Assembly (NCBI RefSeq): GCF_900104025.1
Contig: NZ_FNIQ01000001.1
Location: 186,001-250,000 of the forward strand
Direction: 5' to 3'
DNA: 64,000 nucleotides
Source: Geodermatophilus sp. DSM 45219
GTDB taxonomy: Bacteria > Actinomycetota > Actinomycetes > Mycobacteriales > Geodermatophilaceae
How positions within the stretch are numbered: position 1 is the first letter of the stretch; each line of letters starts with the position of its first letter. A program made the translations under genes and the position numbers. Below are positions 1-64,000 of the stretch, in pieces. The notes beneath the pieces are model-generated. The model saw nothing but the letters and a program-made list of their open reading frames with translations. It had not been told where the DNA came from and made no database searches.

Positions 1-2
1 CC

Positions 3-755
3 GACGCGGACGCGATCCGTGCTCACCACCGCAAGGCCGCCCTCGCCGGCATCGGGCTGCTGCGGCGGCGGGAGCGTGCCGCCGCCCAGGAACGGGCCGA
101 CCGCGCGGCGGAGGCGGAGCTGCAGGCCCGCTGGGCCGAGGTGCAGCGCATGCAAGCCGACTACCAGGCCCAGCTGGACGCCTGGTGGGCGGCGCTGCTG
201 CGCAACGAACCGGACGCCGTCATCGGCACACTTGCCGAGGCGTTCGAGGACAACGAGGCCGCCGCCGCACCCCTCGGCGTCGACGGCGACGAGCTGTCTC
301 TCGTCGTCCTGGCGCCCAGCGAGGACATCGTCCCGGAGCGGATGCCGGGCACGACCGCCAGCGGCAACCTGAGCCTCCGCAAGGTCCCCAAGGGCGAACG
401 CGCCGCCCTCTACACCCAGGCCGTGATGGGGCACGCCCTGGTGACCATCAAGGAAGTCCTCGCGGTCGCTCCGGGTATCCAGCGGGTGCGGCTCATCTTC
501 CTGCGTCACGCCGGCGCCGACGCCTACGGCCAACCCAAGCTCGAATGCCTGCTGGCCGGCACGTGGACCCGACAAGCCCTACAAGGTGTCGCCTGGGCCA
601 CCGCCGACGCCGCCACGGTCGCGCAGGACACCGCCACCGAGCTCCTCGTCAAGCTGCGCGGCGGCAAGGAACTGGCACCGCTGAACCTGGACTCGCAACC
701 GGAGATCCAGCAGCTGCTGGAGGTCGTCGACATCGAGGATCTCGTCTCCGATTGA
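3..755 (+). CDS. Partial hypothetical protein, C-terminal part with coiled coil (5' end outside window)
   Basis: The frame is open from the first bases of the window and ends at TGA 753-755, so the start lies upstream. What is visible is 250 residues. The first ~60 are rich in Ala, Arg and Glu (RRRERAAAQERADRAAEAEL) and look like a charged helix or coiled coil. The rest is a compact alpha/beta-looking domain with a hydrophobic core (VRLIFLRHAGADAYG, LLAGTWTRQAL) and an acidic end (EVVDIEDLVSD). There is no signal peptide or membrane segment in this part. From memory the domain resembles the C-terminal part of actinobacterial proteins that begin with a short DUF4236-type region, but that is inference. 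The function is unknown. No gene follows closely, so it ends a transcription unit. Confidence 0.6.
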   Translation, partial: DADAIRAHHRKAALAGIGLLRRRERAAAQERADRAAEAELQARWAEVQRMQADYQAQLDAWWAALLRNEPDAVIGTLAEAFEDNEAAAAPLGVDGDELSLVVLAPSEDIVPERMPGTTASGNLSLRKVPKGERAALYTQAVMGHALVTIKEVLAVAPGIQRVRLIFLRHAGADAYGQPKLECLLAGTWTRQALQGVAWATADAATVAQDTATELLVKLRGGKELAPLNLDSQPEIQQLLEVVDIEDLVSD

Positions 756-1174
756 TTGAGTTGTGACCGGGCTTCGCCAAGGACGCGCAGATGCCGTACC
801 GCGGCTTTGGGCAGGGCCGCCCGACGCCCGTCGACCAGGGCAGTGGAGCCTCCTCGAGCGTTGTCCTTCGGGGGCATGGCAGTGCCGTGGTCACCTGAGC
901 GGCCCACGCAGGGACACAGCACCCACCGGGACCTGTGCCCGCGGTCGCACCGCTGGCCGAGGTACCTGTGCCGCAATGTGGGGGCGCGGTCTTCAGTCAT
1001 TCACGCAGACGGGCAACAGGTGGGACCCGTGGGGTCTATGCGAGCTGACCTGGCGAGAAGCGCTAACCCGGGGGCCGAACCTAGGCATGAGCGGAACGTG
1101 GAGTATCGGTAACGCTGTGAAACCTTACCTGTGAGGGCGACAGTCGCCTCGCCCCGCAGACTCTGGAGCCAATC
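756..1174. other. Gene-free stretch with promoter region and one hairpin-repeat relic
   Basis: About 420 bases without a convincing gene. It holds a degenerate copy of the island hairpin repeat (891-919) and ends with the leader of the Excalibur gene. GGAG at 1163-1168 sits about 7 bases before ATG 1175. A small hairpin (GGCGAC/TCGCC type) lies near 1134-1150. Open frames here have no coding character. Confidence 0.5.
891..919 (-). repeat. Hairpin repeat, degenerate copy 1
   Basis: Minus-strand match to the family core GTGGGCCGCT (898-907 as AGCGGCCCAC), with GGGACACAG on one side as the outer arm. The other arm has decayed, so the stem is weak. See the copies at 9315, 13847, 15098 and 56475 for intact stems. 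Confidence 0.5.
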
Positions 1175-1618
1175 ATGCGTTGTCGTACCACTGCTGCTGC
1201 CGGTGTCCTCTTCACCGCTGCTCTGTCCCTCGGCGTCTCTGGCACGGCCCACGCCGCCGACACCTACAACTGCCCGGACTTCGTCTCGCAGGCGGACGCC
1301 CAGGCTGTCTACAACGCCAACCCGAGCGACCCGAACCAGCTGGACCGCGACAACGACGCCCAGGCCTGCGAGGACCACGACTACATCGCCAGCCCGGGGA
1401 CCGTCACCAGCGCCATGGCCCTCGGCACCACGAGCCAGGTGACCCCCGGTACCACGAGCCAGGTGACCAGCCGTCCGGCGGGGGCCGTGGCCGCCGGCGA
1501 CGGCAGCTCCTCCGGTGGCGAGGCCAGCGCGCTTCCCTACGTCCTGGGCGGCGTCGCGCTGACCGCGGCCGGTGGGGCCGCGTTCGCTGCGCGGCGCAGC
1601 TCCCGCGCGACCGTCTGA
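1175..1618 (+). CDS. Secreted Excalibur-domain protein with C-terminal membrane anchor
   Basis: 147 residues. A Sec signal peptide covers residues 1-27 with an AHA cleavage motif. An Excalibur calcium-binding domain follows at about 31-68: YNCPDF, then a DRDNDAQACE loop that corresponds to the family DxDxDGxxCE motif with Gly replaced by Ala. Two Cys (one at each end) would form the usual disulfide. A Ser/Thr/Gly-rich linker contains a doubled TTSQVT segment. The C-terminus is LPYVLGGVALTAAGGAAFAARR, i.e. a hydrophobic segment plus Arg, which has the layout of a sortase sorting signal but no LPXTG. A class F sortase follows directly downstream. The start ATG 1175 has GGAG at a good distance. 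The likely role is a cell-surface calcium-binding protein; whether it is a sortase substrate is unproven. Confidence 0.85.
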   Translation: MRCRTTAAAGVLFTAALSLGVSGTAHAADTYNCPDFVSQADAQAVYNANPSDPNQLDRDNDAQACEDHDYIASPGTVTSAMALGTTSQVTPGTTSQVTSRPAGAVAAGDGSSSGGEASALPYVLGGVALTAAGGAAFAARRSSRATV

Positions 1619-1638
1619 CCGTCGGGACGTGCACCATC

Positions 1639-1694
1639 GCGCACGCACCACCCACCCCGGTCCCTCAGTGGCCGGGGCGGGTGGTGCGGTGCGC
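1639..1694. terminator. Long GC hairpin between Excalibur and sortase genes
   Basis: A 16-bp stem (1645-1660 against 1672-1687, one mismatch) is extended by six more pairs (1639-1644 against 1689-1694) across a one-base bulge. It starts 20 bases after the Excalibur stop codon and has no U-tract, as is common in actinobacteria. It overlaps the GTG (1689) used here as the sortase start, so it could also affect sortase translation. Confidence 0.65.
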
Positions 1695-2492
1695 ATCGTC
1701 GGGGCATACCCCCCGCCAATACCTCCAGCACTGACTTCGGACGCCGACGCCGAGCTCGAGGCCCTGCTCGCCCGGCCGCCCCGGGTCACCCGCTACGGAC
1801 AGCCCGGTCGCCCCGCTGTCCGGACGGCCCGGCCCCGCGCCGCCCGTGTCTGGGCGGCCACCTCCGCGGTACTCGCCGCCGCGGGGATCGCTGCGGTCGT
1901 CGTCCTGCCTCAGGACACGAGCGACCCCGTCCGACTCGACGTTCCTCTCGCCGTGGTCGCCCCGCCGGTCACCGCGACGCCAGACATGCCCGCGCCTCTT
2001 GCTGGATCGGCGAGTCTGGCGGCCACTGCGCGGCAGCTGTCGGCCAGTACGCCCGGTCGGGTCCACATACCGGCCCTCGGAGTCACTTCTCGCATCATGG
2101 AGCTCGGCCTGGAGCGGGACGGCTCCATGGAGGTTCCGCAGGGCGCCTATCCCGTCGGCTGGTATGACGGCAGCCCCACACCCGGTGAGCTCGGGCCCGC
2201 TGTCCTCGCCGGCCACGTCGACTGGGAGGGCGAACCGGGCGCCTTCTACGGGCTACGGGAGCTGCGTCCCGGGGACACCGTCGTCGTCGACCGCGCCGAT
2301 GGCACCGTCGCGACCTTCCGCGTCGACCGCGTCGAGAAGCACCCCAAGGACGACTTCCCGACCGAGGAGGTCTACGGCGACATCGACCACGCCGGTCTCC
2401 GCTTGATCACCTGCGGCGGAGCGTTCGACGAAGACACGGGGGACTACCAGAGCAACATCATCGTGTTCGCCAGCCTGGCAACGGTCGGCTAG
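1689..2492 (+). CDS. Class F sortase
   Basis: About 267 residues: a short Pro-rich cytoplasmic stretch, one N-terminal membrane segment (VWAATSAVLAAAGIAAVVVL), a linker, then the sortase beta-barrel. The catalytic His is in LAGHVDW and the catalytic Cys is in LITCGG, typical of actinobacterial class F enzymes. The segment after the Cys reads FDEDTGDYQSNIIVFA. The Arg commonly found there in class F enzymes (YR/DN context) is not present, with Gln at that position, so activity or alignment should be checked. Start choice: GTG 1689 keeps the membrane anchor; GTG 1668 is an alternative, and upstream starts would overlap the Excalibur gene. Sortases cleave LPXTG-type signals and join proteins to peptidoglycan; the neighbouring Excalibur protein is the obvious candidate substrate. 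Confidence 0.85.
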   Translation: MRIVGAYPPPIPPALTSDADAELEALLARPPRVTRYGQPGRPAVRTARPRAARVWAATSAVLAAAGIAAVVVLPQDTSDPVRLDVPLAVVAPPVTATPDMPAPLAGSASLAATARQLSASTPGRVHIPALGVTSRIMELGLERDGSMEVPQGAYPVGWYDGSPTPGELGPAVLAGHVDWEGEPGAFYGLRELRPGDTVVVDRADGTVATFRVDRVEKHPKDDFPTEEVYGDIDHAGLRLITCGGAFDEDTGDYQSNIIVFASLATVG

Positions 2493-2642
2493 ACACAGCG
2501 CGCCTGCTAACCGTGTCGCATCGGTCGTCGGCGTCGTAGCCCTCCACAGGCCAGCACGGCGGCCGCGGTCGGTTGATGAGCGGGAGTCCAACACCCCCTT
2601 CCGCGCAGACGTAGGCCTCCGACGCCCATCCACACACTCCTG

Positions 2643-2900
2643 GCCGCTTCCTGCAGCCGGCACCTTCGGCCGGCTGTGGAGCGGTTGCCTGGCTCCTCAG
2701 GACGACTGGGGTGGGGCCCGCGAATCACGCCGTCTCAGTCCGCAGATAGTCCGCAGAGGTCCGCAGAAAGTCCGCAACTCAGCCAACATCGGTCATCGCC
2801 GGCCAACGGCGCTCAACCATGAAATCGCAGCTCAGGCCCAAGTCCCGTCGTTCACCACACATAGCCGTGGACCCCGGGTCAGTTCTGGGTCGTCTACGCG
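2643..2900 (+). repeat. Dispersed ~235-bp repeat, copy A, with stem-loop and four tandem ~11-bp units
   Basis: Matches 14165-14395 along its whole length by eye, roughly 75-80 percent identical. Conserved blocks are: a stem-loop CAGCCGGC(2654-2661)/GCCGGCTG(2669-2676) with loop ACCTTCG here and ATCCTCG in copy B; the phrase GTGGAGCGG; four direct units of AGTCCGCAGA type at 2737-2779 spaced 11, 11 and 10 bases; and GGGTCAGTTCTGGGTC near 2876-2893. Units one helical turn apart resemble iterons or a protein-binding array, but a decayed 3' end of an integrase gene is another explanation. Confidence 0.7.
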
Positions 2901-3358
2901 AACGAAGTAGAGACGGCGACTGCCCGTCGGGCGACCGGACTCCGACGCCGGCCGGAGCAGGGTTCACCAAGTTCCAGCCGAGGGTCTGCACACACCACCG
3001 CGCGAGAGACACCGGCTCCCGCGCGTTGATGGTCAGCGCCTCTCACCTAATGGTTACGAGGACCGACCTTACTTGCCGGCTGAGAGCAGCGAGGTCCGTC
3101 CTCCCAGCCCCGCAGATAGAGGACATTTTCTGCGGGTCTGTGCGGCCGGGGCGCGGGGGTATCCCTGAAGGGGCTGCAGGGGCGTGTTCGCCAGGCGGCA
3201 GCGACGACGCGCTGTGCTTGGCCTGCGCTCGCAGCTCGGCGAACCGGGCGACGGCGGAGCACCGGCGCCCATGGAACCCCCGGCGGCACCGATTCATCCT
3301 GGGAGCCGACAGATGTAACACGGTGGCACAGCACGGTCGTTGAGGAGAGGGAAGCCAC

Positions 3359-3398
3359 GACACCGCTCCCACCGGCTGCCAACCAAGAGAGCGGTGTC
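3359..3398. promoter_or_regulatory. Perfect 10-bp inverted repeat upstream of a small membrane-protein gene
   Basis: GACACCGCTC (3359-3368) pairs exactly with GAGCGGTGTC (3389-3398), with a 20-base loop. It ends 29 bases before the GTG at 3428. It could be an operator, a leader hairpin or the terminator of something lost upstream. No U-tract is present. Confidence 0.4.
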
Positions 3399-3427
3399 AT
3401 GACCCGTCACCCACACAGGGAGTCCCC

Positions 3428-3571
3428 GTGCAGGCTGTCCTCACCCTCGTCGTCGTCCTCGGAGCCGTAGCAATGGCGGTTCTCGTTCCTACCGAGACCA
3501 CGATCGCCATCACCACTGCCGTGCTGGCGGCGCTCGTCGTCGACCTGCTGCGACACCGTGGACCGAGGTGA
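3428..3571 (+). CDS. Small membrane protein, 47 residues
   Basis: A short frame GTG 3428 to TGA 3569-3571. AGGGAG (3417-3422) lies about 5 bases before the start, a good ribosome site. The product is almost entirely hydrophobic: one long or two short membrane segments (MQAVLTLVVVLGAVAMAVLV; ITTAVLAALVVDLL) with a basic tail RHRGPR. No known family is recognised. The codon third positions are G/C-rich as expected for a real gene here. It stands alone between repeat copy A and the 3' end of the nuclease-like pseudogene on the other strand. It could be a small toxin or phage-type membrane peptide, but nothing in the sequence decides that. Confidence 0.5.
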   Translation: MQAVLTLVVVLGAVAMAVLVPTETTIAITTAVLAALVVDLLRHRGPR

Positions 3572-3754
3572 CGTCCATAGCAACGGACGACCGCCCTTGA
3601 ACATGCCCATAGCAGGCGCCCCGCTCGACCAAGCCCTGGCCGTCGTCCGGCCCGTCCTGCTCGATCTCCTGCGGGACTTCTTGCACGGTGTGTTCAGCCG
3701 CCCATCTGTCGCTGTGACCACGGAGCACCGCGGCAACCGGTCTGCGCCCGGGTC

Positions 3755-4652
3755 CTATGCGGGCTGTGGCGCGGCTCCCCTGATCACCTGGGACAGGAAC
3801 CCGATCGCGCCTTCGACACGGCCCTTGATGGCGCGCAGCGCCGGCAGGTCGAAGGTGCCTGCGTCACCGTGGGTCCCGTCGTTGAACACGCGGAAGAGGT
3901 TCATGACGTCGTTCACGTCCTCGTCGATGAATTCTCCAAGACTCGCCGAGCTCTCGCCGTTGAGGGCAAGGAGGTAATTGATCTTCTCGCGTCGCAGGGG
4001 CTGCCCCTGCGGAGTCCTCTGGCACTGCGGGTTGGCCTGCAGCACTGCGGCGTCGGGCGCCTTGATCTCGAGCATCTGCACCAGCACCTCCCGCGAGCTG
4101 GTGCAGAAGTGCCGGGCGGCGTCGGGGTTCTGCGGGTTCAGGGCGTAGAGCGCACCGCGCCAACGACTGTCAAGATCACCTGACAGAGAGCTCAGCTCGT
4201 CGGTGATGGAGGTGCTGTCCACCTCGACGGTGGCGTCGCCTTCGCCGAGCAGCGCATTGGCGACCCGTGCACTGTTGGCCGCCTCCCCCTCAGCGAGGTC
4301 CAGCAGGCTCGCGCTGTGCCCGCCGAGGAAGCCGGCGTCGAAGTCAGCGTCGGCACGGAGGTAGGTCTCGTGCAACGCGACCGCCGAGGTCCGAACCTCC
4401 TGGTACCGCACCCGTGAGGACTGGCTCTGCAGGCGAGCGATCTCAGCGCGCAGCCGGGACCGGTTCTGCCGCACGCGAGCGTCGTGAGCTCGAGCCTCGC
4501 GGTTGTAAATTGTCGACGGCACGCTGGACCTTGCGCACCCCGGCGTTGTAGTTGTTGATCGCCGTGTTGACCTTGCTGATTGCCTGGCGCTGCTTGGCTT
4601 GGGCCTGGCGAAGCTGGCTTCTGGCCTGCGCGGGCGTCAGTCTGCGAACCAT
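3755..4652 (-). pseudogene. Frameshifted gene resembling pPIWI-associating nuclease family proteins
   Basis: Two adjoining minus-strand frames form one protein. The first (from ATG 4652) gives MVRRLTPAQARSQLRQAQAK and a coiled coil up to RKVQRAVDN. The second continues from NYNREARAHDARVRQNRSRL to the stop at 3755. They join if one T is removed from the minus-strand AATTTA (plus AAA at 4507-4509), giving about 299 residues. The C-terminal half has CTSSREVLVQMLEIKAPDA, the RTPQGQPLRREKINYLL block and FNDGTHGDAGTFDLPALRAI, which I recall from the predicted pPIWI-associating nuclease family (PF18165 type). That match is from memory and needs a profile search. The single-base shift may be a real mutation or a sequencing error in a short A run. 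GGAGGT lies upstream of the ATG. Neighbours are a recombinase and HEPN/PIN genes, consistent with a defence region. Confidence 0.6.
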
Positions 4653-4763
4653 GATCGTTACCTCCCGCCAGCGAGGGTAGATCGGGGGTGTGACAGTTTG
4701 CGACGAGCCGCATGCTTGCTGTGAGGGAGCTTGCTGTCACAGCCCCTCGCTAGCGTCGCCGGC

Positions 4764-5741
4764 GTGACCTTGGTGCCTCTTGCCGTCGACATCGCCGCTC
4801 CGGTCCCCACCGTGCGCGCCGAGCCTCTCGACCGGCTGCCGGGCACCGCGGCCGACGACCCGCTCACGCGCCTGGCGGCAGCGTGGCTCGTCTCCTACCC
4901 AACCCGCACCGCAACGGTCTACCGCCGCGACCTCGAGGCGTGGGCGGCGTGGTGCGCCGGCCTCGGCGTCCACCCGTTCGCCGCCGAACGTCATCACGTC
5001 GACGCCTGGGTCCGACACCTGACGACCACCCCTCAGCCGCGCACTGGTCGACCAGCAGCGGCTGCATCGGTCGCCCGGCGCCTCTCGGCGCTGTCCAGCT
5101 TCTACGACCACGGCATCGCCGCCGAAGTCCTCACCCACTCCCCCGTCGCGTCCATGCGCCGACCGCGAGTCTCTGAGGAGTCCCAGGCCGTCGGGCTGAC
5201 CACCGACCAGGTACGCGCCCTGATCACGGCGGCCACCAACCACTCGCCCCGCTCGGCGGCGCTGGTGCTGCTGCTCACGTCAGTGGGTCTTCGCATCTCC
5301 GAAGCACTCGGCACCGACGTGCGCGACTTCGGTCATGACCATGGCCATCGCGTCATCAAGGTGACGCGCAAGGGCGGCAGAACCGCCCGCGCTGTGGTCC
5401 CGCCCCAGGCAGTCCGCGCGCTCGAGGCTTACATCGACCAGCGTTCCTCGGGCCCGATCTTCCTCGCGTCCGACGGCACGAGCCGCTACCCGTACAAGAG
5501 CGCCTACGAGCAGCTCGAGCGACTCACCAAGGCAGCGAAGCTCCCCGCCGGCGTGACACCGCACAGCCTGCGCCACGCATGGGCGACCGAGGCCGACCGG
5601 CTGCGCGTGCCGCTGCAGGACATCCAAGACGGCCTGGGCCACGCGGACCCGCGCACCACCCGGCGCTACATCGCCAAGCGCAACCAGAACGACCGCTCGC
5701 CCAACTACGCGATCGCCGCGGCGCTCGCCGAGGGCAGCTGA
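4764..5741 (+). CDS. XerC/XerD-type tyrosine recombinase
   Basis: 325 residues from GTG 4764. An N-terminal SAM-like core-binding domain (about 25-125: YRRDLEAWAAWCAGLG ... RLSALSSFYDHG) is followed by the catalytic domain. Catalytic residues are visible: Arg176 in GLRISEAL, Lys in TRKGGRTA, HSLRH (His267, Arg270), LGHADPRTTRRY (His293, Tyr302). It therefore looks active. Start choice: a -10-like TAGCGT (4750-4755) sits 8 bases before GTG 4764, fitting leaderless transcription; TTG 4731 is a longer alternative whose GAGGGAG is too close. The next gene begins 3 bases after the stop, so they are probably co-transcribed. The chromosomal or element site it acts on is not identifiable here. Confidence 0.9.
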   Translation: MTLVPLAVDIAAPVPTVRAEPLDRLPGTAADDPLTRLAAAWLVSYPTRTATVYRRDLEAWAAWCAGLGVHPFAAERHHVDAWVRHLTTTPQPRTGRPAAAASVARRLSALSSFYDHGIAAEVLTHSPVASMRRPRVSEESQAVGLTTDQVRALITAATNHSPRSAALVLLLTSVGLRISEALGTDVRDFGHDHGHRVIKVTRKGGRTARAVVPPQAVRALEAYIDQRSSGPIFLASDGTSRYPYKSAYEQLERLTKAAKLPAGVTPHSLRHAWATEADRLRVPLQDIQDGLGHADPRTTRRYIAKRNQNDRSPNYAIAAALAEGS

Positions 5742-5744
5742 CCC

Positions 5745-6530
5745 GTGACAGTCAACCTGCGTGAGCACATCCTTCAGCACCTCGTGACGTCACAAGCCGA
5801 GAACCGCTTCGGTGACGCGTACCTGGTGCAGCAGGTCACGACTGCAACCCGAAGCCCCCGGACCGAGGTCTTCGAGGCCCTCTGGGGACTCGTGGGCGAC
5901 GGACTGATCTACCTCGACAAGGCCGGCCAGAGCTCGAGTACGGACAACTGGCGTTGGCGCCCAAGCCAGCGAGGCATCCAGGTAGCAACGCAGGGACGCT
6001 GGGAGCCGCACGACCCCGACGGTTACCTCCGCCGGCTTCGCCGCACCGAACCGGGCATCGACCCGCGCGCGCTGGTCTACCTCGAGGAAGCCCTTCGAGC
6101 CTTCAACGCTCAGTGCTTCCTCGCGTCTTCGGTCATGCTCGGCGTCGCGTCCGAGCAGGTCGTTAACGAGCTCACGGCCACTGCGGCGGCCTTCTTCGGG
6201 CCCACCGCCGAGAAGCTCCGCAAGGCCATCGGGAACCCACGGGCGTCACAGAACGCCCGCTTTGAGGAGCTGCGCAAGCTGCTGGAGTCCCACCGCCACC
6301 AAGTCCCCGAAGGCTTGGCGGACCCGCTCACCCTCGACGCCGTAACCGACCTGCTGCGGATCACCCGCAACGCTGCAGGGCACCCAACCGGCGCCCAAGT
6401 CGACCACGACACCGCCTACACACACCTGCAGATGGCGGCGGCGTACCTCGCCAAGATGACTCGCCTGGCTGCCCACTTCTCGCGTTCCGAACGTGCGGCA
6501 GTCGAGCTGCCCACCTCAGTCAAGTCCTGA
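5745..6530 (+). CDS. Hypothetical protein with HEPN-like RNAAGH motif
   Basis: 261 residues from GTG 5745, three bases after the recombinase stop. The N-terminal ~80 residues look like a winged-helix (LREHILQHLVTS ... EVFEALWGLVGDGLIYLD ... WRPSQRG). The C-terminal part is all-helical: YLEEALRAFNAQCFLASSVM ... RFEELRKLLES ... and ends in ITRNAAGHPTG. RNAAGH fits the Rx4-6H motif of HEPN RNases, and the surrounding helices resemble DUF4145-type HEPN proteins. The next gene encodes a PIN-domain protein, so the pair joins two RNase-type folds. HEPN catalysis is inferred from the motif only. No signal peptide or membrane segment. Confidence 0.75.
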   Translation: MTVNLREHILQHLVTSQAENRFGDAYLVQQVTTATRSPRTEVFEALWGLVGDGLIYLDKAGQSSSTDNWRWRPSQRGIQVATQGRWEPHDPDGYLRRLRRTEPGIDPRALVYLEEALRAFNAQCFLASSVMLGVASEQVVNELTATAAAFFGPTAEKLRKAIGNPRASQNARFEELRKLLESHRHQVPEGLADPLTLDAVTDLLRITRNAAGHPTGAQVDHDTAYTHLQMAAAYLAKMTRLAAHFSRSERAAVELPTSVKS

Positions 6531-6567
6531 CGGAGGATCGACCGACAGAGCACTACCGTCCAACGTG

Positions 6568-7512
6568 ATGCTCAGACTTCTGGTTGACACCTCGGCTTGG
6601 CTGGACCTGGCTAAGGACCTGCAGGGCGAGGCGTTGATCACGACGCTTGGAGTGCTCGAACACGAGCAGCGCATCGAACTGCTCGTTCCCCAACTCGTGC
6701 TCGACGAGTTCCAGCGCAACCGGACCCGCGTAGCAACCGACATGACCCGCAGCACTGCGGCGCAGCTTCGGCGAGCACGCCGAGCAATCGAGGACCACGG
6801 ACGCGGAGCGGGACGCCAGGCTGCCCTCGACGAGCTCGACAACGTGGTCCTGCGAGAGCCGATGATCTTGCAGATGGCGACACGCAACTTCGACCAGATC
6901 GAGGCGCTGCTACAGCAAGGCCAGCGCATCGAACCGTCGCCGGACGACCAGGCTCGCACTGTCGAGCGAGCGATCACGAAGCGCGCACCGTTCCACCGAG
7001 ACAAAAATAGTGTCGCCGATGCCCTGCTCATGGAGATGTACGCCTCTGTCGTGAAGGCAGAGACCACCGACCCAGCCGATCGCTACTGCTTCGTCACCCA
7101 CAACACCAAGGACTTCTCCACCGTCGATGGCGACACACGGTTGCCCCATCCCGACTTCGCTCCGTACTTCGACGGCTTGCGGTCGCACTACCTGACGAGC
7201 CTGAGCGCCGCGCTGACGTTGCACTTTCCTGACGAGTTCGACGAGCTGCTCGAGGAGTTCGACCTCCGCGAGGAACCTCGCTCCTTGGACGAGATCTTGG
7301 CCGCGGAGCAGCGCTTCTTCGATCTGATCTGGTACCAGCGGTCGATCAACTACATGGAGCCAGTGGGCGAGAGCGCCCGCCGGCGCATCGAGCAGCAGTA
7401 CGAGGCCGGCGAGCTTCCGCCCTACGACGACTTCGGGTGGGGCATGCTCAACGGAAAGCTGTCGACGTTGCGATGGGTCCTCGGGTCCGAGTGGGACTTC
7501 CTCGACACCTGA
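6568..7512 (+). CDS. PIN-domain protein (DUF4935-like)
   Basis: 314 residues from ATG 6568 (GTG 6565 is immediately before it). The N-terminus is a PIN nuclease beta strand, LRLLVDTSAWLDLAKD, with the first acidic residue at Asp7. A second block KNSVADALLMEMY (Asp near 151) and then YCFVTHNTKDFS complete the PIN metal-binding set. The C-terminal ~110 residues (FDELLEEFDLREEPRSL ... YDDFGWGMLNG) are an extra helical domain. It is much longer than VapC toxins and closer to DUF4935-type PIN proteins. A TACCGT box at 6554-6559 suggests a leaderless promoter of its own. It follows the HEPN-like gene by 37 bases, and the two may act together on RNA; that is inference. Confidence 0.8.
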   Translation: MLRLLVDTSAWLDLAKDLQGEALITTLGVLEHEQRIELLVPQLVLDEFQRNRTRVATDMTRSTAAQLRRARRAIEDHGRGAGRQAALDELDNVVLREPMILQMATRNFDQIEALLQQGQRIEPSPDDQARTVERAITKRAPFHRDKNSVADALLMEMYASVVKAETTDPADRYCFVTHNTKDFSTVDGDTRLPHPDFAPYFDGLRSHYLTSLSAALTLHFPDEFDELLEEFDLREEPRSLDEILAAEQRFFDLIWYQRSINYMEPVGESARRRIEQQYEAGELPPYDDFGWGMLNGKLSTLRWVLGSEWDFLDT

Positions 7513-7543
7513 GCATTCTGAAGTGCCCGGGGAGTCGACCGCG

Positions 7544-7984
7544 CTACGGGTGCAGGCGCTTCAGCTCGTCGTCGTAGACGCCGTAAATGAACGGCCCTGC
7601 CTTGCGTGCTGCTCGCGAGATGCGCGCCAGGTTGACGACGTAGCGCTGAGCCATGGCAGCGCCGGTGAGGTTCGCGTTGGTGATGACGAACATGCGCAAG
7701 CTGTGCGCCTCGACAGCTGCGATCTCCTCGGCCTTGCGCCGGATGTTGTCGTCCTTGTGGAACGCGACCCAGCCGCGGTGCCCCACGTCGGCGATCCAGT
7801 CGACGTCGGCGGTGCGCGCTCCGGCGGCTTCGCCGTAGTGCTCCCGCATGGTGACGACCGTCAGGCCCGCCGCGCGCAGTGCCTCGGGCACGATGGAGGC
7901 ACCGAGGCTTCGGTCGACGAAGATCGTCTCGCGGTGGATCGGTAGGAGCTGGTCCTCCGGCGGCCGCTTACGCGCTGACGGCAA
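7544..7984 (-). CDS. vapC45: VapC45-type PIN-like toxin
   Basis: 146 residues from TTG 7984. TIFVDRSLGASIVPEALRAA gives the first acidic residue, DVDWIADVGHRGWVAFHKDD follows, and MFVITNANLTGAAMAQRYV forms the last conserved block. This is the short PIN-like family that includes M. tuberculosis Rv2019 (VapC45). The gene overlaps the end of its partner (7968-7984) by 17 bases, typical of antitoxin-first TA operons. The expected role is a ribonuclease toxin inhibited by the upstream VapB45-type protein. A later start is possible because TTG is weak and lies inside the partner gene. Confidence 0.82.
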   Translation of the reverse strand: MPSARKRPPEDQLLPIHRETIFVDRSLGASIVPEALRAAGLTVVTMREHYGEAAGARTADVDWIADVGHRGWVAFHKDDNIRRKAEEIAAVEAHSLRMFVITNANLTGAAMAQRYVVNLARISRAARKAGPFIYGVYDDELKRLHP

Positions 7985-8660
7985 GGGCCGCGCGCAGCTC
8001 GGTGACGCGGAGGCCGAAGTCCTTGGCCGTCACCTCGAGGGGTTCACCGGCCCGGATGCGACCAAGCACGTTCTCGACCTCGACACCAGCGCGATCGAAG
8101 ATCGGATGCCCGTAGCTGCGGTCCGGGTCCATCACGACGTCTGCGCCCTTGTACTGGCGCAGGTGGATGAGGCCCGCGTAGCCAGCATCGAAGCTGATCT
8201 CACGAAGGAAGCTCTCGACGACCTCAGTGAAGACGATCTGGCCTGAGCGCGGGACAACCAGGCGACGCACGCTGCCGTCTTCACCCATGTGCTTGGCTGC
8301 GTCCCACAGGACCTCGGCGCCGTCAGTGCTGAGCTTCTCGCTCGCCAGTGCGTAGGGACCAACCTCACGGATCAGGGCATCGAGTGACGCACGGATGCGC
8401 TGGAGCGGGACGCCAGCAGAGCGGAAGGCGTTGAGGACGTAGGCCTCTGCGAAGCCGACGAAGGGAAGACGCGGGTAGCCGGGGAGGGTCTGAGCCGCCG
8501 CGGTGACCAGCGGCTTGCCGATGACAGTGCGACCTTCGGGGTGACGCACGTAGCCGTCGACCCAGGTCTTCAGCGTCGCGCGAGGGACACCGAGGTACTG
8601 GGCAGCCTCGGTGATCGAGTAGAGCGGCACCGTGAAGCGCCGGTCATGGAACGTGGCCAT
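7968..8660 (-). CDS. vapB45: VapB45-type antitoxin (MerR-like HTH plus DUF433)
   Basis: 230 residues from ATG 8660 with a strong AGGAGG just upstream. The N-terminal HTH (YSITEAAQYLGVPRATLKTW, about 15-34) would bind DNA. The middle (LPFVGFAEAYVLNAFRSAGV PLQRIRASL) and the C-terminal DUF433-like domain (LRQYKGADVVMDPDRSYGHP) are as in M. tuberculosis Rv2018 (VapB45), and the length is close to that protein. It is the first gene of the pair. A perfect palindrome CCGGACGTCCGG lies 24-35 bases upstream of the start, suitable for autoregulation. The expected function is to neutralise the VapC45-type toxin and repress the operon. Confidence 0.85.
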   Translation of the reverse strand: MATFHDRRFTVPLYSITEAAQYLGVPRATLKTWVDGYVRHPEGRTVIGKPLVTAAAQTLPGYPRLPFVGFAEAYVLNAFRSAGVPLQRIRASLDALIREVGPYALASEKLSTDGAEVLWDAAKHMGEDGSVRRLVVPRSGQIVFTEVVESFLREISFDAGYAGLIHLRQYKGADVVMDPDRSYGHPIFDRAGVEVENVLGRIRAGEPLEVTAKDFGLRVTELRAALAVSA

Positions 8661-8683
8661 CAGTTCCTCCTTCCCTCGTCGTA

Positions 8684-8709
8684 CCGGACGTCCGGAACAT
8701 CTGGACGTC
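8684..8709. promoter_or_regulatory. Palindromic operator candidate of the vapBC45 operon
   Basis: CCGGACGTCCGG (8684-8695) is a perfect 12-bp palindrome, and GGACGTC recurs at 8703-8709, 17 bases from the first copy. On the minus strand a TACGAC box (-10-like) follows the palindrome, so bound antitoxin would cover the promoter. Confidence 0.55.
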
Positions 8710-9314
8710 TATGACCGTGGCGCAGTCTTGCATCAAGGCGCAAGCTGGACGTTGCATCCCTGATCGGCGCTGGTCAGAGCGTCCTTGAGCCGAACGGCTC
8801 CTCCGCCGCCCACCTCGGTTGCAGCGTCAATCGTGCGACCTTGCTGGTCATCTCACGCTCTCCCCGGAACCGAAGCCCGACGCCGGACCGGAAGGAAGCA
8901 CGGATGGGACGTCCTTGCCACCCATTTCCCCGGCCCGTCCGGCAAAGAGCTCTGCTCAGGAGTCGGCAGCGGCAGCAGGGAACGAGTGGACCAAGACTGC
9001 TTCCGCAGTGAAGCGCCCAAAGGGCGGAAGGATCTTCGTCCGCTGAGGAGACGGCGCGGACGGCCCCTACGCTGAGCTGCCGGACGGGTGGGGGGCCAAC
9101 GAGCACAGCCCGCCGCAGGCGGCTGTGACGCCGGCGCAGCCGGCGGCACGCGCAGCGTGGCCCAGAGTGCTCAGGCCAGCCCGACAAGACGATGTCGACC
9201 TCAGAGGCCTCCGCGCGACGGGGCGGACTACGCCGCGCAGGTCGGGCGGTCGGTTGCATGGCGGCGGCGGGGAACGCGGCCCGGGGCGACTACAGCAACG
9301 CCTCTGTGGCGTTT

Positions 9315-9343
9315 CTGTCCCCAAGCGGCCCACCAAGGGACAG
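9315..9343 (-). repeat. Hairpin repeat, copy 2 (perfect outer arms)
   Basis: CTGTCCC (9315-9321) pairs exactly with GGGACAG (9337-9343), and the core AGCGGCCCAC is at 9324-9333. On the minus strand the unit reads arm - TTGGTGGGCCGCTTGG - arm, the best-preserved member of the family. Confidence 0.75.
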
Positions 9344-9798
9344 TCAGCAGCGGGGTTGCTTCCCCCGGGGCGTGAGGTGCCGCGCTGCCCCTGGCCAGGC
9401 CCTAGGTCGGCCAGGAGTAGCGCGCTGTTCAGTCGTCGCCCCGACCGGCGGCTGCGGCTTCATCCGTCTTAGCGCTTTCCGCGGTCAGCAGCGCGGAGTC
9501 CAGGTGTAGGGCCCCGGGGGTGCGCAGGCGACACCGGCTCAGCAGCAACGGTGTGGGTAGGGATGCCTGCGGCATCGGGTCGGCGCTGCGCGCCCCCGGG
9601 GCGTGGGTGCTCTCGGGGCGGTGCCGGCCCTGGACAGCGAGAACCCCGGGTCGCTCAGCGGTCGGTCGCCGAGGTCTCGACTCCCAATCGCGGCAGGCGG
9701 GTCCGACACTTCGTCGGCCGTCGTCCAGCCGCCGCGGCGCCGGATGCGGACGACGTCTCGCCCCAGCGCCCACTCCGCATCGTCGACACCGGCCCCGG

Positions 9799-10956
9799 TC
9801 ACAGGAGATCGTCCGGCCCACCATCGGGGACGTACTCCTCCTCGTCGGCGTCGTAGTCCTCGTAGTCCTCGAAGTCCTCCAGCACTGCTGGGCCAATCTC
9901 GAGGGCAGTCGACAGGTCCGCCTCCTCGAGCTCCTCCTGCCCGCGCAAGCGCAGTCCGCAGACCGGGCACCGGAACGTGTCGGCGAACAGCACGGCGGTG
10001 GCGCCCACGACGTCCCGGTGGCGCACGCCGTGCTCGTCGACGTAGGCGTCGACATCCTCGAAGATCAAGTCAGGAGACCCGCTGAGGATGCCCTGCCGGT
10101 GGCAGGCCGGGCACCTGACGGCGATCCTGTCTCGGGTCGTCGCAAGTTGCGCGACGAGCTGCCTGTCCAGCCTCGCGAGCTCCGCGTTCTGCTCCTCACC
10201 GAGGTCGGCAAACCGCTCGCGGAAAGCGTCCTTCGCACGGGCCACGAGCAGCGTCACGAATTGGTGCACCTTCGTGGCGTGCTCGTTCCGCAGAGCCTCG
10301 GCCGCGTCCGTGTAGTCGCCGAACAGGTCGCTGAGCGACTGACCCATCATCGTCAGGATCTCATCTGCGCCCTGCACGGCCAGCTGCGCCACCTGGTCCG
10401 CGACGCCGCCCTCTTCGCCGATGTGGGCAACCCCGTTGCGCGCCTGAAGCACGACGCCGAAGCGCTTGGCGAACGCCCTGCCGGCGTCCTCGTTGCCGGT
10501 CGCCCGCACCGTGCCGACCCGCACCAGCGCCTCGTGCATCCCGACGGTCCTGAGGACATGTCCCGGCTTGACACCCTGCCCCTGGCCGGCCAGCCGCACG
10601 AGGGAGAAGAAGTCGAAGTTCCTCTCGAGGAGCAGCGTGGGATGGAGGCTCGCGAGGTAGGCCTTGGCGAGGTGCTCGAGCATGATGCCGAGCTGCAGCG
10701 ACGCGTCGTCGTGCTCGCCTGCGCCTGCGCCGCGCGCTCGCATGCCGCGCGCGGCATGCCGTCGCGCGGAGGCGATGAGGGACGCCGAGTCGACGGGGGA
10801 TGCGGCGCCCGCCCAGACCGTGCCCACGGTGGCTGTGGCTGTGGCTGTCACCCCGGCAACGGCCGTGGCGCTGCCGCGCCACCCGAAGGTGCCGCGCCCG
10901 TAGGCGTGGGGGATGCGCGGACTGGCGCCCTGGTTGCTCGAGGAGTCGTCGCTCAC
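9799..10956 (-). CDS. Hypothetical protein with HEPN-like motif and two CxxC pairs
   Basis: 385 residues from GTG 10956. After a low-complexity Ala/Thr N-terminus, residues ~60-260 are helical: LQLGIMLEHLAKAYLASLHP, then FGVVLQARNGVAHIG, where RNGVAH (about 173-178) fits the HEPN Rx4H motif. CPACHRQG (~281) and CPVCGLRL (~328) are two CxxC pairs that would form one zinc ribbon. The C-terminal 35 residues are very acidic. GTG 10956 overlaps the TGA of the upstream HTH gene by 4 bases, so the two are translationally coupled. No exact family is recognised. An RNA-targeting role paired with a DNA-binding partner is a reasonable guess, not a finding. Confidence 0.75.
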   Translation of the reverse strand: MSDDSSSNQGASPRIPHAYGRGTFGWRGSATAVAGVTATATATVGTVWAGAASPVDSASLIASARRHAARGMRARGAGAGEHDDASLQLGIMLEHLAKAYLASLHPTLLLERNFDFFSLVRLAGQGQGVKPGHVLRTVGMHEALVRVGTVRATGNEDAGRAFAKRFGVVLQARNGVAHIGEEGGVADQVAQLAVQGADEILTMMGQSLSDLFGDYTDAAEALRNEHATKVHQFVTLLVARAKDAFRERFADLGEEQNAELARLDRQLVAQLATTRDRIAVRCPACHRQGILSGSPDLIFEDVDAYVDEHGVRHRDVVGATAVLFADTFRCPVCGLRLRGQEELEEADLSTALEIGPAVLEDFEDYEDYDADEEEYVPDGGPDDLL

Positions 10957-11813
10957 GGAAAGCTCACCATCTCGACCTGACCCTGGACCGGCTGGTCGGT
11001 CGGCAGGGTGAGCGTCGCACGCCTGTCGCTCACCTCGATCGTGACCCGGGCCTGCGGGAAGCCCGACTCCCGGCCAGGACCGGTAACGACGGTGAGGCTG
11101 TGTAGCTGGCCGCGGACGAGGCGGCGGACGTCGCTGCTGTCGTTCCAGACGCGGCCCTCGACCTGGGGGATGATCGAGTACTCGCCGGGGGTGAGGCCGC
11201 GGACGACGCCGACGACGGTCCAGCCAGCGGCCTCGCGGCGGACGGTGTTGGCCTGGCCGATCAGGCGGCCGCGGTCGTCATGCACCAGCAGTGGGCCGTG
11301 CACGTCGATCGCGTCGTCGTCGATGACCTGGTTGAGGTTGGAGGCGACGCCGACCGGGAGGACGAGGCCGGTGAACCGCAGGCCGGTCTGCTCCCCGCGG
11401 GTGGCGGCCGCGGTCCGCGGGATGACCCAGGTATCGCCGACCTTGACGGCGTCGAGCTGGCCGTTGCGGGCCAGCTGCAGCACTCGCTGCCGGGAGACTC
11501 CGAGGGCGTCGGCGGCCTGGGTGACCGACATCAGCTCGGGCACTGGGGCGGCGTTGACGCGGCGGTGGAACTCGTCGGTGGGCAGCACCTCGACGGCGTA
11601 GGGCTTGTGTCCGGCGGTCGCGGCGATCGCCAGCGCGCTGCCGGCGGCCTGGCGGAGGCTTCCGGCGGGCAGGGTGAAGATCAGCTCGATGCGGCCGCCG
11701 TGGATGGCGCGGGCGACGGTGCCGTCGTAGGGCTCCAGGACGTCCATGAGGACGTCGACGGCGCTCTCGTCGAAGTCGCGCGAGTCGAGCTCGACTCGGG
11801 CGTTGTAATCCAT
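10953..11813 (-). CDS. HTH protein (helix-turn-helix 17 / excisionase-type domain), coupled to HEPN-like gene
   Basis: 286 residues from ATG 11813, chosen because GAGG lies 8 bases before it. Residues 1-85 form an alpha/beta region (FDESAVDVLMDVLEPYDG). An HTH follows at about 92-130 (MSVTQAADALGVSRQRVLQL ... VKVGDTWVIPR), which is the excisionase/MerR-like DNA-binding fold. The C-terminal half (FTGLVLPVGVASNLNQVIDD ... GLTPGEYSIIPQVEGR) is beta-rich and unrecognised. The stop overlaps the GTG of the next gene by 4 bases. The likely role is a DNA-binding partner or regulator of that gene. Confidence 0.75.
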   Translation of the reverse strand: MDYNARVELDSRDFDESAVDVLMDVLEPYDGTVARAIHGGRIELIFTLPAGSLRQAAGSALAIAATAGHKPYAVEVLPTDEFHRRVNAAPVPELMSVTQAADALGVSRQRVLQLARNGQLDAVKVGDTWVIPRTAAATRGEQTGLRFTGLVLPVGVASNLNQVIDDDAIDVHGPLLVHDDRGRLIGQANTVRREAAGWTVVGVVRGLTPGEYSIIPQVEGRVWNDSSDVRRLVRGQLHSLTVVTGPGRESGFPQARVTIEVSDRRATLTLPTDQPVQGQVEMVSFP

Positions 11814-11914
11814 GCGGGTGTCCTCGGGTCTGTGCGGAGGTCCGGGGAGGGGGAACATGGAGGCCGGGACGGGACCGGGGGCAATTCGTGTGCCCCCGGC
11901 CCCACCTCACCTGG

Positions 11915-12112
11915 CTACGGCGGCCAGGTGAACCCGGCCTGCCTCGGCGGCGCCAGGCCGGTGGCGAGACCGCGTCCGCTCTTGTAGCGGGCGGCGAGGG
12001 TGCCGACGTACTGACCCTCGCGGTTCACCATCAGGCGCCCGCTCTTGGCCTCGACGACCTCGGAACCCTGGTTGCCCAGGGCCTTCATGATCTGCTTCAC
12101 GACCTTGTCCAT
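11915..12112 (-). CDS. Small basic protein, HicA-like in layout
   Basis: 65 residues from ATG 12112, with GGAAGGGG 5 bases upstream; GTG 12118 is an alternative two codons earlier. The sequence MDKVVKQIMKALGNQGSEVV then SGRLMVNREGQYVGTL has the length and helix-strand-strand pattern of HicA toxins. The catalytic His of the usual GSHH/G-H motif is replaced (SGRLMV), so an active HicA is doubtful. It lies 101 bases upstream of the HTH/HEPN pair on the same strand and may start that operon. No HicB partner is adjacent. Confidence 0.6.
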   Translation of the reverse strand: MDKVVKQIMKALGNQGSEVVEAKSGRLMVNREGQYVGTLAARYKSGRGLATGLAPPRQAGFTWPP

Positions 12113-12251
12113 GTTCACCCCTTCCCCTTCCTGTGCGGCTCTTTGCCGGACAAGTAAGAACCTACCTAGGGGGTTGCTGATTAGCGACTACCCGAGATGG
12201 TGAGTCGCGCCGTGTCGCGACCGGCTCAGGTCGTGGCTAGCGTCGCGGCAG

Positions 12252-12295
12252 GCCGGCCGGCGTCCGCATCGGCGTGTGACCGGACGCCGGCCGGC
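12252..12295 (-). terminator. 15-bp perfect GC hairpin
   Basis: GCCGGCCGGCGTCCG (12252-12266) pairs exactly with 12281-12295 around a 14-base loop. It is placed downstream of the minus-strand metallo-beta-lactamase gene and before the next minus-strand gene, so it most likely ends that transcript. No U-tract. Confidence 0.65.
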
Positions 12296-12329
12296 ACCAA
12301 CGCCGACAGGGGTCCTGACGCGGGCTCCA

Positions 12330-12356
12330 TGTCTCTAAGCGGCCGACTATGGGACA
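12330..12356 (-). repeat. Hairpin repeat, copy 3
   Basis: TGTCTC (12330-12335) and GGGACA (12351-12356) form the arms with one mismatch. The core is AGCGGCCGAC, one base from the consensus AGCGGCCCAC. Confidence 0.55.
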
Positions 12357-12417
12357 CGCAAGGGCCGGCCCTGGCTGGAGACAGCTCTACGGCCACATCG
12401 AGGGGCAACCGGGTCGC

Positions 12418-13668
12418 TTACCTGATACTGACCGTCCCGACATGTTGTGTGTTAATGCAACGCTCCCACTGCCCGTGCGTGCTTCTATGCCGAGACCAGT
12501 TCTCGACGTGCCCTCGCCCTGCTTGAGATACACAGATATGCGCACGCGGCAGTTCAAGAGGCACACGGTAGGTCCCATGATGTGGCGCGAGCAGTACTTC
12601 GTATGAGGACTTCATGTAGACCGATGCGAACTTCTGGATGCCCCAACGCGCGTCTCCGAATGCAGCAAAGCGCCCATCATCCTCGCCCAAGATGAGTGAG
12701 ACGTCGTTGCTCGCTCGTCGCCCCGAGAGCAAAGCGGCTCGGTACTCAGACTCCCATTCGGGTGGGACCTCGAAGTTCCTGGGGTCTCCGTGTGCTGGAC
12801 AGTCCCCACTGCGCTCCTCAGGATCCGGATTGGAGCCGGAATCCAGCTCTGTATCATGAACCACGTCTAACGCGATCTCCGAGTCGTCTTCCAGTAAGAC
12901 GAACTGCTCCTCGAACTCCCCAGGCTGCTCGGCGCGGGCTCTTGGCTCGGCGGCGTCAATTGAATCTCCTGCACCCCCAGTCTTAAAGACGTCCGCCCGG
13001 TAGGCCTCGTCGAGGTTGCGGCGCAGGTCCGGATATCCGTCACGGTCCATACCGTCCGCGAGAGTGTGGACCGCGTCGACGGCTCGCTGAAGGCGTCGCG
13101 CGGTCCTGATGTCAAGCTGGCGTGGTGGCCAAAAGACATCGAAGGAGCGGTGGCCGACGACGACCTGTTGCTCGCCCGCGAACAACGGCATACCAATGAC
13201 ATCGCGACCCGCCGCACTCAAGACGCGGCGCAGATCCAGGGCAGCTACATGTGTGCCAGTCGCTGTGAGAGTCAATGCCAGAAGAACCGTTGGAAGTGCG
13301 CGGCTGCGCTCTGGAAGGCCAGGGTAATAGAGCCGAAGAGGTTGCCCCTGCGACCTGTGCCCCAATCTAGGTGCCAGGCTGATGAATCCGGCCCAGTGAT
13401 CGACGTCGAAGTGGGACACGATGACCGCGCCGACTCGAGGCAGGTTGGAGCCAAGCACGCCCAACAGACGCTTCGCTACTCCAGCGGACGAAGCGCGGTA
13501 AGCGCCGCAATCCAGAATTGCAATCTCACACGGGCCGACGCCTAGCGAGGACCAGCAACCGCACCGTACAACCGTGCACGCCCCGTCACCTGCAGCGACT
13601 ACTGTCTCACCAAACACGGACACGACTCTAGATCTCCATCTAGGGCACGACGAGGCAGTTCCCTTCAT
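12418..13668 (-). CDS. Stand-alone ComEC-type metallo-beta-lactamase-fold protein
   Basis: 416 residues from ATG 13668; GTG codons at residues 16 and 18 are alternatives with a nearby GGAG. The metal motif SHFDVDHW (His86-His91) is the HxDxDH form used by ComEC/Rec2-type hydrolase domains. Later motifs are NDVSLILGEDDGRFAAFGDA (Asp ligand), EVLLAPHHGTY and the His in RGHVENW. There is no membrane segment, so this is the soluble hydrolase domain alone plus a ~90-residue acidic insert (about 225-300). Base composition is lower in GC than the core genes, with runs such as the minus-strand ATACTGACCG, suggesting transfer. ComEC-like soluble hydrolases occur in defence and nucleotide-signalling contexts; the substrate here is unknown. 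Confidence 0.75.
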   Translation of the reverse strand: MKGTASSCPRWRSRVVSVFGETVVAAGDGACTVVRCGCWSSLGVGPCEIAILDCGAYRASSAGVAKRLLGVLGSNLPRVGAVIVSHFDVDHWAGFISLAPRLGHRSQGQPLRLYYPGLPERSRALPTVLLALTLTATGTHVAALDLRRVLSAAGRDVIGMPLFAGEQQVVVGHRSFDVFWPPRQLDIRTARRLQRAVDAVHTLADGMDRDGYPDLRRNLDEAYRADVFKTGGAGDSIDAAEPRARAEQPGEFEEQFVLLEDDSEIALDVVHDTELDSGSNPDPEERSGDCPAHGDPRNFEVPPEWESEYRAALLSGRRASNDVSLILGEDDGRFAAFGDARWGIQKFASVYMKSSYEVLLAPHHGTYRVPLELPRAHICVSQAGRGHVENWSRHRSTHGQWERCINTQHVGTVSIR

Positions 13669-13846
13669 CTTGCTGCGTGTGCTGACTCAAGTGGCGCATG
13701 TGGCGAGAGCGCCCACTAGGGGTCGTTTGGCGCCGATGTCTCCATGACCTAGCAGGTCAGCCATGGCGCGAGCGAGGGGCGCACCCGACCCTCTACAAGC
13801 TGCGCTGCAACGGATGGCGTCCCTCCTGGATGCTGAGTGCGCCAGT

Positions 13847-13876
13847 CGTGTCCCTGAGGCCGCCTTTAGGGACACG
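13847..13876. repeat. Hairpin repeat, copy 4
   Basis: CGTGTCCCT (13847-13855) pairs exactly with AGGGACACG (13868-13876) around GAGGCCGCCTTT. The outer arms follow the family, and the core has diverged from GTGGGCCGCT to GAGGCCGCCT. Confidence 0.7.
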
Positions 13877-14164
13877 CCGGAGGTCGCAGCGGCTGACCGC
13901 TTAAAAGACGATGCTTGAGCCGGCGGCGAGGCCGGTCGGGAGGGCGGGGAGTCATGAACGGGGGAGCACCGGCGAGCGTGAGTCTCTGGCGCGTGCAGCG
14001 CTAGCTGTGGTTGCCGGGGAGGCTGGTCAACCGCCCATGTCCCGATGCCCGTCCACATACTCCTCGCCGCTCCTGATAACCGGCTTCGATCCGGCTGTTG
14101 CGGGCCGAGGGAAGGGTGGGCCGGAGGCCCATCCCGCAGGGACGCGCAGCGCCCTTCCGGCGAC

Positions 14165-14395
14165 CCGCCGCAGCCGGCATCCTCGGCCGGCTGTGGAGCG
14201 GCTGCCTGGCCTTCCTGAGGGCGCCTGGGGTGGGTCCGAGGAGCACGCCCCTCAGTCCGCAGAGTCCGCAGCAAGTCCGCAACTCAGCCAGCTTTGGTCG
14301 TCGCTGACCAGCAGCGCCCAACGCCGAAACCGCAGCTCAAGTCCAGGTTTCATCGATTACCGCAAGCAGCCGTGCATCCCGGGTCAGTTCTGGGT
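14165..14395 (+). repeat. Dispersed ~235-bp repeat, copy B
   Basis: Partner of 2643-2900. The stem-loop CAGCCGGC (14171-14178)/GCCGGCTG (14186-14193) is kept with a changed loop. Three AGTCCGCAG-type units lie at 14254-14284 (one fewer than copy A), and GGGTCAGTTCTGGGTC is near 14381-14396. About 90 bases of extra sequence (14096-14165) precede it relative to copy A. Both copies point the same way and bracket about 11.5 kb of accessory genes. Confidence 0.7.
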
Positions 14396-14437
14396 CCTCG
14401 AGCCGCGGACGTCCCGGCCCTAATCAGGACCGAGGTT

Positions 14438-14463
14438 CGCCCTGAAGGCGGCCTATGGGACAC
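14438..14463 (+). repeat. Hairpin repeat, partial copy 5
   Basis: Only the right half is clear: GGCGGCCTATGGGACAC. The left arm is lost. It lies just downstream of repeat copy B. Confidence 0.4.
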
Positions 14464-14535
14464 CCCTCCCCCCGCTGCCCACCGTGCTTGGAGTGGCATC
14501 CGGTCCAACCCATCGGGACCAGTCAGGATGCCAAG

Positions 14536-15090
14536 GTGACCGATGTCGAGGATGTCCGCGAACGTCTCAGGGCCGGGTTCGCCTGGCGGGGGGACCGCAC
14601 GGACGATCGGTTCCTGGCGGACATCACGGGATGGTGGCGAGATGCCACCCTGCTGGCTGAACTTGGCCCTGCGCTGGCCGCACTCATCTCCCCCTCGCAA
14701 CCGACCGTTGTCCTAGGCCCGCAGTCGAGGGGTGCCATGCTGGGTGCCCTCGTGGCCTTGGAGCTGGGGATCGGCTTGGTCGAAGTGCGGAAGGACCCGA
14801 AACCGCTGGTGGACAGCGATGCGTGGCTCATTCGCACAACGCCGCCGGACTACCGCGACCGGAATCTTCCTCTCGGTTTTCGACGTGTCCTGCTCCAGGC
14901 GGGCGACCGGGTCGCTCTCGTCGACGACTGGATCGAGACGGGCGGCCAAGCGCTGGCGAGTCGCGCCCTGGTCGAGGCGGCGGGGGCGACCTGGTGCGGT
15001 GCGGTCGTGATCGTCGACGGCCTAACGGACAGCCGCATCCGCCGACAGCTACAGCTCCGGTCGCTCCTGCACGTCCGCGAACTGCAGTAG
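14536..15090 (+). CDS. Phosphoribosyltransferase-fold protein
   Basis: 184 residues from GTG 14536, with AGGA 7 bases upstream; longer starts would run into the upstream repeat. The PRPP-binding loop is clear: RVALVDDWIETGGQALASRA (about 126-145), the type I PRTase pattern of hydrophobics, two Asp, then TGG in place of TGxT. An upstream LGPQSRGAMLGALVALELG resembles the N-terminal part of adenine phosphoribosyltransferase-like proteins. The substrate is not evident. It is a single gene in the island, with a hairpin repeat right after its stop codon (15098-15125). Confidence 0.8.
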   Translation: MTDVEDVRERLRAGFAWRGDRTDDRFLADITGWWRDATLLAELGPALAALISPSQPTVVLGPQSRGAMLGALVALELGIGLVEVRKDPKPLVDSDAWLIRTTPPDYRDRNLPLGFRRVLLQAGDRVALVDDWIETGGQALASRALVEAAGATWCGAVVIVDGLTDSRIRRQLQLRSLLHVRELQ

Positions 15091-15097
15091 AACGCAC

Positions 15098-15125
15098 TGT
15101 CCCCTGGTGGGCCGCTCTGGGACAG
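15098..15125 (+). repeat. Hairpin repeat, copy 6
   Basis: CTGTCCC (15098-15104) pairs exactly with GGGACAG (15119-15125), and the core GTGGGCCGCT is at 15107-15116. It sits 8 bases after the phosphoribosyltransferase stop, where it could act as its terminator. Confidence 0.75.
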
Positions 15126-15174
15126 AAGGCAGTTTCAGAGAAACAAATGAACCGCTCCTCGCGACGGGGCCGAG

Positions 15175-15426
15175 CTACTCCTGTCCTGGCTCTATCTCTG
15201 GGGCCAGGCGGTCGCGGGCAGCGGAAAGCAACTCGTTGTAACGAGGATCGAAGCTCTCGACCATGGTCTTCTCTAGCGCGCCCGTGAGAAGAGCCAGAGC
15301 GCCGAGTTCACCTGGGTGCGTAAAGGGCACGCCTGCCCAGTCCTCCTCGTGGTGCTGCACCAGCCACTCGAACAGGACCAGCCCAACGTCACGAGACAGC
15401 TTGATCTTGTATTCGCCGGACGCCAC
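15175..15426 (-). CDS. Small conserved hypothetical protein, 83 residues
   Basis: From GTG 15426: VASGEYKIKLSRDVGLVLFE, then HPGELGALALLTGALEKTMV and a tail AARDRLAPEIEPGQE. The helical pattern and the phrase FDPRYNELL resemble small actinobacterial proteins annotated only as hypothetical. The same frame stays open into the IS element, but that upstream part is a shadow of the transposase. A TACGCT box 7 bases before the GTG suggests leaderless transcription. The hairpin repeat and the IS element lie directly upstream (15450 onward), so the insertion may have cut off earlier regulatory DNA. Confidence 0.65.
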   Translation of the reverse strand: MASGEYKIKLSRDVGLVLFEWLVQHHEEDWAGVPFTHPGELGALALLTGALEKTMVESFDPRYNELLSAARDRLAPEIEPGQE

Positions 15427-15455
15427 GGGTGGAAGCGTAGGGCGGTGCGCTGTCC

Positions 15456-15459
15456 CTAG
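15456..15459. repeat. CTAG target-site duplication, left
   Basis: CTAG here and at 16481-16484 flank the IS element. Removing the element and one CTAG restores an intact hairpin repeat (15450-15459 joined to 16485-16500). Confidence 0.8.
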
Positions 15460-16367
15460 GCCCTGTTTGATAAGTCCCGCAGCCAGATGTTGATGTTGGT
15501 GATCTCGATGGTGGCGTCGTAGCGGACGGCGAGCTTGTCGTACCGGGTGGCGAAGGCGCGGTTCTGCTTGTGCCGGTTGATCCCGCACTCGACGGCGTGC
15601 CGTTGCTTGTAGTGATCCCGGTCGAAGGAGGGTGGTCGGCCGCCGGCCGAGCCCTTCGCGCGGCGGTGGGCCAGCTGGTCGACCTTGGTCGGGATGGTCG
15701 CCGGGATGCCGCGTCGGCGCAGGTAGGCGCGGTTGCCGCGGCTGGCGTAGGCCCGATCGGCCAGCACCCGGTCCGGTCGGGTCCGGGGCCGTCCGGGCCC
15801 GGATCGGCGCGGTACCCGGATGCGGCCCAGCACCACCGTGAACTGCGGGCTGTCGGCGGCCTGGCCGGCCGTGAGCACCGTGGCCAGCGGCTTGCGGCCG
15901 GCCTCGACGGCCAGGTGCACTTTGGTCGTCCACCCGCCGCGGGAGCGACCCAACGCGTGATCGACCGGCTCGCCGGCCGGTGGCTGGACCTGCTGGTCGG
16001 GATGGCGGCGGGCGCCAGCGGCGTGCTGGTGCGCCCGGTTGACGGTGGAGTCCACCGACACCGTCCAGTCGATCAACCCGAGCTCGTCGGCCACCGTCTG
16101 CAGCGCGGTTTCGATGGCGGTCCACCGTCCGGCCAGCTGCCAGGCGCGGAACAGGCCGTAGACGCATTGCCAGGTGCCGTAGCGCTCGGGCACGTCCCGC
16201 CAGGGACAGCCGGTGCGGGTGCGGAATCGGATGCCGTTGATCAGCTGCCGCAACGTCCAGCGGCGAGGGCGGCCCGTCCGTGGCCTGACCGGGAGCAGTG
16301 CCGCCAGGATCAGCCACTGCTCGTCGGTCAGGTCGTGGCGGGCACCGGCCGGTAGGGTGCCGTCCAC
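15456..16367 (-). CDS. IS5-family transposase
   Basis: 303 residues in one frame from ATG 16367. An N-terminal DUF4096-type domain (HDLTDEQWLILAALLP ... GCPWRDVPERYGTW) precedes the DDE core. Likely catalytic residues are Asp106 (VSVDSTVNRAH), Asp204 (VLADRAYASR) and Glu260 (RHAVECGINRHKQ). Length and motifs are complete, so it looks active. The reading frame runs through the end of the element and its TAG stop (15456-15458, reverse strand) lies in the CTAG target duplication: the last codon is GC from the element plus C from the target. The element therefore gets its stop codon from the site it inserts into. Confidence 0.93.
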   Translation of the reverse strand: MDGTLPAGARHDLTDEQWLILAALLPVRPRTGRPRRWTLRQLINGIRFRTRTGCPWRDVPERYGTWQCVYGLFRAWQLAGRWTAIETALQTVADELGLIDWTVSVDSTVNRAHQHAAGARRHPDQQVQPPAGEPVDHALGRSRGGWTTKVHLAVEAGRKPLATVLTAGQAADSPQFTVVLGRIRVPRRSGPGRPRTRPDRVLADRAYASRGNRAYLRRRGIPATIPTKVDQLAHRRAKGSAGGRPPSFDRDHYKQRHAVECGINRHKQNRAFATRYDKLAVRYDATIEITNINIWLRDLSNRA

Positions 16368-16480
16368 GAGGTCTCCGTGGTGAGGGTCTTCTTGGTCGTT
16401 GATCCCTCTACCGGAGACCTCGCCTACTTCCCGGCACGAACACGCCCGCTCAGCGCTTCCGCCGACTTCTCAAACACGGC
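15460..16480 (-). mobile_element. Complete IS5-family element (IS427-like), 1,021 bp
   Basis: Terminal inverted repeats of about 17 bp, two mismatches: left GCCCTGTTTGATAAGTC, right (read inward) GCCGTGTTTGAGAAGTC. It is flanked by CTAG direct repeats, the target preference of the IS427 group. It carries one transposase gene and nothing else. It has landed inside a copy of the dispersed hairpin repeat. Intact ends, intact gene and matching duplications suggest a recent insertion. Confidence 0.85.
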
Positions 16481-16484
16481 CTAG
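16481..16484. repeat. CTAG target-site duplication, right
   Basis: Second CTAG, directly after the right inverted repeat. The following bases (to 16500) are the remaining half of the interrupted hairpin repeat, with core GTGGGCCGCT at 16485-16494. Confidence 0.8.
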
Positions 16485-16833
16485 GTGGGCCGCTATGGGC
16501 GAGCGAAGAGCTGGCCGCCCGCCCTACCCGCCAGGTGCCGACGCTTCTGCAGTCCTTTTCCAGTTCCCGTCTCGCTCGAGCTGCCGGCTGACTGGAGGAG
16601 AACTGGAGACTGCCGGCAACGATCGAGCGGCAGGTCCTCGGTCCCCACTGCGCCGGTGGAAGGGGTCACGTCCCGTGCGGCAGGCGCTCTCGCCGTCGGC
16701 GCACGACACAGCCGGCAGTGCTACGCCTGAGCCGACTGAGGTCCAAGTCAACGCCGCACGACGTCAGATCGCAGCACTACGTTGGCCACGCAGTGCCGCG
16801 GCGTGCAGACATCCGAGCGTGGAGGACAGGACG
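16485..16833. other. Leader region of the integrase gene, no gene seen
   Basis: About 350 bases. The first 16 bases are the right half of the interrupted hairpin repeat. CTGCCGGC occurs twice near 16581-16617 with an inverse copy GCCGGCAG near 16711. These may be integrase arm-type sites or chance. The frame of the integrase stays open through this region but has no coding character. Confidence 0.4.
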
Positions 16834-17988
16834 ATGGCCAGCATCCAGGACCGATGGCGTCGCAAGGACCCGGTCACCGGCCGTCTGGTGCCCACGAAGC
16901 TGGACGGCAAGGGTCTGCGCTACCGGCCCCAGTTCCGTGACCCGTCGGGCCGTCAGGTGATGAAGGCCTTCGCGCTCAAGCGGGACGCGCAGCGCTGGCT
17001 GGACGATCAGACCGCGCATATCGCGCGGGGCACGTACGTCGACCCCGGCGCCGGCCGTCTCACCTTCGCGGAGTTCTACGCCGACTGGTCCAACCGGCAG
17101 GTCTGGGCCCCGGGCACGGTCCTGGCCATGAAGCTCGCCTCGGACTCCGTGCCCTTCGCCGACGTGCCGCTGCGGTCGCTACGCCGATCCCACGTCGAGG
17201 GCTGGGTGAAGGGCATGGTGAGCCGCGGACTGGCGCCCGGGACCGTGCACACCCGGGTCAACAACGTGCGCGCCGTCATCCGCGGCGCCGTTGCGGACAA
17301 GCTGATCTCGAGCGATCCCAGCGTCGGTGTCGCACTCCCCCGGCGCCGGCGGGCCAGCGCCGCCATGACGCTGCCCACCGCGGCCCAGGTCGGCTCCGTC
17401 CTCGAGGCCGCCGAGGACGCTTTCCGCCCCTTCGTCGCGCTCTGCGCATTCGCCGGCCTCCGGCTTGGTGAGGCCGCCGGCCTCCGGGTCGAAGACGTCG
17501 ACTTCCTGCGCCGCACCCTGACCGTGGCACGCCAGGTGCAGCGTGCCGGCCGCGGTGCGGTCGAGGTCCGGTTGCCCAAGTACGGCAGCGAGCGGGTCGT
17601 CTTCCTCGCGTCCGGACTGGTCGAGATGCTGGCGGCGCACGTCGCCACGTACTGCCCGGACGGTGGCTGGCTGTTCACCGGAGCCGGCCAGGACCCGCCA
17701 CACCAGAACACCGTCGGCCACCGGTGGCGCACCGCCACTGCCGCTGCCGGGGTCACCGGGCTGCGACTCCACGACCTCCGGCACTTCTACGCCTCGGGCC
17801 TGATCGCCTCTGGCTGCGACGTCGTCACCGTGCAGCGGGCCCTCGGGCACGCGTCGGCGACGACCACCCTGTCGACCTACTCGCACCTTTGGCCGAGCGC
17901 CGAGGACCGCACGCGGGCGGCCGCGCAGACCTTGCTCGCAGAATCGTGTGGACTGGACGTGGACTGGCGGGGGTCAGTAGGCCGCTGA
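16834..17988 (+). CDS. int: Phage-type integrase (tyrosine recombinase) at island boundary
   Basis: 384 residues from ATG 16834, with GGAGG 8 bases upstream. It has an N-terminal AP2-like/arm-binding part (MASIQDRWRRKDPVTGRLVP ... DPSGRQVMKAFALKRDAQRW), a core-binding domain (FAEFYADWSNRQV ... GTVHTRVNNVRAVIRG) and a catalytic domain. Catalytic residues are Arg210 (GLRLGEAAG), Lys in LPKYGSERV, HDLRH (His313, Arg316), LGHASATTTLSTYSH (His339, Tyr349). All are present, so it looks active. It ends 20 bases from the 3' end of the core gene ychF, marking the right end of the accessory region. No tRNA is adjacent, so the attachment site is not obvious. Confidence 0.92.
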   Translation: MASIQDRWRRKDPVTGRLVPTKLDGKGLRYRPQFRDPSGRQVMKAFALKRDAQRWLDDQTAHIARGTYVDPGAGRLTFAEFYADWSNRQVWAPGTVLAMKLASDSVPFADVPLRSLRRSHVEGWVKGMVSRGLAPGTVHTRVNNVRAVIRGAVADKLISSDPSVGVALPRRRRASAAMTLPTAAQVGSVLEAAEDAFRPFVALCAFAGLRLGEAAGLRVEDVDFLRRTLTVARQVQRAGRGAVEVRLPKYGSERVVFLASGLVEMLAAHVATYCPDGGWLFTGAGQDPPHQNTVGHRWRTATAAAGVTGLRLHDLRHFYASGLIASGCDVVTVQRALGHASATTTLSTYSHLWPSAEDRTRAAAQTLLAESCGLDVDWRGSVGR

Positions 17989-18007
17989 GCTGGGGGTTTA
18001 CGCGTCT

Positions 18008-19081
18008 CTACACGTTGAAGCGGAACTCCACGACGTCGCCGTCCTGCATGACGTAGTCCTTGCCCTCCATGCGCACCCAGCCGCGGGCCTTGGCCTCCTG
18101 CATCGAACCGGCCTCGACCAGCTGGTCGAAGGAGACGATCTCGGCCTTGATGAAGCCGCGCTGGAAGTCGGTGTGAATGACGCCGGCGGCCTGCGGGGCG
18201 GTCGCCCCGACCGGGATGGTCCAGGCGCGGGCCTCCTTGGGGCCGGCGGTCAGGTAGGTCTGCAGGCCCAGGGTGCGGAACCCGACGCGCGCCAGCTGGT
18301 CGAGGCCCGGCTCGTCCTGCCCGACCGCGGCCAGCAGCTCGGCGGCCTCCTCGGCCGGCAGCTCGATGAGCTCGGACTCGATCTTGGCGTCGAGGAGGAT
18401 CGCCTCGGCCGGCGCCACGAGCGCCCGCAGCGAGGCGATCAGCTCCTCGTTCGCCAGCTCCTCCTCGTCGACGTTGAAGACGTAGAGGAACGGCTTGGTG
18501 GTCAGCAGGGTGAGCTCGCGCAGCGGTTCCGGGTCGACGCCGGCCGAGAAGAGCGTCCTCCCCTCGTCCAGCACCTTCTGCGCGTCGAGGGCGACGGCCA
18601 GCAGCGCGGCGCGCTCCTTGTCCTTGCGCGACTCCTTCTCCAGGCGCGGGATCGCCTTCTCCAGCGTCTGCATGTCGGCCAGCACGAGCTCCGTGTTGAT
18701 CGTCTCGATGTCGTCGGCCGGGCTGACCTTGCCCTCGACGTGCACCACGTCGGGGTCGGTGAACACCCGGATCACCTGGCAGATCGCGTCGCTCTCGCGG
18801 ATGTTGGCCAGGAACTTGTTGCCCAGCCCCTGCCCCTCGCTGGCACCGCGCACGATGCCGGCGATGTCGACGAAGGACACCGTCGCCGGGATCGTCTTCT
18901 GCGAGGAGAACAGCGTGGCGAGCGTGTCCAGCCGCGGGTCGGGCACGCCGACCACCCCGACGTTGGGCTCGATCGTGGCGAACGGGTAGTTCGCCGCCAG
19001 GACGTCGTTCTTGGTCAACGCGTTGAACAGCGTCGACTTGCCGACGTTGGGCAGCCCGACGATGCCGATGGTGAGACTCAC
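18008..19081 (-). CDS. ychF: Redox-regulated ATPase YchF (Obg family)
   Basis: 357 residues from GTG 19081. The P-loop is GLPNVGKS (residues 9-16), followed by TIEPNVGVVGVPD, the switch/G3-like VDIAGIVRGASEGQGLGN, and NVDE in place of NKxD (about 200), which gives ATP rather than GTP preference in this family. A C-terminal TGS domain ends in DYVMQDGDVVEFRFNV. YchF binds ribosomes and affects translation and stress responses. A TAGGCT box (minus strand, 19090-19095) lies 8 bases before the GTG, fitting leaderless transcription; longer N-terminal starts are not needed. It is a core gene bordering the accessory island. Confidence 0.96.
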   Translation of the reverse strand: MSLTIGIVGLPNVGKSTLFNALTKNDVLAANYPFATIEPNVGVVGVPDPRLDTLATLFSSQKTIPATVSFVDIAGIVRGASEGQGLGNKFLANIRESDAICQVIRVFTDPDVVHVEGKVSPADDIETINTELVLADMQTLEKAIPRLEKESRKDKERAALLAVALDAQKVLDEGRTLFSAGVDPEPLRELTLLTTKPFLYVFNVDEEELANEELIASLRALVAPAEAILLDAKIESELIELPAEEAAELLAAVGQDEPGLDQLARVGFRTLGLQTYLTAGPKEARAWTIPVGATAPQAAGVIHTDFQRGFIKAEIVSFDQLVEAGSMQEAKARGWVRMEGKDYVMQDGDVVEFRFNV

Positions 19082-19110
19082 GGAGATCCAGCCTACGTGC
19101 GCCGCGCAGC

Positions 19111-19192
19111 CTCCCCGCCCCGTGTCCACGAGGCGGGGAGACCGGCGGGAGCACCGCTCGCCGCGTTCCCCCGAGACGCGCGGCGAGCGGTG
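19111..19192. other. Two strong hairpins in the divergent ychF/HTH spacer
   Basis: CTCCCCGCC (19111-19119) pairs with GGCGGGGAG (19132-19140). CACCGCTCGCCGCG (19152-19165) pairs exactly with 19179-19192, a 14-bp stem. Terminator-like hairpins are unusual between two divergent genes. They may be leader structures or relics. Confidence 0.5.
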
Positions 19193-19301
19193 GACCGGGA
19201 GCGGCGACCAGGGAGACACGCCGGTCGCCTGTGACTCAGGGGGGTCGCACCCCCGTCGGGGCGTTGCCGCCGCTGCTCCTCTTTCATACGGTCTGCCTGC
19301 G

Positions 19302-19332
19302 TTTTCCGGACGGCCCGACGGGTTCCGGAAAA
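19302..19332. promoter_or_regulatory. Inverted repeat upstream of the HTH gene, operator candidate
   Basis: TTTTCCGGA (19302-19310) pairs exactly with TCCGGAAAA (19324-19332). It is AT-rich at the edges, unlike the surroundings, and lies 46 bases before GTG 19379. It could be an operator for the HTH protein itself. Confidence 0.4.
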
Positions 19333-19378
19333 ACAACGCCGGGAATCAGGACCCGGCACGGGCAGCGGGGAGACGGCA

Positions 19379-20224
19379 GTGGGGCGACCGCAGCGACCGA
19401 TCCCGGACGACGACGTCTCCCCCGAGGCCGAGTTCGCCCGGGAGCTGCGCCGGTTGCGCGAGGGCGCGGGCAACCCCACCCTCGGCGTCCTGGCGCGGCG
19501 CACCGGGTACAGCGACACGACGCTCTCGTCGGCGATGAGCGGCCGGTGCCGCCCCTCGCTCGACGTCACGCTCGCCCTGGTGACCGCACTCGGCGGGGAC
19601 GGCGACGCGTGGGAGTCCCGCTGGCGCGCGCTCCCCGGCGCCGCGGGCACCCCGGCCCCGGCCGCCGTGCCCGTGGACACGGACACGGATGCGGCCACCG
19701 AAGAGGCGCCGGCGGCGGTGCTGGTGGCCCCGCCCGCACCGGCCCCGCAGCCCGACGTCCCCCCGGCCCCGCCGCGCCGGTCCCGGCGCGCCCTGCTGCT
19801 GGCCGGTGCCGCGGCGGTCGTCCTCGCGGCCGTCGTCGCGATCGTCCTCGGGCAGCGCGGGGCCGACGAGACGGCGGTCGGCGTCACGGTGCAGAACCTG
19901 GTCACCGCCGGCGCCCTGGGCTCGCGCGAGGACACCCCCGCCTACCTCTCCACCGTGCCGCAGAACGCCTGCCGGCCGCGGGGCTGCGCCGTCCCCGGCA
20001 CCGACGTGAACACCGGCGACCGGCTGCAGGTGGTCTGCCAGACCACCGGCGAGCGGACGACGAACGGCAACGACGGCGACCCCGCCGACGACGCCAACCC
20101 GCTGCTCGCGGACTCCCGTCTCTGGTACGGCGCACGGCTGGACGACGGCTCGATCGGCTACCTGTCGGAGATCTGGCTCAGCCCGATCGACCGCGGCGGC
20201 CTCGGCCTCCCCCGGTGCCCGTGA
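19379..20224 (+). CDS. Membrane-anchored XRE-type HTH protein
   Basis: 281 residues from GTG 19379. An N-terminal XRE helix-turn-helix (about 20-70: ARELRRLREGAGNPTLGVLA, RRTGYSDTTLSSAMSGR) is followed by a Pro/Ala linker, one membrane segment (about 137-158, ALLLAGAAAVVLAAVVAIVL) and an extracytoplasmic domain. That domain has two Cys (NACRPRGCAVPG), TGDRLQVVCQT and LWYGARLDDGSIGYLSEIWL, which is SH3-like. The HTH-TM-outside layout recalls RodZ-like proteins and other membrane-bound regulators that sense the envelope. The stop codon overlaps the next gene's GTG by 4 bases, so it is coupled to the monooxygenase. Confidence 0.8.
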   Translation: MGRPQRPIPDDDVSPEAEFARELRRLREGAGNPTLGVLARRTGYSDTTLSSAMSGRCRPSLDVTLALVTALGGDGDAWESRWRALPGAAGTPAPAAVPVDTDTDAATEEAPAAVLVAPPAPAPQPDVPPAPPRRSRRALLLAGAAAVVLAAVVAIVLGQRGADETAVGVTVQNLVTAGALGSREDTPAYLSTVPQNACRPRGCAVPGTDVNTGDRLQVVCQTTGERTTNGNDGDPADDANPLLADSRLWYGARLDDGSIGYLSEIWLSPIDRGGLGLPRCP

Positions 20225-21813
20225 CCACCCCGCTGCCCGCGCACACGCGGGTGGCCGTCGTCGGCAGCGGCTTCTCCGGCATCGGCACCGCGGTCGCCCT
20301 GCGCCGGCACGGCATCGCCGACTTCGTGGTCCTCGAGCGGGCGAGCAGCCTCGGCGGCACCTGGCGGGACAACACCTACCCGGGCGCGGCCTGCGACGTC
20401 CCCAGCCACCTCTACTCGTTCTCGTTCGCTCCGGACCCGGACTGGTCGCACGTCTACGCGCGCCAGCCGGAGATCCGCCGCTACCTCGAGCGCGTCGCGG
20501 CCGAGCACGGCGTGCTGCCGCACCTGCACTGCGACACCGACGTCCTCGCCGGGTGGTGGGACGACGAGGCGCTGGTCTGGCGCCTGGAGACCAGCCGCGG
20601 GCCGCTCACCGCCGACGTCGTCGTCAGCGGCTGCGGCGGCCTGGTCGAGCCGCACCTGCCCGAGGTCCCCGGGACCGCCGGGTTCCGGGGCCCGTCGTTC
20701 CACTCCGCCCGGTGGGACCACACGGCCGACCTCGCCGGCAAGCGCGTCGCCGTCGTGGGCACCGGCGCCTCGGCCGCCCAGTTCGTCCCCGAGCTGCAGG
20801 AGATCGCCGACCAGGTCGTCGTCTTCCAGCGCACCCCGCCGTGGGTCATCCCGCGGGCCGACCGCGCCTACACCGACCGGGAGCGGCGCCGGTTCCGGCG
20901 GCTGCCGGTGCTGCAGCGGCTGTCCCGCAGCGTGCAGTACCTCGACCGCGAGGCGCGGCTGCGCGCGCTCATCGGCAACGGCTGGCTGCGCGCCCTCTTC
21001 GAGCGGCAGTCGCTGAGCAACCTGGAGCGGCAGGTGCCCGACCCGGAGCTGCGCGCGCGGCTCACGCCGGACTACGCCATCGGCTGCAAGCGGGTGATCG
21101 TCAGCGACGACTACCTGCCCGCGCTGGCCCGGCCCAACGTCGAGGTCGTCGCCTCGCCGGTGGTCGAGGTGCGGGCGCACTCGGTGGTCGCCGCCGACGG
21201 CTCCGAGCACCCGGTCGACGCGATCGTCTACGGCACCGGCTTCCGCGTGATGGACCTCCCGCTGGCCCACCGGCTCACCGGCCGGGAGGGCCGCACGCTG
21301 CACGAGGAGTGGGCCGACGGCGGCGTCCGGGCGCACCGCGGCACCACGGTCGCCGGCTTCCCGAACCTCTTCCTGCTGCTGGGGCCCAACACCGTCCTCG
21401 GCCACACGTCGGTCGTGATCATGATCGAGGCGCAGATCCGCTACGTCCTCGCCGCGCTCACGGCCCTGGAGCGCAGCGGTGCCCGGGCGGTCGAGGTGCG
21501 CCGGGAGGCGCAGGAGGCCTACGACGCGCAGCTGCAGGCCGCGCTCACCGACACGGTGTGGAACGCCGGCGGCTGCCGCTCCTGGTACCGCGACGAGCAC
21601 GGCCGCAACTTCACGCTGTGGCCGACGCACACCTCGACGTTCATCCGGCAGATGCGCCGCTTCGACGCCGAGGCCTACGCCCTGCGCACCGCCCCCGACG
21701 ATGTCACGCCCGGCCAGCTGGACGCGGTCCCGTTGGGCGCGCCGCACCGGCCCGGGGCCGAGCACGGCGCCGACGGCCGGCTCGATCGACGACAGGAGCG
21801 GCATCCCGAGTGA
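20221..21813 (+). CDS. Baeyer-Villiger-type flavin monooxygenase
   Basis: 530 residues from GTG 20221 (GTGA overlap with the HTH gene). An FAD Rossmann motif GSGFSGIG is at residues 15-22, with the following ERASSLGGTWRDNTYPGAAC typical of the family. The BVMO fingerprint is FRGPSFHSARWDH (FxGxxxHxxxW, about 154-166). The NADPH Rossmann motif is VGTGASAAQ (about 178). A late GTGF and LLGPNTVLGH block completes the fold. The reaction would be NADPH- and O2-dependent oxygenation of a ketone to an ester, or S-oxidation; the substrate is unknown. Length is normal. Confidence 0.92.
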   Translation: MTTPLPAHTRVAVVGSGFSGIGTAVALRRHGIADFVVLERASSLGGTWRDNTYPGAACDVPSHLYSFSFAPDPDWSHVYARQPEIRRYLERVAAEHGVLPHLHCDTDVLAGWWDDEALVWRLETSRGPLTADVVVSGCGGLVEPHLPEVPGTAGFRGPSFHSARWDHTADLAGKRVAVVGTGASAAQFVPELQEIADQVVVFQRTPPWVIPRADRAYTDRERRRFRRLPVLQRLSRSVQYLDREARLRALIGNGWLRALFERQSLSNLERQVPDPELRARLTPDYAIGCKRVIVSDDYLPALARPNVEVVASPVVEVRAHSVVAADGSEHPVDAIVYGTGFRVMDLPLAHRLTGREGRTLHEEWADGGVRAHRGTTVAGFPNLFLLLGPNTVLGHTSVVIMIEAQIRYVLAALTALERSGARAVEVRREAQEAYDAQLQAALTDTVWNAGGCRSWYRDEHGRNFTLWPTHTSTFIRQMRRFDAEAYALRTAPDDVTPGQLDAVPLGAPHRPGAEHGADGRLDRRQERHPE

Positions 21814-21870
21814 TCTGACCGCAGAGCGCCGCGTGGTCTCGGACGACCCCGCACGCTGACGACCACCGAT

Positions 21871-21890
21871 CGGTAGCACAAGTGCTACCG
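21871..21890. promoter_or_regulatory. Palindromic operator overlapping the -10 box of the phd/vapC operon
   Basis: CGGTAGCACAAGTGCTACCG is a 20-base palindrome apart from the central AA. The -10-like TACCGT (21886-21891) lies in its right arm, 7 bases before GTG 21899, so the transcript would be leaderless and the antitoxin could block RNA polymerase directly. Confidence 0.7.
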
Positions 21891-21898
21891 TCCTTGCC

Positions 21899-22147
21899 GT
21901 GACCGTCGTCGGTGTCCGGGAACTGCGTCAACAGGCGTCCGAGCTCATCCGTCGGGTCGAGGCCGGGGAGGAGGTGGTCGTCACGGTGGCCGGGCGGCCG
22001 AGCGTCCGGCTGGTGCCGGTCTCTCCACGGGCGTGGCGCCCGTGGAACGACGTCGCCGAGTTGTTCCAGGGCGCCGCCGACCCCCTGTGGGAGAGCGACC
22101 AGGCAGCCGTCGACCAGCACGTGGGCGACCCATGGGATCGGCGGTGA
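21899..22147 (+). CDS. Phd/YefM-family antitoxin
   Basis: 82 residues from GTG 21899. The N-terminal fold VTVVGVRELRQQASELIRRV, EAGEEVVVTVAGRPSVRLVP is the standard Phd/YefM DNA-binding dimer domain. The C-terminal part (WNDVAELFQGAADPLWESD QAAV) would wrap the toxin. It lies directly upstream of a PIN toxin, overlapping by 4 bases (GTGA at 22144-22147). A palindromic operator overlaps its promoter. The expected function is to neutralise the VapC partner and repress its own operon. Confidence 0.9.
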   Translation: MTVVGVRELRQQASELIRRVEAGEEVVVTVAGRPSVRLVPVSPRAWRPWNDVAELFQGAADPLWESDQAAVDQHVGDPWDRR

Positions 22148-22524
22148 GAGCCGTTCTGGACACGAGCGTCGTCGTCGCCACGGACGTCGGTCCGCTCCCC
22201 GGCGAGTTGGCGATCTCCGCCGTCACTCTCGCGGAGCTCCACTTCGGCGTCCTGGTCGCGAAGGAAGAGGACGTGCGGGCCGAACGGCTGCGTCGCCTGT
22301 CCGTCCTGCACCGGAGGTTCGACGCGCTGCCCGTGGACGAGGCGGTGGCCGTCAGCTACGGCCGGCTCGCCGCAGCAGTGGTATCCGCCGGTCGGCGGCC
22401 ACGCGCCCGCGCCATGGACCTGCTGATCGCTGCAACAGCACACGCCCATGGCGCCCGCCTGTACACCCGCAACGCCGACGACCTGACCGGCGTCGGCACG
22501 TTGCTCGACGTGGTCCCGGTCTGA
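22144..22524 (+). CDS. vapC: VapC-type PIN-domain toxin
   Basis: 126 residues from GTG 22144 (ATG 22132 is a possible longer start). PIN motifs: VRAVLDTSVVVATD with the first Asp, SAVTLAELHFGVL with the conserved Glu, ARAMDLLIAATAHAHGARLY with the third acidic residue and YTRNADDLTG with the last. All four acidic positions are present, so an active Mg-dependent RNase is expected. It is second in a two-gene TA operon with a Phd/YefM antitoxin rather than VapB, a common exchange of partners. Confidence 0.9.
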   Translation: MRAVLDTSVVVATDVGPLPGELAISAVTLAELHFGVLVAKEEDVRAERLRRLSVLHRRFDALPVDEAVAVSYGRLAAAVVSAGRRPRARAMDLLIAATAHAHGARLYTRNADDLTGVGTLLDVVPV

Positions 22525-22570
22525 CCGGACCGGGCGCCCTCCCGGTCGTCCACGGGAGACGCTCGGCTGA

Positions 22571-23203
22571 TCAGCCACCCGGGCGGGGCAGCAGGCCGCG
22601 CTCCACGGCGACCATGACGGCCCGCGTGCGGTCGTCGACGCCGAGCTTGGCGAAGACCCGCAGCAGGTGGGTCTTCACCGTCGCCTCGCCGATGAACAGC
22701 TCACGGCCGATGTCGGCGTTGGTCAGCCCGCGCGCCACGCCGGCCAGCACCTCCAACTCGCGGGCGGTCGGCGCCTCGGCCGCCGGCGCCCGCAGGTGCG
22801 ACACCAGCCGCGCGGCCACCGGCGGGGCGAGCACCGTCTCCCCGCGGGCCGCGGCGCGCACGGCCTCGGCCAGTTGGGGCAGCGGCGCGTCCTTGAGCAG
22901 GTAACCGGTCGCACCGGCGGCGACGGCCCGCACGATGTCGGCGTCGGTGTCGTAGGTGGTCAGCACCAGCACCCGGACGGCGGGATGCGCGGCGCCGATG
23001 CGCCCGGTCGCGGTCACGCCGTCCATGCGCGGCATGCGCAGGTCCATGAGGACGACGTCCGGCTCGGCCGCGGCCACCAACGCGAGCGCCTCCAGCCCGT
23101 CGGCGGCCTCGGCGACCACCGTCAGGTCCGGCTGCGCGTCCAGCCAGCCGACCAGCCCGCCGCGCACCACCGGGTGGTCGTCGACCACGAGGACCTTGAT
23201 CAC
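22571..23203 (-). CDS. NarL/FixJ-family response regulator
   Basis: 210 residues from ATG 23203. The receiver domain has the DD acidic pair (VLVVDDHPVVRGG), the phosphoacceptor Asp in DVVLMDLRMPRMDG (about 54) and Lys in GYLLKDAP. The LuxR-type HTH is at the C-terminus (TARELEVLAGVARGLTNADI, then EATVKTHLLRVFAKLG). It overlaps the sensor kinase stop by 4 bases and is the last gene of an ABC transporter/two-component operon. It probably controls the transporter genes in response to an envelope or drug signal, as in similar DesK-type systems. Confidence 0.95.
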   Translation of the reverse strand: MIKVLVVDDHPVVRGGLVGWLDAQPDLTVVAEAADGLEALALVAAAEPDVVLMDLRMPRMDGVTATGRIGAAHPAVRVLVLTTYDTDADIVRAVAAGATGYLLKDAPLPQLAEAVRAAARGETVLAPPVAARLVSHLRAPAAEAPTARELEVLAGVARGLTNADIGRELFIGEATVKTHLLRVFAKLGVDDRTRAVMVAVERGLLPRPGG

Positions 23204-24435
23204 GACGCCGGCACCCGCACCGTCACCGACGTCCCCGCACCCGGCGCCGAGCTCACGTCTACCGACCCGCCCACCTGCTCCACCCGCCCGCGCAGCCCGT
23301 CCAGCCCGGACCCCTGCGCCTCGGCGACGTCGAAGCCGACGCCGTCGTCCTCGACGTGCACCGACACGTGGCCGGCCACCCGCGCCAGCCGGACGACCAC
23401 CGCCGAGGCCCCCGCGTGCCGGCGGACGTTGGTCAGCGCCTCCTGGGCCCCGCGCAGCAGCACGATCTCCTCGTCCCGCCGCAGCGCCGGCCCCTCCCCC
23501 AGCGCCGCGGTGTCCACCCGCACCGGCAGGCCGGTCTCCCGGGCGAACCGGGACGCCAGCTGCTCCAGCGCCTCCACCAGCGTGGCGTCGTCGAGCGCGA
23601 CCGGCTGGAACGCCGCCACCACCGCGCGCGCCTCGGCCAGGTTGTCCCGCGCGACCTCCTCGATGAGCCCCAGCCGGTCACGCGCGGCGGCGGGGTCGGC
23701 GGCCAGCTGCGCGGCCGCGGTCTGCGCGAGGACCACGATGCTCGTGTAGCCCTGCGCCAGGGTGTCGTGCACCTCGCGGGCCAGCCGCTCCCGCTCGGCG
23801 AGCACCCCGCGCTCCCGCTCGGCCGTCGCCAGCTCGGCCCGGGTCCGCTCCAGCTGTTCGATGAGCTCTGCCCGGTGTGCGCTCTGGTAGAGCACACGGC
23901 TCACCCACAGGCCGAGCAACAGGCTGAAGAAGAGGCTGACCCCGGTGTCGAGCAGGACGTCCCGAGCGGCTTCTCCGTTGGCGGCCCGCACCACCGGGCC
24001 GATCGCCGTGGCCACGGCCAGCAGCACGGTCCAGGCGACTCCGGTCGTCGTGCCCTGGACCACGAACCACACCTGCGGATAAGCCAGGAAGAGCAGGAAG
24101 AACAGCTCGGGGGTCACGAAGCCGAGCACGCCGAAGGCCACGACGAGGACGGACAGGTACAGCGCTGCCCGCCACGGATGCCCGCGCGAGATCGCCGGCG
24201 CGCCGATCCCCGCGTAGGCCAGCGCGAGCACGGCGAGGACGGCGAGCGCCGCGACCCGCCGTCCGCCGTCGGAGCCGGTGGCGGTGGCGACCAGGGCGAG
24301 GGTCCACAGCGCTGCGGCCACCACGTGCAGCCCGGCCAGCGTCGCCTGCCACCCGCGTTCGGTCAGCGGCTCGCCGCCGCCCTCCCCCACCTGCGGCGGG
24401 AGGAAGGCGGCGGCCAGCCCGTGGCGGAGGTTCAC
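23200..24435 (-). CDS. Sensor histidine kinase (DesK/NarX-like, HisKA_3)
   Basis: 411 residues from GTG 24435 (4-base overlap with the permease gene). About five to six membrane segments lie in residues 30-190. A coiled coil (EQLERTRAELATAERERGVL) leads into the HisKA_3 phosphoacceptor box ERERLAREVHDTLAQGYTS with His in REVHD. The HATPase_c domain has RGAQEALTNVRRHAGAS (N box), VEDDGVGFD (G1) and GSGLDGLRGRVEQVGG (G2). All motifs are intact. The signal is presumably membrane-associated. It pairs with the regulator encoded next to it. Confidence 0.93.
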   Translation of the reverse strand: MNLRHGLAAAFLPPQVGEGGGEPLTERGWQATLAGLHVVAAALWTLALVATATGSDGGRRVAALAVLAVLALAYAGIGAPAISRGHPWRAALYLSVLVVAFGVLGFVTPELFFLLFLAYPQVWFVVQGTTTGVAWTVLLAVATAIGPVVRAANGEAARDVLLDTGVSLFFSLLLGLWVSRVLYQSAHRAELIEQLERTRAELATAERERGVLAERERLAREVHDTLAQGYTSIVVLAQTAAAQLAADPAAARDRLGLIEEVARDNLAEARAVVAAFQPVALDDATLVEALEQLASRFARETGLPVRVDTAALGEGPALRRDEEIVLLRGAQEALTNVRRHAGASAVVVRLARVAGHVSVHVEDDGVGFDVAEAQGSGLDGLRGRVEQVGGSVDVSSAPGAGTSVTVRVPAS

Positions 24436-25253
24436 CCGCCACGCCGCCAGCGGAACGTCCGGACGCACACCACGACCCCGACGATCACCCACGCCACCAG
24501 CACCACGGCGGTCATCCCGTGCTCCCATCCACCGCCGACCTCGGCCGCGGCGGCCTGCTCGGGGAGGAAGACCGAGCGCATCCCCTGGGTCAGCCACTTG
24601 AGCGGGAAGAAGGCGGCCAGCTGCTGCATCCACGTCGGCAGCTCGGAGAAGATGAAGAACACGCCGGAAGCGAACTGCAGCACGATCGCGATCGCCGGGA
24701 TCACGGCCCCGGCCGAGCGGGCACTGCTGACGAAGGCGGCGGCCGTGACGCCGAGGACCGTGCCGGCCAGTGCCCCGAGCAGGGCCACCCAGGCGAAGGT
24801 CAGCCAGCGCGCCGGGTCGTCGGGCAAGGGGATGTCGTAGGCCAGCGACGCCACGGCCAGCAGCAGGGCCAACTGGGCCACCGTCGTCACCAGCACCTGC
24901 CCGGCCTTGCCGGCGAAGTAGGCCGCCGCCGGGGTGCCGAGAGTCTGCAGCCGGGCGAGGTCTCCGCGGTCGCGCTCCTCGGGGATGGCCGTGCCCAGCG
25001 CCTGGAAGCTGGTCAGCATGATCCCGGTGGCCGCGATCCCGGCGAGGAAGTACTGGCTGAAGGTGACCCCGCCGGGGACCACCTGGTCGCCGAACACCGC
25101 GTCGAAGATCGACAGCATCAGCACCGGGTAGGCGAAGGAGAAGATCACCTGCTCCGGTTCGCGGACGAACAGCCGCAGCTCGAGCACGACCCGCGCCAGG
25201 GCGATGGACGCCCACGACGGCGGGGCCGGTCGGGTCAGGGGCGCAGCGGTCAT
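24432..25253 (-). CDS. ABC-2 type transporter permease
   Basis: 273 residues from ATG 25253, overlapping the ATPase stop by 4 bases. Six membrane segments are visible, including FSFAYPVLMLSIFDAVFGD, YFLAGIAATGIMLTSFQAL and the C-terminal MTAVVLVAWVIVGVVVCVRT. The conserved ABC-2 region IPEERDRGDLARLQTLGTPA lies between segments 2 and 3. This is the DrrB-like drug or lipid export family. It works with the ATPase encoded just upstream. Confidence 0.93.
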   Translation of the reverse strand: MTAAPLTRPAPPSWASIALARVVLELRLFVREPEQVIFSFAYPVLMLSIFDAVFGDQVVPGGVTFSQYFLAGIAATGIMLTSFQALGTAIPEERDRGDLARLQTLGTPAAAYFAGKAGQVLVTTVAQLALLLAVASLAYDIPLPDDPARWLTFAWVALLGALAGTVLGVTAAAFVSSARSAGAVIPAIAIVLQFASGVFFIFSELPTWMQQLAAFFPLKWLTQGMRSVFLPEQAAAAEVGGGWEHGMTAVVLVAWVIVGVVVCVRTFRWRRGG

Positions 25254-26155
25254 CGCGGGTCCTCCTCCGCGGCGGCGACCATGCGGAGGTAGACGTCCTC
25301 CAGGTCGGGGCGGGTGACGGTCAGGTCGGGCACCTCGCCGTGCGGGACGGCAGCGAGCAGGTCGCGCAGCAGCGCGGCCGGGGTGGCGGTGTGCACCTCG
25401 CGGGGGACGCCGTCCTCGGTCCAGCGGACGGTCGCCCCGGCGCGCAGGTGCCCGCCGAGCTCGGCCGGCGGCGCCACCTCCACCAGCCGGCCGGCCGTGA
25501 TGACGCCGACCCGGTCGGCCAGCTGGGCGGCCTCGTCCAGGTAGTGCGTGGTGAGCAGGACCGTCGTCCCGGCGTGCCGCAGGGAGCGGACCAGTGCCCA
25601 GAACTGCCGTCGCGCGGCCGGGTCGAGCCCGGTGGTCGGCTCGTCGAGGAACAGCAGCTCCGGTCGCCCCTGGACGCCGAGCGCCACCTCCAGCCGCCGG
25701 CGCTGCCCTCCGGAGAGCTTCTCGACCCGAGTTCGGGCGGTGTCGCGCAGGCCCACCAGGTCGAGCAGTTCGGTGCTCGGGACCGGCGTCGCGTGGTAGT
25801 GGGCGAAGTGGTCGACCGTCTCGCGCACGGTCAGGGCGTTGCCGGCGCCGGTGGTCTGCGCGACGACGCCGACCCGGTCCCGCCAGGCCCGGTCGCCGGA
25901 CACCGGGTCGACACCGAGTACCCGCACCTCGCCGGCGTCGCGGCGGCGCACGCCCGCGAGCACCTCCACGGTCGTCGTCTTGCCCGCACCGTTGGGCCCG
26001 AGCAGGGCGAAGACCTCCCCACGGCGGACGTCGAGGTCGACCCCGTCGACGACGGCGCGTCCGCCATAACGCTTGACCAGCCCGCGCACGCGGACCGCCG
26101 GGAGGTCGTCGGGCGCCGGCCTGCTGGGGGCCGGGACCGGCTGGATCATCTGCAT
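25250..26155 (-). CDS. ABC transporter ATP-binding protein (DrrA/CcmA-like)
   Basis: 301 residues from ATG 26155, chosen because GGAGGAGG lies 9 bases upstream; a longer frame to 26218 lacks such a site. Walker A is GPNGAGKTTT, the signature is LSGGQRRRLEVA, Walker B is LLFLDEPTTGLDP and the H-loop is LLTTHYLDEA. The C-terminal ~80 residues (HLRAGATVRWTEDGVP ... RPDLEDVYLRMV) are typical of DrrA-type exporters. It is the first gene of the four-gene operon (ATPase-permease-kinase-regulator), each junction overlapping by 4 bases. It diverges from the YcaO pathway operon across 208 bases. Confidence 0.94.
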   Translation of the reverse strand: MQMIQPVPAPSRPAPDDLPAVRVRGLVKRYGGRAVVDGVDLDVRRGEVFALLGPNGAGKTTTVEVLAGVRRRDAGEVRVLGVDPVSGDRAWRDRVGVVAQTTGAGNALTVRETVDHFAHYHATPVPSTELLDLVGLRDTARTRVEKLSGGQRRRLEVALGVQGRPELLFLDEPTTGLDPAARRQFWALVRSLRHAGTTVLLTTHYLDEAAQLADRVGVITAGRLVEVAPPAELGGHLRAGATVRWTEDGVPREVHTATPAALLRDLLAAVPHGEVPDLTVTRPDLEDVYLRMVAAAEEDPR

Positions 26156-26363
26156 GCCGCGACCCTCCTCCCTGGCGCCGCCCGGCGGGACCGCCGGAAC
26201 ACGGGTCCTGCCGTCCACCGACCGGTGGACGACGGGACTCCCGACCGCCCCCGTCCTTCATGATCGACTCCAAGACTGGACTGATTCCATTTTCACCCTG
26301 CAGCGCCCGGTGCCGCGTGCCACGGTGGGTCGCGCGTCATGCTGTCGAGTGCGAGGGGGATCC
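26156..26363. promoter_or_regulatory. Shared divergent promoter region of the ABC operon and the YcaO operon
   Basis: 208 bases with a local AT-richer patch (26255-26300: GACTGGACTGATTCCATTTTC). Short repeats GACTCC, GACTGG, GACTGA and GATTCC occur within 26265-26289 and could be half-sites for a regulator. No clear -35/-10 pair can be assigned. Both operons start from here, so co-regulation is possible. Confidence 0.45.
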
Positions 26364-27587
26364 ATGGTGTCCGAGGGACCGCGTCGGGTCGGGATGGCCG
26401 TGGTCGGCCTGGGTGGAGCGGTCGCCACGACCGCGGTGGCGGGGCTGGAGATGCTCCGGGCCGGGGGTGACACGGCAGGGCTGCCGCTGGCAGGACTGGA
26501 GGTCGGCGGCCGCCCCGCCGAGGAGGCGACCGGCCTGGCCGAGTACACCGACCTGGTGGTCGGCGGCTGGGACCTCGACGGCTCCGACCTGCGCAAGGCC
26601 GCGGAGCAGCACGGCGTCCTCGACCACCACCAGCTGGAGCAGGCCGGGCCATATCTGTCCTCGGTGACCCCGTGGGCGGCAGCCGGCGACGCCGACTTCT
26701 GCCGCAACGTGACCGGCGGCAACGTGGCGCTGGCCGAGACCCGCCGCGCCCAGGTCGATGCCGTCCGTGCCGACCTCGTCCGCTTCCGCGAAGAGCAGCA
26801 GCTCGACGGGCTCGTCCTGGTCAACCTGGCCTCGACCGAGCGCTGGCCGGACCCCGGAGCGCCCGTGCTGCAGACGATCGAGGCGTTCGAGGCCGGGCTG
26901 GACGCCGACGACCGCTCGATCACCCCCTCGATGGTCTACGCCTACGCCGCGATCGCCGAGGGTGTCGGCTACGTCAACTTCACGCCCTCGCTGGCCGCCG
27001 ACGTCCCGGCGCTGGTCGCCTTCGCGGAGAGCCGCGGCGTCCCGGTCGCCGGCAAGGACGGCAAGACCGGCCAGACGATGATGAAGACGGTGCTCGCGCC
27101 GGCCTTCCGCAGCCGCGCGCTGACCGTGGAGGGCTGGTACTCCACCAACATCCTGGGCAACCGCGACGGCCTGGCCCTCGAGGACCCGGACTCGCTGTCG
27201 AGCAAGCTGCAGACCAAGGGCAGCGTGCTGGACTCGATCCTCGGCTACCCGGTCGAGGACCACGTCGTGCGGATCGACTACTACCGCCCGCGCGGGGACC
27301 AGAAGGAGGCCTGGGACGCCATCGACCTGGTCGGCTTCCTCGGCCAGCGGATGCAGGTCAAGGTCGACTTCCAGTGCCGCGACTCGATCCTGGCCGCGCC
27401 GCTGGCCATCGAGCTGGCCCGGCTGACCGACCTGGCCCAGCAGCGCGGGGAGGGCGGCGTGCAGACCCAGCTCGGCTGGTTCTTCAAGGCGCCGATGTCC
27501 CCCGACGGCGCCACTCCCGAGCACGCCCTGCACCGGCAGGAGCGGGTGCTGCTCGACTGGGTCGCCGCGGGCGCGGCCGGCCGGTGA
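26364..27587 (+). CDS. Myo-inositol-phosphate synthase family protein
   Basis: 407 residues from ATG 26364, with GAGGGGGA 4-11 bases upstream. The NAD-binding start is MAVVGLGGAVATTAVAGLEM. The catalytic half has KDGKTGQTMMKTVLAPAF, GWYSTNILGNRDG, LQTKGSVLDSILGYP, VRIDYYRPRGDQKEAWDAID and CRDSILAAPLAIEL, which follow the eukaryote-like Ino1 order (GQTKMKSVL, NHLGNNDG, DSLLAAP). The enzyme would turn glucose 6-phosphate into inositol 3-phosphate, or act on a related sugar phosphate. It is the first gene of the nine-gene operon, overlapping the next by GTGA. The housekeeping Ino1 for phosphatidylinositol is probably elsewhere, so this looks like a pathway-specific copy. Confidence 0.88.
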   Translation: MVSEGPRRVGMAVVGLGGAVATTAVAGLEMLRAGGDTAGLPLAGLEVGGRPAEEATGLAEYTDLVVGGWDLDGSDLRKAAEQHGVLDHHQLEQAGPYLSSVTPWAAAGDADFCRNVTGGNVALAETRRAQVDAVRADLVRFREEQQLDGLVLVNLASTERWPDPGAPVLQTIEAFEAGLDADDRSITPSMVYAYAAIAEGVGYVNFTPSLAADVPALVAFAESRGVPVAGKDGKTGQTMMKTVLAPAFRSRALTVEGWYSTNILGNRDGLALEDPDSLSSKLQTKGSVLDSILGYPVEDHVVRIDYYRPRGDQKEAWDAIDLVGFLGQRMQVKVDFQCRDSILAAPLAIELARLTDLAQQRGEGGVQTQLGWFFKAPMSPDGATPEHALHRQERVLLDWVAAGAAGR

Positions 27588-28483
27588 CGGGCGGGTCCCC
27601 CGCCCTCGCCGCGCTCCGCCCGCTGCTGACCGAGGTCGGCGACGCCAAGCGGGTCCGCGTCGCCGGCCGCGCCGGGTCGCTGGCCGAGCAGTCCTTCGCC
27701 CGCGCCTGGGGGCGGCTGGTCGCCGGCGAGGACGCGACCGCGGTGGCGCTGTCGGAGACGGCGGCCGCCGTGGCCCGGGCCCGGCTGGCCGGCATCGACG
27801 GTGCGGTCCTGCGAACTGCGGGTCTCGGCGACGACGAGGCGCGGGGCGTGCTGCGGCGCGGGTTCGACGAGGTCGCCGGCCCGCTCGACGCCGGCCTGCG
27901 GCCGCGGCTGCGCGAGGCGCTGCCGCTCGCCGTCCTCGCGTCCGAGCCGCCGGCGCTGGCCGCCCGGCTCAACGCCCAGCCGCGCGCCGGGGCCACCGCA
28001 CCGGGCGTGGCGCGGGTCATCGTGGAGCCGCCGGAGAGCCACGGCGACCACTGCCTCACCGTGGCCGTGTACGGGGTGCTGGTCGCGCCGGTGTTCGGCG
28101 CCGACCCGGTCGCACCGTTCCTCGTCGGGCTGGCCCACCACCTGCACAACGTGGTGCTGCCCGACGCCGGGTTCGCCGGGGAGGTGCTGCTCGGCGCGGC
28201 CCTCGACCGGGTGCTGACGACGCTGGAGGAGCGCGAGCTGGCCGCCCTGCCGGGCGAGCTGGCGGAGCGGTTGCGCACGGTGCTGCGGCTGCGGGCGGAC
28301 GCCGGGGCGCCGGAGTCGCAGGCCTTCCACGCCGCCGACGTCCTCGACCGGGTGCTGCAGGTGCACCACCACGCGCGGGCCGCCGCGTTCACCGCCGCGC
28401 AGGCGCTGGACGACCTGGAGCTGGTGCACGCCGGGCCGGTGCAGGCGTTCCACCTCGACGTCCTGGCGGCGGCGGGGCTGTGA
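27584..28483 (+). CDS. Hypothetical protein with degenerate HD-domain pattern
   Basis: 299 residues from GTG 27584. The first ~130 residues are Ala/Arg-rich helices. The rest is helical with His clusters: ESHGDHCLTVAVYGVLV, FLVGLAHHLHNVVLPDAGF, FHAADVLDRVLQVHHHARA. Spacing resembles an HD-type metal phosphohydrolase (first His, HD pair, last Asp), but the HD pair reads HH. A metal-dependent hydrolase is possible, for example a phosphatase for the inositol phosphate made by the preceding enzyme. No named family is recognised. Both ends overlap neighbours by 4 bases, so it belongs firmly to the operon. Confidence 0.7.
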   Translation: MTGGSPALAALRPLLTEVGDAKRVRVAGRAGSLAEQSFARAWGRLVAGEDATAVALSETAAAVARARLAGIDGAVLRTAGLGDDEARGVLRRGFDEVAGPLDAGLRPRLREALPLAVLASEPPALAARLNAQPRAGATAPGVARVIVEPPESHGDHCLTVAVYGVLVAPVFGADPVAPFLVGLAHHLHNVVLPDAGFAGEVLLGAALDRVLTTLEERELAALPGELAERLRTVLRLRADAGAPESQAFHAADVLDRVLQVHHHARAAAFTAAQALDDLELVHAGPVQAFHLDVLAAAGL

Positions 28484-29505
28484 GCGTGGTGGCACCGGCC
28501 GTCCCGGTGGTGGACGGCATCCCGTTCGCCCGGGCCGGCCGCGACGGGCTGCGCGCGGAGGTGGCCGGCCTGCTGGCGCACGACGAGGTCGACCGCGCCC
28601 GGGTGCTGCTGCTGGCCGACGCCGACGACTGGTGGACCGAGCCGCCGCCGCCGCCCGAGCAGCTGGCCCGCGTGCCGGCGGCGGAGACGCTGCGCGAGGC
28701 GATGGGGCTGCTCGGCATGGGCCGGGTGGCCGACTACTTCGCGCACCGGTGGTCCGACCCCACCCACCTGGCCGGGCTGGCGCTGCTGCAGCAGCACTGG
28801 CCGGGGAGCAGGCCCGTGGTGGACGTCGCCTGCGGGATCGGCACCCACCTGCGCGAGCTGGCCCGCCGCGGCTGCACCGACCTGGTCGGCGTCGACGTCG
28901 TCTGGGCCAAGCTGTGGCTGGCCCGCCGCTTCGTCTGCTCCGCGGCCCGCTACGTGTGCGCCGACGTGACCGCCGTCCCCGGTCCCGCAGTTCGGCAGCC
29001 GGCCTACGTGCTGTGCCACGACGCCTTCTACTTCCTGCGCGACAAGCCGGCCGCGGCCGCGGCGATGCGCGCGCTGGCTGGGGACGGCGGCACCGTCGTC
29101 GTCGGGCACGCGCACGTCGCCGACCCGCACGGCGAGCCGCTGACCCCGGAGGGCTACGCCGCGGTGCTCGGCACCGACCTGCTCTACGACGACGCCGAGC
29201 TCACCGCGTCGCTGCTCGCCGGCCGCCCGCCCCGGCCGGCCCCGGCCGGGGAGCTGCACGACAGCGAGGCGGTCGGGCTCGTCGCGGGCGACCCGTGCCC
29301 GCCGGCACCGGCCGACCTCGGCGAGCCGCTGCCGCCGCTGCGGCCGAACCCGCTGTACACCGACGGCGCGCTGCGCTGGCCCAGCGAGCGCTACGCGACC
29401 GAGTACGGCCCCCGCTCGGGGTACCTGCCCCCGCGGTGGCCGGACCCGCTGCCGGCCGACGCCGCCCGCCGCCGGCTCCTCGTCGACCTGCCGGAGGCGT
29501 GGTGA
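28480..29505 (+). CDS. Class I SAM-dependent methyltransferase
   Basis: 341 residues from GTG 28480. An N-terminal region of ~100 residues (VDGIPFARAGRDGLRAEVAG LLAHDEVD) precedes the Rossmann fold. Motif I is VVDVACGIGTHLRELARRG, the acidic end of strand 2 is LVGVDVVWAKLWLARR and motif IV-like is YVLCHDAFYFL. The C-terminal ~110 residues (LPPLRPNPLYTDGALRWPSE, YGPRSGYLPPRWP) are unusual and Pro-rich. It would methylate a pathway intermediate. It overlaps genes on both sides by 4 bases. Confidence 0.85.
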   Translation: MSVVAPAVPVVDGIPFARAGRDGLRAEVAGLLAHDEVDRARVLLLADADDWWTEPPPPPEQLARVPAAETLREAMGLLGMGRVADYFAHRWSDPTHLAGLALLQQHWPGSRPVVDVACGIGTHLRELARRGCTDLVGVDVVWAKLWLARRFVCSAARYVCADVTAVPGPAVRQPAYVLCHDAFYFLRDKPAAAAAMRALAGDGGTVVVGHAHVADPHGEPLTPEGYAAVLGTDLLYDDAELTASLLAGRPPRPAPAGELHDSEAVGLVAGDPCPPAPADLGEPLPPLRPNPLYTDGALRWPSERYATEYGPRSGYLPPRWPDPLPADAARRRLLVDLPEAW

Positions 29506-30506
29506 GCGCGCGAGGTGCCCCGGTGACCCCGGTGGGCTGGGGCGTGGCCGGCTGCGGCTGGGTCGCCCGCGACCACGCGCTGCCCGCGCTCGCCACGACG
29601 CCGGGCGCCCGGGTGGTCGCGCTGCACGACCGGGACCCCGCCGCCACGGCCCGGGTGGACGTCGGCGCGCCCGCGCACACCGACCTCGGTGCCTTCCTCG
29701 CCACGCCGGGCCTGGACGCGGTCTACGTCGCCGTCCCCAACGCCGCGCACCGGGAGGTGGTCGAGGCGGCCGCGGCCGCGGGCAAGGCGGTGCTGTGCGA
29801 GAAGCCGCTGGCGGCCGACGTCGCCGACGCCCGCGCCATGGTGACCGCCGCCCGCGACGCCGGCGTCCTGCTCGGGACGGCGTACGACCAGCGCTGGCAC
29901 CCCGCCCACGTGCGGCTGCGCGAGCTGGTGCCCGAGTTCGGCACGATCACCGCGCTGCGGATCGTCTACTGCTGCTGGCTGCCCGCCGACTGGACGCCGG
30001 ACGGCCGGCCGCACGACAACTGGCGGGTCGACCGGGCCCGGGCCGGCGGCGGCGCCGCGATCGACCTGGCCCCGCACGGGCTGGACCTGGCCGGCGTGCT
30101 GCTCGGCGAGGACGTCGTCGAGCTGCGCGCCCTGCTGCAGCGCCGGGTGCAGGACTACCCGGTGGACGACGGCGCGCTGCTGTCCGGGCGCACCGCGGGC
30201 GGCGTGCTGGTCGACCTGCACGTCGCGTTCAACACCCCCGACGCGCTTGCCCGCCGCCGGCTCGAGGTCGTCGGCACCCGCGGGATGGCCGTCGCCGTCG
30301 ACACGATGGGCCAGACGGCGGGCGGCTCGCTCACGCTGTTCCGGCCCGACCCGGTCGACGTCCGCTTCGCCGGGGACTCCCCCTTCGCCGCGCAGTTCGC
30401 CGCCTTCACCGCCGCCGTGGCGGGGACGTCGTCCTGGCCGTACGACGCCGCCCGCGACCTGGCGCTGCACCGCCTGCTCCTCACCGCCCTGGGAGACGCG
30501 AGATGA
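29502..30506 (+). CDS. Gfo/Idh/MocA-family oxidoreductase
   Basis: 334 residues from GTG 29502. The N-terminal NAD(P)-binding motif is GWGVAGCGWVARDHALPAL. LDAVYVAVPNAAHREVVEAA and the conserved CEKPLA (catalytic Lys region) follow. The C-terminal domain has GGGAAIDLAPHGLDLAGVLL with the conserved D/H pair. Family members oxidise or reduce sugars and inositols, including inositol 2-dehydrogenases (IolG). Next to an inositol-phosphate synthase and a TIM-barrel isomerase, an inosose-forming step is plausible. Confidence 0.9.
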   Translation: MSARGAPVTPVGWGVAGCGWVARDHALPALATTPGARVVALHDRDPAATARVDVGAPAHTDLGAFLATPGLDAVYVAVPNAAHREVVEAAAAAGKAVLCEKPLAADVADARAMVTAARDAGVLLGTAYDQRWHPAHVRLRELVPEFGTITALRIVYCCWLPADWTPDGRPHDNWRVDRARAGGGAAIDLAPHGLDLAGVLLGEDVVELRALLQRRVQDYPVDDGALLSGRTAGGVLVDLHVAFNTPDALARRRLEVVGTRGMAVAVDTMGQTAGGSLTLFRPDPVDVRFAGDSPFAAQFAAFTAAVAGTSSWPYDAARDLALHRLLLTALGDAR

Positions 30507-31375
30507 CCAACCCCTACCGCGGGCTGCTGCCGGACCTGCCCGCGTTCGCCTGCACCAACTGCGGGCACTGGCAGCGCTGGCCGGCGCCCGGGCCGCAGGT
30601 GTGCCCGGTGTGCGCCGACGTCCGCAACGCCCTGCCCGAGGACGGCTTCGAGTTCGTCACTCCTGCGCAGGCCGACGCGATGGTGACCGGCTTCTGCCGG
30701 CCGACCGCCGTCGCGGGCGTGACCGAGTTCGGCACCGAGCCGCGCTTCGGGCTGGACAGCCGGGGGTGGGTGATCGAGTCCGACGCCGGGCTGGTCGGCT
30801 TCGAGTGCGCCCCCTGGTACACCGCCGACATGCTGGCCCAGCTGCGCCGGATGGCCGAGGCGAAGGGCGGGTTCGAGATCCTGGCCTCCAGCCACGTGCA
30901 CGGCTACGGCGCGCTGTGGCAGCTGCAGCAGGAGCTCCAGCCGCGGACGGTCTGCGTCGGCGTCCGGGACCTGGAGTGGACCAAGGCCTTCCGGGTCACC
31001 TGGCCCGCGGACGACGAGCTGGAGCTGGCCCCCGACCTCACCCTGCACCGCACCGGCGGGCACTTCCCCGGGCACTCGGTGCTGCACGACCGCCGCCGCG
31101 GCGTGCTGTTCTGCGGCGACTCGCTCAAGGTCGACCTGGACGACGCCGGCGAGCCGGTGGCGCTGAGCGCGCACAAGGCCTTCCACGCGCAGATCCCGCT
31201 CTCGCACGGCGAGCTGCGCGAGTACCTCACGGTCGTCGGCGCGCTGGAGTTCGACGCCGTGGCGACGCCGTTCGAGCTGGTCCGCGGGGTGACCACCGAC
31301 CACGTCGTCCACCTGGTGCAGCGGCTGCTGTCGGGCCCGCCCGACGCCGCCCCCGTCGCGCTGGAGGAGCTGTGA
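30503..31375 (+). CDS. Zinc-ribbon metallo-beta-lactamase-fold hydrolase
   Basis: 290 residues from ATG 30503 (ATGA overlap). The first ~45 residues hold a zinc ribbon: CTNCGHW and CPVCADVRNAL. The metallo-beta-lactamase part has LASSHVHGYGALWQLQQEL (H-x-H-G form), GGHFPGHSVLHDR (His), LFCGDSLKVDL (Asp) and a late His near SAHKAFHAQ. The usual HxHxDH is reduced to HVHGYG, so the metal site may be single or altered. The substrate is not evident. The ribbon suggests protein or carrier contact. It sits immediately upstream of the YcaO gene. Confidence 0.85.
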   Translation: MTNPYRGLLPDLPAFACTNCGHWQRWPAPGPQVCPVCADVRNALPEDGFEFVTPAQADAMVTGFCRPTAVAGVTEFGTEPRFGLDSRGWVIESDAGLVGFECAPWYTADMLAQLRRMAEAKGGFEILASSHVHGYGALWQLQQELQPRTVCVGVRDLEWTKAFRVTWPADDELELAPDLTLHRTGGHFPGHSVLHDRRRGVLFCGDSLKVDLDDAGEPVALSAHKAFHAQIPLSHGELREYLTVVGALEFDAVATPFELVRGVTTDHVVHLVQRLLSGPPDAAPVALEEL

Positions 31376-32835
31376 ACGCCCCGGCCACGACCGCCTCGCA
31401 GCGCTACCTGGACTCGTTCCCCACGCCCGTCGACGAGTTCGCGATCGAGGGCCTCGACGTGCTCGACGTGCCGCTGCACAGCGCCGTCCTCCCCTCCTCG
31501 CCGGAGCACCCCGGCGGCAGCGGCCTGGGCTACGGCGCCACCCGCGAGGAGGCGCGCACCGGGGCGCTCGGCGAGATGGCCGAGATGGCGCTGTCGCTGC
31601 GCGCGCACCAGGGGGTCCGGCGTGAGCAGGGCTCCTACGCGGAGATGGCCCGGCGGCACGGCCGCGACCGGGTCGCCGACCCGCGCACCCTCTGCCTGGA
31701 GGCGGGCAGCGCGTACGACGACGACCGGCCGCTGCAGTGGCTCCCCATGGCCCGGCTGCGGGACGGCGAGACGGTGCTGGTCCCGGCCGAGCTGGTGGCC
31801 TCGGCGCCCGACGACCTGCCCGGGACCCCGCCGCCCGGGGGCTGGCTGACCACGGTGGTCACCAACGGGCAGGGCGCGGACTTCGACGCCGAGCGCGCCG
31901 TCGCGCACGCGCTGCTGGAGGTGCTGCAGCGCGACGGCAACGCCACCTCCTTCCGGGCGATGGACCGCGGCGTCGTGGTCGACCTCGCCGGCCTGCGGGA
32001 CCCCGACGCCCTGGCGCTGCTCGACCGGCTCGACACCGCGGGCATCGACGTCGTGGTCAAGCTGGCCGCCACCGAGTTCGGCGTCGTCGACGTCTACGCC
32101 GTCGGCTGCTCCCGCGACCTGTCCGAGCCGGTGCCGGTGATGGCGACCGCGTGCGGCGAGGCGGCGCACCCCGACCGCGACACCGCCGTCCGCAAGGCCC
32201 TGCACGAGTTCGCCTCGGCGCGCAGCCGCAAGGCGTTCATGCACGGCCCGTTCGAGGTCGTCCTGCCGGCCACGCCCCCGGGCTACCTGGACTCCTGGCG
32301 CGGCGGGCACCCGCCCGAGCGGCTGGTCGAGGAGGACCGCGCGCTGGAGGCGATGCTGGCCTGGACCCGGATGGGCACCGGCGCGCTGGTCGACCTGCTG
32401 CAGGGCACCGTCCTCTCGCGCCGGGAGACCGTCGCGCTGACCGACCTGCCGGCGTGGTCCGGCGACGACCTGCACGGCACGGTCACCGGCGCGCTGCACG
32501 CGGCCGGGCACGACGTGCTGGTGGAGCTGCAGCCCTCCGCCGGCGACGCCGTGGCGGCCAAGGTGCTGGTGCCGGGGCTGGAGGTCGAGACGATGTCCTA
32601 CGGGCGGATCGGCGAGCGCGGGGTGCGGCGGCTCCTCGATCGCGGCGACCCGCTGGTCGCCGTCGGCGCCGACCCGGGCGGCTGGTCGCGGGTGCACCTG
32701 ACCGCGGACGCCGTGGAGCGCCTCGGCGGGCCGGGCTGGTTCGACCGCGCCGGCGCCGACCGGCGGGTGGGCGCGCTCTACGCCCTCTACCGCGAGCCCG
32801 GCCGGCACACGGTGGCGGAGGTGCTCTCCCGATGA
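31372..32835 (+). CDS. YcaO-family ATP-dependent enzyme
   Basis: 487 residues from GTG 31372. ATP/Mg-binding elements are visible: GATREEARTGALGEMAEMAL, then TNGQGADFDAERAVAHALLE followed by VLQRDGNA, the YcaO core equivalent of SNG..A...EA...ALLE..ERD, and VRKALHEFASARSRKAF. YcaO enzymes activate an amide carbonyl with ATP to make azolines, thioamides or amidines. There is no fused E1/ocin-ThiF domain, no adjacent TfuA or dehydrogenase and no small precursor gene in the operon. The substrate may therefore be a small molecule or another protein, not a classic RiPP. Confidence 0.88.
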   Translation: MNAPATTASQRYLDSFPTPVDEFAIEGLDVLDVPLHSAVLPSSPEHPGGSGLGYGATREEARTGALGEMAEMALSLRAHQGVRREQGSYAEMARRHGRDRVADPRTLCLEAGSAYDDDRPLQWLPMARLRDGETVLVPAELVASAPDDLPGTPPPGGWLTTVVTNGQGADFDAERAVAHALLEVLQRDGNATSFRAMDRGVVVDLAGLRDPDALALLDRLDTAGIDVVVKLAATEFGVVDVYAVGCSRDLSEPVPVMATACGEAAHPDRDTAVRKALHEFASARSRKAFMHGPFEVVLPATPPGYLDSWRGGHPPERLVEEDRALEAMLAWTRMGTGALVDLLQGTVLSRRETVALTDLPAWSGDDLHGTVTGALHAAGHDVLVELQPSAGDAVAAKVLVPGLEVETMSYGRIGERGVRRLLDRGDPLVAVGADPGGWSRVHLTADAVERLGGPGWFDRAGADRRVGALYALYREPGRHTVAEVLSR

Positions 32836-33659
32836 GGTACGCGTACAACACCAACGGGCTGACCTCGCACCGGCTGTCCGACGCGCTGCCCCTCCTCGCC
32901 GACACCGGGTACGCCGGCGTCGCGCTGACGCTGGACGTCGTCCACCTCGACCCGTTCGCGCCCGACGCGTTCGCCCAGGCCGAGAAGACGCGGGCGCGCT
33001 GCGACGAGCTGGGCCTCGGCGTCGTCGTCGAGACCGGCGCCCGCTACCTGCTCGACCCGCGGGTCAAGCACGAGCCGACCCTCGTCACCCCGGACGCCGA
33101 GGGCCGGGCGCGGCGGCTGGCCTACCTGCGGCTGGCCTGCGACCTGGCCGAGGTGCTGGGCGCGGAGGCGGTCAGCTTCTGGGCCGGCGTGCCCCGGCCG
33201 GGGGTGGACCGCGAGGAAGCGTGGGGCTGGGTGGTCGACGGCGTGCGCGCGCTGGTCGACAGCCACGGCGGGCGGTCCTGCGCCCTGGCCGTCGAGCCCG
33301 AGCCCGGGATGCTCGTCGAGGACTGCGACGGCTGGGCCCGGCTGGCCGCCGACGTCCCCGGCACCACCCTCGCGCTGGACACCGGCCACTGCGTCGTCGC
33401 CGGGGCGTACGAGCCCGAGGAGGCGGTGAGGGCCTTCGCCCCGCACCTGGGCACGGTCGCCGTCGAGGGCATGCGGCGCGGCGTGCACGACCACCTGCCC
33501 CTCGACGAGGGGGACGTCGACCTGCCCGCCGTGCTGCGGGCGCTGCGGGACGTCGGCTACGACCGGCTGGTCACCCTCGAGCTCTCCCGGGACGGGCACC
33601 GGGCGCACGAGATGGTGCCGCGGGCGATGGCGACGCTGAGGGAGGCCGAGGACTCGTGA
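32832..33659 (+). CDS. TIM-barrel sugar-phosphate isomerase/epimerase (AP endonuclease family 2 fold)
   Basis: 275 residues from ATG 32832. The fold shows FNTNGL-type start (YAYNTNGLTSHRLSDALPLL), LAVEPEPGMLVED with the metal Glu, LALDTGHCVVAG with Asp/His ligands, HDHLPLDEGDVDLPAVLRAL and LVTLELSRDGH with the last Glu. These match xylose-isomerase-like TIM barrels, including IolE/IolI-type inosose enzymes. It could isomerise the keto-inositol or sugar made by the oxidoreductase two genes upstream. It overlaps both neighbours by 4 bases. Confidence 0.88.
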   Translation: MRYAYNTNGLTSHRLSDALPLLADTGYAGVALTLDVVHLDPFAPDAFAQAEKTRARCDELGLGVVVETGARYLLDPRVKHEPTLVTPDAEGRARRLAYLRLACDLAEVLGAEAVSFWAGVPRPGVDREEAWGWVVDGVRALVDSHGGRSCALAVEPEPGMLVEDCDGWARLAADVPGTTLALDTGHCVVAGAYEPEEAVRAFAPHLGTVAVEGMRRGVHDHLPLDEGDVDLPAVLRALRDVGYDRLVTLELSRDGHRAHEMVPRAMATLREAEDS

Positions 33660-34864
33660 GGACCTGCTTCGTCAGCCGGCGCTACTGGCCCGCGGTCAGC
33701 GGGATGAGCGTCTACGCGGAGAACCTGCTGCGCGAGCTGGTCGCCCTGGGCCACGAGGTCACGCTGGTCAGCCAGTACCGCGACGACGAGGCCGGCACCC
33801 GCGTCTACGGCGGCGGCCCGCCCCCGCCCGACCGGGTGCCCGCCGGCGTCGAGGTCGTGGCGCTGCCCAGCCGCGGCGAGACCGTCGTCCCCGCGGACTG
33901 GGAGGGCGACATCGACGAGATCGTGCGCACCGTCGTCGGCCTGCACGCCGAGCGGCCCTTCGACGTGCTGCACGCCCAGTACGGCTACCCGCCGGGCCTG
34001 GCGGTGCTGGCCGCGGCGCGGCAGACCGGGCTGCCGGCCGTGGTGAGCATCCAGGGCGGCGACGGGCACTGGGTGGGCACCTGCTGCAGCACGCACGCCG
34101 AGGCGATGCGGGCGGTCGTCGACACGTCGTCCGCGGTGCTGATCGGCAGCGCCAGCTTCCGCGACGAGGTGGTCGGCAACCTCGGCAGCGACCCGGCGCG
34201 CTTCACGATCGTCCCCGGCGCCACCGACACCCGGCGCTTCACACCGGCGGAGCGGCCGCTGGGCGCGCTGCGCGAGCCGCCGGTGCTGCTGTTCCACGGC
34301 CGGGTCGACCGCCGCAAGGGCGTGCTCGACCTGCTCGAGGCGCTGCCCGACGGCGTCCGGCTGGTCGTCTCCGGCATCGGCCCGGACCTCGACGAGGCGA
34401 GGGCCCGCGCCGACGAGCGGACGACGTTCCTCGGCTACGTCCCGCCCGACCGGGCACCCGAGGTCTACCGCTCGGCCGACGTGTTCGTCAGCCCCACCTA
34501 CAGCGAGGGGTTCAGCAACACCCTGCTGGAGGCGATGGCCAGCGGGCTGCCGACGGTGAGCACCGACAGCGTCGGCGTCGTGGACTGCCTGCGGCACGAG
34601 GAGAACGGGCTGCTGCACACCCCGGGCGACGTCGCCGGGCTGCGGACGGCGCTGGAGCGGCTGCTGGACGACGCCGCGCTGCGGGAGCGGCTGGCGACCA
34701 CCGCGCTGGAGGAGGTGCGGCGGCTGTACTCCTGGCCGGTGCTGGCCGCCTCGATCGACGGCGTCTACCGCGAGGTGGCCGGCACGACGCCGTCCGCCGG
34801 CTGGTCGATGCCGTCGGGCGTGGACCCGTCCTGCCGGTTCCGGTCGGCGGCGCACCTGCTGTGA
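33656..34864 (+). CDS. GT4-family glycosyltransferase
   Basis: 402 residues from GTG 33656. The N-terminal acceptor domain has SRRYWPAVSGMSVYAENLLR, a GT4 start with the Gly-rich loop, and FDVLHAQYGYPPGLA. The donor domain has LLFHGRVDRRKGVLDLLEAL and the EX7E-type block SPTYSEGFSNTLLEAMASGL PTV. Members such as MshA join a GlcNAc donor to inositol 3-phosphate. With an inositol-phosphate synthase first and a PIG-L deacetylase last, an MshA/MshB-like pair is suggested. Its specific donor cannot be read from the sequence. Confidence 0.9.
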   Translation: MRTCFVSRRYWPAVSGMSVYAENLLRELVALGHEVTLVSQYRDDEAGTRVYGGGPPPPDRVPAGVEVVALPSRGETVVPADWEGDIDEIVRTVVGLHAERPFDVLHAQYGYPPGLAVLAAARQTGLPAVVSIQGGDGHWVGTCCSTHAEAMRAVVDTSSAVLIGSASFRDEVVGNLGSDPARFTIVPGATDTRRFTPAERPLGALREPPVLLFHGRVDRRKGVLDLLEALPDGVRLVVSGIGPDLDEARARADERTTFLGYVPPDRAPEVYRSADVFVSPTYSEGFSNTLLEAMASGLPTVSTDSVGVVDCLRHEENGLLHTPGDVAGLRTALERLLDDAALRERLATTALEEVRRLYSWPVLAASIDGVYREVAGTTPSAGWSMPSGVDPSCRFRSAAHLL

Positions 34865-34919
34865 GAACGACGCGCGAGGGAGCATCGCAGGGAGCGCCAG
34901 CGACCGAGGAGCGGACTGA
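34865..34919 (+). repeat. GA-rich intergenic repeat before the PIG-L gene
   Basis: Contains GAGCATCGCAGGGAGCG and GACCGAGGAGCGGAC. A related stretch lies at 45260-45320 (GAGCATCGCAGCGAGGAAC, CGAACCGAGGAC) before xseB. The 3' part GAGGAG is at a good distance to serve as the ribosome site of GTG 34920. Confidence 0.5.
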
Positions 34920-35654
34920 GTGCGGAGTCGAACGGTGGGCGCTGTGAAGGTGCTCGCGGTCAGCCCGCACCTCGACGACGCCGCGTTCTCCGTGGGCGGC
35001 ACCCTCGCCTCGCTGGCGGCGGCCGGGCACCAGGTCACCGTGGCCACCTGCTTCACGGCGAGCGTCCCCGACCCGGCCGGTTTCGCGCTGGCCTGCCAGC
35101 TGGACAAGGGGCTGCCCGCCGACGTCGACTACCTGGCCCTGCGCCGCGCGGAGGACACCGCCGCGATGGCCGAGCTGGGCGCCACCCGGGTGTACCTGGG
35201 GCTGCCCGAGGCGCCGCACCGCGGCTACACCAGCGCGGCCGACCTGTTCGCCGGCGTCCACGAGGGGGACGACGTCTGGCGCTCCCTCGTCGCTGCCCTG
35301 GACGGGTACGACGCCGACCTGTGGCTCGCCCCCCAGGCGCTCGGCGGCCACGTCGACCACCTGCAGGTGCTGCGCGCCGTGGCCGCGGTCGAGCGGCCGG
35401 TGCTCTGGTGGCGGGACAGCCCGTACGTGCTGCGCGACCCGGGCGCCGTGCCCGGGCCCGACCTCCCCAGCGGGCTGGCCGAGGTGGCCCTGCCGCAGGA
35501 CCTCCACCGGCGGGCCGACGCCTGCGCCTGCTACACCACCCAGCTCGGCTTCCAGTTCGGCGGCCCGGACGCGATGCGCGCGGCGCTGGCCGGCCTGCCC
35601 GAGGTGCTGATGGCCGGGGAGCGGGCGCGGGAGGTCGTCTCGGCGCTCGGCTGA
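34920..35654 (+). CDS. PIG-L family deacetylase
   Basis: 244 residues from GTG 34920 (GAGGAG 8 bases upstream; GTG 34944 is an alternative). The zinc motif PHLDDAAFSVGGTLA (HxDD) and the second motif GGHVDHLQVLRA (HxxH) are both present, as in MshB, BshB and other N-acetylglucosaminyl deacetylases. RRAEDTAAMAELGATRVYLG is also typical. It would deacetylate the amino-sugar glycoside made by the GT4 enzyme. It is separated from that gene by a 55-base GA-rich repeat but lies on the same strand with no terminator between. Confidence 0.9.
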   Translation: MRSRTVGAVKVLAVSPHLDDAAFSVGGTLASLAAAGHQVTVATCFTASVPDPAGFALACQLDKGLPADVDYLALRRAEDTAAMAELGATRVYLGLPEAPHRGYTSAADLFAGVHEGDDVWRSLVAALDGYDADLWLAPQALGGHVDHLQVLRAVAAVERPVLWWRDSPYVLRDPGAVPGPDLPSGLAEVALPQDLHRRADACACYTTQLGFQFGGPDAMRAALAGLPEVLMAGERAREVVSALG

Positions 35655-35702
35655 GCCGGCCGGGTGGCCTCCCCCCGGAGGAGCGTGCGGGACGCTGGCG
35701 GC

Positions 35703-36482
35703 ATGGCGACGGAGTTCACCGGAACCGGCGACCCGGCACGCAGCATGGCGCTGCTGTGGCGGACCGGCACCGAGAGCGGTCCGCGGCCCGGCCCGCGCGC
35801 CGGCCTGGACGTCGACCGGGTGGTGGCCGCCGCCGTCCGGCTGGCCGACGCCGAGGGGCTGGCCGCCCTGTCGATGCGCCGCGTGGCCGCCGAGCTCGGC
35901 GTCGGGACGATGACCCTCTACACGCACGTCCCGGGCAAGGGCGAGCTGGTCGACCTGATGCTCGACGGCGTCCTCGGCGAGCTCTACCCCGACGGCGAGG
36001 CGCCCGCCGGGGGCTGGCGGGACCGGCTGGAGGCCGTCGCGCGCGCGAACTGGCGGCTGTTCCTGCGCCACCCGTGGGCGGTGCACGTGGCCACCGGCCG
36101 CCCGCCGCTGGGGCCCGGGCTGATGCGCAAGTACGAGCTGGAGCTGCGCGCGGTCGACGGGCTGGGGCTCACCGAGGTGGAGATGGACCTGCTGGTCAGC
36201 CTGCTCGACGGGTTCGTGCGCGGCGCGGTCGGCGGGGTGCAGGAGCGGTCGGACGCCGAGCGGGTCACCGGCGTCACGGAGCAGCAGTGGTGGGCGGCCA
36301 CCGAGCCCCACCTGGCCCGGGTGTTCGACGCCCAGCGGTACCCCACCGCGGCGCGGGTCGGTCCGGTCGCCGGCGAGCAGCTGCAGGCGGCGTACGCCCC
36401 GGAGCGCACCTTCGAGTTCGGCCTGGCCCGGCTGCTGGACGGGATCGGGGTCCTGGTCGAGGGCCGGCGCGGACCCGGGTGA
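35703..36482 (+). CDS. TetR-family transcriptional regulator
   Basis: 259 residues from ATG 35703. The N-terminal HTH is at about 40-85 (VVAAAVRLADAEGLAALSMR RVAAELGVGTMTLYTHVPGK GEL). The C-terminal ligand domain (WRLFLRHPWAVHVATGRPPL ... LLDGFVRGAVGGVQER) resembles TetR_C_11-type drug regulators. A 30-residue N-terminal extension before the HTH is longer than usual. It follows the PIG-L gene by 48 bases on the same strand and may regulate the preceding operon, though it could stand alone. Confidence 0.9.
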   Translation: MATEFTGTGDPARSMALLWRTGTESGPRPGPRAGLDVDRVVAAAVRLADAEGLAALSMRRVAAELGVGTMTLYTHVPGKGELVDLMLDGVLGELYPDGEAPAGGWRDRLEAVARANWRLFLRHPWAVHVATGRPPLGPGLMRKYELELRAVDGLGLTEVEMDLLVSLLDGFVRGAVGGVQERSDAERVTGVTEQQWWAATEPHLARVFDAQRYPTAARVGPVAGEQLQAAYAPERTFEFGLARLLDGIGVLVEGRRGPG

Positions 36483-36551
36483 CGCCGTCGCGGGCGCCGG
36501 CCGGACAGCTCGGCCCCGCGCTGCGGGCTGCCTCGGACCGCGGCGTCGGCC

Positions 36552-36557
36552 TAGCCT
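36552..36557 (+). promoter_or_regulatory. -10 box for leaderless small HTH gene
   Basis: TAGCCT lies 7 bases before GTG 36565, the spacing expected for a leaderless transcript in actinobacteria. Confidence 0.5.
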
Positions 36558-36564
36558 GTGGCGG

Positions 36565-36864
36565 GTGGGGAACGACCTGCAGCAGCTGGTGCAACGGCGC
36601 CTGCTCGAGCTGTCCTCGAGCACCCAGGCCGCGTCGCGGAGGGCGCAGTGGGCGGTCGCGCCCGAGACCATCGCCCACATCGCGGCCGGCCGGCACTCCG
36701 GCATGGTGAGCGAGCGCCTGGCGGCGGCGCTGGCCCGCGCCCTCGACGTCCCGGAGAACCGGGTCCGCCGGGTGGCCGGCCTGCCACTGCTCGAGGACCC
36801 CCGCGCCGACATCTGCACCGGCCCGCACCTGCGGGTGGTCCGGGACGACGGCCGCCTCGCCTAG
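36565..36864 (+). CDS. Small HTH (XRE-like) protein
   Basis: 99 residues from GTG 36565. Helices LQQLVQRRLLELSSSTQAAS RRAQWAVAPETIAHIAAGRH and LAAALARALDVPENRVRRVA have the layout of XRE-type DNA-binding proteins of actinobacteria. There is no second domain. It probably binds DNA as a dimer. It has its own leaderless promoter and no clear operon partner; a DNA-repair gene follows 77 bases later. No specific function can be assigned. Confidence 0.75.
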   Translation: MGNDLQQLVQRRLLELSSSTQAASRRAQWAVAPETIAHIAAGRHSGMVSERLAAALARALDVPENRVRRVAGLPLLEDPRADICTGPHLRVVRDDGRLA

Positions 36865-36941
36865 CCCCCTCCACGGCGGTGTCCGGAAACCGCCAGTCCC
36901 CGGCCTCTGACGCTGTCATGCTCGACGGCGTGACACCGCTG

Positions 36942-38417
36942 ATGGACACCGAGCGCTGCTACCGCGCGGTCGCCGGCCGGGACGCCCGGTTCGACGGCTG
37001 GTTCGTCACCGCGGTCGCCACCACCGGCATCTACTGCCGCCCCTCCTGCCCGGCCCGCACGCCGCTGCCGCACAACGTCTCGTTCTTCTCCACCGCGGCC
37101 GCCGCCCAGGGCGCCGGCTACCGGGCCTGCCGCCGCTGCCGGCCCGACGCGGTCCCCGGCTCACCGGAGTGGGACGTCCGCGCCGACGTCGTCGCCCGCG
37201 CGGTCCGGCTCATCGGGGACGGCGAGGTCGAGCGCTCCGGCGTCCCCGGGCTGGCCGCGCGGCTGGGCTACTCCGAGCGCCAGCTGCACCGGCTGCTGGT
37301 CGCCGAGCTCGGCGTGGGGCCGCTCGCGCTGGCCCGGGCGCAGCGCGCGCAGACCGCCCGGCTGCTGATCGAGACCACCGCCCTGCCGATGGCCGACGTC
37401 GCCTTCGCCGCGGGGTTCGCCAGCATCCGGCAGTTCAACGACACCGTCCGCGAGGTGTTCGCCGCGACCCCCACCGAGCTGCGCCGCGGCGCACCGGCCG
37501 GCCCGCCGGGCACACCGGGCCGGCTGACGCTGCGGCTGGCCGCCCGCGCCCCGTACGAGGCGGCCGAGGTGCTGCTGTTCCTGGGCGTGCACGCCGTCCC
37601 CGGGCTGGAGGAGTGGGACGGGACGACCTTCTCCCGGGTGCTCGACCTGCCGCACGGCCCCGGCGTCGTGCACCTCTCCCCCGCCCCCGACGGCGGCCCC
37701 GCGGTGACCGCCCGGCTGCAGCTCGCCGCCCTGCGCGACCTGGGGACGGCGGTGGCCCGCTGCCGCCGGGTGCTGGACCTGGACGCCGACCCGGTCGCGG
37801 TGGACGGCGTCCTCGGTGCCGACCCCGCCCTGGCCGCCCTGGTGGCCGCCGCGCCCGGCCGCCGGGTGCCGGCCTCCCCCGACGCCGACGAGCTCGCCGT
37901 CCGGGCGGTCCTCGGGCAGCAGGTCTCCCTGGCCGGCGCCCGCACGCTCACCGCCCGCGTGCTGCGCGCCGCCGGCGCCCCGCTGCCGGAGCCGGTCGGC
38001 ACGCTGACCCACGCCTTCCCGCGCCCGGCCGCGCTGGCCGACGCCGACCTGACCGCCGTGGGTCTGACCGGGGCGCGCCGGCGCACCGTGCACGCGCTCG
38101 CCGAGGCGCTGGCGTCGGGCGCGGTGACCCTGGACCCCGGCGCCGACCGCGAGGAGGCCGGCCGCGCGCTGCGCGCCGTCCCCGGGATCGGCCCGTGGAC
38201 CACCGCGCTGGTGGCGCTGCGCGGCCTGGGCGACCCCGACGTGTGGTTGCCCGGCGACCTGGCGTTGCGCCGCTCCCTGGCCACCCTCGGCAGCTCCGAC
38301 GCCGACGCCGCCACCCGCTGGCGGCCGTGGCGTTCCTACGCCGTGATGCACCTGTGGGCACTCGCCGTGCCCTCCCTGTCCACCCGCCCAGTCCAGCCCG
38401 ATCGGAGCGCCTCATGA
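36942..38417 (+). CDS. alkA: Ada/AlkA fusion: methylation-sensing activator with 3-methyladenine DNA glycosylase
   Basis: 491 residues from ATG 36942 (ATG 36918 and GTG 36930 are possible earlier starts). The domains in order are: Ada zinc domain with the methyl-accepting Cys in GIYCRPSCPAR and CRRCRPD; an AraC-type HTH (GVPGLAARLGYSERQLHRLL ... MADVAFAAGFASIRQFNDTV); an AlkA N-terminal domain; and an HhH-GPD glycosylase domain with VRAVLGQQVSLAGARTL, AVPGIGPWTTALVALRGLGD and the catalytic Asp region DVWLPGDLAL. The protein senses methylphosphotriesters, activates repair genes and excises alkylated bases. ogt overlaps its stop by 4 bases, forming an alkylation-repair operon. Confidence 0.94.
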   Translation: MDTERCYRAVAGRDARFDGWFVTAVATTGIYCRPSCPARTPLPHNVSFFSTAAAAQGAGYRACRRCRPDAVPGSPEWDVRADVVARAVRLIGDGEVERSGVPGLAARLGYSERQLHRLLVAELGVGPLALARAQRAQTARLLIETTALPMADVAFAAGFASIRQFNDTVREVFAATPTELRRGAPAGPPGTPGRLTLRLAARAPYEAAEVLLFLGVHAVPGLEEWDGTTFSRVLDLPHGPGVVHLSPAPDGGPAVTARLQLAALRDLGTAVARCRRVLDLDADPVAVDGVLGADPALAALVAAAPGRRVPASPDADELAVRAVLGQQVSLAGARTLTARVLRAAGAPLPEPVGTLTHAFPRPAALADADLTAVGLTGARRRTVHALAEALASGAVTLDPGADREEAGRALRAVPGIGPWTTALVALRGLGDPDVWLPGDLALRRSLATLGSSDADAATRWRPWRSYAVMHLWALAVPSLSTRPVQPDRSAS

Positions 38418-38935
38418 CCCCGCGACCCGCCCGCTCCGCCTGCATCGACACCCCACCGGGGCCGTTCACCGTCGTGGTGGGTCCCGACGGCGCCGTCCTC
38501 GCCAGCGGCTGGACCGACGACGTCGCCGACCTGCTGCCCGTGGTGCACCGCGCGCTGCGGCCGGCCTGGGTCGAGCCGGTCGAGCACCTGCCCGTGCTCG
38601 ACGCCGTGGCCGCCTTCGTCGCCGGTGACGTCACCGCGATCGACGACGTCCCGGTGCGCCAGCGGTCGGGGCCCTTCCTGGAGGACGCCTGGGAGGTGCT
38701 GCGCACCGTCCCGGCCGGCGCGCCGGACAGCTACGCGGCCTTCGCGGCGCGCTGCGGCCGCCCGGCCGCGGTCCGCGCGGCCGCCAACGCGTGCGCCCGC
38801 AACGCCGCGGCGCTGTTCGTGCCCTGCCACCGGGTGCTGGGCTCCGACGGCGGGCTCGGCGGCTTCCGCTGGGGGACGCCGGTCAAGCGCTGGCTGCTCG
38901 ACCACGAGGCGGCGCACACCCCCGTCCCGGCTTAG
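38414..38935 (+). CDS. ogt: Methylated-DNA--[protein]-cysteine S-methyltransferase
   Basis: 173 residues from ATG 38414 (ATGA overlap with alkA). The active-site block is VPCHRVLGSDGGLGGFRWG, with the acceptor Cys in PCHR. A helix-turn-helix DNA-binding region YAAFAARCGRPAAVRAAANA precedes it. Length is normal for Ogt. It removes O6-methyl or larger alkyl groups from guanine by irreversible transfer to Cys. A perfect 10-bp hairpin follows the stop. Confidence 0.95.
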   Translation: MTPRPARSACIDTPPGPFTVVVGPDGAVLASGWTDDVADLLPVVHRALRPAWVEPVEHLPVLDAVAAFVAGDVTAIDDVPVRQRSGPFLEDAWEVLRTVPAGAPDSYAAFAARCGRPAAVRAAANACARNAAALFVPCHRVLGSDGGLGGFRWGTPVKRWLLDHEAAHTPVPA

Positions 38936-38940
38936 GCCCG

Positions 38941-38970
38941 CAGGTGCCTTCCGCGCGCGAAAGGCACCTG
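38941..38970 (+). terminator. Hairpin terminator after ogt
   Basis: CAGGTGCCTT (38941-38950) pairs exactly with AAGGCACCTG (38961-38970), loop CCGCGCGCGA. It begins 5 bases after the ogt stop. No U-tract. Confidence 0.75.
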
Positions 38971-39001
38971 CTGGCCGGGGCACGGGCGGGGCTCCCGGGA
39001 A

Positions 39002-40150
39002 GTGTCGGTCCGGTCGGGCAGGCTCCCGACCGTGGACGCCGCCTCGCTGCTCACCGGTCTGGTCCTCGGCGCGCTGCTGGCCACCGCGGTCACCCTGGGG
39101 GTGGTCGCGCTGGTGTCGCGCCGCCGGCCCGCGGACGACGGCCTGGAGCCGGTGCACGAGTCGCTGGACCACCTGCACCGGCTGCTGGCCGGCATCGAGC
39201 GCGACCGCGCCACCGCCCACGGCGAGCTGCGCGAGCAGATGGGCACCGTGGGGCAGACCTCGGCGATGCTCCGGCAGGAGACCGCCGCGCTGGTCACCGC
39301 GCTGCGCACCCCGCACGTCCGCGGCCGCTGGGGCGAGGTGCAGCTGCGCCGGGTGGTGGAGGTCGCCGGGCTGCTGGAGCACTGCGACTTCGTCGAGCAG
39401 CCGTCGGGCACCAACGACGCCGGCGCGGGCGTGCGGCCGGACCTCGTGGTGACCCTCGCCGACGGTCGCCAGGTGGTGGTCGACGCCAAGGTGCCGTTCA
39501 CCGGCTACATCGAGGCGGTGCAGGCCGAGGACGTCGCGGTCCGCGCCGAGCGGGTGGTCGCGCACGCCCGCCAGCTGCGCACCCACGTCGACGCCCTCTC
39601 CGCCCGGCGCTACCCGACCGCGTTCCGGCCCGCGGCCCCGTTCACGGTGCTCTTCGTCCCCTCCGACGGGTTCCTGACCACCGCGCTGGAGGCCGAACCG
39701 GGCCTGCTGGAGTACGGCTTCGCGCGTGACATCGTGCTGGCCACCCCCAGCACGTTGCTGGCGCTGCTGCGCACCGTCGCCTACTCGTGGCGGCAGGAGC
39801 GGCTGGCACGCGACGCCGACCAGGTGCTCGAGGTCGGCCGCCGGCTGCACGCTCGCCTCAGCACGCTGTCCGGCCACCTCACCCGGCTGGGCTCGGCGCT
39901 GTCCTCGACGCTCACCCGCTACAACGAGACGGTCGGCTCCTACGAGAGCTCGGTGCTGGTCGCCGCCCGCCGCTTCGACGACCTCGGGGTCGCCGAGACG
40001 GCCGTCCCCACCCCGGCGGTGGTGGAGGCGACGGTGCGCACCCTGCGCCCGGCGGAGCCGCCGGCACCCCCCGGTCAGCCGCTGGCGGCCGAGCTGTCCC
40101 GCCCGCATGTCCCGCCGGCGCCCGTGGAGCGCGACGGCACCACCGGCTGA
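39002..40150 (+). CDS. rmuC: DNA recombination protein RmuC
   Basis: 382 residues from GTG 39002 (GTG 39032 is an alternative just before the membrane segment). An N-terminal membrane segment (LLTGLVLGALLATAVTLGVV) is followed by a helical coiled region and the RmuC nuclease-like domain: HVRGRWGEVQLRRVVEVAGL, RPDLVVTLADGRQVVVDAKV (PD-(D/E)xK type core), LFVPSDGFLTTALEAEPGLL. RmuC limits inversions and genome rearrangement; the mechanism is not fully known. The Pro-rich tail (AEPPAPPGQPL) is typical of actinobacterial versions. Confidence 0.92.
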   Translation: MSVRSGRLPTVDAASLLTGLVLGALLATAVTLGVVALVSRRRPADDGLEPVHESLDHLHRLLAGIERDRATAHGELREQMGTVGQTSAMLRQETAALVTALRTPHVRGRWGEVQLRRVVEVAGLLEHCDFVEQPSGTNDAGAGVRPDLVVTLADGRQVVVDAKVPFTGYIEAVQAEDVAVRAERVVAHARQLRTHVDALSARRYPTAFRPAAPFTVLFVPSDGFLTTALEAEPGLLEYGFARDIVLATPSTLLALLRTVAYSWRQERLARDADQVLEVGRRLHARLSTLSGHLTRLGSALSSTLTRYNETVGSYESSVLVAARRFDDLGVAETAVPTPAVVEATVRTLRPAEPPAPPGQPLAAELSRPHVPPAPVERDGTTG

Positions 40151-40375
40151 CCATCCCGGGGCAACCCGGGATGCCCCCGGCGTCGCGCCCGTAGCGTGCC
40201 GTCACACCCGTCCCGCCGGCCACCCCAGGTGACGCCCTGGGCCTGCCGTTTTGGCACTTCTGCACAGTGCGCGTCGGTGCCGTCCTCCCGCGGCGGCCCT
40301 CCGGCCGTCGTTACCGTTGCCCTCGACAGGGACCGCCGCGAGGTGGTCCGCGAACGAGGGGGACGGGAGGCCGCC

Positions 40376-41191
40376 ATGACCTCGGTGAGCACAGCCGACA
40401 CCTGGCGCGAGTCCGGGTCGCGCGCCGGCCGGCGCCTGCCGGCCCGTCCCGAGGCGGCCGAGTACGTGTCGCGCATCGGCCGCCCGCCGGTCCCGCCGCC
40501 GCCCCCGCGGATGCGGTCGACCGAGCTGCCCCCGTTCCCCGAGGACATGGCGCGTTCCGCCCGCGGCCGCGACGAGCGCCCGGCTCCGGCCCGCCCGCGC
40601 GTGCCGGGCGAGCGGGTCGCCCGCCCGGTCCGGGACGTCCCCGTCCACGCGGACGCCGACCCGCGCTCCCGCGGCCGGGAGGACCGCCTGCGGGAGGACC
40701 GGCTCCGCGAGGACCGGCCCCGCGATGACCGGCCCCGCGATGACCGTGACGCGCGCAGCCGCGGTCCACGGCCGCCGGAGCCCCGGCCCGCGAACCCCCG
40801 GCCGGCCCGCCGCGTCGCGAGCGCCCCGGCGCCCGAGAGCGGCAGGGTGCGCGGCCTGGTCGCCGTCCTGCTGGTCTTCCTCGTCACCCTGGGCGCGGCG
40901 GCCCTGGAGTCCTGGCTCGCCGCCGGCCTCGGCCTGGTGACCGTCGTGGCCCTCACCGCGGCCAGCACCGTGGCGGCCCTGGTCGTCCGCCGCCGCGACC
41001 TGTCCACCGCGCTGGTCGCCCCGCCGCTGGTCTACGTCCTGGTCGCCGTGCTGAACACCGCGCTGGCGCCGTCGGCCTCGCTGAACGCGGCGTCGGTGGC
41101 CACCCTGCTGATCCGCGGCTTCCCCGCGATGGCGATCGCCACCGCCGCCGCCGTGGTCGTCGGGCTGATCCGCTGGGCCGCCCGCCGCTGA
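40376..41191 (+). CDS. DUF6542-like membrane protein with charged repeat region
   Basis: 271 residues from ATG 40376, with GGGAGG 5 bases upstream. The first 150 residues are Arg/Pro-rich and disordered, with tandem REDRL / RDDRP pentapeptides (about 100-125) encoded by 15-base DNA repeats at 40675-40745. The C-terminal ~110 residues form four membrane segments (VAVLLVFLVTLGAAALESWL ... AIATAAAVVVGLIRWAARR). This is the layout of actinobacterial DUF6542 proteins encoded beside ispH. The function is unknown. It converges on ispH. Confidence 0.8.
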   Translation: MTSVSTADTWRESGSRAGRRLPARPEAAEYVSRIGRPPVPPPPPRMRSTELPPFPEDMARSARGRDERPAPARPRVPGERVARPVRDVPVHADADPRSRGREDRLREDRLREDRPRDDRPRDDRDARSRGPRPPEPRPANPRPARRVASAPAPESGRVRGLVAVLLVFLVTLGAAALESWLAAGLGLVTVVALTAASTVAALVVRRRDLSTALVAPPLVYVLVAVLNTALAPSASLNAASVATLLIRGFPAMAIATAAAVVVGLIRWAARR

Positions 41192-41267
41192 TGGAGGACC
41201 CCTCCCTCCCCACCCTGCGCACGCTCGGGGCGGGGCCCGGGACGGGGCCACCCGGTCGGCTGCGGCG

Positions 41268-42230
41268 TCAGGCGGGGTTCTCCGCGCGCTTCGGGCGCAG
41301 CTCGTGGGGCAGCGCGAAGACCAGGCGCTCCTCGGCGGCCTTGACCGTCGACACGTCGGCGTAGTCACGCTCGGCCAGCCAGTCGAGCACCTCCGACACC
41401 AGCACCTCGGGCACCGAGGCGCCGCTGGTGACACCGACGGTGCCCACGCCCTCCAGCCAGGCCGGGTCGATCTCGGCGGCGAAGTCGACCAGGTACGAGG
41501 CACGGGCGCCGGCCTCCAGCGCCACCTCGACCAGCCGCACCGAGTTCGACGAGTTGGTCGAGCCGACGACGATCACCAGGTCGCACTCGGCGGCCATCTG
41601 CTTGACGGCCTGCTGCCGGTTCTGCGTGGCGTAGCAGATGTCGTCGCTCGGCGGGGACTGCAGACCGGGGAAACGGGTCTTCAGCTGGTCGACGGTGGCC
41701 AGCGTCTCGTCGACCGACAGCGTGGTCTGGGACAGCCACACGACCTTCTCGGGGTCGCGCACCTGCACGGTGGCGACGTCGTCGGCGCCGTCGACGAGCT
41801 GGATGTGGGACGGCGCCTCACCGGCGGTGCCCTCGACCTCCTCGTGCCCGCGGTGGCCGATGAGCAGGATGTCGTAGTCGTCGCGGGCGAACCGCTTGGC
41901 CTCCTGGTGCACCTTGGTCACCAGCGGGCAGGTGGCGTCGATCGTCCTGAGCTGCCGGGCCGCGGCCTCCTCGTGCACGGCCGGCGAGACGCCGTGCGCG
42001 CTGAAGACGACGACCGAGCCCTCGGGCACCTCGTCGGTCTCGTCGACGAAGACCGCCCCGCGCCGCTCGAGCGTCGCCACCACGTGCTTGTTGTGGACGA
42101 TCTGCTTGCGGACGTAGACCGGGGCGCCGTGGATCTCCAGGGCGCGCTCGACCGCGACCACCGCCCGGTCGACGCCGGCGCAGTAGCCCCGGGGATCGGC
42201 CAGCAGGACCCGTCCGCGCTGATCAGCCAT
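41268..42230 (-). CDS. ispH: 4-hydroxy-3-methylbut-2-enyl diphosphate reductase
   Basis: 320 residues from ATG 42230. The three Fe-S Cys are visible in [23 protein letters not shown] and [12 protein letters not shown]. HxxxH substrate motifs ([23 protein letters not shown]) and the [12 protein letters not shown] block are also present. It catalyses the last step of the MEP isoprenoid pathway, making IPP and DMAPP. A minus-strand TACCAT box (42237-42242) lies 6 bases before the ATG, fitting a leaderless transcript. The location next to xseAB is conserved in actinobacteria. Confidence 0.97.
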
Positions 42231-42284
42231 GACCCCATGGTAGGAGAAGGACCCCCTGCCCCCCGGTGTTCGCAGGCTCACACC

Positions 42285-42353
42285 GGCCCGCTGCAGGGGC
42301 CGCCCGCCCGCGGTGTCGGCCAGCTCACACCAGGGCCCTGCAGGGGGCCGCCT
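42285..42353. repeat. Pair of GC-rich direct repeats with CTGCAGGGG core
   Basis: Two copies of a ~30-base unit, each GCTCACACC followed by CTGCAGGGG and GGCCGCC (cores at 42291-42299 and 42338-42346). The same core recurs at 43981-43989 and 51539-51547, always between genes. Confidence 0.55.
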
Positions 42354-42448
42354 CCGGCGGGCACCTGGGACGAGACACGTACCACCATCCGTGTGTTCTG
42401 CGCCGACACGCGGGTGTCGGTCGCGGCGTTTCGGGGCAGGGTGGGGCC

Positions 42449-43945
42449 ATGTCGCGTGAGATCCCCCAGGCCGTCCGCGCCGCCGTCGGTCTGGCCGCCA
42501 CCGTCATCGACGACGCCCGCCAGCTGCCGCACACGCTGGTCGCCCTGCCGGTCCGGGTGATCGGCCTGGCCATGCAGGCCACGATGAAGGTGCAGCAGCA
42601 CTACTCCGGCCTGGTCGCCCGCGGCGACGAGGTGTTCACCGGGCTGCGCGGCGAAGCCGAGCCGGGGCTGGCGACCTTCGACGAGGACCTGCCCGAGCCC
42701 GGCGCCGGCCGCACCTCCGCGTTCGACCGCGCCCCCGGGTTCGACCGGGAGACGCCCTTCGACCGCGCCACCGTGGCGGTCGACGACGAGGAGATCGACG
42801 AGGAGGCCGCCGCCCTCATCGACGACGAGGTCTCCGGACTGCCCGCCGACCCGGCGCCCGAGGAGGTCGTCGAGGCGCTCGCGGACATCTCCGACGAGGT
42901 CGCCGCGGCCGGTCTCGACCTGGACCGCGCCGAGCCCGGGCTCAGCACCGAGGACGCGCTGGAGACCGCGCTGCTGGAGGCCGACGGCGCCCCCGACAGC
43001 GCGCTGGTCGACGGCGGCACCGGCGACACCGGCACCGTCGACACCGACGAGATCGCCGAGAGCCCCACGACCCCGCCGCCGTCCCTGCTGGACGCCGAGG
43101 CGACCGAGTTCGACGTGCACCCGTCGGCGCCGGTGCCGAGCGACCCCGGGGGGTCCCCGGTCGGCGAGGAGGCCGGCGCTCCCGACGTGACCACCGAGGT
43201 CGACGTCCTCACCCCGGACGGCGGCGTCGCGACCGTCGAGGGCACGGTGACCGACGAGGGCGTGGCCGCGCCCGAGGCAGCTACCGAGGAACCGTCCGGG
43301 GCACCCGCGGCCGACGACACGGACGCCACGGGGAGCGGTGACGAGGTGGTCACCGCCGCGGGCGCCGCGGTCGACGACGCCCTCGGCACCGGTGAGGACA
43401 CCTCGGCGCCCACCGCGACCGACGACGCGGTCGCCACCGACGAGGGCGGCACCGAGGTCGCCGCCGCGACCGGTGAGCAGCCGTCCACCGCACCTGCGGC
43501 CGACGACACGGACGCCACGGGGACCGGCGACGAGGTGGTCACCGCCGCGGGCGCCGCGGTCGACGACGCGCTCGGCGCCGGTGAGGACACGTCGGCGCCC
43601 GTCACGGCCGACGACACCAGCACCGCCGACGGGAACGGCACCGACGTGGCCGCGGCGACCGGCGTCCGCACGGACGTCGACGAGAGCCCGACCGCCGACG
43701 AAGCCGCGGACACGACCGGCGCCGGGGCCGCCGGGGCCGCACCCGTCCAGGGCTACGACGGCTTCACCATCGCCCAGCTGCGGGGACGGCTGCGCGGCTA
43801 CCAGCTGTCCACCGTGCAGGACCTGGTCGCCTACGAGGAGGCCACCCGGGGCCGCGAGCCCTACCTGCGGATGCTGCGCAACCGGCTGGAGAAGCTGGAG
43901 CGCCAGGCCGTCGAGGACAGCCCGCTCGCCCCGCGGGGCGCGTGA
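42449..43945 (+). CDS. Lipid-droplet-associated-type protein with long acidic repeat insert
   Basis: 498 residues from ATG 42449. The N-terminal ~55 residues ([40 protein letters not shown]) and the C-terminal ~65 ([45 protein letters not shown]) match the actinobacterial lipid-droplet-associated family encoded between ispH and xseA (Rv1109c type). Between them lie about 370 residues of Asp/Glu/Ala/Thr-rich disorder. Two 63-residue tandem units (43301-43489 and 43490-43678) are nearly identical in their first half ([26 protein letters not shown]). Family members elsewhere are much shorter, so the insert is an expansion. The role at lipid surfaces is inferred. Confidence 0.82.
43301..43678 (+). 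repeat. Tandem duplication, 2 x 189 bp, inside the lipid-droplet-type gene
   Basis: Unit 1 is 43301-43489 and unit 2 is 43490-43678, both in frame (63 codons). The first ~110 bases of each differ at only a few positions; the remainder has diverged. It suggests a recent duplication by slippage or recombination. Confidence 0.75.
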
Positions 43946-44039
43946 AGAAGGACTCTCACTCGCAGGCTCGCGGCGGGCCCCTGCAGGGGGGCCGGGCCCG
44001 AGCCCGTGGGGCGTCGGACCGGTCTGACACGCTCGGGAC

Positions 44040-45260
44040 GTGACGTCCCCCTCCACGCCGGAAGCCCCCTGGCCGGTCCGCACGGTGGCCCGCAAGGTCG
44101 CCGAGTGGATCGGCCGGCTGGGCGAGGTCTGGGTCGAGGGGCAGGTGGCCCAGCTGTCACGGCGCGGGGCGGCGACGGTCTTCCTCACCCTGCGCGACCC
44201 GGCCGCCGACCTGTCGGTGCCGGTGACCTGCAGCCGGGACGTCGTCGACCGCCCGGGCCTGGAGCTGGCCGAGGGCGCGCGGGTGGTCGTGCGGGCGCGG
44301 CCGGACTACTACATCGCCCGCGGGTCGTTCTCGCTGCGCGCCACCGAGATCCGCGCCGTCGGCCTGGGTGAGCTGCTGGCCCGCATCGAGCGGATCCGCC
44401 GGCTGCTGGCCGCCGAGGGGCTCTTCGACGCCGCCCGCAAACGCCCGCTGCCGTTCGCCCCGGCCGTCGTCGGGGTGGTCACCGGCCGCGACAGCGCCGC
44501 CGAGCGGGACGTGCTGGTCACCGCCCGCCGCCGCTGGCCGGCCGTCCGGTTCGCCGTCCACCACAGCCTGGTGCAGGGGCCCATGGCGGCCGCGTCCGTC
44601 ATCGAGGGCCTCCAGCGGCTGGACCGCGACCCCGAGGTCGAGGTGATCGTCGTCGCCCGCGGTGGCGGCTCGGTGGAGGACCTGCTGCCCTTCTCCGACG
44701 AGGGCCTGGTGCGCGCGATCGCCGCCTGCCGCACCCCGGTGGTCACCGCCGTCGGCCACGAGACCGACACGACGCTGGTCGACCACGCCGCCGACGTCCG
44801 GGCCGCGACCCCCACCGACGCCGCGCACAGGGTGGTGCCCGAGATCGGCGAGCAGCGCCGGCTGGTGGACGGGCTGCGGGCGCGGGCGCGGCACCTGCTC
44901 GGTACCCGCCTGGAGCAGCAGGAGCGGTGGCTGGACAGCGTCCGCAGCCGCCCGGCCCTGGCCGACCCGCAGCGGCTGCTGCACGGCCGGGGGGACGACG
45001 TGGAGCAGCTGCGCACGCGCGCGCGGCGCACCCTGGTCCACCGGCTGGAGGGCGCCGAGCGCGACCTGGAGCACGCCCGCGCCCGGGTCGCCGCGCTCTC
45101 CCCGGCCGCGACGCTGCAGCGCGGCTACGCCGTCGTCCAGCGGGCCGACGGGTCGCTGGTCCGCGAGCCCGCCGAGGTGGCCGACGACGAGCGGCTGTCG
45201 GTGCGGGTGGCGGGCGGCCGGCTGCCGGTGCGGGTCGCCAGGGAGGATGGGGAGCCGTGA
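44040..45260 (+). CDS. xseA: Exodeoxyribonuclease VII large subunit
   Basis: 406 residues from GTG 44040. It has an N-terminal OB-fold ([20 protein letters not shown] ... [20 protein letters not shown]), then the nuclease domain with [36 protein letters not shown] and [27 protein letters not shown], the strongest family signature. A C-terminal coiled coil follows. It degrades single-stranded DNA with XseB. xseB overlaps or lies just after its stop. Confidence 0.97.
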
Positions 45261-45325
45261 GCGGACAGGAGCGCGAGCATCGCAGCGAGGAACGGAGCGC
45301 TCTGCGGGAGCGAACCGAGGACGTG

Positions 45326-45544
45326 GTGAGCGAGGAGCCGGACGAGCAGCCGACGACCACCTACGAGCAGGCGCGCGAGGAGCTGGCCGACGTCGTCCGG
45401 CGGCTGGAGGCCGGCGGGCTGACCCTCGAGGAGTCACTCGGCCTGTGGGAGCGCGGCGAGCAGCTGGCCGAGCTGTGCCAGCACTGGCTGGACCGGGCCC
45501 GGGAGCGTCTGGCCCAGGCCACCCCGGGCGGTCAGCCGGAGTAG
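45326..45544 (+). CDS. xseB: Exodeoxyribonuclease VII small subunit
   Basis: 72 residues from GTG 45326, with GAGG 5 bases upstream. The conserved core is TYEQAREELADVVRRLEAGG LTLEESLGLWERGEQLAELC, complete for XseB (usually ~80 residues). An in-frame GTG 45257 overlapping the xseA stop would add 23 residues, but that stretch is a GA-rich repeat related to 34865-34919 and is not conserved-looking, so the later start is preferred. It converges with the DUF4245 gene, with the two 3' ends overlapping by 13 bases. Confidence 0.92.
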   Translation: MSEEPDEQPTTTYEQAREELADVVRRLEAGGLTLEESLGLWERGEQLAELCQHWLDRARERLAQATPGGQPE

Positions 45545-46125
45545 GGCCGCACCGCCGCGGCGACGGTCTCCAGCTCCGCGTCGGTCGCCGAGCCGGTGAC
45601 CAGCAGGGTGGTGTCGTCGGCGGTGCGGGAGAGCACGGTCTCCCCGCGCTGCGTCGTCCCCCGGGTCCAGTCCTGGCCGCCGAGCTCGACGGTGCCCTGC
45701 TCCTGCGCGCCGGACAGGACGTCGTCCACCGCGGCCGCCCGCGCGTCGTCGCTGACCACGAAACCGGCGAACTCCCCCGACGGCGTCAGGTGGCCGATCT
45801 CCAGGGTCACCGGGTCGCCGGCCTCCGCCTCGCCGGCGTCGGTGCGGGCGTAGGTGACGGTGTACCCCTCCGGCAGGCCGGTCGGCGCGACCACCGGGTA
45901 GCCGGCGCGGGCGGCGGCCAGCTGCAGGGTGCTCGCGGGGTCGACCTCCGGGAGGGTGTCGGCCTCGGACTGCTGGAAGGCCATCCAGCCGGCCAGCGCC
46001 AGGCAGATGACCACCAGCGGGGCCAGCGACCGCAGCATGTTGGCCGCGCTCATCCGGTTGGCCCGCTCGATCGCGGGCGAGGGGGCCTGCGCGGGAGGCT
46101 GACTGGTCGGACCGGCGGAGCTCAC
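45532..46125 (-). CDS. DUF4245 membrane-anchored protein
   Basis: 197 residues from GTG 46125, with GGGGGG upstream. A short cytoplasmic Pro-rich region, one membrane segment (MLRSLAPLVVICLALAGWMA F) and an extracytoplasmic DUF4245 domain: GYPVVAPTGLPEGYTVTYAR, VTLEIGHLTPSGEFAGFVVS, QDWTRGTTQRGETVLSRTAD. The function of the family is unknown. It is conserved next to glpX and xseAB in actinobacteria. It diverges from glpX across 70 bases, where a TAGGAT box (46131-46136) could serve glpX. Confidence 0.92.
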   Translation of the reverse strand: MSSAGPTSQPPAQAPSPAIERANRMSAANMLRSLAPLVVICLALAGWMAFQQSEADTLPEVDPASTLQLAAARAGYPVVAPTGLPEGYTVTYARTDAGEAEAGDPVTLEIGHLTPSGEFAGFVVSDDARAAAVDDVLSGAQEQGTVELGGQDWTRGTTQRGETVLSRTADDTTLLVTGSATDAELETVAAAVRPYSG

Positions 46126-46195
46126 CCCCCTAGGATGACAGGACTGTCGCCCCACCCCGCCGTTCAGCGTCGAGCGGCGGCCACAGGAGGTCTGC

Positions 46196-47248
46196 GTGTC
46201 CCTGCCCCTGCCCGACGGCCCCGCGACCCACGCCGGGGACAGCTTCCGCCCCGACCGCCCGGCACCCGACCGCAACCTCGCCATGGAGCTGGTGCGGGTC
46301 ACCGAGGCCGGCGCCATGGCCGCCGGTCTCTGGGTCGGCCGGGGCGACAAGAACGGTGGCGACGGCGCAGCCGTCGACGCGATGCGCTCGCTGATCGGCA
46401 CGGTGAGCATGCGGGGCGTCGTCGTCATCGGGGAGGGCGAGAAGGACGAGGCCCCGATGCTGTTCAACGGCGAGGAGGTCGGCGACGGGACGGGACCGGA
46501 GTGCGACGTCGCCGTGGACCCGGTCGACGGCACCACGCTGATGGCCAAGGGCATGCCCAACGCGATCGCGGTGATGGCGGTCGCCAACCGGGGCGCCATG
46601 TACGACCCGTCCGCGGTCTTCTACATGGACAAGATCGCCACCGGCCCGGCCGCGGCCGACGTCATCGACATCACCGCCCCGGTCGCGGAGAACATCCGCC
46701 GGGTCGCCAAGGCCAAGAAGAGCTCCGTCGCCGGGGTCACCGTCTGCATCCTCGACCGCCCCCGCCACGAGCAGCTGGTCCACGAGGTGCGCGAGGCCGG
46801 CGCCCGGATCAAGTTCATCACCGACGGCGACGTGGCCGGCGCGATCGCCGCCGCGCGCGAGGGCACCGGCGTCGACCTGCTCATGGGCATCGGCGGCACG
46901 CCGGAGGGGATCATCACCGCCTGCGCGCTCAAGTGCATGGGTGGTGCGCTCCAGGGCCGGCTCTGGCCCAAGGACGACGACGAGCGGCAGAAGGCGATCG
47001 ACGCCGGCCACGACCTCGACCGGGTGCTGCACATCGACGACCTCGTGCGCGGCGACGTCTTCTTCGTGGCCACCGGCATCACCGACGGCGAGCTGCTGCG
47101 CGGCGTGCAGTACCGGTCCGGCGGCTGCACCACGCAGTCGCTGGTCATGCGGTCGAAGTCGGGCACCATCCGCTCGATCGAGAGCCTGCACTCCCTGGAG
47201 AAGCTGCGCGCCTACTCCGCGATCCCCTTCGAACCGTCCGAACCGTAG
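46196..47248 (+). CDS. glpX: Class II fructose-1,6-bisphosphatase
   Basis: 350 residues from GTG 46196, with AGGAGGT upstream. Metal-binding motifs are [18 protein letters not shown] and [50 protein letters not shown] and [15 protein letters not shown] are also family signatures. It converts fructose 1,6-bisphosphate to fructose 6-phosphate and is the gluconeogenic FBPase in most actinobacteria. Length is normal. The stop is followed by convergent genes. Confidence 0.97.
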
Positions 47249-47316
47249 GAGGACCGCCCCTCCCCCACGCCACGCCTCGCGGGCTCGGCACGGGCCCTCC
47301 GGCCGGCCCGGACCGG

Positions 47317-47970
47317 TCAGCTGAGCCGGGGCGGCGGAGGTCCCGGGGGGAGGTGCCGCTGGGCGAGGCGGTCGACCATCGCCCGCCACCGGCTCGCCGA
47401 CTCCCCGGGCGCCAGGCTGCGCAGCCGCAGGTCGCCGAACACGCTGCGCGCGTGGACGACGATCCGCGGCGTGCCGGCCAGCCGCGGCACCGGCGCCAGG
47501 TCGGTCCTGCGGTCGCCGAAGACCGTCCGGCCGTGCAGCTCGGCGTCCACCCCCTCGGGGACGACCACGTCGACGTCGCCGAACCAGGTCTGCAGGTGCA
47601 CCTCCACCCGGTCCCGGTCGGTGCGCAAGCCCCGCAGGTCCAGCCGGACGTCGCCGAAGACGGTGGACAGGCGCCGCGGCGCCTCGGCCACCCCGGCGAG
47701 CCGGATGTCGCCGAAGACGTTGGACAGCTCCTCCGGCGTCCGCGTGCCGACGATCTCCACCGGAGGCGGCCCGTCGGGGGGCAGGTCGGCGACCAGCGCC
47801 GCCAGGTCGGCCAGCGTGCCGGCGGCGTAGGCGGCCTCGACCCGCTCACCGAACTCGGACAGGTCGATGCGCCCCTCGCCCACCGCGCGCTGCAGTCGGG
47901 TCACGGTGGCCTCGCGGTCGGCGTCCGAGGCGCGCACGACCGGCTTCTCGGGGACGGCGCCGGGCTCCAC
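47317..47970 (-). CDS. DUF1707 protein with C-terminal VFGD beta repeats
   Basis: 217 residues from GTG 47970. The DUF1707 domain is at the N-terminus (RASDADREATVTRLQRAVGE GRIDLSEFGERVEAAYAAGT). It is followed by four or five repeats of the type VFGDIRLAG, VFGDVRLDL, WFGDVDVVV, VFGDRRTDL and VFGDLRLRS, as in LiaF-like cell-wall-active domains that form beta solenoids. There is no membrane segment. A minus-strand TACGGT box (47978-47983) lies 7 bases before the GTG, so the mRNA is probably leaderless. The role is unknown; related proteins respond to envelope stress. Confidence 0.9.
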   Translation of the reverse strand: MEPGAVPEKPVVRASDADREATVTRLQRAVGEGRIDLSEFGERVEAAYAAGTLADLAALVADLPPDGPPPVEIVGTRTPEELSNVFGDIRLAGVAEAPRRLSTVFGDVRLDLRGLRTDRDRVEVHLQTWFGDVDVVVPEGVDAELHGRTVFGDRRTDLAPVPRLAGTPRIVVHARSVFGDLRLRSLAPGESASRWRAMVDRLAQRHLPPGPPPPRLS

Positions 47971-48058
47971 CCGACCGACCGTAGTGGAGCCGCGGTCCTC
48001 AGGCCCCGTCCCGGGACCCGCCCTGAGCGTGCGGAGGGTCGGGAGGACGGGGTCCTTC

Positions 48059-48556
48059 TCAGTCCAGGTCGGCGCAGTAGGCGACCGTGTAGGGCTTGAC
48101 CCGGCCGCCGCAGGTGCTGCCGTAGCGCTCGTACTCCGAGAACGGCGTGGACTCGTAGAACAGCTGGTCGCAGGCGTCCAGGGTGCCGGCGAAGCAGTCC
48201 GCGGCGTAGCCGTCCAACTCCGGGTCGTCGCCCAGCACGCCCGGCTCCACCGGGTCGCCCTGCTCGACCACCGTCCCGCTCGCGGAGGAGCCGCCACCGA
48301 ACACCGCCTCGGTCTGCGCCTCCATGGCTCGGGTCAGGGCGGAGGAGAGCAGCAGCGAGGACAGCAGCGCCGCGACGAGGACGCCGACGGAGAGCACCGC
48401 GGCCCCCACGGCGGCGGCCGCGACGAGGCTGCCGGTGCCGCGCCGCGGATCCGCCACGGGCACTGGCGCGGGGTGGGCCGGCGGGGCGGGCCACGCCGGC
48501 GTCTGCGCCACCCAGTCGGGAGCGGGCGGCGGGACGGCGTCGTACGGCTGGGACAC
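48059..48556 (-). CDS. Membrane-anchored hypothetical protein with Cys-containing C-terminal domain
   Basis: 165 residues from GTG 48556, with GAGGAG upstream. A Pro-rich N-terminus (PYDAVPPPAPDWVAQ), one membrane segment (LVAAAAVGAAVLSVGVLVAA LLSSLLL) and a C-terminal domain GYAADCFAGTLDACDQLFYE STPFSEYERYGSTCGGRVK with four or five Cys. This C-terminal pattern is common in actinobacterial secreted or membrane proteins of unknown function. It diverges from fumC. Confidence 0.82.
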   Translation of the reverse strand: MSQPYDAVPPPAPDWVAQTPAWPAPPAHPAPVPVADPRRGTGSLVAAAAVGAAVLSVGVLVAALLSSLLLSSALTRAMEAQTEAVFGGGSSASGTVVEQGDPVEPGVLGDDPELDGYAADCFAGTLDACDQLFYESTPFSEYERYGSTCGGRVKPYTVAYCADLD

Positions 48557-48640
48557 GGGCGCTCCTCTGACCACGGTGGACGCCGCACGATAGGGCTCCC
48601 GGGCCGCGCGGGCGGCTCCCCACGTCGGAGCCGTCCCGGG

Positions 48641-48664
48641 CGTGACCTCCGCGGCCTCTAGGGT
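48641..48664 (+). promoter_or_regulatory. Probable fumC promoter
   Basis: GTGACC-like -35 (about 48641) and TAGGGT -10 (48659-48664), though the spacing is short. It leaves a ~40-base leader with GGGAG before ATG 48709. Confidence 0.35.
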
Positions 48665-48708
48665 CGCTGTCGGAGCACTGTCACCACACACACCACGGGA
48701 GCTGCGGC

Positions 48709-50118
48709 ATGCCCCCTCAGGACACGGCCACCGAAGCGGACTACCGCGTCGAGCACGACTCGATGGGCGAGGTGCGGGTCCCCGCTTGGGCGAAGTGGCG
48801 CGCGCAGACCCAGCGCGCCGTCGAGAACTTCCCCATCTCGGGCACGCCCATCGAACGCGAGCTGATCGCCGCGCTGGCCGCGATCAAGGGCGCGGCGGCC
48901 GCGGTGAACGCCTCCCTCGGCGTCCTCCCGCAGGAGACCGCCGACGCGATCGGCACCGCCGCCGAAGCCGTGGCCCGCGGGGAGTGGGACGACCACTTCC
49001 CCATCGACGTCTTCCAGACCGGCTCCGGCACGTCGAGCAACATGAACACCAACGAGGTGCTCGCGACCCTCGCCACCGAGGCGCTCGGCTCGCCGGTGCA
49101 CCCGAACGACCACGTCAACGCCTCGCAGTCGTCCAACGACGTCTTCCCCTCGGCCATCCACGTGGCCGCGACACGGGCGATCGTCCGCGACCTGATCCCG
49201 GCCCTGCGGCACCTCGAGGCCTCGCTCTCCCGCAAGGCCGGGGAGTTCGCCGAGGTGGTGAAGAGCGGGCGCACCCACCTCATGGACGCCACCCCGGTCA
49301 CCCTCGGGCAGGAGTTCGGCGGGTACGCCGCGGCCGTGCGCTACGGGGTCGAGCGGCTGCAGGCCTCGCTGCCGCGCATCGGCGAGCTCCCGCTGGGTGG
49401 CACCGCGGTCGGCACCGGCATCAACACCCCGCCCGGTTTCGCCGCCGCGATCATCGAGCGGCTGGCCGCCGAGCTGGACCTGCCGCTGTCGGAGGCACGC
49501 GACCACTTCGAGGCGCAGAGCTCGCGCGACGGCCTGGTCGAGGCCTCCGGCCAGCTCAAGACCATCGCCGTCGGCCTGGTGAAGATCGCCAACGACCTGC
49601 GCTGGATGGGCTCGGGCCCGCGCACCGGCCTGGGCGAGGTCCAGCTGCCCGACCTGCAGCCGGGCAGCTCGATCATGCCGGGCAAGGTGAACCCGGTGAT
49701 CCCGGAGGCGACCATCCAGGTCGCCGCCCAGGTGATCGGCAACGACGCCGCGGTGACCTTCGCCGGCACCACCGGCAACTTCGAGCTCAACGTGACGCTG
49801 CCGCTGATGGCCCGCAACGTGCTCGAGTCGATCCGGCTGCTGGCCAACGTCAGCCGCATCCTGGCCGACCGCTGCGTCGACGGGATCGTCGCCAACGTCG
49901 ACCAGTGCCGGACCTACGCCGAGTCCTCGCCGTCCATCGTGACGCCGCTGAACAAGTACATCGGCTACGAGGAGGCGGCCAAGGTCGCCAAGCAGGCGCT
50001 GGCCGAGCAGAAGACGATCCGCCAGGTGGTCGTGGAGCGCGGCTACGTGGAGCAGGGGAAGCTCACCGAACAGCAGCTCGACGAGGCCCTCGACGTCCTC
50101 TCGATGACCCACCCGTGA
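48709..50118 (+). CDS. fumC: Class II fumarate hydratase
   Basis: 469 residues from ATG 48709. The superfamily signature is [12 protein letters not shown]. Substrate-binding blocks are [29 protein letters not shown], and [20 protein letters not shown] with the active-site His. The oxygen-stable, iron-free FumC form catalyses fumarate to malate in the TCA cycle. Length is normal. It lies directly upstream of citrate synthase, another TCA gene, but each has its own promoter. Confidence 0.97.
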
Positions 50119-50196
50119 GGCCGCGGCGGGGCGGTTCCGGCACCGGATCCGCCCCGCCCATCCGGCGGGGCGTGGTGGTACCCCCCGGAACATGAG

Positions 50197-50202
50197 TAGC
50201 GT
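50197..50202 (+). promoter_or_regulatory. -10 box of a leaderless citrate synthase transcript
   Basis: TAGCGT lies 8 bases before ATG 50211, and no ribosome site is seen. This fits leaderless transcription. Confidence 0.5.
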
Positions 50203-50210
50203 CCCGGCTG

Positions 50211-51527
<1,317 letters not shown>

Positions 51528-51615
51528 CCCCGGCCCCGCTGCAGGGGCCCGCCGCGAGCTCGCGAGCGGCGGGGTGCAGCGGGGTCCGTCCTCCCCCTGC
51601 ACCCCACGCTCCGTA

Positions 51616-51641
51616 GAAGGGCCCCTGGGAGGGGGCCCTTC
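51616..51641 (+). terminator. Terminator after gltA
   Basis: GAAGGGCCCC (51616-51625) pairs exactly with GGGGCCCTTC (51632-51641), with a 6-base loop TGGGAG. Confidence 0.75.
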
Positions 51642-51658
51642 CAGCACGTCACCGTCTA

Positions 51659-51695
51659 CGAGGTCCCGTCGTCCGCCCCGGACGACGGGACCTCG
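51659..51695. terminator. Second, 17-bp perfect hairpin after gltA
   Basis: Bases 51659-51675 pair exactly with 51679-51695 around the tri-base loop CCC. It lies 18 bases after the first hairpin and 58 bases before the next gene. It is one of the strongest stems in the window. Confidence 0.65.
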
Positions 51696-51753
51696 GCGTC
51701 TCGGGCAGCATGGGCCCACGTCCGTCCGCACCGATGCCCCGGGAGGGAGTCCC

Positions 51754-52011
51754 ATGGCCGAGCCCTCCGACGACGACCTGGTGCTGCCGCCCCTGCCGCT
51801 GGCCACCGGCGGGGCGGTCCGCGTCGGCGGCGCCGACCGCCGGGTGGCCCGGGTGGAGCTCGTCGTCTCCACCGAGGACGGCGAGGAGCTGCGCATCCCG
51901 CTGGAGCACCACCACGGCGGCTGGTGGCCACCGGCCGACCGCACCGCACGGCCGCCCGGCGTGTACGCCGAACGGGTGCCACCTGCGGATCACCCTCACC
52001 CGGAGGGGTGA
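51754..52011 (+). CDS. Small hypothetical protein, 85 residues
   Basis: From ATG 51754, with GGGAGGGAG 4 bases upstream. It starts MAEPSDDDLVLPPLPLATGG, then has an amphipathic beta-like stretch RVARVELVVSTEDGEELRIP and ends in a His/Pro-rich tail. No family is recognised. The good ribosome site and codon use support a real gene, but it stands alone between a terminator and the cell-wall hydrolase gene. Confidence 0.6.
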   Translation: MAEPSDDDLVLPPLPLATGGAVRVGGADRRVARVELVVSTEDGEELRIPLEHHHGGWWPPADRTARPPGVYAERVPPADHPHPEG

Positions 52012-52126
52012 GAGCACCTCCCCCCTCCCTCCGGGGACTCCTCCCGTCCGTCGATACGAGGTCTGAGCGCACCGCGGAACGCCGCGGCGCCGGACACGTA
52101 CGACGAGACCGCCCGGGGGATCCGCA

Positions 52127-54148
52127 GTGCCCGCACCCCGCACGCCGGCCCCCGCCGCCCGGACCACGGCCGCCAGGCGCACCGCTGCCGCCCGTACCGC
52201 CGCCGCGCGCACCTCCACGACCCGCACCGCCTCGACCCGCACCGCCACGACCCGCACTGCCGCCGCCCGACCGACGCTGACCGCCGACGAGGCGCGGGCG
52301 CTGCGTGCGGTGCTGGCCGCCCGGGCCGCCGCGACCACCGGCAGCACCCCCGCCACGCCCGGCCGCCGGCCCGCACCCGGGCGCCGTCCTGCCCCCGCCC
52401 GGGGCCGGACGAAGACCCGGACGCGCCGGACGACGGCCGCGGGCCGCGGCCCGCTCCGCGGCTGGCTCGCCGTCGACGCCCGCCGCTGGCGGGCCCGGCT
52501 GTCCCTCGCCGCCCTCGGTCTCGTCCTGCCGGTCGTCGCCGGCCTGGTGGGCCCCGGCGTCCAGCCGACCGGGACCGCCGCGCAGCCGACCGACACCCCC
52601 TCCCTGGCACTCGCCGCGCAGGGGTCCCTGCTCGACGGCGCCGCCCGCTACCGCGCCCTGCAGCCCGACCTCGCCGAGCTGCGGGCCGAGCTGGCGGCCG
52701 CCCGCGCGGCCGAGCAGGCCGCCGGGCAGCAGGTGGCCGCCGCACGCGAGACGGTCGGGGCGGGCGCCGCGGCGCTCTACCGGTCGTCGGTCGACGCGCG
52801 CACCCCGCTGCTCGCCCTCGACGTCCGGGACGCCTCGGCCACCCCGGGCGTCCTCTCCGCGGCCGCGGTCGCCGAGCGCGCCGCCCAGGACCTCGACGCC
52901 GACGTCGTCCGCGCCGACCGCGCCGCGGTGGAGCTCGCGCTCGCCGGCCGTCGCGTGGCGGTGGCCGAGGCCGCGCTCGCGGCCGTGCAGGAGCGTGCCG
53001 ACGCGATCCTCGACGAGGTGCGCGCCGAGGTGGGTGGACTGCGCACCGACGTCGCCGCCCACCTGGCGTCGATGGGCACCGGGCAGGCCGCCGCCGCTCA
53101 GCAGGAGACCAACCAGCAGGCGCTGCGCCGCTGGCAGGACCACCTCGCCGTGCTGGCCGGCGCCGGCATCGAGTCGCCCCCCGCGGCGGCCCTGGCCGAC
53201 CCGGCCGCGCTGCCGGCGGGCCTGTCCCCCGCCCTCGACGGCGCCGGCCAGCCGGTGCCCGGCGTCGCCTGGGCCGCGGCCGGCAACCGCCCGGTCACCG
53301 TGCTCCCGGCCGAGACCGTGGCCGCGGTCAGCTCCGCACTGGCCCAGGTCGGCCGGCCCTACGTCCCCGGCGGGACCGGCCCGGACGCCTTCGACTGCGG
53401 CGGGCTGACCTCCACCGCCTGGCTGCTCGCCGGCCACGCGGTCCCGGCCGCCGCGGGCGACCAGTGGACCTCCGGTGCCGCCGTCCCGCTGTCCCAGCTG
53501 CAGATCGGTGACCTGGTGTTCACCGACGGCGGGAGCGACGTGGGCCTCTACGTGGGCGAGGGCCAGGTCGTGGCCGCCTCGGCCGCCGGGTACCAGGTCG
53601 GTGTCCGCCCCGTCGGGGACGGCGCCGGCGCCGTGCGGGTCACCCTGCCCGCACCCGCGCAGCCGAACGCCGCCCTGCCGGCGGGCACCGCCGGCCGGGG
53701 CCCGTGCGGTGCGCCGCCCGCGCCCGCCGGCCTGGTCAGCCCCGCCTGGGGCGGCTGGTCGAACGGCACCATCCCCTCGACCGCGCTGTGCTCGATCGCC
53801 CGCGGCCACGCGCTGCGCTGCGACGCCGCGGCCGGCTACACCGCGCTGGCGGAGGCGTACCGTGCGGCCTTCGGCGGCCCGCTGTGCATCACCGACTCCT
53901 ACCGGTCCTTCGGTGCACAGGTCGCCGCGTTCCGCGCCAAGCCGGCACTGGCCGCGGTGCCCGGCACGTCGAACCACGGGTGGGCGCTGGCGGTCGACCT
54001 CTGCGGCGGCATCAACATCGCCGGCACCGCGCAGTCCGCGTGGATGGCCGCCAACGCCGGGCAGTTCGGGTTCGTGCAGCCGGACTGGGCGCGGCAGGGC
54101 GGCGAGAAGCCCGAGCCGTGGCACTGGGAGTACGGCCACCTGGCGTGA
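52127..54148 (+). CDS. Cell-wall hydrolase fusion: NlpC/P60-like domain plus VanY-type M15B peptidase
   Basis: 673 residues from GTG 52127. The first 50 residues are a low-complexity Ala/Arg/Thr run (TAAARTAAARTSTTRTAST). A membrane segment near 128-148 anchors the protein. A long coiled coil (about 170-330: LAELRAELAAARAAEQAAGQ) follows, as in RipA-type hydrolases. The NlpC/P60 domain has the Cys (AFDCGGLTSTAW, Cys424), but the catalytic-His strand reads SDVGLYVGEG with Asp471 where HVGIYLG is usual. The C-terminal M15B domain looks complete: DSYRSF, SNHGWALAVDL (His617, Asp624) and EPWHWEYGHL (Glu662, His666). It would be a D,D-carboxypeptidase with a probably inactive or atypical NlpC/P60 partner domain. 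Confidence 0.85.
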   Translation: MPAPRTPAPAARTTAARRTAAARTAAARTSTTRTASTRTATTRTAAARPTLTADEARALRAVLAARAAATTGSTPATPGRRPAPGRRPAPARGRTKTRTRRTTAAGRGPLRGWLAVDARRWRARLSLAALGLVLPVVAGLVGPGVQPTGTAAQPTDTPSLALAAQGSLLDGAARYRALQPDLAELRAELAAARAAEQAAGQQVAAARETVGAGAAALYRSSVDARTPLLALDVRDASATPGVLSAAAVAERAAQDLDADVVRADRAAVELALAGRRVAVAEAALAAVQERADAILDEVRAEVGGLRTDVAAHLASMGTGQAAAAQQETNQQALRRWQDHLAVLAGAGIESPPAAALADPAALPAGLSPALDGAGQPVPGVAWAAAGNRPVTVLPAETVAAVSSALAQVGRPYVPGGTGPDAFDCGGLTSTAWLLAGHAVPAAAGDQWTSGAAVPLSQLQIGDLVFTDGGSDVGLYVGEGQVVAASAAGYQVGVRPVGDGAGAVRVTLPAPAQPNAALPAGTAGRGPCGAPPAPAGLVSPAWGGWSNGTIPSTALCSIARGHALRCDAAAGYTALAEAYRAAFGGPLCITDSYRSFGAQVAAFRAKPALAAVPGTSNHGWALAVDLCGGINIAGTAQSAWMAANAGQFGFVQPDWARQGGEKPEPWHWEYGHLA

Positions 54149-54236
54149 CGGGGGACGCCACGGCGCGCCGAGCGTGAGATGGCTGCCCGGCGGGGTCCCA
54201 CCGCGAGCCTGCGAACGGTGGGAGGCGGGGGGCTTC

Positions 54237-54995
54237 CTAGATCCAGCGGAGGCGGGCGAGCTGCCGCCAGGGCAGCCGCTGGCAGGCCTCACCGGTCTCC
54301 CCGGCGAGCCGCGCGGCCACCCCGGCACCGGCGCAGGCCAGCGGCGCGTGCGGCGTGACGACGACGTGCGGGTCCTGCAGGTCGACCCCCGCGGCCGCGA
54401 TGCGGGTGAGCAGCAGCTCCGGGGCCGCCAGCACCGAGGAGGCCAGCAGCGGCACCTCCGGGTGCGACCACAGGGCCACCGGGCCCTCGATCCGCAGGTC
54501 TCCCTCGACGGTGGCGGCACGCTCTCCCGCCGCCACCCGGACGCGCTCGACGGCACGCCGGTCCAGCCCGGCCGAGGGCGCCCAGGGCAGCGCGCGGTCG
54601 CCCCGGAGGACGACGACCCGCCAGCCGACGCTGGTCTCGGTCCGGTCGGTCCAGTCCAGCACCGCGACGCCGGCCTCGGCCGCCACCGCGTCGGGGACCG
54701 GCCGGTCGAGCACCCAGCCGGTCAGCGCGGCGGCGACACCCTCGGGCGACGGGTCGACGCGGGCGTCGGTCATGTCCTCGGCCAGGTCGCGCAGCGGCAC
54801 GCGCGCGGACCGTTCGTCCTCCTCGACCACGAGCACCGGACCGTCGGCACGGTCGGCGACCACCGAGAGCAGCAGCCCCCCGGTCGCCAGGACCGGCAGC
54901 ACCTCCTCGGCGGCCCGCACGACGTCGGCCGTCGTGACCGGCGCGGCGCGCAGGCGCAGGACCAGCCCGGAGCCGCCGAACAGGCCGGCGCTCAC
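54237..54995 (-). CDS. Hypothetical protein, 252 residues
   Basis: From GTG 54995, overlapping the stop of the upstream minus-strand gene by 4 bases (54992-54995). It contains VVRAAEEVLPVLATGGLLLS VVADR, RVPLRDLAEDMTDARVD, WRVVVLRGDRALPWAPSAGL and ends CQRLPWRQLARLRWI. There are no membrane segments and no known motif. The mixed alpha/beta pattern suggests a cytoplasmic protein. It is coupled to the 114-residue protein upstream and the two probably work together. The role is unknown. Confidence 0.75.
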   Translation of the reverse strand: MSAGLFGGSGLVLRLRAAPVTTADVVRAAEEVLPVLATGGLLLSVVADRADGPVLVVEEDERSARVPLRDLAEDMTDARVDPSPEGVAAALTGWVLDRPVPDAVAAEAGVAVLDWTDRTETSVGWRVVVLRGDRALPWAPSAGLDRRAVERVRVAAGERAATVEGDLRIEGPVALWSHPEVPLLASSVLAAPELLLTRIAAAGVDLQDPHVVVTPHAPLACAGAGVAARLAGETGEACQRLPWRQLARLRWI

Positions 54996-55336
54996 ACGCG
55001 GTCCTGGCAGAGCGCGGTGCGCAGGGCGGGGGCCAGCGCGGAGAGCTCCAGCACGCTGGCCAGTTCCCGGGCCGACAGCCGCACCGGCAGGACGTCGGCG
55101 CCCCAGCCGGTCACCCGGCGCACGCGTGCGGCCGACGAGGGCCACACGACGTCCCGGGCTGTGGCCACGTGCAGCTCGGTGAGCACGTCGGCGAGGTGGA
55201 AGGCGGCCAGCGGGTGCACCGCGCCGGCGTCCAGCGCACGGCGGACGACGGTCCGCAGCTCCTCCCGCTCGGCGGCGGTCAGCCAGTGCGGGACCAGGAC
55301 GTCGGGCACGGCCCCGCCCTCGGCGAGCGCGCTCAC
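54992..55336 (-). CDS. Hypothetical protein, 114 residues
   Basis: From GTG 55336, with GGGGGAGG close upstream (GTG 55309 is a shorter alternative). Helical sequence: VPHWLTAAEREELRTVVRRA LDAGAVHPLAAFHLADVLTE LHV, then a C-terminal LSARELASVLELSALAPALR TAL. No family is recognised. It is translationally coupled to the next gene and both end before the cell-wall hydrolase gene on the other strand. Confidence 0.7.
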   Translation of the reverse strand: MSALAEGGAVPDVLVPHWLTAAEREELRTVVRRALDAGAVHPLAAFHLADVLTELHVATARDVVWPSSAARVRRVTGWGADVLPVRLSARELASVLELSALAPALRTALCQDRV

Positions 55337-55590
55337 CGCGCACCTCCCCCGGCCTGGAGGAGCTCGGCACCGCGGTCGCGGCGGGCTCCCCTGCGCTGTC
55401 TCACGTCGTCTACATCGGCAGGCGGGAGCGGCGGTGGACCCGGATCGCGCCACATTCCCGCGGTCGACGCCGGCTGGCGCCGCGTCCGACCCGTGTGCCC
55501 AGGAGGCGGCTTCAGCGACAGGAGTCGTCTGTCGCATCTCAGCGGCCATGCGTGTCATGGACAACGAAGCCCTAGGAGCTTGGCAGTCGC

Positions 55591-55596
55591 TAGCCT
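55591..55596 (+). promoter_or_regulatory. -10 box of a leaderless small membrane-protein gene
   Basis: TAGCCT lies 7 bases before GTG 55604. Confidence 0.45.
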
Positions 55597-55603
55597 TCCG
55601 GTC

Positions 55604-55891
55604 GTGCTGATCGGGGTCACCGTTTCGCTACTGGCCACCCTCTGGGTGATCGGTGCGACAGCATTGGGCTTCTGGGCCGGTGACGGCTGGATCCCGGCCC
55701 TTCTCCTCGGGGGTTTCTGCGCCTACGTCATGTACGGGCATGTCGTACCTGCCGCCTGGCACTTGTCCGACTCTGGGTCAGTCCGACAAGGCAAGCGAGC
55801 ATTGCGACAGGCGCAGCAGGACGGGAACCCCCTGGCGATCTTGTTGGCACGAGGGCGGCTGGCGCTCTCGCGCTGGCAACGCCGCTGGTAG
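55604..55891 (+). CDS. Small membrane protein, 95 residues
   Basis: From GTG 55604. Two membrane segments (VLIGVTVSLLATLWVIGATA LGFW; WIPALLLGGFCAYVMYGHVV) are followed by a basic cytoplasmic tail RQGKRALRQAQQDGNPLAIL LARGRLALSRWQRRW. A longer frame exists upstream but lacks coding character; the leaderless -10 box supports this start. No family is recognised. A hairpin repeat follows 26 bases after the stop. Confidence 0.65.
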   Translation: MLIGVTVSLLATLWVIGATALGFWAGDGWIPALLLGGFCAYVMYGHVVPAAWHLSDSGSVRQGKRALRQAQQDGNPLAILLARGRLALSRWQRRW

Positions 55892-55917
55892 ACACACCTC
55901 TGACATCGACCGGCCAC

Positions 55918-55945
55918 GTGTCCTTGAGTGGGCCGCTATGGGCAC
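55918..55945 (+). repeat. Hairpin repeat, copy 8
   Basis: GTGTCC (55918-55923) and GGGCAC (55940-55945) are the arms, one mismatch. The core GTGGGCCGCT is at 55928-55937. Confidence 0.65.
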
Positions 55946-56000
55946 AAGGCGGCTTTAGAGGCACCCGCGAATGCGTGGACAGCCTTTGGTCAAGAGCCCG

Positions 56001-56342
56001 CTAGCGCCGTTGGCGTCGGCGAGCCGTGCCGACGAGGACGGCGCTCGTGCTGAGGGCCAGGATCGCCGCCAGTCCGACGTAGGTCCAGGAAAGGGCCACG
56101 CAGACCGCCCACAGTGCTATGGAGGCGGCACTCGCCACACGAGGTGCGGTCGAGTCCGCCGTGGTGATCAGCACGGCCGCCGCCACGATGGACAGCGGCA
56201 GGGCGAGTAGGCCGAGGACGCCCGCGCCGATGTTCGCGCCGTCCTCCGGCGGGGTCGCCAGGATGGCGATGACGACGACCAACCACAGGGCGTCGGCCAC
56301 GACCGTGAGCGCGACACCAGCCTTCCGACCCGACGTCGTCAT
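56001..56342 (-). CDS. Membrane protein, 113 residues, four membrane segments
   Basis: From ATG 56342, with an AGGG upstream. Four hydrophobic helices: ALTVVADALWLVVVIAILAT, IGAGVLGLLALPLSIVAAAV LI, AASIALWAVCVALSWTYVGL and AAILALSTSAVLVGTA, ending in RRRQRR. The layout is that of small four-helix membrane proteins of unknown function. It stands alone in the second accessory patch, between two hairpin-repeat copies. Confidence 0.7.
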   Translation of the reverse strand: MTTSGRKAGVALTVVADALWLVVVIAILATPPEDGANIGAGVLGLLALPLSIVAAAVLITTADSTAPRVASAASIALWAVCVALSWTYVGLAAILALSTSAVLVGTARRRQRR

Positions 56343-56721
56343 GGCCCTGTCATCCGGCGGACGGGCGTCGGTGGCGGCACGTCGTCATGATCACCTAGGG
56401 CGGACCGCAGCACCAGTCAGGTCGCCTGAACGGTTGCCCCGCCGCTGCACGTACACGGGACGCGGCGAACGACCTGTCCCAGAGTGGCCGCTTTGGGACA
56501 TTCGGCCGGCTCGCCGTGAGGGCTGCAGAGACAGTCAGACCCGCACGCCGACACCACCAACACTCCATTCCGCGTCATGCAGCGAGAGCGCTTTTATTGG
56601 CGACGTGCCAAGGCTCGCTTGCTCACGGCGTTCGCAGTAGGGCTGGTAGCCAGGCTCATTCTCTGGTGGGTGGAGGACGTCGGAGTCGAGCTTTTTGTCC
56701 GTCTTATCCCTTCCGTAAGAG
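56343..56721. other. Spacer with hairpin repeat and a possible 55-residue membrane ORF
   Basis: Contains hairpin repeat copy 9 (56475-56500). A plus-strand frame ATG 56577 to TGA 56744 encodes MQRERFYWRRAKARLLTAFA and a hydrophobic helix (VGLVARLILWWVEDVGVELF V). It has no good ribosome site and overlaps the lipoprotein pseudogene, so it is not called as a gene. Confidence 0.4.
56475..56500 (+). repeat. Hairpin repeat, copy 9
   Basis: TGTCCCAGAG (56475-56484) and CTTTGGGACA (56491-56500) pair with one G-T wobble. The core is GAGTGGCCGCT, one G shorter than the consensus. Confidence 0.7.
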
Positions 56722-57017
56722 TCAGCAGCTCCGCTCAAAGATGACCATGGAGCGCTGGCCGTTACGGAACTCTGCCACGGCGAAGTCAGAGTAGTCACCG
56801 TGAGGCCGTGGCCGCCCTTCGAGATAGGGCAACGCCTGCTCCTGAAGCGGCCTCCGCTCGGCCAGTGGGACGCGGCTCGGTTTGTCAGGCCCGTAGCAAA
56901 GGAGCACCTGGACATCGGCTGACCACAGGAGGCGCTCGATTCGCTGCAGTGAATGGCTCCGACGCAGCCGGACAGCATGAAGAGCACGCCCACGGCCAGC
57001 GTCGGAAGCGTCCTCAT
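56722..57017 (-). pseudogene. Frameshifted small lipoprotein gene
   Basis: From ATG 57017 the frame gives a lipoprotein signal MRTLPTLAVGVLFMLSGCVG with lipobox LSGC. Soon after, the coding character moves to another minus-strand frame: SLQRIERLLWSADVQVLLCY GPDKPSRV, then LPYLEGRPRPHGDYSDFAVA EFRNGQRSM and the stop at 56722. The switch lies near 56950-56965. A single-base change would restore a ~98-residue lipoprotein. The first frame instead runs on to 56535 as Ser/Arg-rich nonsense. It is either a decayed gene or a sequencing error. The function of the intact protein is unknown. Confidence 0.6.
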
Positions 57018-57034
57018 GCTCTTGCTGTGTCCTC

Positions 57035-57496
57035 CTAGTCCTCGATGACGTCGAGTCCCTGCTCCCGCAGCAGCGCCAGGTGATCCAGCATCCCCTTCAC
57101 GACCTGCGGGTCATGGCCCTGCCAGCTGTCCACCTCGCCGACGACGCGCAGCGGATGGCGGGTGCGGTAGGACTGCGTGGGGTTGCCGGGGAATCTCTTG
57201 TCGGTCACGTTCGGGTCGTCCTCGAAGGGGCCCAGGGGCTCGACGACGTAGATGCGTCCCCGCTCCGCGATCCCGGCCAGCGCGGTCGCCAGCTCTGCTC
57301 CCCAGGCGGCTGTGTCCACGAGCGCGGTGAAGTAGACGTGGTTCGAGACCCGGCCCTGCTGGAAGTTGGAGCCGTAGCCGGGGACCAGCACATCGCCGGC
57401 CTCGAGCGCGGACCTCGTCCCGTGGTAGAAGGGTCCCCTGATGTGCTCGCAGCGTCCGTAGGTCACGGGGACGTGGGTGCTGGTGTCCTCGCCCAT
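57035..57496 (-). CDS. arr: NAD(+)--rifampin ADP-ribosyltransferase
   Basis: 153 residues from ATG 57496, with GAGGAGGAG 8 bases upstream. Characteristic blocks: GPFYHGTRSALEAGDVLVPG, NHVYFTALVDTAAWGAELA, GRIYVVEPLGPFEDDPNVTD KRFPGNPTQSYRT and the C-terminal LRVVGEVDSWQGHD. The His-Tyr-Asp pattern of the Arr fold is present, and the length fits (about 140). Arr inactivates rifampin by ADP-ribosylating the C23 hydroxyl. Chromosomal copies are common in actinobacteria. It lies in the accessory patch at 55.4-58.4 kb. Confidence 0.92.
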   Translation of the reverse strand: MGEDTSTHVPVTYGRCEHIRGPFYHGTRSALEAGDVLVPGYGSNFQQGRVSNHVYFTALVDTAAWGAELATALAGIAERGRIYVVEPLGPFEDDPNVTDKRFPGNPTQSYRTRHPLRVVGEVDSWQGHDPQVVKGMLDHLALLREQGLDVIED

Positions 57497-57726
57497 TCCC
57501 GACTCCTCCTCCCACACCACGGTCAGCCGCCGCCGCTGGACGGGCACGGCTCATCCATCGTCACCGCAACGGCGACGAGGCCGGCAGTGCCGGGTGGCAG
57601 TGGACGCGCTCGGGGCGACAGCCTGCATCACACCGTCACCGCACGGGAGCCCGTGGGTGTCACGGAGTCGGTGCTCGAGGACAGCGGCCGACCTCGCGCT
57701 GGGGTCGTCGAGGTCCCTCCGACCCC

Positions 57727-58845
57727 GTGACCAGTCCCTGCCAGGAGACGCCGGACACCGGCGGCCCGTCCAGGTGTGCAACCGTGCACGTCCTGCGGGT
57801 CTACGGTGCGGCCCTCCTCGTGCCCGGACTCCCCATCGGGATCCTCGTCTGGAACGTCGCCGGCTTCCGGGCGGAGGACGGGTCCGCGGGACTGCCGGCC
57901 CTCGTGGCCTCGGGTGGGATCGCGGCCGCCCTCGCCGTCACGTTGGTGGGCACGTTGAGTCTCCTCAGCGAGCGCCGGACGGGAGCAGGGTACGGACTCG
58001 GGCCCCGCCAGTCCTCGACGGTCGTGGTGCGCGGCGGCCCCGACCTGCCCTTCCGCGTCGAGGTCGCCTTCCTCAGCCTGCCTGCCGAGATCCGGCACGC
58101 CGATGGGGACGCTGGTCGGTTCGCGGCCGACACCGGCTGGAGCTGGGGCAGTTCCGGTGAGCACGTCACCGTCGAGCTGCGCGGAGACCCCGCGCATCCC
58201 GAGGCCCGGATCTCCAGCCGTCCGCGGAGCCGGCTGTTGTCCTTCGACCACGGACGCGGGCGGCGCAACACCGACCGTGTGATCGCGGCGATCCAGGACT
58301 GGACGTCGCGGCGCAGCGAGCAGGACGGCGGGTGCACGCGTCGCACGTCCGCCTCCAGGAGCCCCGTGGTGGGCCGCTCGGGACACGCGACCCGCTGCCC
58401 GCGCTGCACCGGCCAGGGTGGTGGTCGGCGGCCGCGCTGTCAGTCCGCGAGCTCGGCCAGCCGCTGCTTGAGCGCCCGCTCCACCCGGTCGGCGTGCACG
58501 TTCATGTTGCGCACCGAGGTGCCCAGGTCCGCGGACAGCTGCGTCTTGGTCTGGCCGCCCCAGGTGGTCAGGTACCACGTGGCCCAGCCGAGGACGTTGG
58601 GTTGGCCCGCCCGCTGGTCCGGCCGCGCGTCGGGGTCCGGCGCGCAGGCCGCGGTCAGCGCGTGCGACAGCAGCGTCTGCTCGGCCTCGCCCATGATCTC
58701 GTCGGGCGCCTCGTGGGTGTCCGGCAGCATGATCTCGGTGGCGTCCGGCCCGACGCCGTCCAGGGACTGCAGGTTGCGCAGCCCGTTGAGCGTCGCCACC
58801 GTCTGCGAGTTGCGCCGCAGGGTCGCCACGCTCTGCCCCATGTAG
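57727..58845 (+). CDS. Membrane protein with probable loss of its natural stop codon
   Basis: From GTG 57727 (GTG 57784 is an alternative). Residues ~20-85 contain two membrane segments (VYGAALLVPGLPIGILVWNV AGF and LPALVASGGIAAALAVTLVG TLSLL). A soluble domain follows to about residue 200 (FRVEVAFLSLPAEIRHADGD, VTVELRGDPAHPEARISSRP, NTDRVIAAIQDWTSR). After position ~58330 the frame enters hairpin repeat copy 10 and then runs antisense through the sigma factor gene to 58845 as Arg/Ser-rich nonsense. The true protein probably ended near 58330-58360, and the repeat insertion may have removed its stop. No family is recognised. Confidence 0.5.
   Translation: MTSPCQETPDTGGPSRCATVHVLRVYGAALLVPGLPIGILVWNVAGFRAEDGSAGLPALVASGGIAAALAVTLVGTLSLLSERRTGAGYGLGPRQSSTVVVRGGPDLPFRVEVAFLSLPAEIRHADGDAGRFAADTGWSWGSSGEHVTVELRGDPAHPEARISSRPRSRLLSFDHGRGRRNTDRVIAAIQDWTSRRSEQDGGCTRRTSASRSPVVGRSGHATRCPRCTGQGGGRRPRCQSASSASRCLSARSTRSACTFMLRTEVPRSADSCVLVWPPQVVRYHVAQPRTLGWPARWSGRASGSGAQAAVSACDSSVCSASPMISSGASWVSGSMISVASGPTPSRDCRLRSPLSVATVCELRRRVATLCPM
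58361..58385 (+). repeat. Hairpin repeat, copy 10
   Basis: The core GTGGGCCGCT at 58369-58378 is followed by CGGGACAC. The left arm is not preserved. It lies between the membrane-protein gene and the 3' end of the sigma factor gene. Confidence 0.55.
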
Positions 58846-59543
58846 GCGGCGAGCTCCTTCTCGCTGGGCCGCCGCTGGTGCTCGGCCAGGAAGGCCGCGA
58901 CCGCCTTCTGCTGCTTGTGCTCGGTGTCGGCGGCGGTGCGGCCGTGGGCGTTGCGGCCCAGGTCGTGCACCCACTTCGACAGCTGGGTGGCCAGGAACGC
59001 CCCGAACGGGACGCCCTTGCCCTCGTCGAACTGCCCGACGGCCTTGAGGATCCACTCGCTCACCTGCTGGGTGAGGTCGTCGGGGTCCGGCAGGTGCAGC
59101 CGGATGGTGCTCATGTTCCGCTGCAGCCGCTTCAGGCTGACCGGCAGGTAGTGCCGGCAGAGCTCGTCGAGGAAGGCCGGCGGCAGGTCGCGCGGCGCGC
59201 GGCGGCGGACGTCGGTCTCCGCGCGCAGCCCCACGGTCACCGTCTCCTGCCCGGCGCACCACGCCCTGACCCACTCGGCCAGCACCGAGGCCGTGCCGCA
59301 GGCGCCGTCGACGCGGTAGAGGCCGTCGCCCTGGTCGTAGCTGACGGTGACGCCCTCCGGCAGCGCGGCGCGGAACTGCTCGAGCGGCAGCTCGCGGTCG
59401 GTCCGGAAGTGCACCCGGTCGCGCGGCGTGATCGGCGCGAGGGCCCAGCCCTCGGCCTCGGGGACGCCGCCGAAGACCAGCGGGGCGCGGCCGCGTGCGG
59501 CAGCGGGGGTGTCGTCGACGGGGGTGGCAGTCGGGTGGTTCAC
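58440..59543 (-). CDS. Sigma-70-like RNA polymerase sigma factor
   Basis: 367 residues from GTG 59543, with GAGGAG upstream. The first ~150 residues are an unusual N-terminal domain (APITPRDRVHFRTDRELPLE QFRAALPEGVTV). Region 2-like sequence follows: IRLHLPDPDDLTQQVSEWIL KAVGQFDEGKGVPFGAFLAT QLSKWVHDLGR. Region 3 is RRPSEKELAAYMGQSVATLR R, and a region 4-like HTH is at the end (LSADLGTSVRNMNVHADRVE RAL). It is the last minus-strand gene after the flagellar block, suggesting a role in flagellar or related expression. It is not a typical FliA/WhiG, and the specificity is unknown. Confidence 0.8.
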   Translation of the reverse strand: MNHPTATPVDDTPAAARGRAPLVFGGVPEAEGWALAPITPRDRVHFRTDRELPLEQFRAALPEGVTVSYDQGDGLYRVDGACGTASVLAEWVRAWCAGQETVTVGLRAETDVRRRAPRDLPPAFLDELCRHYLPVSLKRLQRNMSTIRLHLPDPDDLTQQVSEWILKAVGQFDEGKGVPFGAFLATQLSKWVHDLGRNAHGRTAADTEHKQQKAVAAFLAEHQRRPSEKELAAYMGQSVATLRRNSQTVATLNGLRNLQSLDGVGPDATEIMLPDTHEAPDEIMGEAEQTLLSHALTAACAPDPDARPDQRAGQPNVLGWATWYLTTWGGQTKTQLSADLGTSVRNMNVHADRVERALKQRLAELAD

Positions 59544-59611
59544 CGGGACTCCTCGGCGCTGTGGGGAAGACGTGGCCGCGTCGGGCGCCGCGGAGGACGC
59601 CCGGGAGTGGA

Positions 59612-60058
59612 TCAGGCGGGGATCTGCTCGGCCGGGACGGCGGCCTCGGCCGCCGGGCCGGCGGCGAGCCGGACCATGAGGTCGGCGGCCGCGGCGCGCT
59701 CGGCGTCGCCCGGCTCGACGGTGTAGACCGGCATGTGGTCGTACAGCGTCGTGAACACCGAGCTGACGAAGGCGTAGGCGGCCTGCGCCTGCGGCGAGAA
59801 GCGGGCGACGGCGGCCCGCGGGCCGAGCTCGACGCCGACGGTGACCCGCACGACCCGGTCGTCCTTGCTCAGACCGGTCAGCGTGAAGGACACCGCCGGG
59901 TGCGCGCCGGCCAGCTCGGCGAGGGCAGCCAGGCAGCGCCGGGTCGACCCGCGGCGCGGGCGCAGCTGCACGTGCACCACGACGGTGTCGGATCCCGCGG
60001 CGGAACCGACGACCGTGGCGAGCTGGCCGCCGGACTCGGTGATAGCGCTGTGTTGCAT
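59612..60058 (-). CDS. Hypothetical protein between csrA and the sigma factor
   Basis: 148 residues from ATG 60058. The sequence is beta-rich: TVVVHVQLRPRRGSTRRCLA ALAELAGAHPAVSFTLTGLS, VRVTVGVELGPRAAV. A helical end follows (AQAAYAFVSSVFTTLYDHMP VYTVEP). No signal peptide or membrane segment. No named family is recognised. It lies in the same direction as the flagellar genes and 68 bases before the sigma factor, so a regulatory link is possible. Confidence 0.75.
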   Translation of the reverse strand: MQHSAITESGGQLATVVGSAAGSDTVVVHVQLRPRRGSTRRCLAALAELAGAHPAVSFTLTGLSKDDRVVRVTVGVELGPRAAVARFSPQAQAAYAFVSSVFTTLYDHMPVYTVEPGDAERAAAADLMVRLAAGPAAEAAVPAEQIPA

Positions 60059-60259
60059 CGTGATCGCCCCCTGTGACGTGCTTGGGGCAACTCTCGCGCA
60101 TCAGCGACCCGGGGACGCCCACAACTCTCGCTGTGCCATACGCAATGTCAGGGCATCTCTTCGGCAGGTCTTGCCTGTGTCGATCAGCCGCAGGAGCACG
60201 CCGGTGCGGTGCTCAGCAGAATCCCACAAGAGCCGGGGGTGGTGCCCCGGCCAGTTCTG

Positions 60260-60634
60260 TCAGCCTCGGGGTGCCTCCGGGGCCGGCTCGCGACCGGCGG
60301 GCACGGTCGCGGCGGCAGCGGGGGCCGGCGCGGCGTCCCCGGCCGGCTCGGGCACGGTCGCGGCGGCCGGTGCCTGCTCGGCCGGCGCGGCCGATGCCTG
60401 CTCGGCCGCCGTGGGCGCGAAGGAGGCGAGCGCGCCGAGCGTGTCGGCGGTGACCTGGGCGGCGAGGAGGTTGGCCTCGGCGATCTGCCGGTAGACCTCC
60501 TCGCGGTGGATCGTGACCTCGCGCGGGGCCTTGAAGCCGAGGCGGACGGTGCCGCCGCGGACCTCGACGACGTGGACCTCGATGTCGTCGCCGATGCGGA
60601 TGGTCTCGCCGACGCTGCGGGTGAGAGTGAGCAC
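60260..60634 (-). CDS. csrA: Carbon storage regulator CsrA with long Ala/Pro tail
   Basis: 124 residues from GTG 60634, with GGAGGGG upstream. Residues 1-55 are a standard CsrA: MLTLTRSVGETIRIGDDIEV, then RLGFKAPREVTIHREEVY with the RNA-binding Arg near 44 (REVTIHR). After about residue 65 comes a ~60-residue Ala/Pro/Glu tail containing several AAxPA-type repeats, which normal CsrA (about 60-75 residues) lacks. CsrA binds GGA motifs in leaders, notably of flagellin mRNA, and is held by FliW, encoded just upstream. Confidence 0.93.
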   Translation of the reverse strand: MLTLTRSVGETIRIGDDIEVHVVEVRGGTVRLGFKAPREVTIHREEVYRQIAEANLLAAQVTADTLGALASFAPTAAEQASAAPAEQAPAAATVPEPAGDAAPAPAAAATVPAGREPAPEAPRG

Positions 60635-60672
60635 GTGTACCCCTCCGTGGGTGTGGTGTGGCCGTCCTTGGC

Positions 60673-60718
60673 GGGTGGGCGGGTGATGGCCCAGTGGGTG
60701 GGCGGGTGATGGCCCAGT
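60673..60718. repeat. Two perfect tandem 23-bp units between fliW and csrA
   Basis: 60673-60695 and 60696-60718 are identical; the unit runs GGGTGGGCGGGTGATGGCCC then AGT. It lies 39 bases upstream of the csrA start, in its likely leader or promoter. Confidence 0.75.
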
Positions 60719-60769
60719 GGGTGGCCCGTGCGGGCCCGGTGGCGGCGGACCAGCGGTCCGCCTCCTGGG

Positions 60770-61174
60770 TTATCGGCGCAGGGGACGCCGGATGGGATGA
60801 GATCCGTCGAGCAGCACGACCTGGGCGGAACGCCAGTTGGCCGGGTTGACCACCAGCGGGGCGCGCAGGTTGGCCGTGGCCGCGGCCGGGCCCTCGGCCG
60901 GCACGGTCACCAGGCAGTACAGGCGCGCCTCCGCGGGGTCGACGAGCTCCAGGTCCAGGCACACGGCGGCCGGCAGGACCGGCGCGTAGTCCGGGAAGTA
61001 GGTGCCCGGATCGACCGCGATGAACCGTGGGCCCTCCGGCGCCATCGACTGCAGCCAGAACAGCCGCCCGTCGCCGTCGGCGGTGACCAGGACGTAGTCG
61101 CGGTGGTCGGGGAACCCCGGCAGCGCCTCGGTCATCGTCAGCAGGGGCAGCGTCGCCACGGCGGAGAGCGTCAC
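60770..61174 (-). CDS. fliW: Flagellar assembly factor FliW
   Basis: 134 residues from GTG 61174, overlapping the flgL stop by 4 bases (GTGA). Family features: an LPGFPDHRDYVLV start, then LFWLQSMAPEGPRFIAVDPG TYFPDY (the family LQS...F..VDP block) and LYCLVTVPAEGPAAATANLR APLVVNP. FliW binds CsrA and flagellin alternately, linking filament export to translation. It is followed by csrA on the same strand, the standard arrangement. Confidence 0.95.
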   Translation of the reverse strand: MTLSAVATLPLLTMTEALPGFPDHRDYVLVTADGDGRLFWLQSMAPEGPRFIAVDPGTYFPDYAPVLPAAVCLDLELVDPAEARLYCLVTVPAEGPAAATANLRAPLVVNPANWRSAQVVLLDGSHPIRRPLRR

Positions 61175-62073
61175 CGGAGGAAGTCCAGGAGCGTCGGCTG
61201 GATCACCTGGGCCGTGGCCTGCAGGGCCGCCTTGTACCCGACCTCGGTCTGGTTGAGCTCCATGATCGTCCTGGCCAGGTCGATGTCCTCGACGTCGACC
61301 AGCTGCGAGGCCAGGGTCAGCTGCAGGTCGGTGTTAACCTGGCCGGCCGCCTCCATCCGCGCCGACCGGGCGCCGACCGATGCCGCGGCACCGAGCAGGT
61401 CCTGCAGCGCGCCGTCGAGCGCGTCCAGGTCGCCCGCGAGCGCACCGGTGTCCCCCACCACGTCGGCGGCGATCCTCCCGACGATCGCGAACAGGTCGTC
61501 CGGGGAGGCGCCGAAGGCCTCCGGGCCGGTGATGTCGATGCGGACCGAGTCGGCGTCGGACACCCGCCGGGTCATCCCGACCACCTCACCGTCGGGCTTG
61601 GCCGGCACGCCGACGTAGGTGCCGGTGCCCGGGTCGTAGGCGGTGCCGTTCTGGGTCGGGCCGCCGAACAGCGGGCGGCCGTTGATGCTGGAGTTGGCCA
61701 CGCCGATGAGGCTCTCGCGCAGGGCGGCGACCTCGACGCTGATGGCCTGCTGCGAGCTGGTCGACGCACTGCCGGTGTTCATCGCCTTGACGGTCAGGTC
61801 GCGGATCCGCTGCACCTGGTTGATCGCGGTCGTCAGCGCGGTGTCGGTCGCGTCGAGCCAGCTCTGCCCGTCGGAGATGTTCTTGGCGTACTGCTGCACG
61901 GCGCTCTGGTCCTGCCGCAGCTGCAGCGCCTTGTTGGTCCCGGTCGGCGAGTCCGACGCCGTGCTGATCTGCTTGCCCGAGGTCAGCTGCTGCTGCAGTT
62001 TCATCACAGCCGATTGCTGGGCGTTCAGGCCGAGCAGCGCGGTCTGGGTGACGGCGCGGTTCGTGATGCGCAT
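61171..62073 (-). CDS. flgL: Flagellar hook-associated protein 3
   Basis: 300 residues from ATG 62073. The N-terminal flagellin-like domain MRITNRAVTQTALLGLNAQQ, QLTSGKQISTASDSPTGTNK and the C-terminal domain VDVEDIDLARTIMELNQTEV GYKAALQATAQVIQPTLLDF L are both complete. The protein forms the hook-filament junction. It starts 4 bases after the flgK stop. Confidence 0.96.
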   Translation of the reverse strand: MRITNRAVTQTALLGLNAQQSAVMKLQQQLTSGKQISTASDSPTGTNKALQLRQDQSAVQQYAKNISDGQSWLDATDTALTTAINQVQRIRDLTVKAMNTGSASTSSQQAISVEVAALRESLIGVANSSINGRPLFGGPTQNGTAYDPGTGTYVGVPAKPDGEVVGMTRRVSDADSVRIDITGPEAFGASPDDLFAIVGRIAADVVGDTGALAGDLDALDGALQDLLGAAASVGARSARMEAAGQVNTDLQLTLASQLVDVEDIDLARTIMELNQTEVGYKAALQATAQVIQPTLLDFLR

Positions 62074-62077
62074 CAGG

Positions 62078-63508
62078 TCACCGCCCCACGAGGCCGGTGC
62101 GCATGAGGGTGGTCAGCGCCTCGTCGATGGCAGTCACCATCCGGGCGGCCGCGCTGTAGGCGTGCTGGAACGACATCATGGTGATCATCTCCTCGTCGAG
62201 GTTGACGCCGGACACGGACTCGCGGGCAGCGTCCACCTGGGTGGAGATCACCTTCTGGACCTGCACGTCGCGGGCGGCGACGGAGGCCTCGACACCGAGC
62301 GAGACGATCAGCGCGCGGTAGGTGGCGTCGACGCCGCCCTCCTCGAGGCTCAGGTCGAAGAACGCCTCGGCGTTGGCGCCGTCGGCCGACGCCTGCCCGC
62401 CGATGTCGGCCGGGTCCGTGGCGGCCGCGGCGAGCAGCAGCGGGTCGGAGATCCGCAGGCTGATGTTCGAGGCGTCGACGTTGGCGGGGTCCCCGGCGCC
62501 GTCGTCCATGAGCAGCTGCGCGGCACCGGGGTCGCCGTTGGCGTCCCAGCCCTGTGCCTGGACGGCGTTCAGCTTCTGCACCAGGTCGCGGGCCAGCGCG
62601 TCGAGCGACTGGCGGTAGGACGGCAGCGTCGTCGACAGGGCGGCCAGCTGACCGCCGGCGGTGCCGCCGACCGGCAGGGTCGTGTCGCCCGGGTCGGTCA
62701 CCAGCCGCGGGGCGCCGCCCACGCCGCCCGGCGAGTCGGCGCCGGCCACCCGCAGGTTGAGCACCGAACCGCTGGCGACGAGCGTCGTGCCGCCGACGAT
62801 GACGTCGACCATGCCGTCGGAGGCCGGCACCGTGGTCGCGCCCACCTTCCCGGCCAGTTGCATGACCAGCAGGTCGCGGCGGTCGGAGAGCTCGTTGCTG
62901 GGCAGTCCGGACCGCACGGCCTGGCGGATCTGGGTGTTGAGGTCGGCGATGGACGCCGACGTCGAGTTCACCTCGGCGGCCAGCGCCACCACGGTGTCCT
63001 GGGTCTGGTGCCACTGCTCGTCCAGGCTGGCCGCGGTCGTCCGGATGCCGGCCGCGAGCGTGTCCAGCCGCTGCAGCACCTGGGTCCGCGCGCCGACCTC
63101 CTGCGGCTTCTGCGCGTTGGCCAGCGCGCTGAAGCCGGTCCAGACGTCGTCGAGCATGCTGCGGATGCCGGTGTCGCCCGGCTCCCGGAAGGCCGCCTCC
63201 ACCTGCGCCAGCGCCTCGCTGCCGGCGGTCAGCTCCGCGGTGCGCGCGGACTCGACCTGCCCGCGTCGCTCCAGGAACACGTCGCGGATGCGGATGACCT
63301 GGTCGGCGTCGACGCCGTTGCCGACCGGGCTGCTCACCGAGTGGATCGCCGGGACGGCGGTCCCGCCCATGGCACGCAGCTCGACCCGCTGGCGCGAGTA
63401 GCCGTCGGTGTTGACGTTGGCGATGTTCTGGCCGGTGACGTCGAGCCCGCGCTGCGCCGCCCACAGCGCCGTCCGGGCGGTGTTCAGACCGCCGAAGGTG
63501 GAACTCAC
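62078..63508 (-). CDS. flgK: Flagellar hook-associated protein 1
   Basis: 476 residues from GTG 63508, overlapping the flgN stop by 4 bases. The N-terminal rod/hook signature is SSTFGGLNTARTALWAAQRG LDVTGQNIANVNTDGYSRQR V. The C-terminal D0 domain is SGVNLDEEMITMMSFQHAYS AAARMVTAIDEALTTLM, typical of FlgK. Length is slightly short but complete. It is exported with FlgN as chaperone. Confidence 0.96.
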   Translation of the reverse strand: MSSTFGGLNTARTALWAAQRGLDVTGQNIANVNTDGYSRQRVELRAMGGTAVPAIHSVSSPVGNGVDADQVIRIRDVFLERRGQVESARTAELTAGSEALAQVEAAFREPGDTGIRSMLDDVWTGFSALANAQKPQEVGARTQVLQRLDTLAAGIRTTAASLDEQWHQTQDTVVALAAEVNSTSASIADLNTQIRQAVRSGLPSNELSDRRDLLVMQLAGKVGATTVPASDGMVDVIVGGTTLVASGSVLNLRVAGADSPGGVGGAPRLVTDPGDTTLPVGGTAGGQLAALSTTLPSYRQSLDALARDLVQKLNAVQAQGWDANGDPGAAQLLMDDGAGDPANVDASNISLRISDPLLLAAAATDPADIGGQASADGANAEAFFDLSLEEGGVDATYRALIVSLGVEASVAARDVQVQKVISTQVDAARESVSGVNLDEEMITMMSFQHAYSAAARMVTAIDEALTTLMRTGLVGR

Positions 63509-63999
63509 AGGGCACCGTCCAGGGTGACCGCGCGGTGGCCGCGCTCGTCGCTGCGCCCGGTCGACCCGTAGGTGCCGGCCGCGGGGGCCTTGACCGACAG
63601 CAGCGCGTCGCCGATGGCGGTCAGCCCACCCTCGATCAGCTCGCGGTTGGCGTCGGACAGGCCGCGCAGCTCGGTCACCAGGACCAGCAGCGTCTCGTGG
63701 TGCTTGGCGTACAGGTCGCCCCACGGGGCCGGTGCGGCCTCCGCGAGCTTGCGCAGCGACGGGTTCACCCCCACGCCGAGCCGCTCGGCGAGCACCTCGG
63801 TGGCCGCCGCGCGCTCCACCTCGACGGTGCGCAGCTGGTCGAGCACGACCTCGATCTCGTGCGCGATCCGCGACAGCCAGCGGCTCTTGCCCGTGACGAT
63901 CAGGTACTGCTTCTCCTCCGCCTTGAACAGCAGCAGGTCCAGCAGCTCCTGCTCACGCCACAGCAACGTCGACAGGTGCTGGTAGTCCACGCGCCCCAC
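63505..63999 (-). CDS. flgN: FlgN-family export chaperone (5' end at window edge)
   Basis: At least 164 residues: GTG 63997-63999 is the last possible start inside the window and the true start may lie outside; GTG 63988-63990 is also in frame. Helical throughout: YQHLSTLLWREQELLDLLLF KAEEKQYLIVTGKSRWLSRI AHEIEVVLDQLRTVEVERA, then LRGLSDANRELIEGGLTAIG. This is the FlgN pattern of long amphipathic helices. It overlaps flgK, whose product it would escort to the export gate. Confidence 0.85.
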   Translation of the reverse strand: MGRVDYQHLSTLLWREQELLDLLLFKAEEKQYLIVTGKSRWLSRIAHEIEVVLDQLRTVEVERAAATEVLAERLGVGVNPSLRKLAEAAPAPWGDLYAKHHETLLVLVTELRGLSDANRELIEGGLTAIGDALLSVKAPAAGTYGSTGRSDERGHRAVTLDGAL

Positions 64000-64000
64000 C

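Follow-up and report, generated by a model that had tools for sequence, protein, structure and literature searches.

Mycothiol has a glucosaminyl-inositol core, and its assembly draws on an inositol-phosphate synthase, a GT4 glycosyltransferase and a PIG-L deacetylase. YcaO proteins serve pathways to azolines, amidines and thioamides, and a 2021 paper has many characterized bacterial YcaOs acting on peptides and describes non-RiPP YcaO roles in Actinobacteria as without evidence (PMC8442711).

Here, we analyze a nine-gene cassette that joins enzymes of both kinds within a 64,000-nucleotide stretch of DNA from Geodermatophilus sp. DSM 45219 (the window). The cassette is one conserved unit, kept in a fixed order in three phyla and carried on plasmids too, in which a zinc-ribbon metallo-beta-lactamase-fold (MBL) protein is physically tied to the YcaO. 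We propose, with a probability of roughly 0.6, that its product is an aminoglycosyl cyclitol, made by a non-RiPP YcaO pathway. Among the papers listed by our searches of an open-licence library, we found no description of the nine-gene set, nor a named pathway for it.

Layout of the locus

An ORF check of the window placed nine ORFs on the plus strand, each in frame with a single terminal stop:

26364..27587, +, Ino1-type inositol-3-phosphate synthase, 407 aa (PF07994 1.1e-63, PF01658 2e-34)
27584..28483, +, gene 2, HD-like metal protein, 299 aa (no match to a curated family)
28480..29505, +, SAM-dependent methyltransferase, 341 aa (PF13649 1.1e-8)
29502..30506, +, Gfo/Idh/MocA oxidoreductase, 334 aa (PF01408 7.5e-26)
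30503..31375, +, zinc-ribbon MBL protein, 290 aa (PF00753, Lactamase_B, 3.2e-6)
31372..32835, +, YcaO, 487 aa (PF02624 1.1e-50, 173.3 bits, cut-off 25.7)
32832..33659, +, TIM barrel, sugar epimerase/isomerase/dehydratase-like, 275 aa (PF01261, AP_endonuc_2, 1.5e-33)
33656..34864, +, GT4 glycosyltransferase, 402 aa (PF13692 1.6e-31)
34920..35654, +, PIG-L family N-deacetylase (PF02585 4.1e-15), 244 aa with the start at 34920; by the gene caller, a start at 34944 is more likely

As the earlier note had read them, the first eight genes are joined by seven consecutive 4-base overlaps (in order GTGA, GTGA, GTGA, ATGA, GTGA, ATGA and GTGA), and a 55-base spacer separates the GT4 and PIG-L genes. Overlaps of this length also occur at 10 of the 36 other same-strand gene pairs in the window, so they are unremarkable by themselves and we rejected them as stand-alone evidence. 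Chance is instead made unlikely by a gene order that is kept across phyla. A role in anti-phage defence was rejected, as PADLOC gave one methyltransferase match only.

Conservation and distribution

A relative of gene 2 is encoded by 234 stretches of a species-level genome collection, and we scanned the best 80 of these, which cover three phyla and 28 group labels and include 25 loci from Geodermatophilaceae. Taking a contiguous run as plus-strand genes with gaps under 1.5 kb, the run that holds gene 2 keeps to the gene order of the window in 80/80 of these best loci, and is complete with all nine genes in 43 of them, from 15 of the 28 labels. The next called neighbour family reaches at most 6 of the 28 labels among the same best 80 (median reach of the scan, 8.8 kb upstream and 2.7 kb downstream), which marks the nine genes as the shared set. 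That the nine form a single unit had been claimed from the window, with a search for the same order in other genomes as the check, and the conserved order across three phyla bears this out.

Modules absent in place were found elsewhere in the genome, the MBL in 7/7 genomes tested and TIM-GT4-PIG-L in 3/4. In one of three Actinomycetospora genomes TIM-GT4-PIG-L lies on the same 261,393-base contig with ~16 kb between the modules, and in the other two it is located elsewhere in the genome. Ino1 is absent from its place in Goekera and in one Kineococcus, and the TIM barrel in two Kineococcus; one MAG has a YcaO ~7 kb from Ino1 (L034/L102), with a run lacking YcaO on another contig (L122). The cassette has apparently spread by horizontal transfer. 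Its presence is patchy (for one Hymenobacter locus, 7/396 genomes of the phylum and 5/120 of the genus), and plasmid-borne copies appear in four records, three of them typed non-mobilizable. Pairwise identities across the nine proteins correlate (r 0.62-0.89, up to 17 representatives), a correlation that vertical descent could also produce as it carries no species control. Any split of the Alphaproteobacteria in the YcaO tree hangs on the position of the root, which is a midpoint with no outgroup, and two Hymenobacter rows and one Rubrobacter row of the tree are odd in composition.

Within the order, gene 2 occurs in 14 and the YcaO in 25 of 249 genomes, with all 14 in both lists. The remaining 11 of the 25 YcaO genomes lack gene 2, indicating that this type of YcaO is not tied to the cassette pathway alone. 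Ten of these 11 loci were read, and YcaO-only relatives mostly adjoin a sugar ABC transporter. We dropped a NodB-like reading of the protein beside the solo YcaOs, which has no Pfam match.

The YcaO, its likely MBL partner and the absence of a conserved precursor nearby

The cassette YcaO, the sole PF02624 match at E<=0.001 in the genome of the window, has both the domain and the fold of its family. Its AF2 model (pLDDT 92.1) matches the M. jannaschii YcaO 6peu in Foldseek with a TM(target) of 0.78, heterocyclase 4v1v ranking first by E, and by sequence M. jannaschii MJ1094 is the one solved chain that it matches at E<=0.001. Residues E68, E71, N165, E183, Q186, R187, E263, E279 and R284 are invariant across 27 rows. 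The second NCBIfam match is to the McrA thioamidation family, below cut-off; the SagD-type cyclodehydratase model (TIGR03604) gives 81.6 of the 219.25 bits at which its cut-off lies, and inspection of 19 aligned YcaOs by eye showed no PxPxP tail. The MBL is the likely partner of the YcaO. The two are one ORF in two of three Hymenobacter loci and separate in the third, 29/29 aligned MBL members match PF00753 at E<=0.1, and H131, H133, H187, D206 and H224 are invariant in 29 rows.

None of the nine proteins matches a TfuA, E1-like or azoline-dehydrogenase family, in agreement with what had been read from the unit itself, and no further neighbour family is widely shared near the cassette. We surveyed 636 small ORFs within 2.5 kb at 80 loci (the best 80 of 234), and in composition-corrected BLAST no set among them spans more than three labels. 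Uncorrected BLAST linked 74 ORFs over 17 labels, and at E 1e-6 yielded one set over 10 labels, two of whose three listed ORFs lie antisense to the start of Ino1. The earlier claim that there is no precursor peptide thus holds for conserved candidates within 2.5 kb, and a RiPP with a nearby precursor was rejected. Together, the family searches and the small-ORF survey support a non-RiPP YcaO pathway.

Relation of Ino1, GT4 and PIG-L to mycothiol enzymes

The best solved relative of the cassette Ino1 is the inositol-3-phosphate synthase 7nwr (E 1.2e-84), versus an E of only 3.6e-12 for the five-membered-cyclitol-phosphate synthase, and its GKDGKTG and PRGD-KEAWD motifs are invariant across a length-filtered set of 24 rows, with one row for each group label. 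At E<=1e-12 the solved relatives of the GT4 are 6kih, which ranks first, PimA, and 3c48/3c4q, which we take to be MshA; its EX7E motif is invariant in 26 rows. The nearest solved relative of the PIG-L protein is the teicoplanin pseudoaglycone deacetylase (3.7e-14), with invariant SPHLDD and H-x-D-H motifs in 23 rows.

The three genes had been taken to follow the logic of mycothiol synthesis. The resemblance stands, but membership does not, as all three fall below the mycothiol cut-offs: 42.8 bits vs 638 for mycothiol-type Ino1 (TIGR03450), 69.2 vs 462.5 for MshA-type GT4 (TIGR03449) and 19.3 vs 224.35 for MshB-type deacetylase (TIGR03445). The MshC cysteine ligase, correctly noted as missing from the unit, has no match among the nine proteins and scores above cut-off elsewhere in the same genome (contig C11, 645.7 bits), which also holds a second Ino1. 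On these grounds we rejected the mycothiol pathway itself.

Gene 2 and the remaining enzymes

The window copy of gene 2 has no Pfam or NCBIfam match, and 3 of 36 relatives have a weak match to YqeK (best E 0.016). Foldseek returned nothing at E<=0.001 for its AF2 model (pLDDT 92.6), the top entry being HDDC2 (E 0.18, probability 1.0, TM(target) 0.62, rmsd 12.7); a profile match to the HD protein 2cqz (E 5e-4) aligns the metal motif. H156, H185, H186, N189, D194 and D252 are invariant in 41 rows, in which the His-Asp metal doublet is absent and an invariant HH occupies positions 185-186. Because HH stands where the HD doublet is expected, the metal site looks altered, not simply degenerate as first described. 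Gene 2 is a candidate cyclitol-phosphate phosphatase or altered metalloenzyme.

UbiG-type O-methyltransferases are nearest by profile to the methyltransferase (E 2e-7). This gene has no match in 2/2 Hymenobacter genomes searched and was found at E<=1e-15 in 3/3 others in the same search, and is therefore taken as dispensable. The oxidoreductase, whose EKP and D-x-x-x-H motifs do not vary over 27 rows, lies nearest by profile to 1,5-anhydro-D-fructose reductase (E 2e-60); glucose-fructose oxidoreductase is also among its nearest solved relatives, and inositol dehydrogenases rank lower (inositol 2-dehydrogenase, 7e-27). It thus does not appear specifically inositol-like, and the ketoinositol product suggested earlier finds no support, given that the closest relative reduces anhydrofructose. 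The TIM barrel is nearest to the ribulose-5-P 3-epimerase UlaE (1.5e-10) and to IolE (1e-9), also matches IolI, and keeps E155, D183, H186, E212, H219 and E250 invariant in 26 rows.

A proposed pathway and its rivals

In the pathway that we propose, Ino1 would supply inositol-3-phosphate, and the HD-like protein would remove the phosphate or act otherwise at its altered metal site. The GT4 would attach N-acetylglucosamine and the PIG-L protein would then expose the amine, as in the GlcN-inositol of mycothiol, while the oxidoreductase and TIM barrel may oxidize and then epimerize or dehydrate the cyclitol or the sugar, and the methyltransferase could add a dispensable cap. With ATP, the YcaO would activate an amide or vinylogous acid at its carbonyl oxygen and, together with the MBL, join on an amine, so that an amidine or enaminone forms; this specific C-N bond chemistry is a tentative proposal. 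On our best reading of the genes, the product would be a small, polar, non-peptide metabolite, probably a sugar-linked inositol compound. Its natural role may be protection from stress or UV, and it might guard surface-living bacteria against light or drying.

Three other readings compete with this pathway. A GlcN-cyclitol carrying a YcaO-made thioamide or thiol could serve as a mycothiol-like redox buffer or protective pseudodisaccharide, with a role in redox balance or desiccation and not in light; the mycothiol-like look of Ino1, GT4 and PIG-L, the links of the YcaO to MJ1094 (its sole solved match at E<=0.001) and, below cut-off, to McrA thioamidation (its second NCBIfam match), and the dry habitats of many carriers all fit. 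Set against these are the lack of any cysteine ligase, TfuA or sulfur-carrier family among the nine, the MshC already present in the genome of the window and scores short of the mycothiol cut-offs, and we consider this reading unlikely. A module for a cell-envelope glycolipid or capsule, with GT4 and PIG-L acting on an inositol lipid as in PIM/GPI synthesis, would suit the kinship of the GT4 with PimA and a BLAST family near the cassette, in five alphaproteobacterial labels, that includes an annotated Roseomonas MdoH glucosyltransferase. No such neighbour is widely shared, however, and the family searches of the nine proteins gave no phosphatidyltransferase, acyltransferase or transporter, which leaves this reading improbable.

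The YcaO might also act on a far-encoded peptide or a conserved protein, with the sugar genes decorating the product. Its strong fold match to peptide heterocyclases is in line with this, as are the peptide substrates of many characterized bacterial YcaOs (PMC8442711). With corrected small-ORF sets confined to three labels or fewer within 2.5 kb, no tenth conserved gene, a score below the SagD cut-off and no PxPxP tail in the 19 aligned YcaOs, we regard such an undetected RiPP as highly improbable.

A possible protectant

UV screening by the product of the aminoglycosyl cyclitol pathway is plausible, if rather unlikely, on the basis of the habitats of the carriers and of a UVA-absorbing compound that Methylobacterium is reported to make. 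Many carriers presumably come from sunlit or dry places (leaf, rock, desert and air), and M. aquaticum is one Methylobacterium in which the cassette is present. The absorber, methylobamine, is reportedly polar and absorbs near avobenzone. It is treated in the discussion of one paper (PMC9664959), and UVA-absorbing compounds in part of another (PMC12573535).

A strict EcfG stress promoter was found at 0/33 alphaproteobacterial loci versus 11/155 background genes, and a relaxed one at 9/33 versus 27/155. A GGAAC box lies upstream in 18/18 aligned Methylobacterium and Methylorubrum loci; its -10 deviates from the EcfG consensus, and as a promoter sign the box would be a hint only.

At its most specific, the cassette would make an inositol-derived, amino-sugar-linked UVA sunscreen whose amine is attached by YcaO-MBL and not by an ATP-grasp enzyme, a convergent counterpart of mycosporines; we consider this version unlikely. 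If true, it would account for the methylobamine of Methylobacterium, constitute a bacterial YcaO natural-product pathway on a sugar, not a peptide, and allow YcaO-only relatives to finish a precursor imported from producers.

Implications

As a candidate for a non-RiPP YcaO role in Actinobacteria, the cassette is concrete and widely distributed. It gives the YcaO a testable substrate class, cyclitol glycosides, and an unusual partner in the zinc-ribbon MBL, and opens to genetics a compound that may protect bacteria living on leaves and rock, in deserts and in the air. Because of the YcaO, genome mining could wrongly class the cassette with azole peptide clusters. A survey of Acetobacteraceae files a Roseomonas mucosa YcaO cluster as azole peptide (PMC8776678), a cluster that may or may not be this cassette.

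Comparison with known systems

Kasugamycin combines inositol, an amino sugar and an amidine, the last of which is, to our knowledge, not YcaO-made; its likeness to the cassette is one of overall logic. Mycosporine-like amino acids resemble the proposed product by hypothesis only, in a methylated, amine-substituted cyclohexenone chromophore made with ATP. The DHQ-synthase-like, ATP-grasp and NRPS-like Mys families have no match among the nine proteins, and the cassette would start from another cyclitol. With inositol catabolism (IolG, IolE and IolI) the cassette shares an oxidoreductase and TIM-barrel pair of the same superfamilies, but its oxidoreductase is nearest to anhydrofructose reductase and the pair sits beside glycosyl-transfer and YcaO genes.

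Like YcaO pathways to azolines, amidines and thioamides (RiPPs and McrA), the cassette has the YcaO domain and fold in a stand-alone YcaO whose partner is separate or fused. Unlike them, it shows no conserved precursor nearby and no TfuA, E1-like or azoline-dehydrogenase match, its partner is a zinc-ribbon MBL and its neighbours are sugar enzymes. With the mycothiol pathway it shares the inositol-phosphate synthase, GT4 and PIG-L and, we infer, a GlcN-cyclitol core, to which it adds the HD-like protein, methyltransferase, oxidoreductase, MBL, YcaO and TIM barrel.

A conserved nine-gene cassette

The cassette is real and conserved, and its nine genes on the forward strand of the window encode an apparently undescribed YcaO pathway, probably of non-RiPP type. 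An ORF check agreed exactly with the earlier note on the nine ORFs, their coordinates, seven consecutive 4-base overlaps (GTGA/ATGA) and a 55-base spacer, and our own gene caller makes 34944 the more likely PIG-L start. Overlaps of this size are ordinary here, occurring in 10 of 36 other same-strand pairs in the window.

26364-35654, forward strand: cassette, in the order Ino1, gene 2 (HD-like, 299 aa), SAM methyltransferase, Gfo/Idh/MocA oxidoreductase, zinc-ribbon MBL, YcaO, TIM barrel, GT4, PIG-L
36918-40150: genes for Ada-AlkA, O6-methylguanine methyltransferase and RmuC, downstream of the cassette
16819-17988: phage-integrase-family gene

Scanning an alignment of gene 2 against named genomes gave 234 relatives, and the best 80 were kept (25 from Geodermatophilaceae, two from a single MAG). 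Carriers among these best 80 of 234 include Geodermatophilus, Blastococcus, Modestobacter, Actinomycetospora, Pseudonocardia, Streptomyces, Kineococcus, Rubrobacter, Skermanella, Acidisphaera, Methylobacterium, Methylorubrum, Sphingomonas, Parvularcula and Hymenobacter. We defined a run as the contiguous cassette genes around gene 2, on the plus strand with gaps below 1.5 kb. Conservation of gene order, which the earlier note had proposed as a check, was found throughout, as all 80 runs keep the order of the window. The run is complete in 43 of the 80 loci, drawn from 15 of 28 group labels. Seventeen loci lack only the MBL, four Actinomycetospora loci have the first six cassette genes, two Hymenobacter loci lack the methyltransferase, and two Kineococcus loci lack Ino1 and the TIM barrel, one of them being cut where Ino1 is expected. 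Among the remaining 12, one (Goekera) lacks Ino1 and 11 lie at the end of their fetched stretch, two of these with an inner gap too (L122 without YcaO, L139 without methyltransferase) and a Methylobacterium locus (L142) also without MBL. Outside the runs, one MAG has its YcaO about 7 kb from Ino1 and one MAG contig (L148) carries an inverted cassette fragment. The fetched stretches extend from the run by a median of 8.8 kb upstream and only 2.7 kb downstream, and among their called genes no family beyond the nine is common to more than 6 of 28 labels.

Displaced and fused components

Genes missing from a run can be encoded elsewhere. Eighteen loci pass from oxidoreductase to YcaO without an MBL, and all seven of these genomes that were searched encode it at another site (E 9e-105 or better), beside other genes. 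TIM-GT4-PIG-L is likewise grouped elsewhere in three of four Actinomycetospora genomes, one of which has it about 16 kb from the run on a shared contig; no match came from the remaining genome, a MAG. In two Hymenobacter genomes, which the MBL search also covered and where it recovered the fused copies, MBL and YcaO form a single ORF, and the MBL is therefore likely a physical partner of YcaO; the two are separate on the Hymenobacter volaticus plasmid. The methyltransferase, sought in the same two genomes, was found in neither, and thus likely performs a tailoring step. One Methylobacterium genome encodes, besides its displaced MBL, a further zinc-ribbon MBL of lower similarity (L163:1450-2283; E 1e-37), which suggests a wider family.

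Distribution and transfer

Of 249 genomes of the order, 25 have a YcaO relative, and 14 of these, but no others, have gene 2; it is present in 7 of 396 genomes phylum-wide and in 5 of 120 within the genus of a Hymenobacter locus. A plasmid search with YcaO returned four records (one Roseomonas, one Hymenobacter, two Methylobacterium), three typed as non-mobilizable, and the annotated Roseomonas plasmid has all nine genes in the same order. This patchy spread, the plasmid copies and the occurrence in three phyla point to horizontal transfer. In a midpoint-rooted YcaO tree Hymenobacter grouped with Rubrobacter (100/98), with composition flagged in three of those four rows. The nine proteins have correlated pairwise identities (r 0.62-0.89, up to 17 representatives, without species control), which fits joint transfer or joint descent alike. 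Both the oxidoreductase and the GT4 gene of the H. volaticus plasmid are broken into two ORFs (L029:10072-11120 and 14341-15581), which may reflect decay of that copy or errors in its sequencing.

Gene 2 is absent from 11 of the 25 genomes of the order that have a YcaO, and ten of these solo loci were read:

L037-L042 and L045-L048, related genera: solo YcaO near position 9,000-11,500 of each

A sugar ABC transporter-like set neighbours the YcaO in 8 of 10; it comprises genes clustering with a sugar-binding protein (PF01547, matched for one member) and two further shared genes which, on position and size only, we take to be its permeases. An uncharacterised protein family is nearby in 9 of 10. 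Nine tree rows carry the solo label: seven group in a single clade among the YcaOs of cassettes, one lies apart on a long branch, and the ninth comes from the MAG whose YcaO is displaced about 7 kb from Ino1. The solo YcaOs may have taken on another use, or may complete a precursor that the cell imports.

Component proteins

Every product except that of gene 2 has a Pfam match (Ino1, SAM methyltransferase, Gfo/Idh/MocA, Lactamase_B, YcaO, AP_endonuc_2, GT4, PIG-L). The predicted structure of gene 2 is good (pLDDT 92.6); Foldseek returned nothing at E<=0.001, its top row being HDDC2, an HD protein (probability 1.0, E 0.18, rmsd 12.7), and a profile matched the HD protein 2cqz at E 5e-4, an alignment that includes the metal motif. 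H156, H185, D194 and D252 are kept, with the HD doublet as HH and Asn at a Glu position, invariant in 41 rows; these are functional positions in HD enzymes. YcaO has its family fold in the predicted structure, and its acidic and arginine positions, presumably ATP/Mg ligands, are invariant. The MBL keeps H131, H133, H187, D206 and H224 and does not keep the full HxHxDH motif. Ino1 is closest to true inositol-3-phosphate synthase, the oxidoreductase to 1,5-anhydrofructose reductase (inositol dehydrogenases rank below), the TIM barrel to UlaE and IolE, and PIG-L to glycopeptide pseudoaglycone deacetylase. Solved relatives of GT4 are 6kih, PimA and 3c48/3c4q, the last presumably MshA.

Possible links to light and DNA damage

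Carriers belong largely to genera known to live on leaves, rock and lichens, in desert soil and in air. Some neighbouring genes concern DNA damage. A uracil-DNA glycosylase-like family (one tested member matches) lies directly downstream of the cassette in 18 Methylobacterium/Methylorubrum loci (e.g. L108:17655-18284) and upstream of Ino1 in two Skermanella loci (L104, L111), while the cassette of the Roseomonas haemaphysalidis plasmid has two genes for spore photoproduct lyase close by (L027:17747-19868). A strict test for the EcfG stress promoter upstream of the cassette was negative. In all 18 aligned Methylobacterium/Methylorubrum loci a GGAAC box precedes Ino1, by about 100 bases where measured, with CAGTT or CATTT in place of the EcfG CGTT. 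According to two papers, UVA-absorbing compounds, methylobamine among them, occur in Methylobacterium (PMC9664959, PMC12573535). Habitats, neighbours and absorbers are correlations without a counted control.

Comparison with known pathways

Despite the mycothiol-like logic pointed out in the earlier note, the mycothiol models fell below their cut-offs for the cassette proteins; an MshC that exceeds its cut-off and another Ino1 are encoded in the same genome. The same note's claim that no precursor peptide is encoded nearby held up, with no peptide family standing out among 636 small ORFs from the 80 loci. Screened without composition correction, 74 of the 636 were linked over 17 labels; with correction the widest set spanned only 3 labels (636 ORFs, 80 loci). 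At E 1e-6 uncorrected, one set spanned 10 labels; among three listed ORFs of this set, two are by our reading antisense to the Ino1 start. Against SagD and McrA-thioamidation models, YcaO scored under both cut-offs.

From family chemistry, and implying no order of steps, we infer a scheme in which inositol-3-phosphate would be formed and dephosphorylated, GlcNAc transferred and deacetylated, with methylation and with oxidation accompanied by epimerisation or dehydration as further steps. A YcaO-MBL step could yield an amidine or enaminone; for ItfB, a YcaO is reported to form an amidine with nitrogen supplied by ammonia (PMC11002830).
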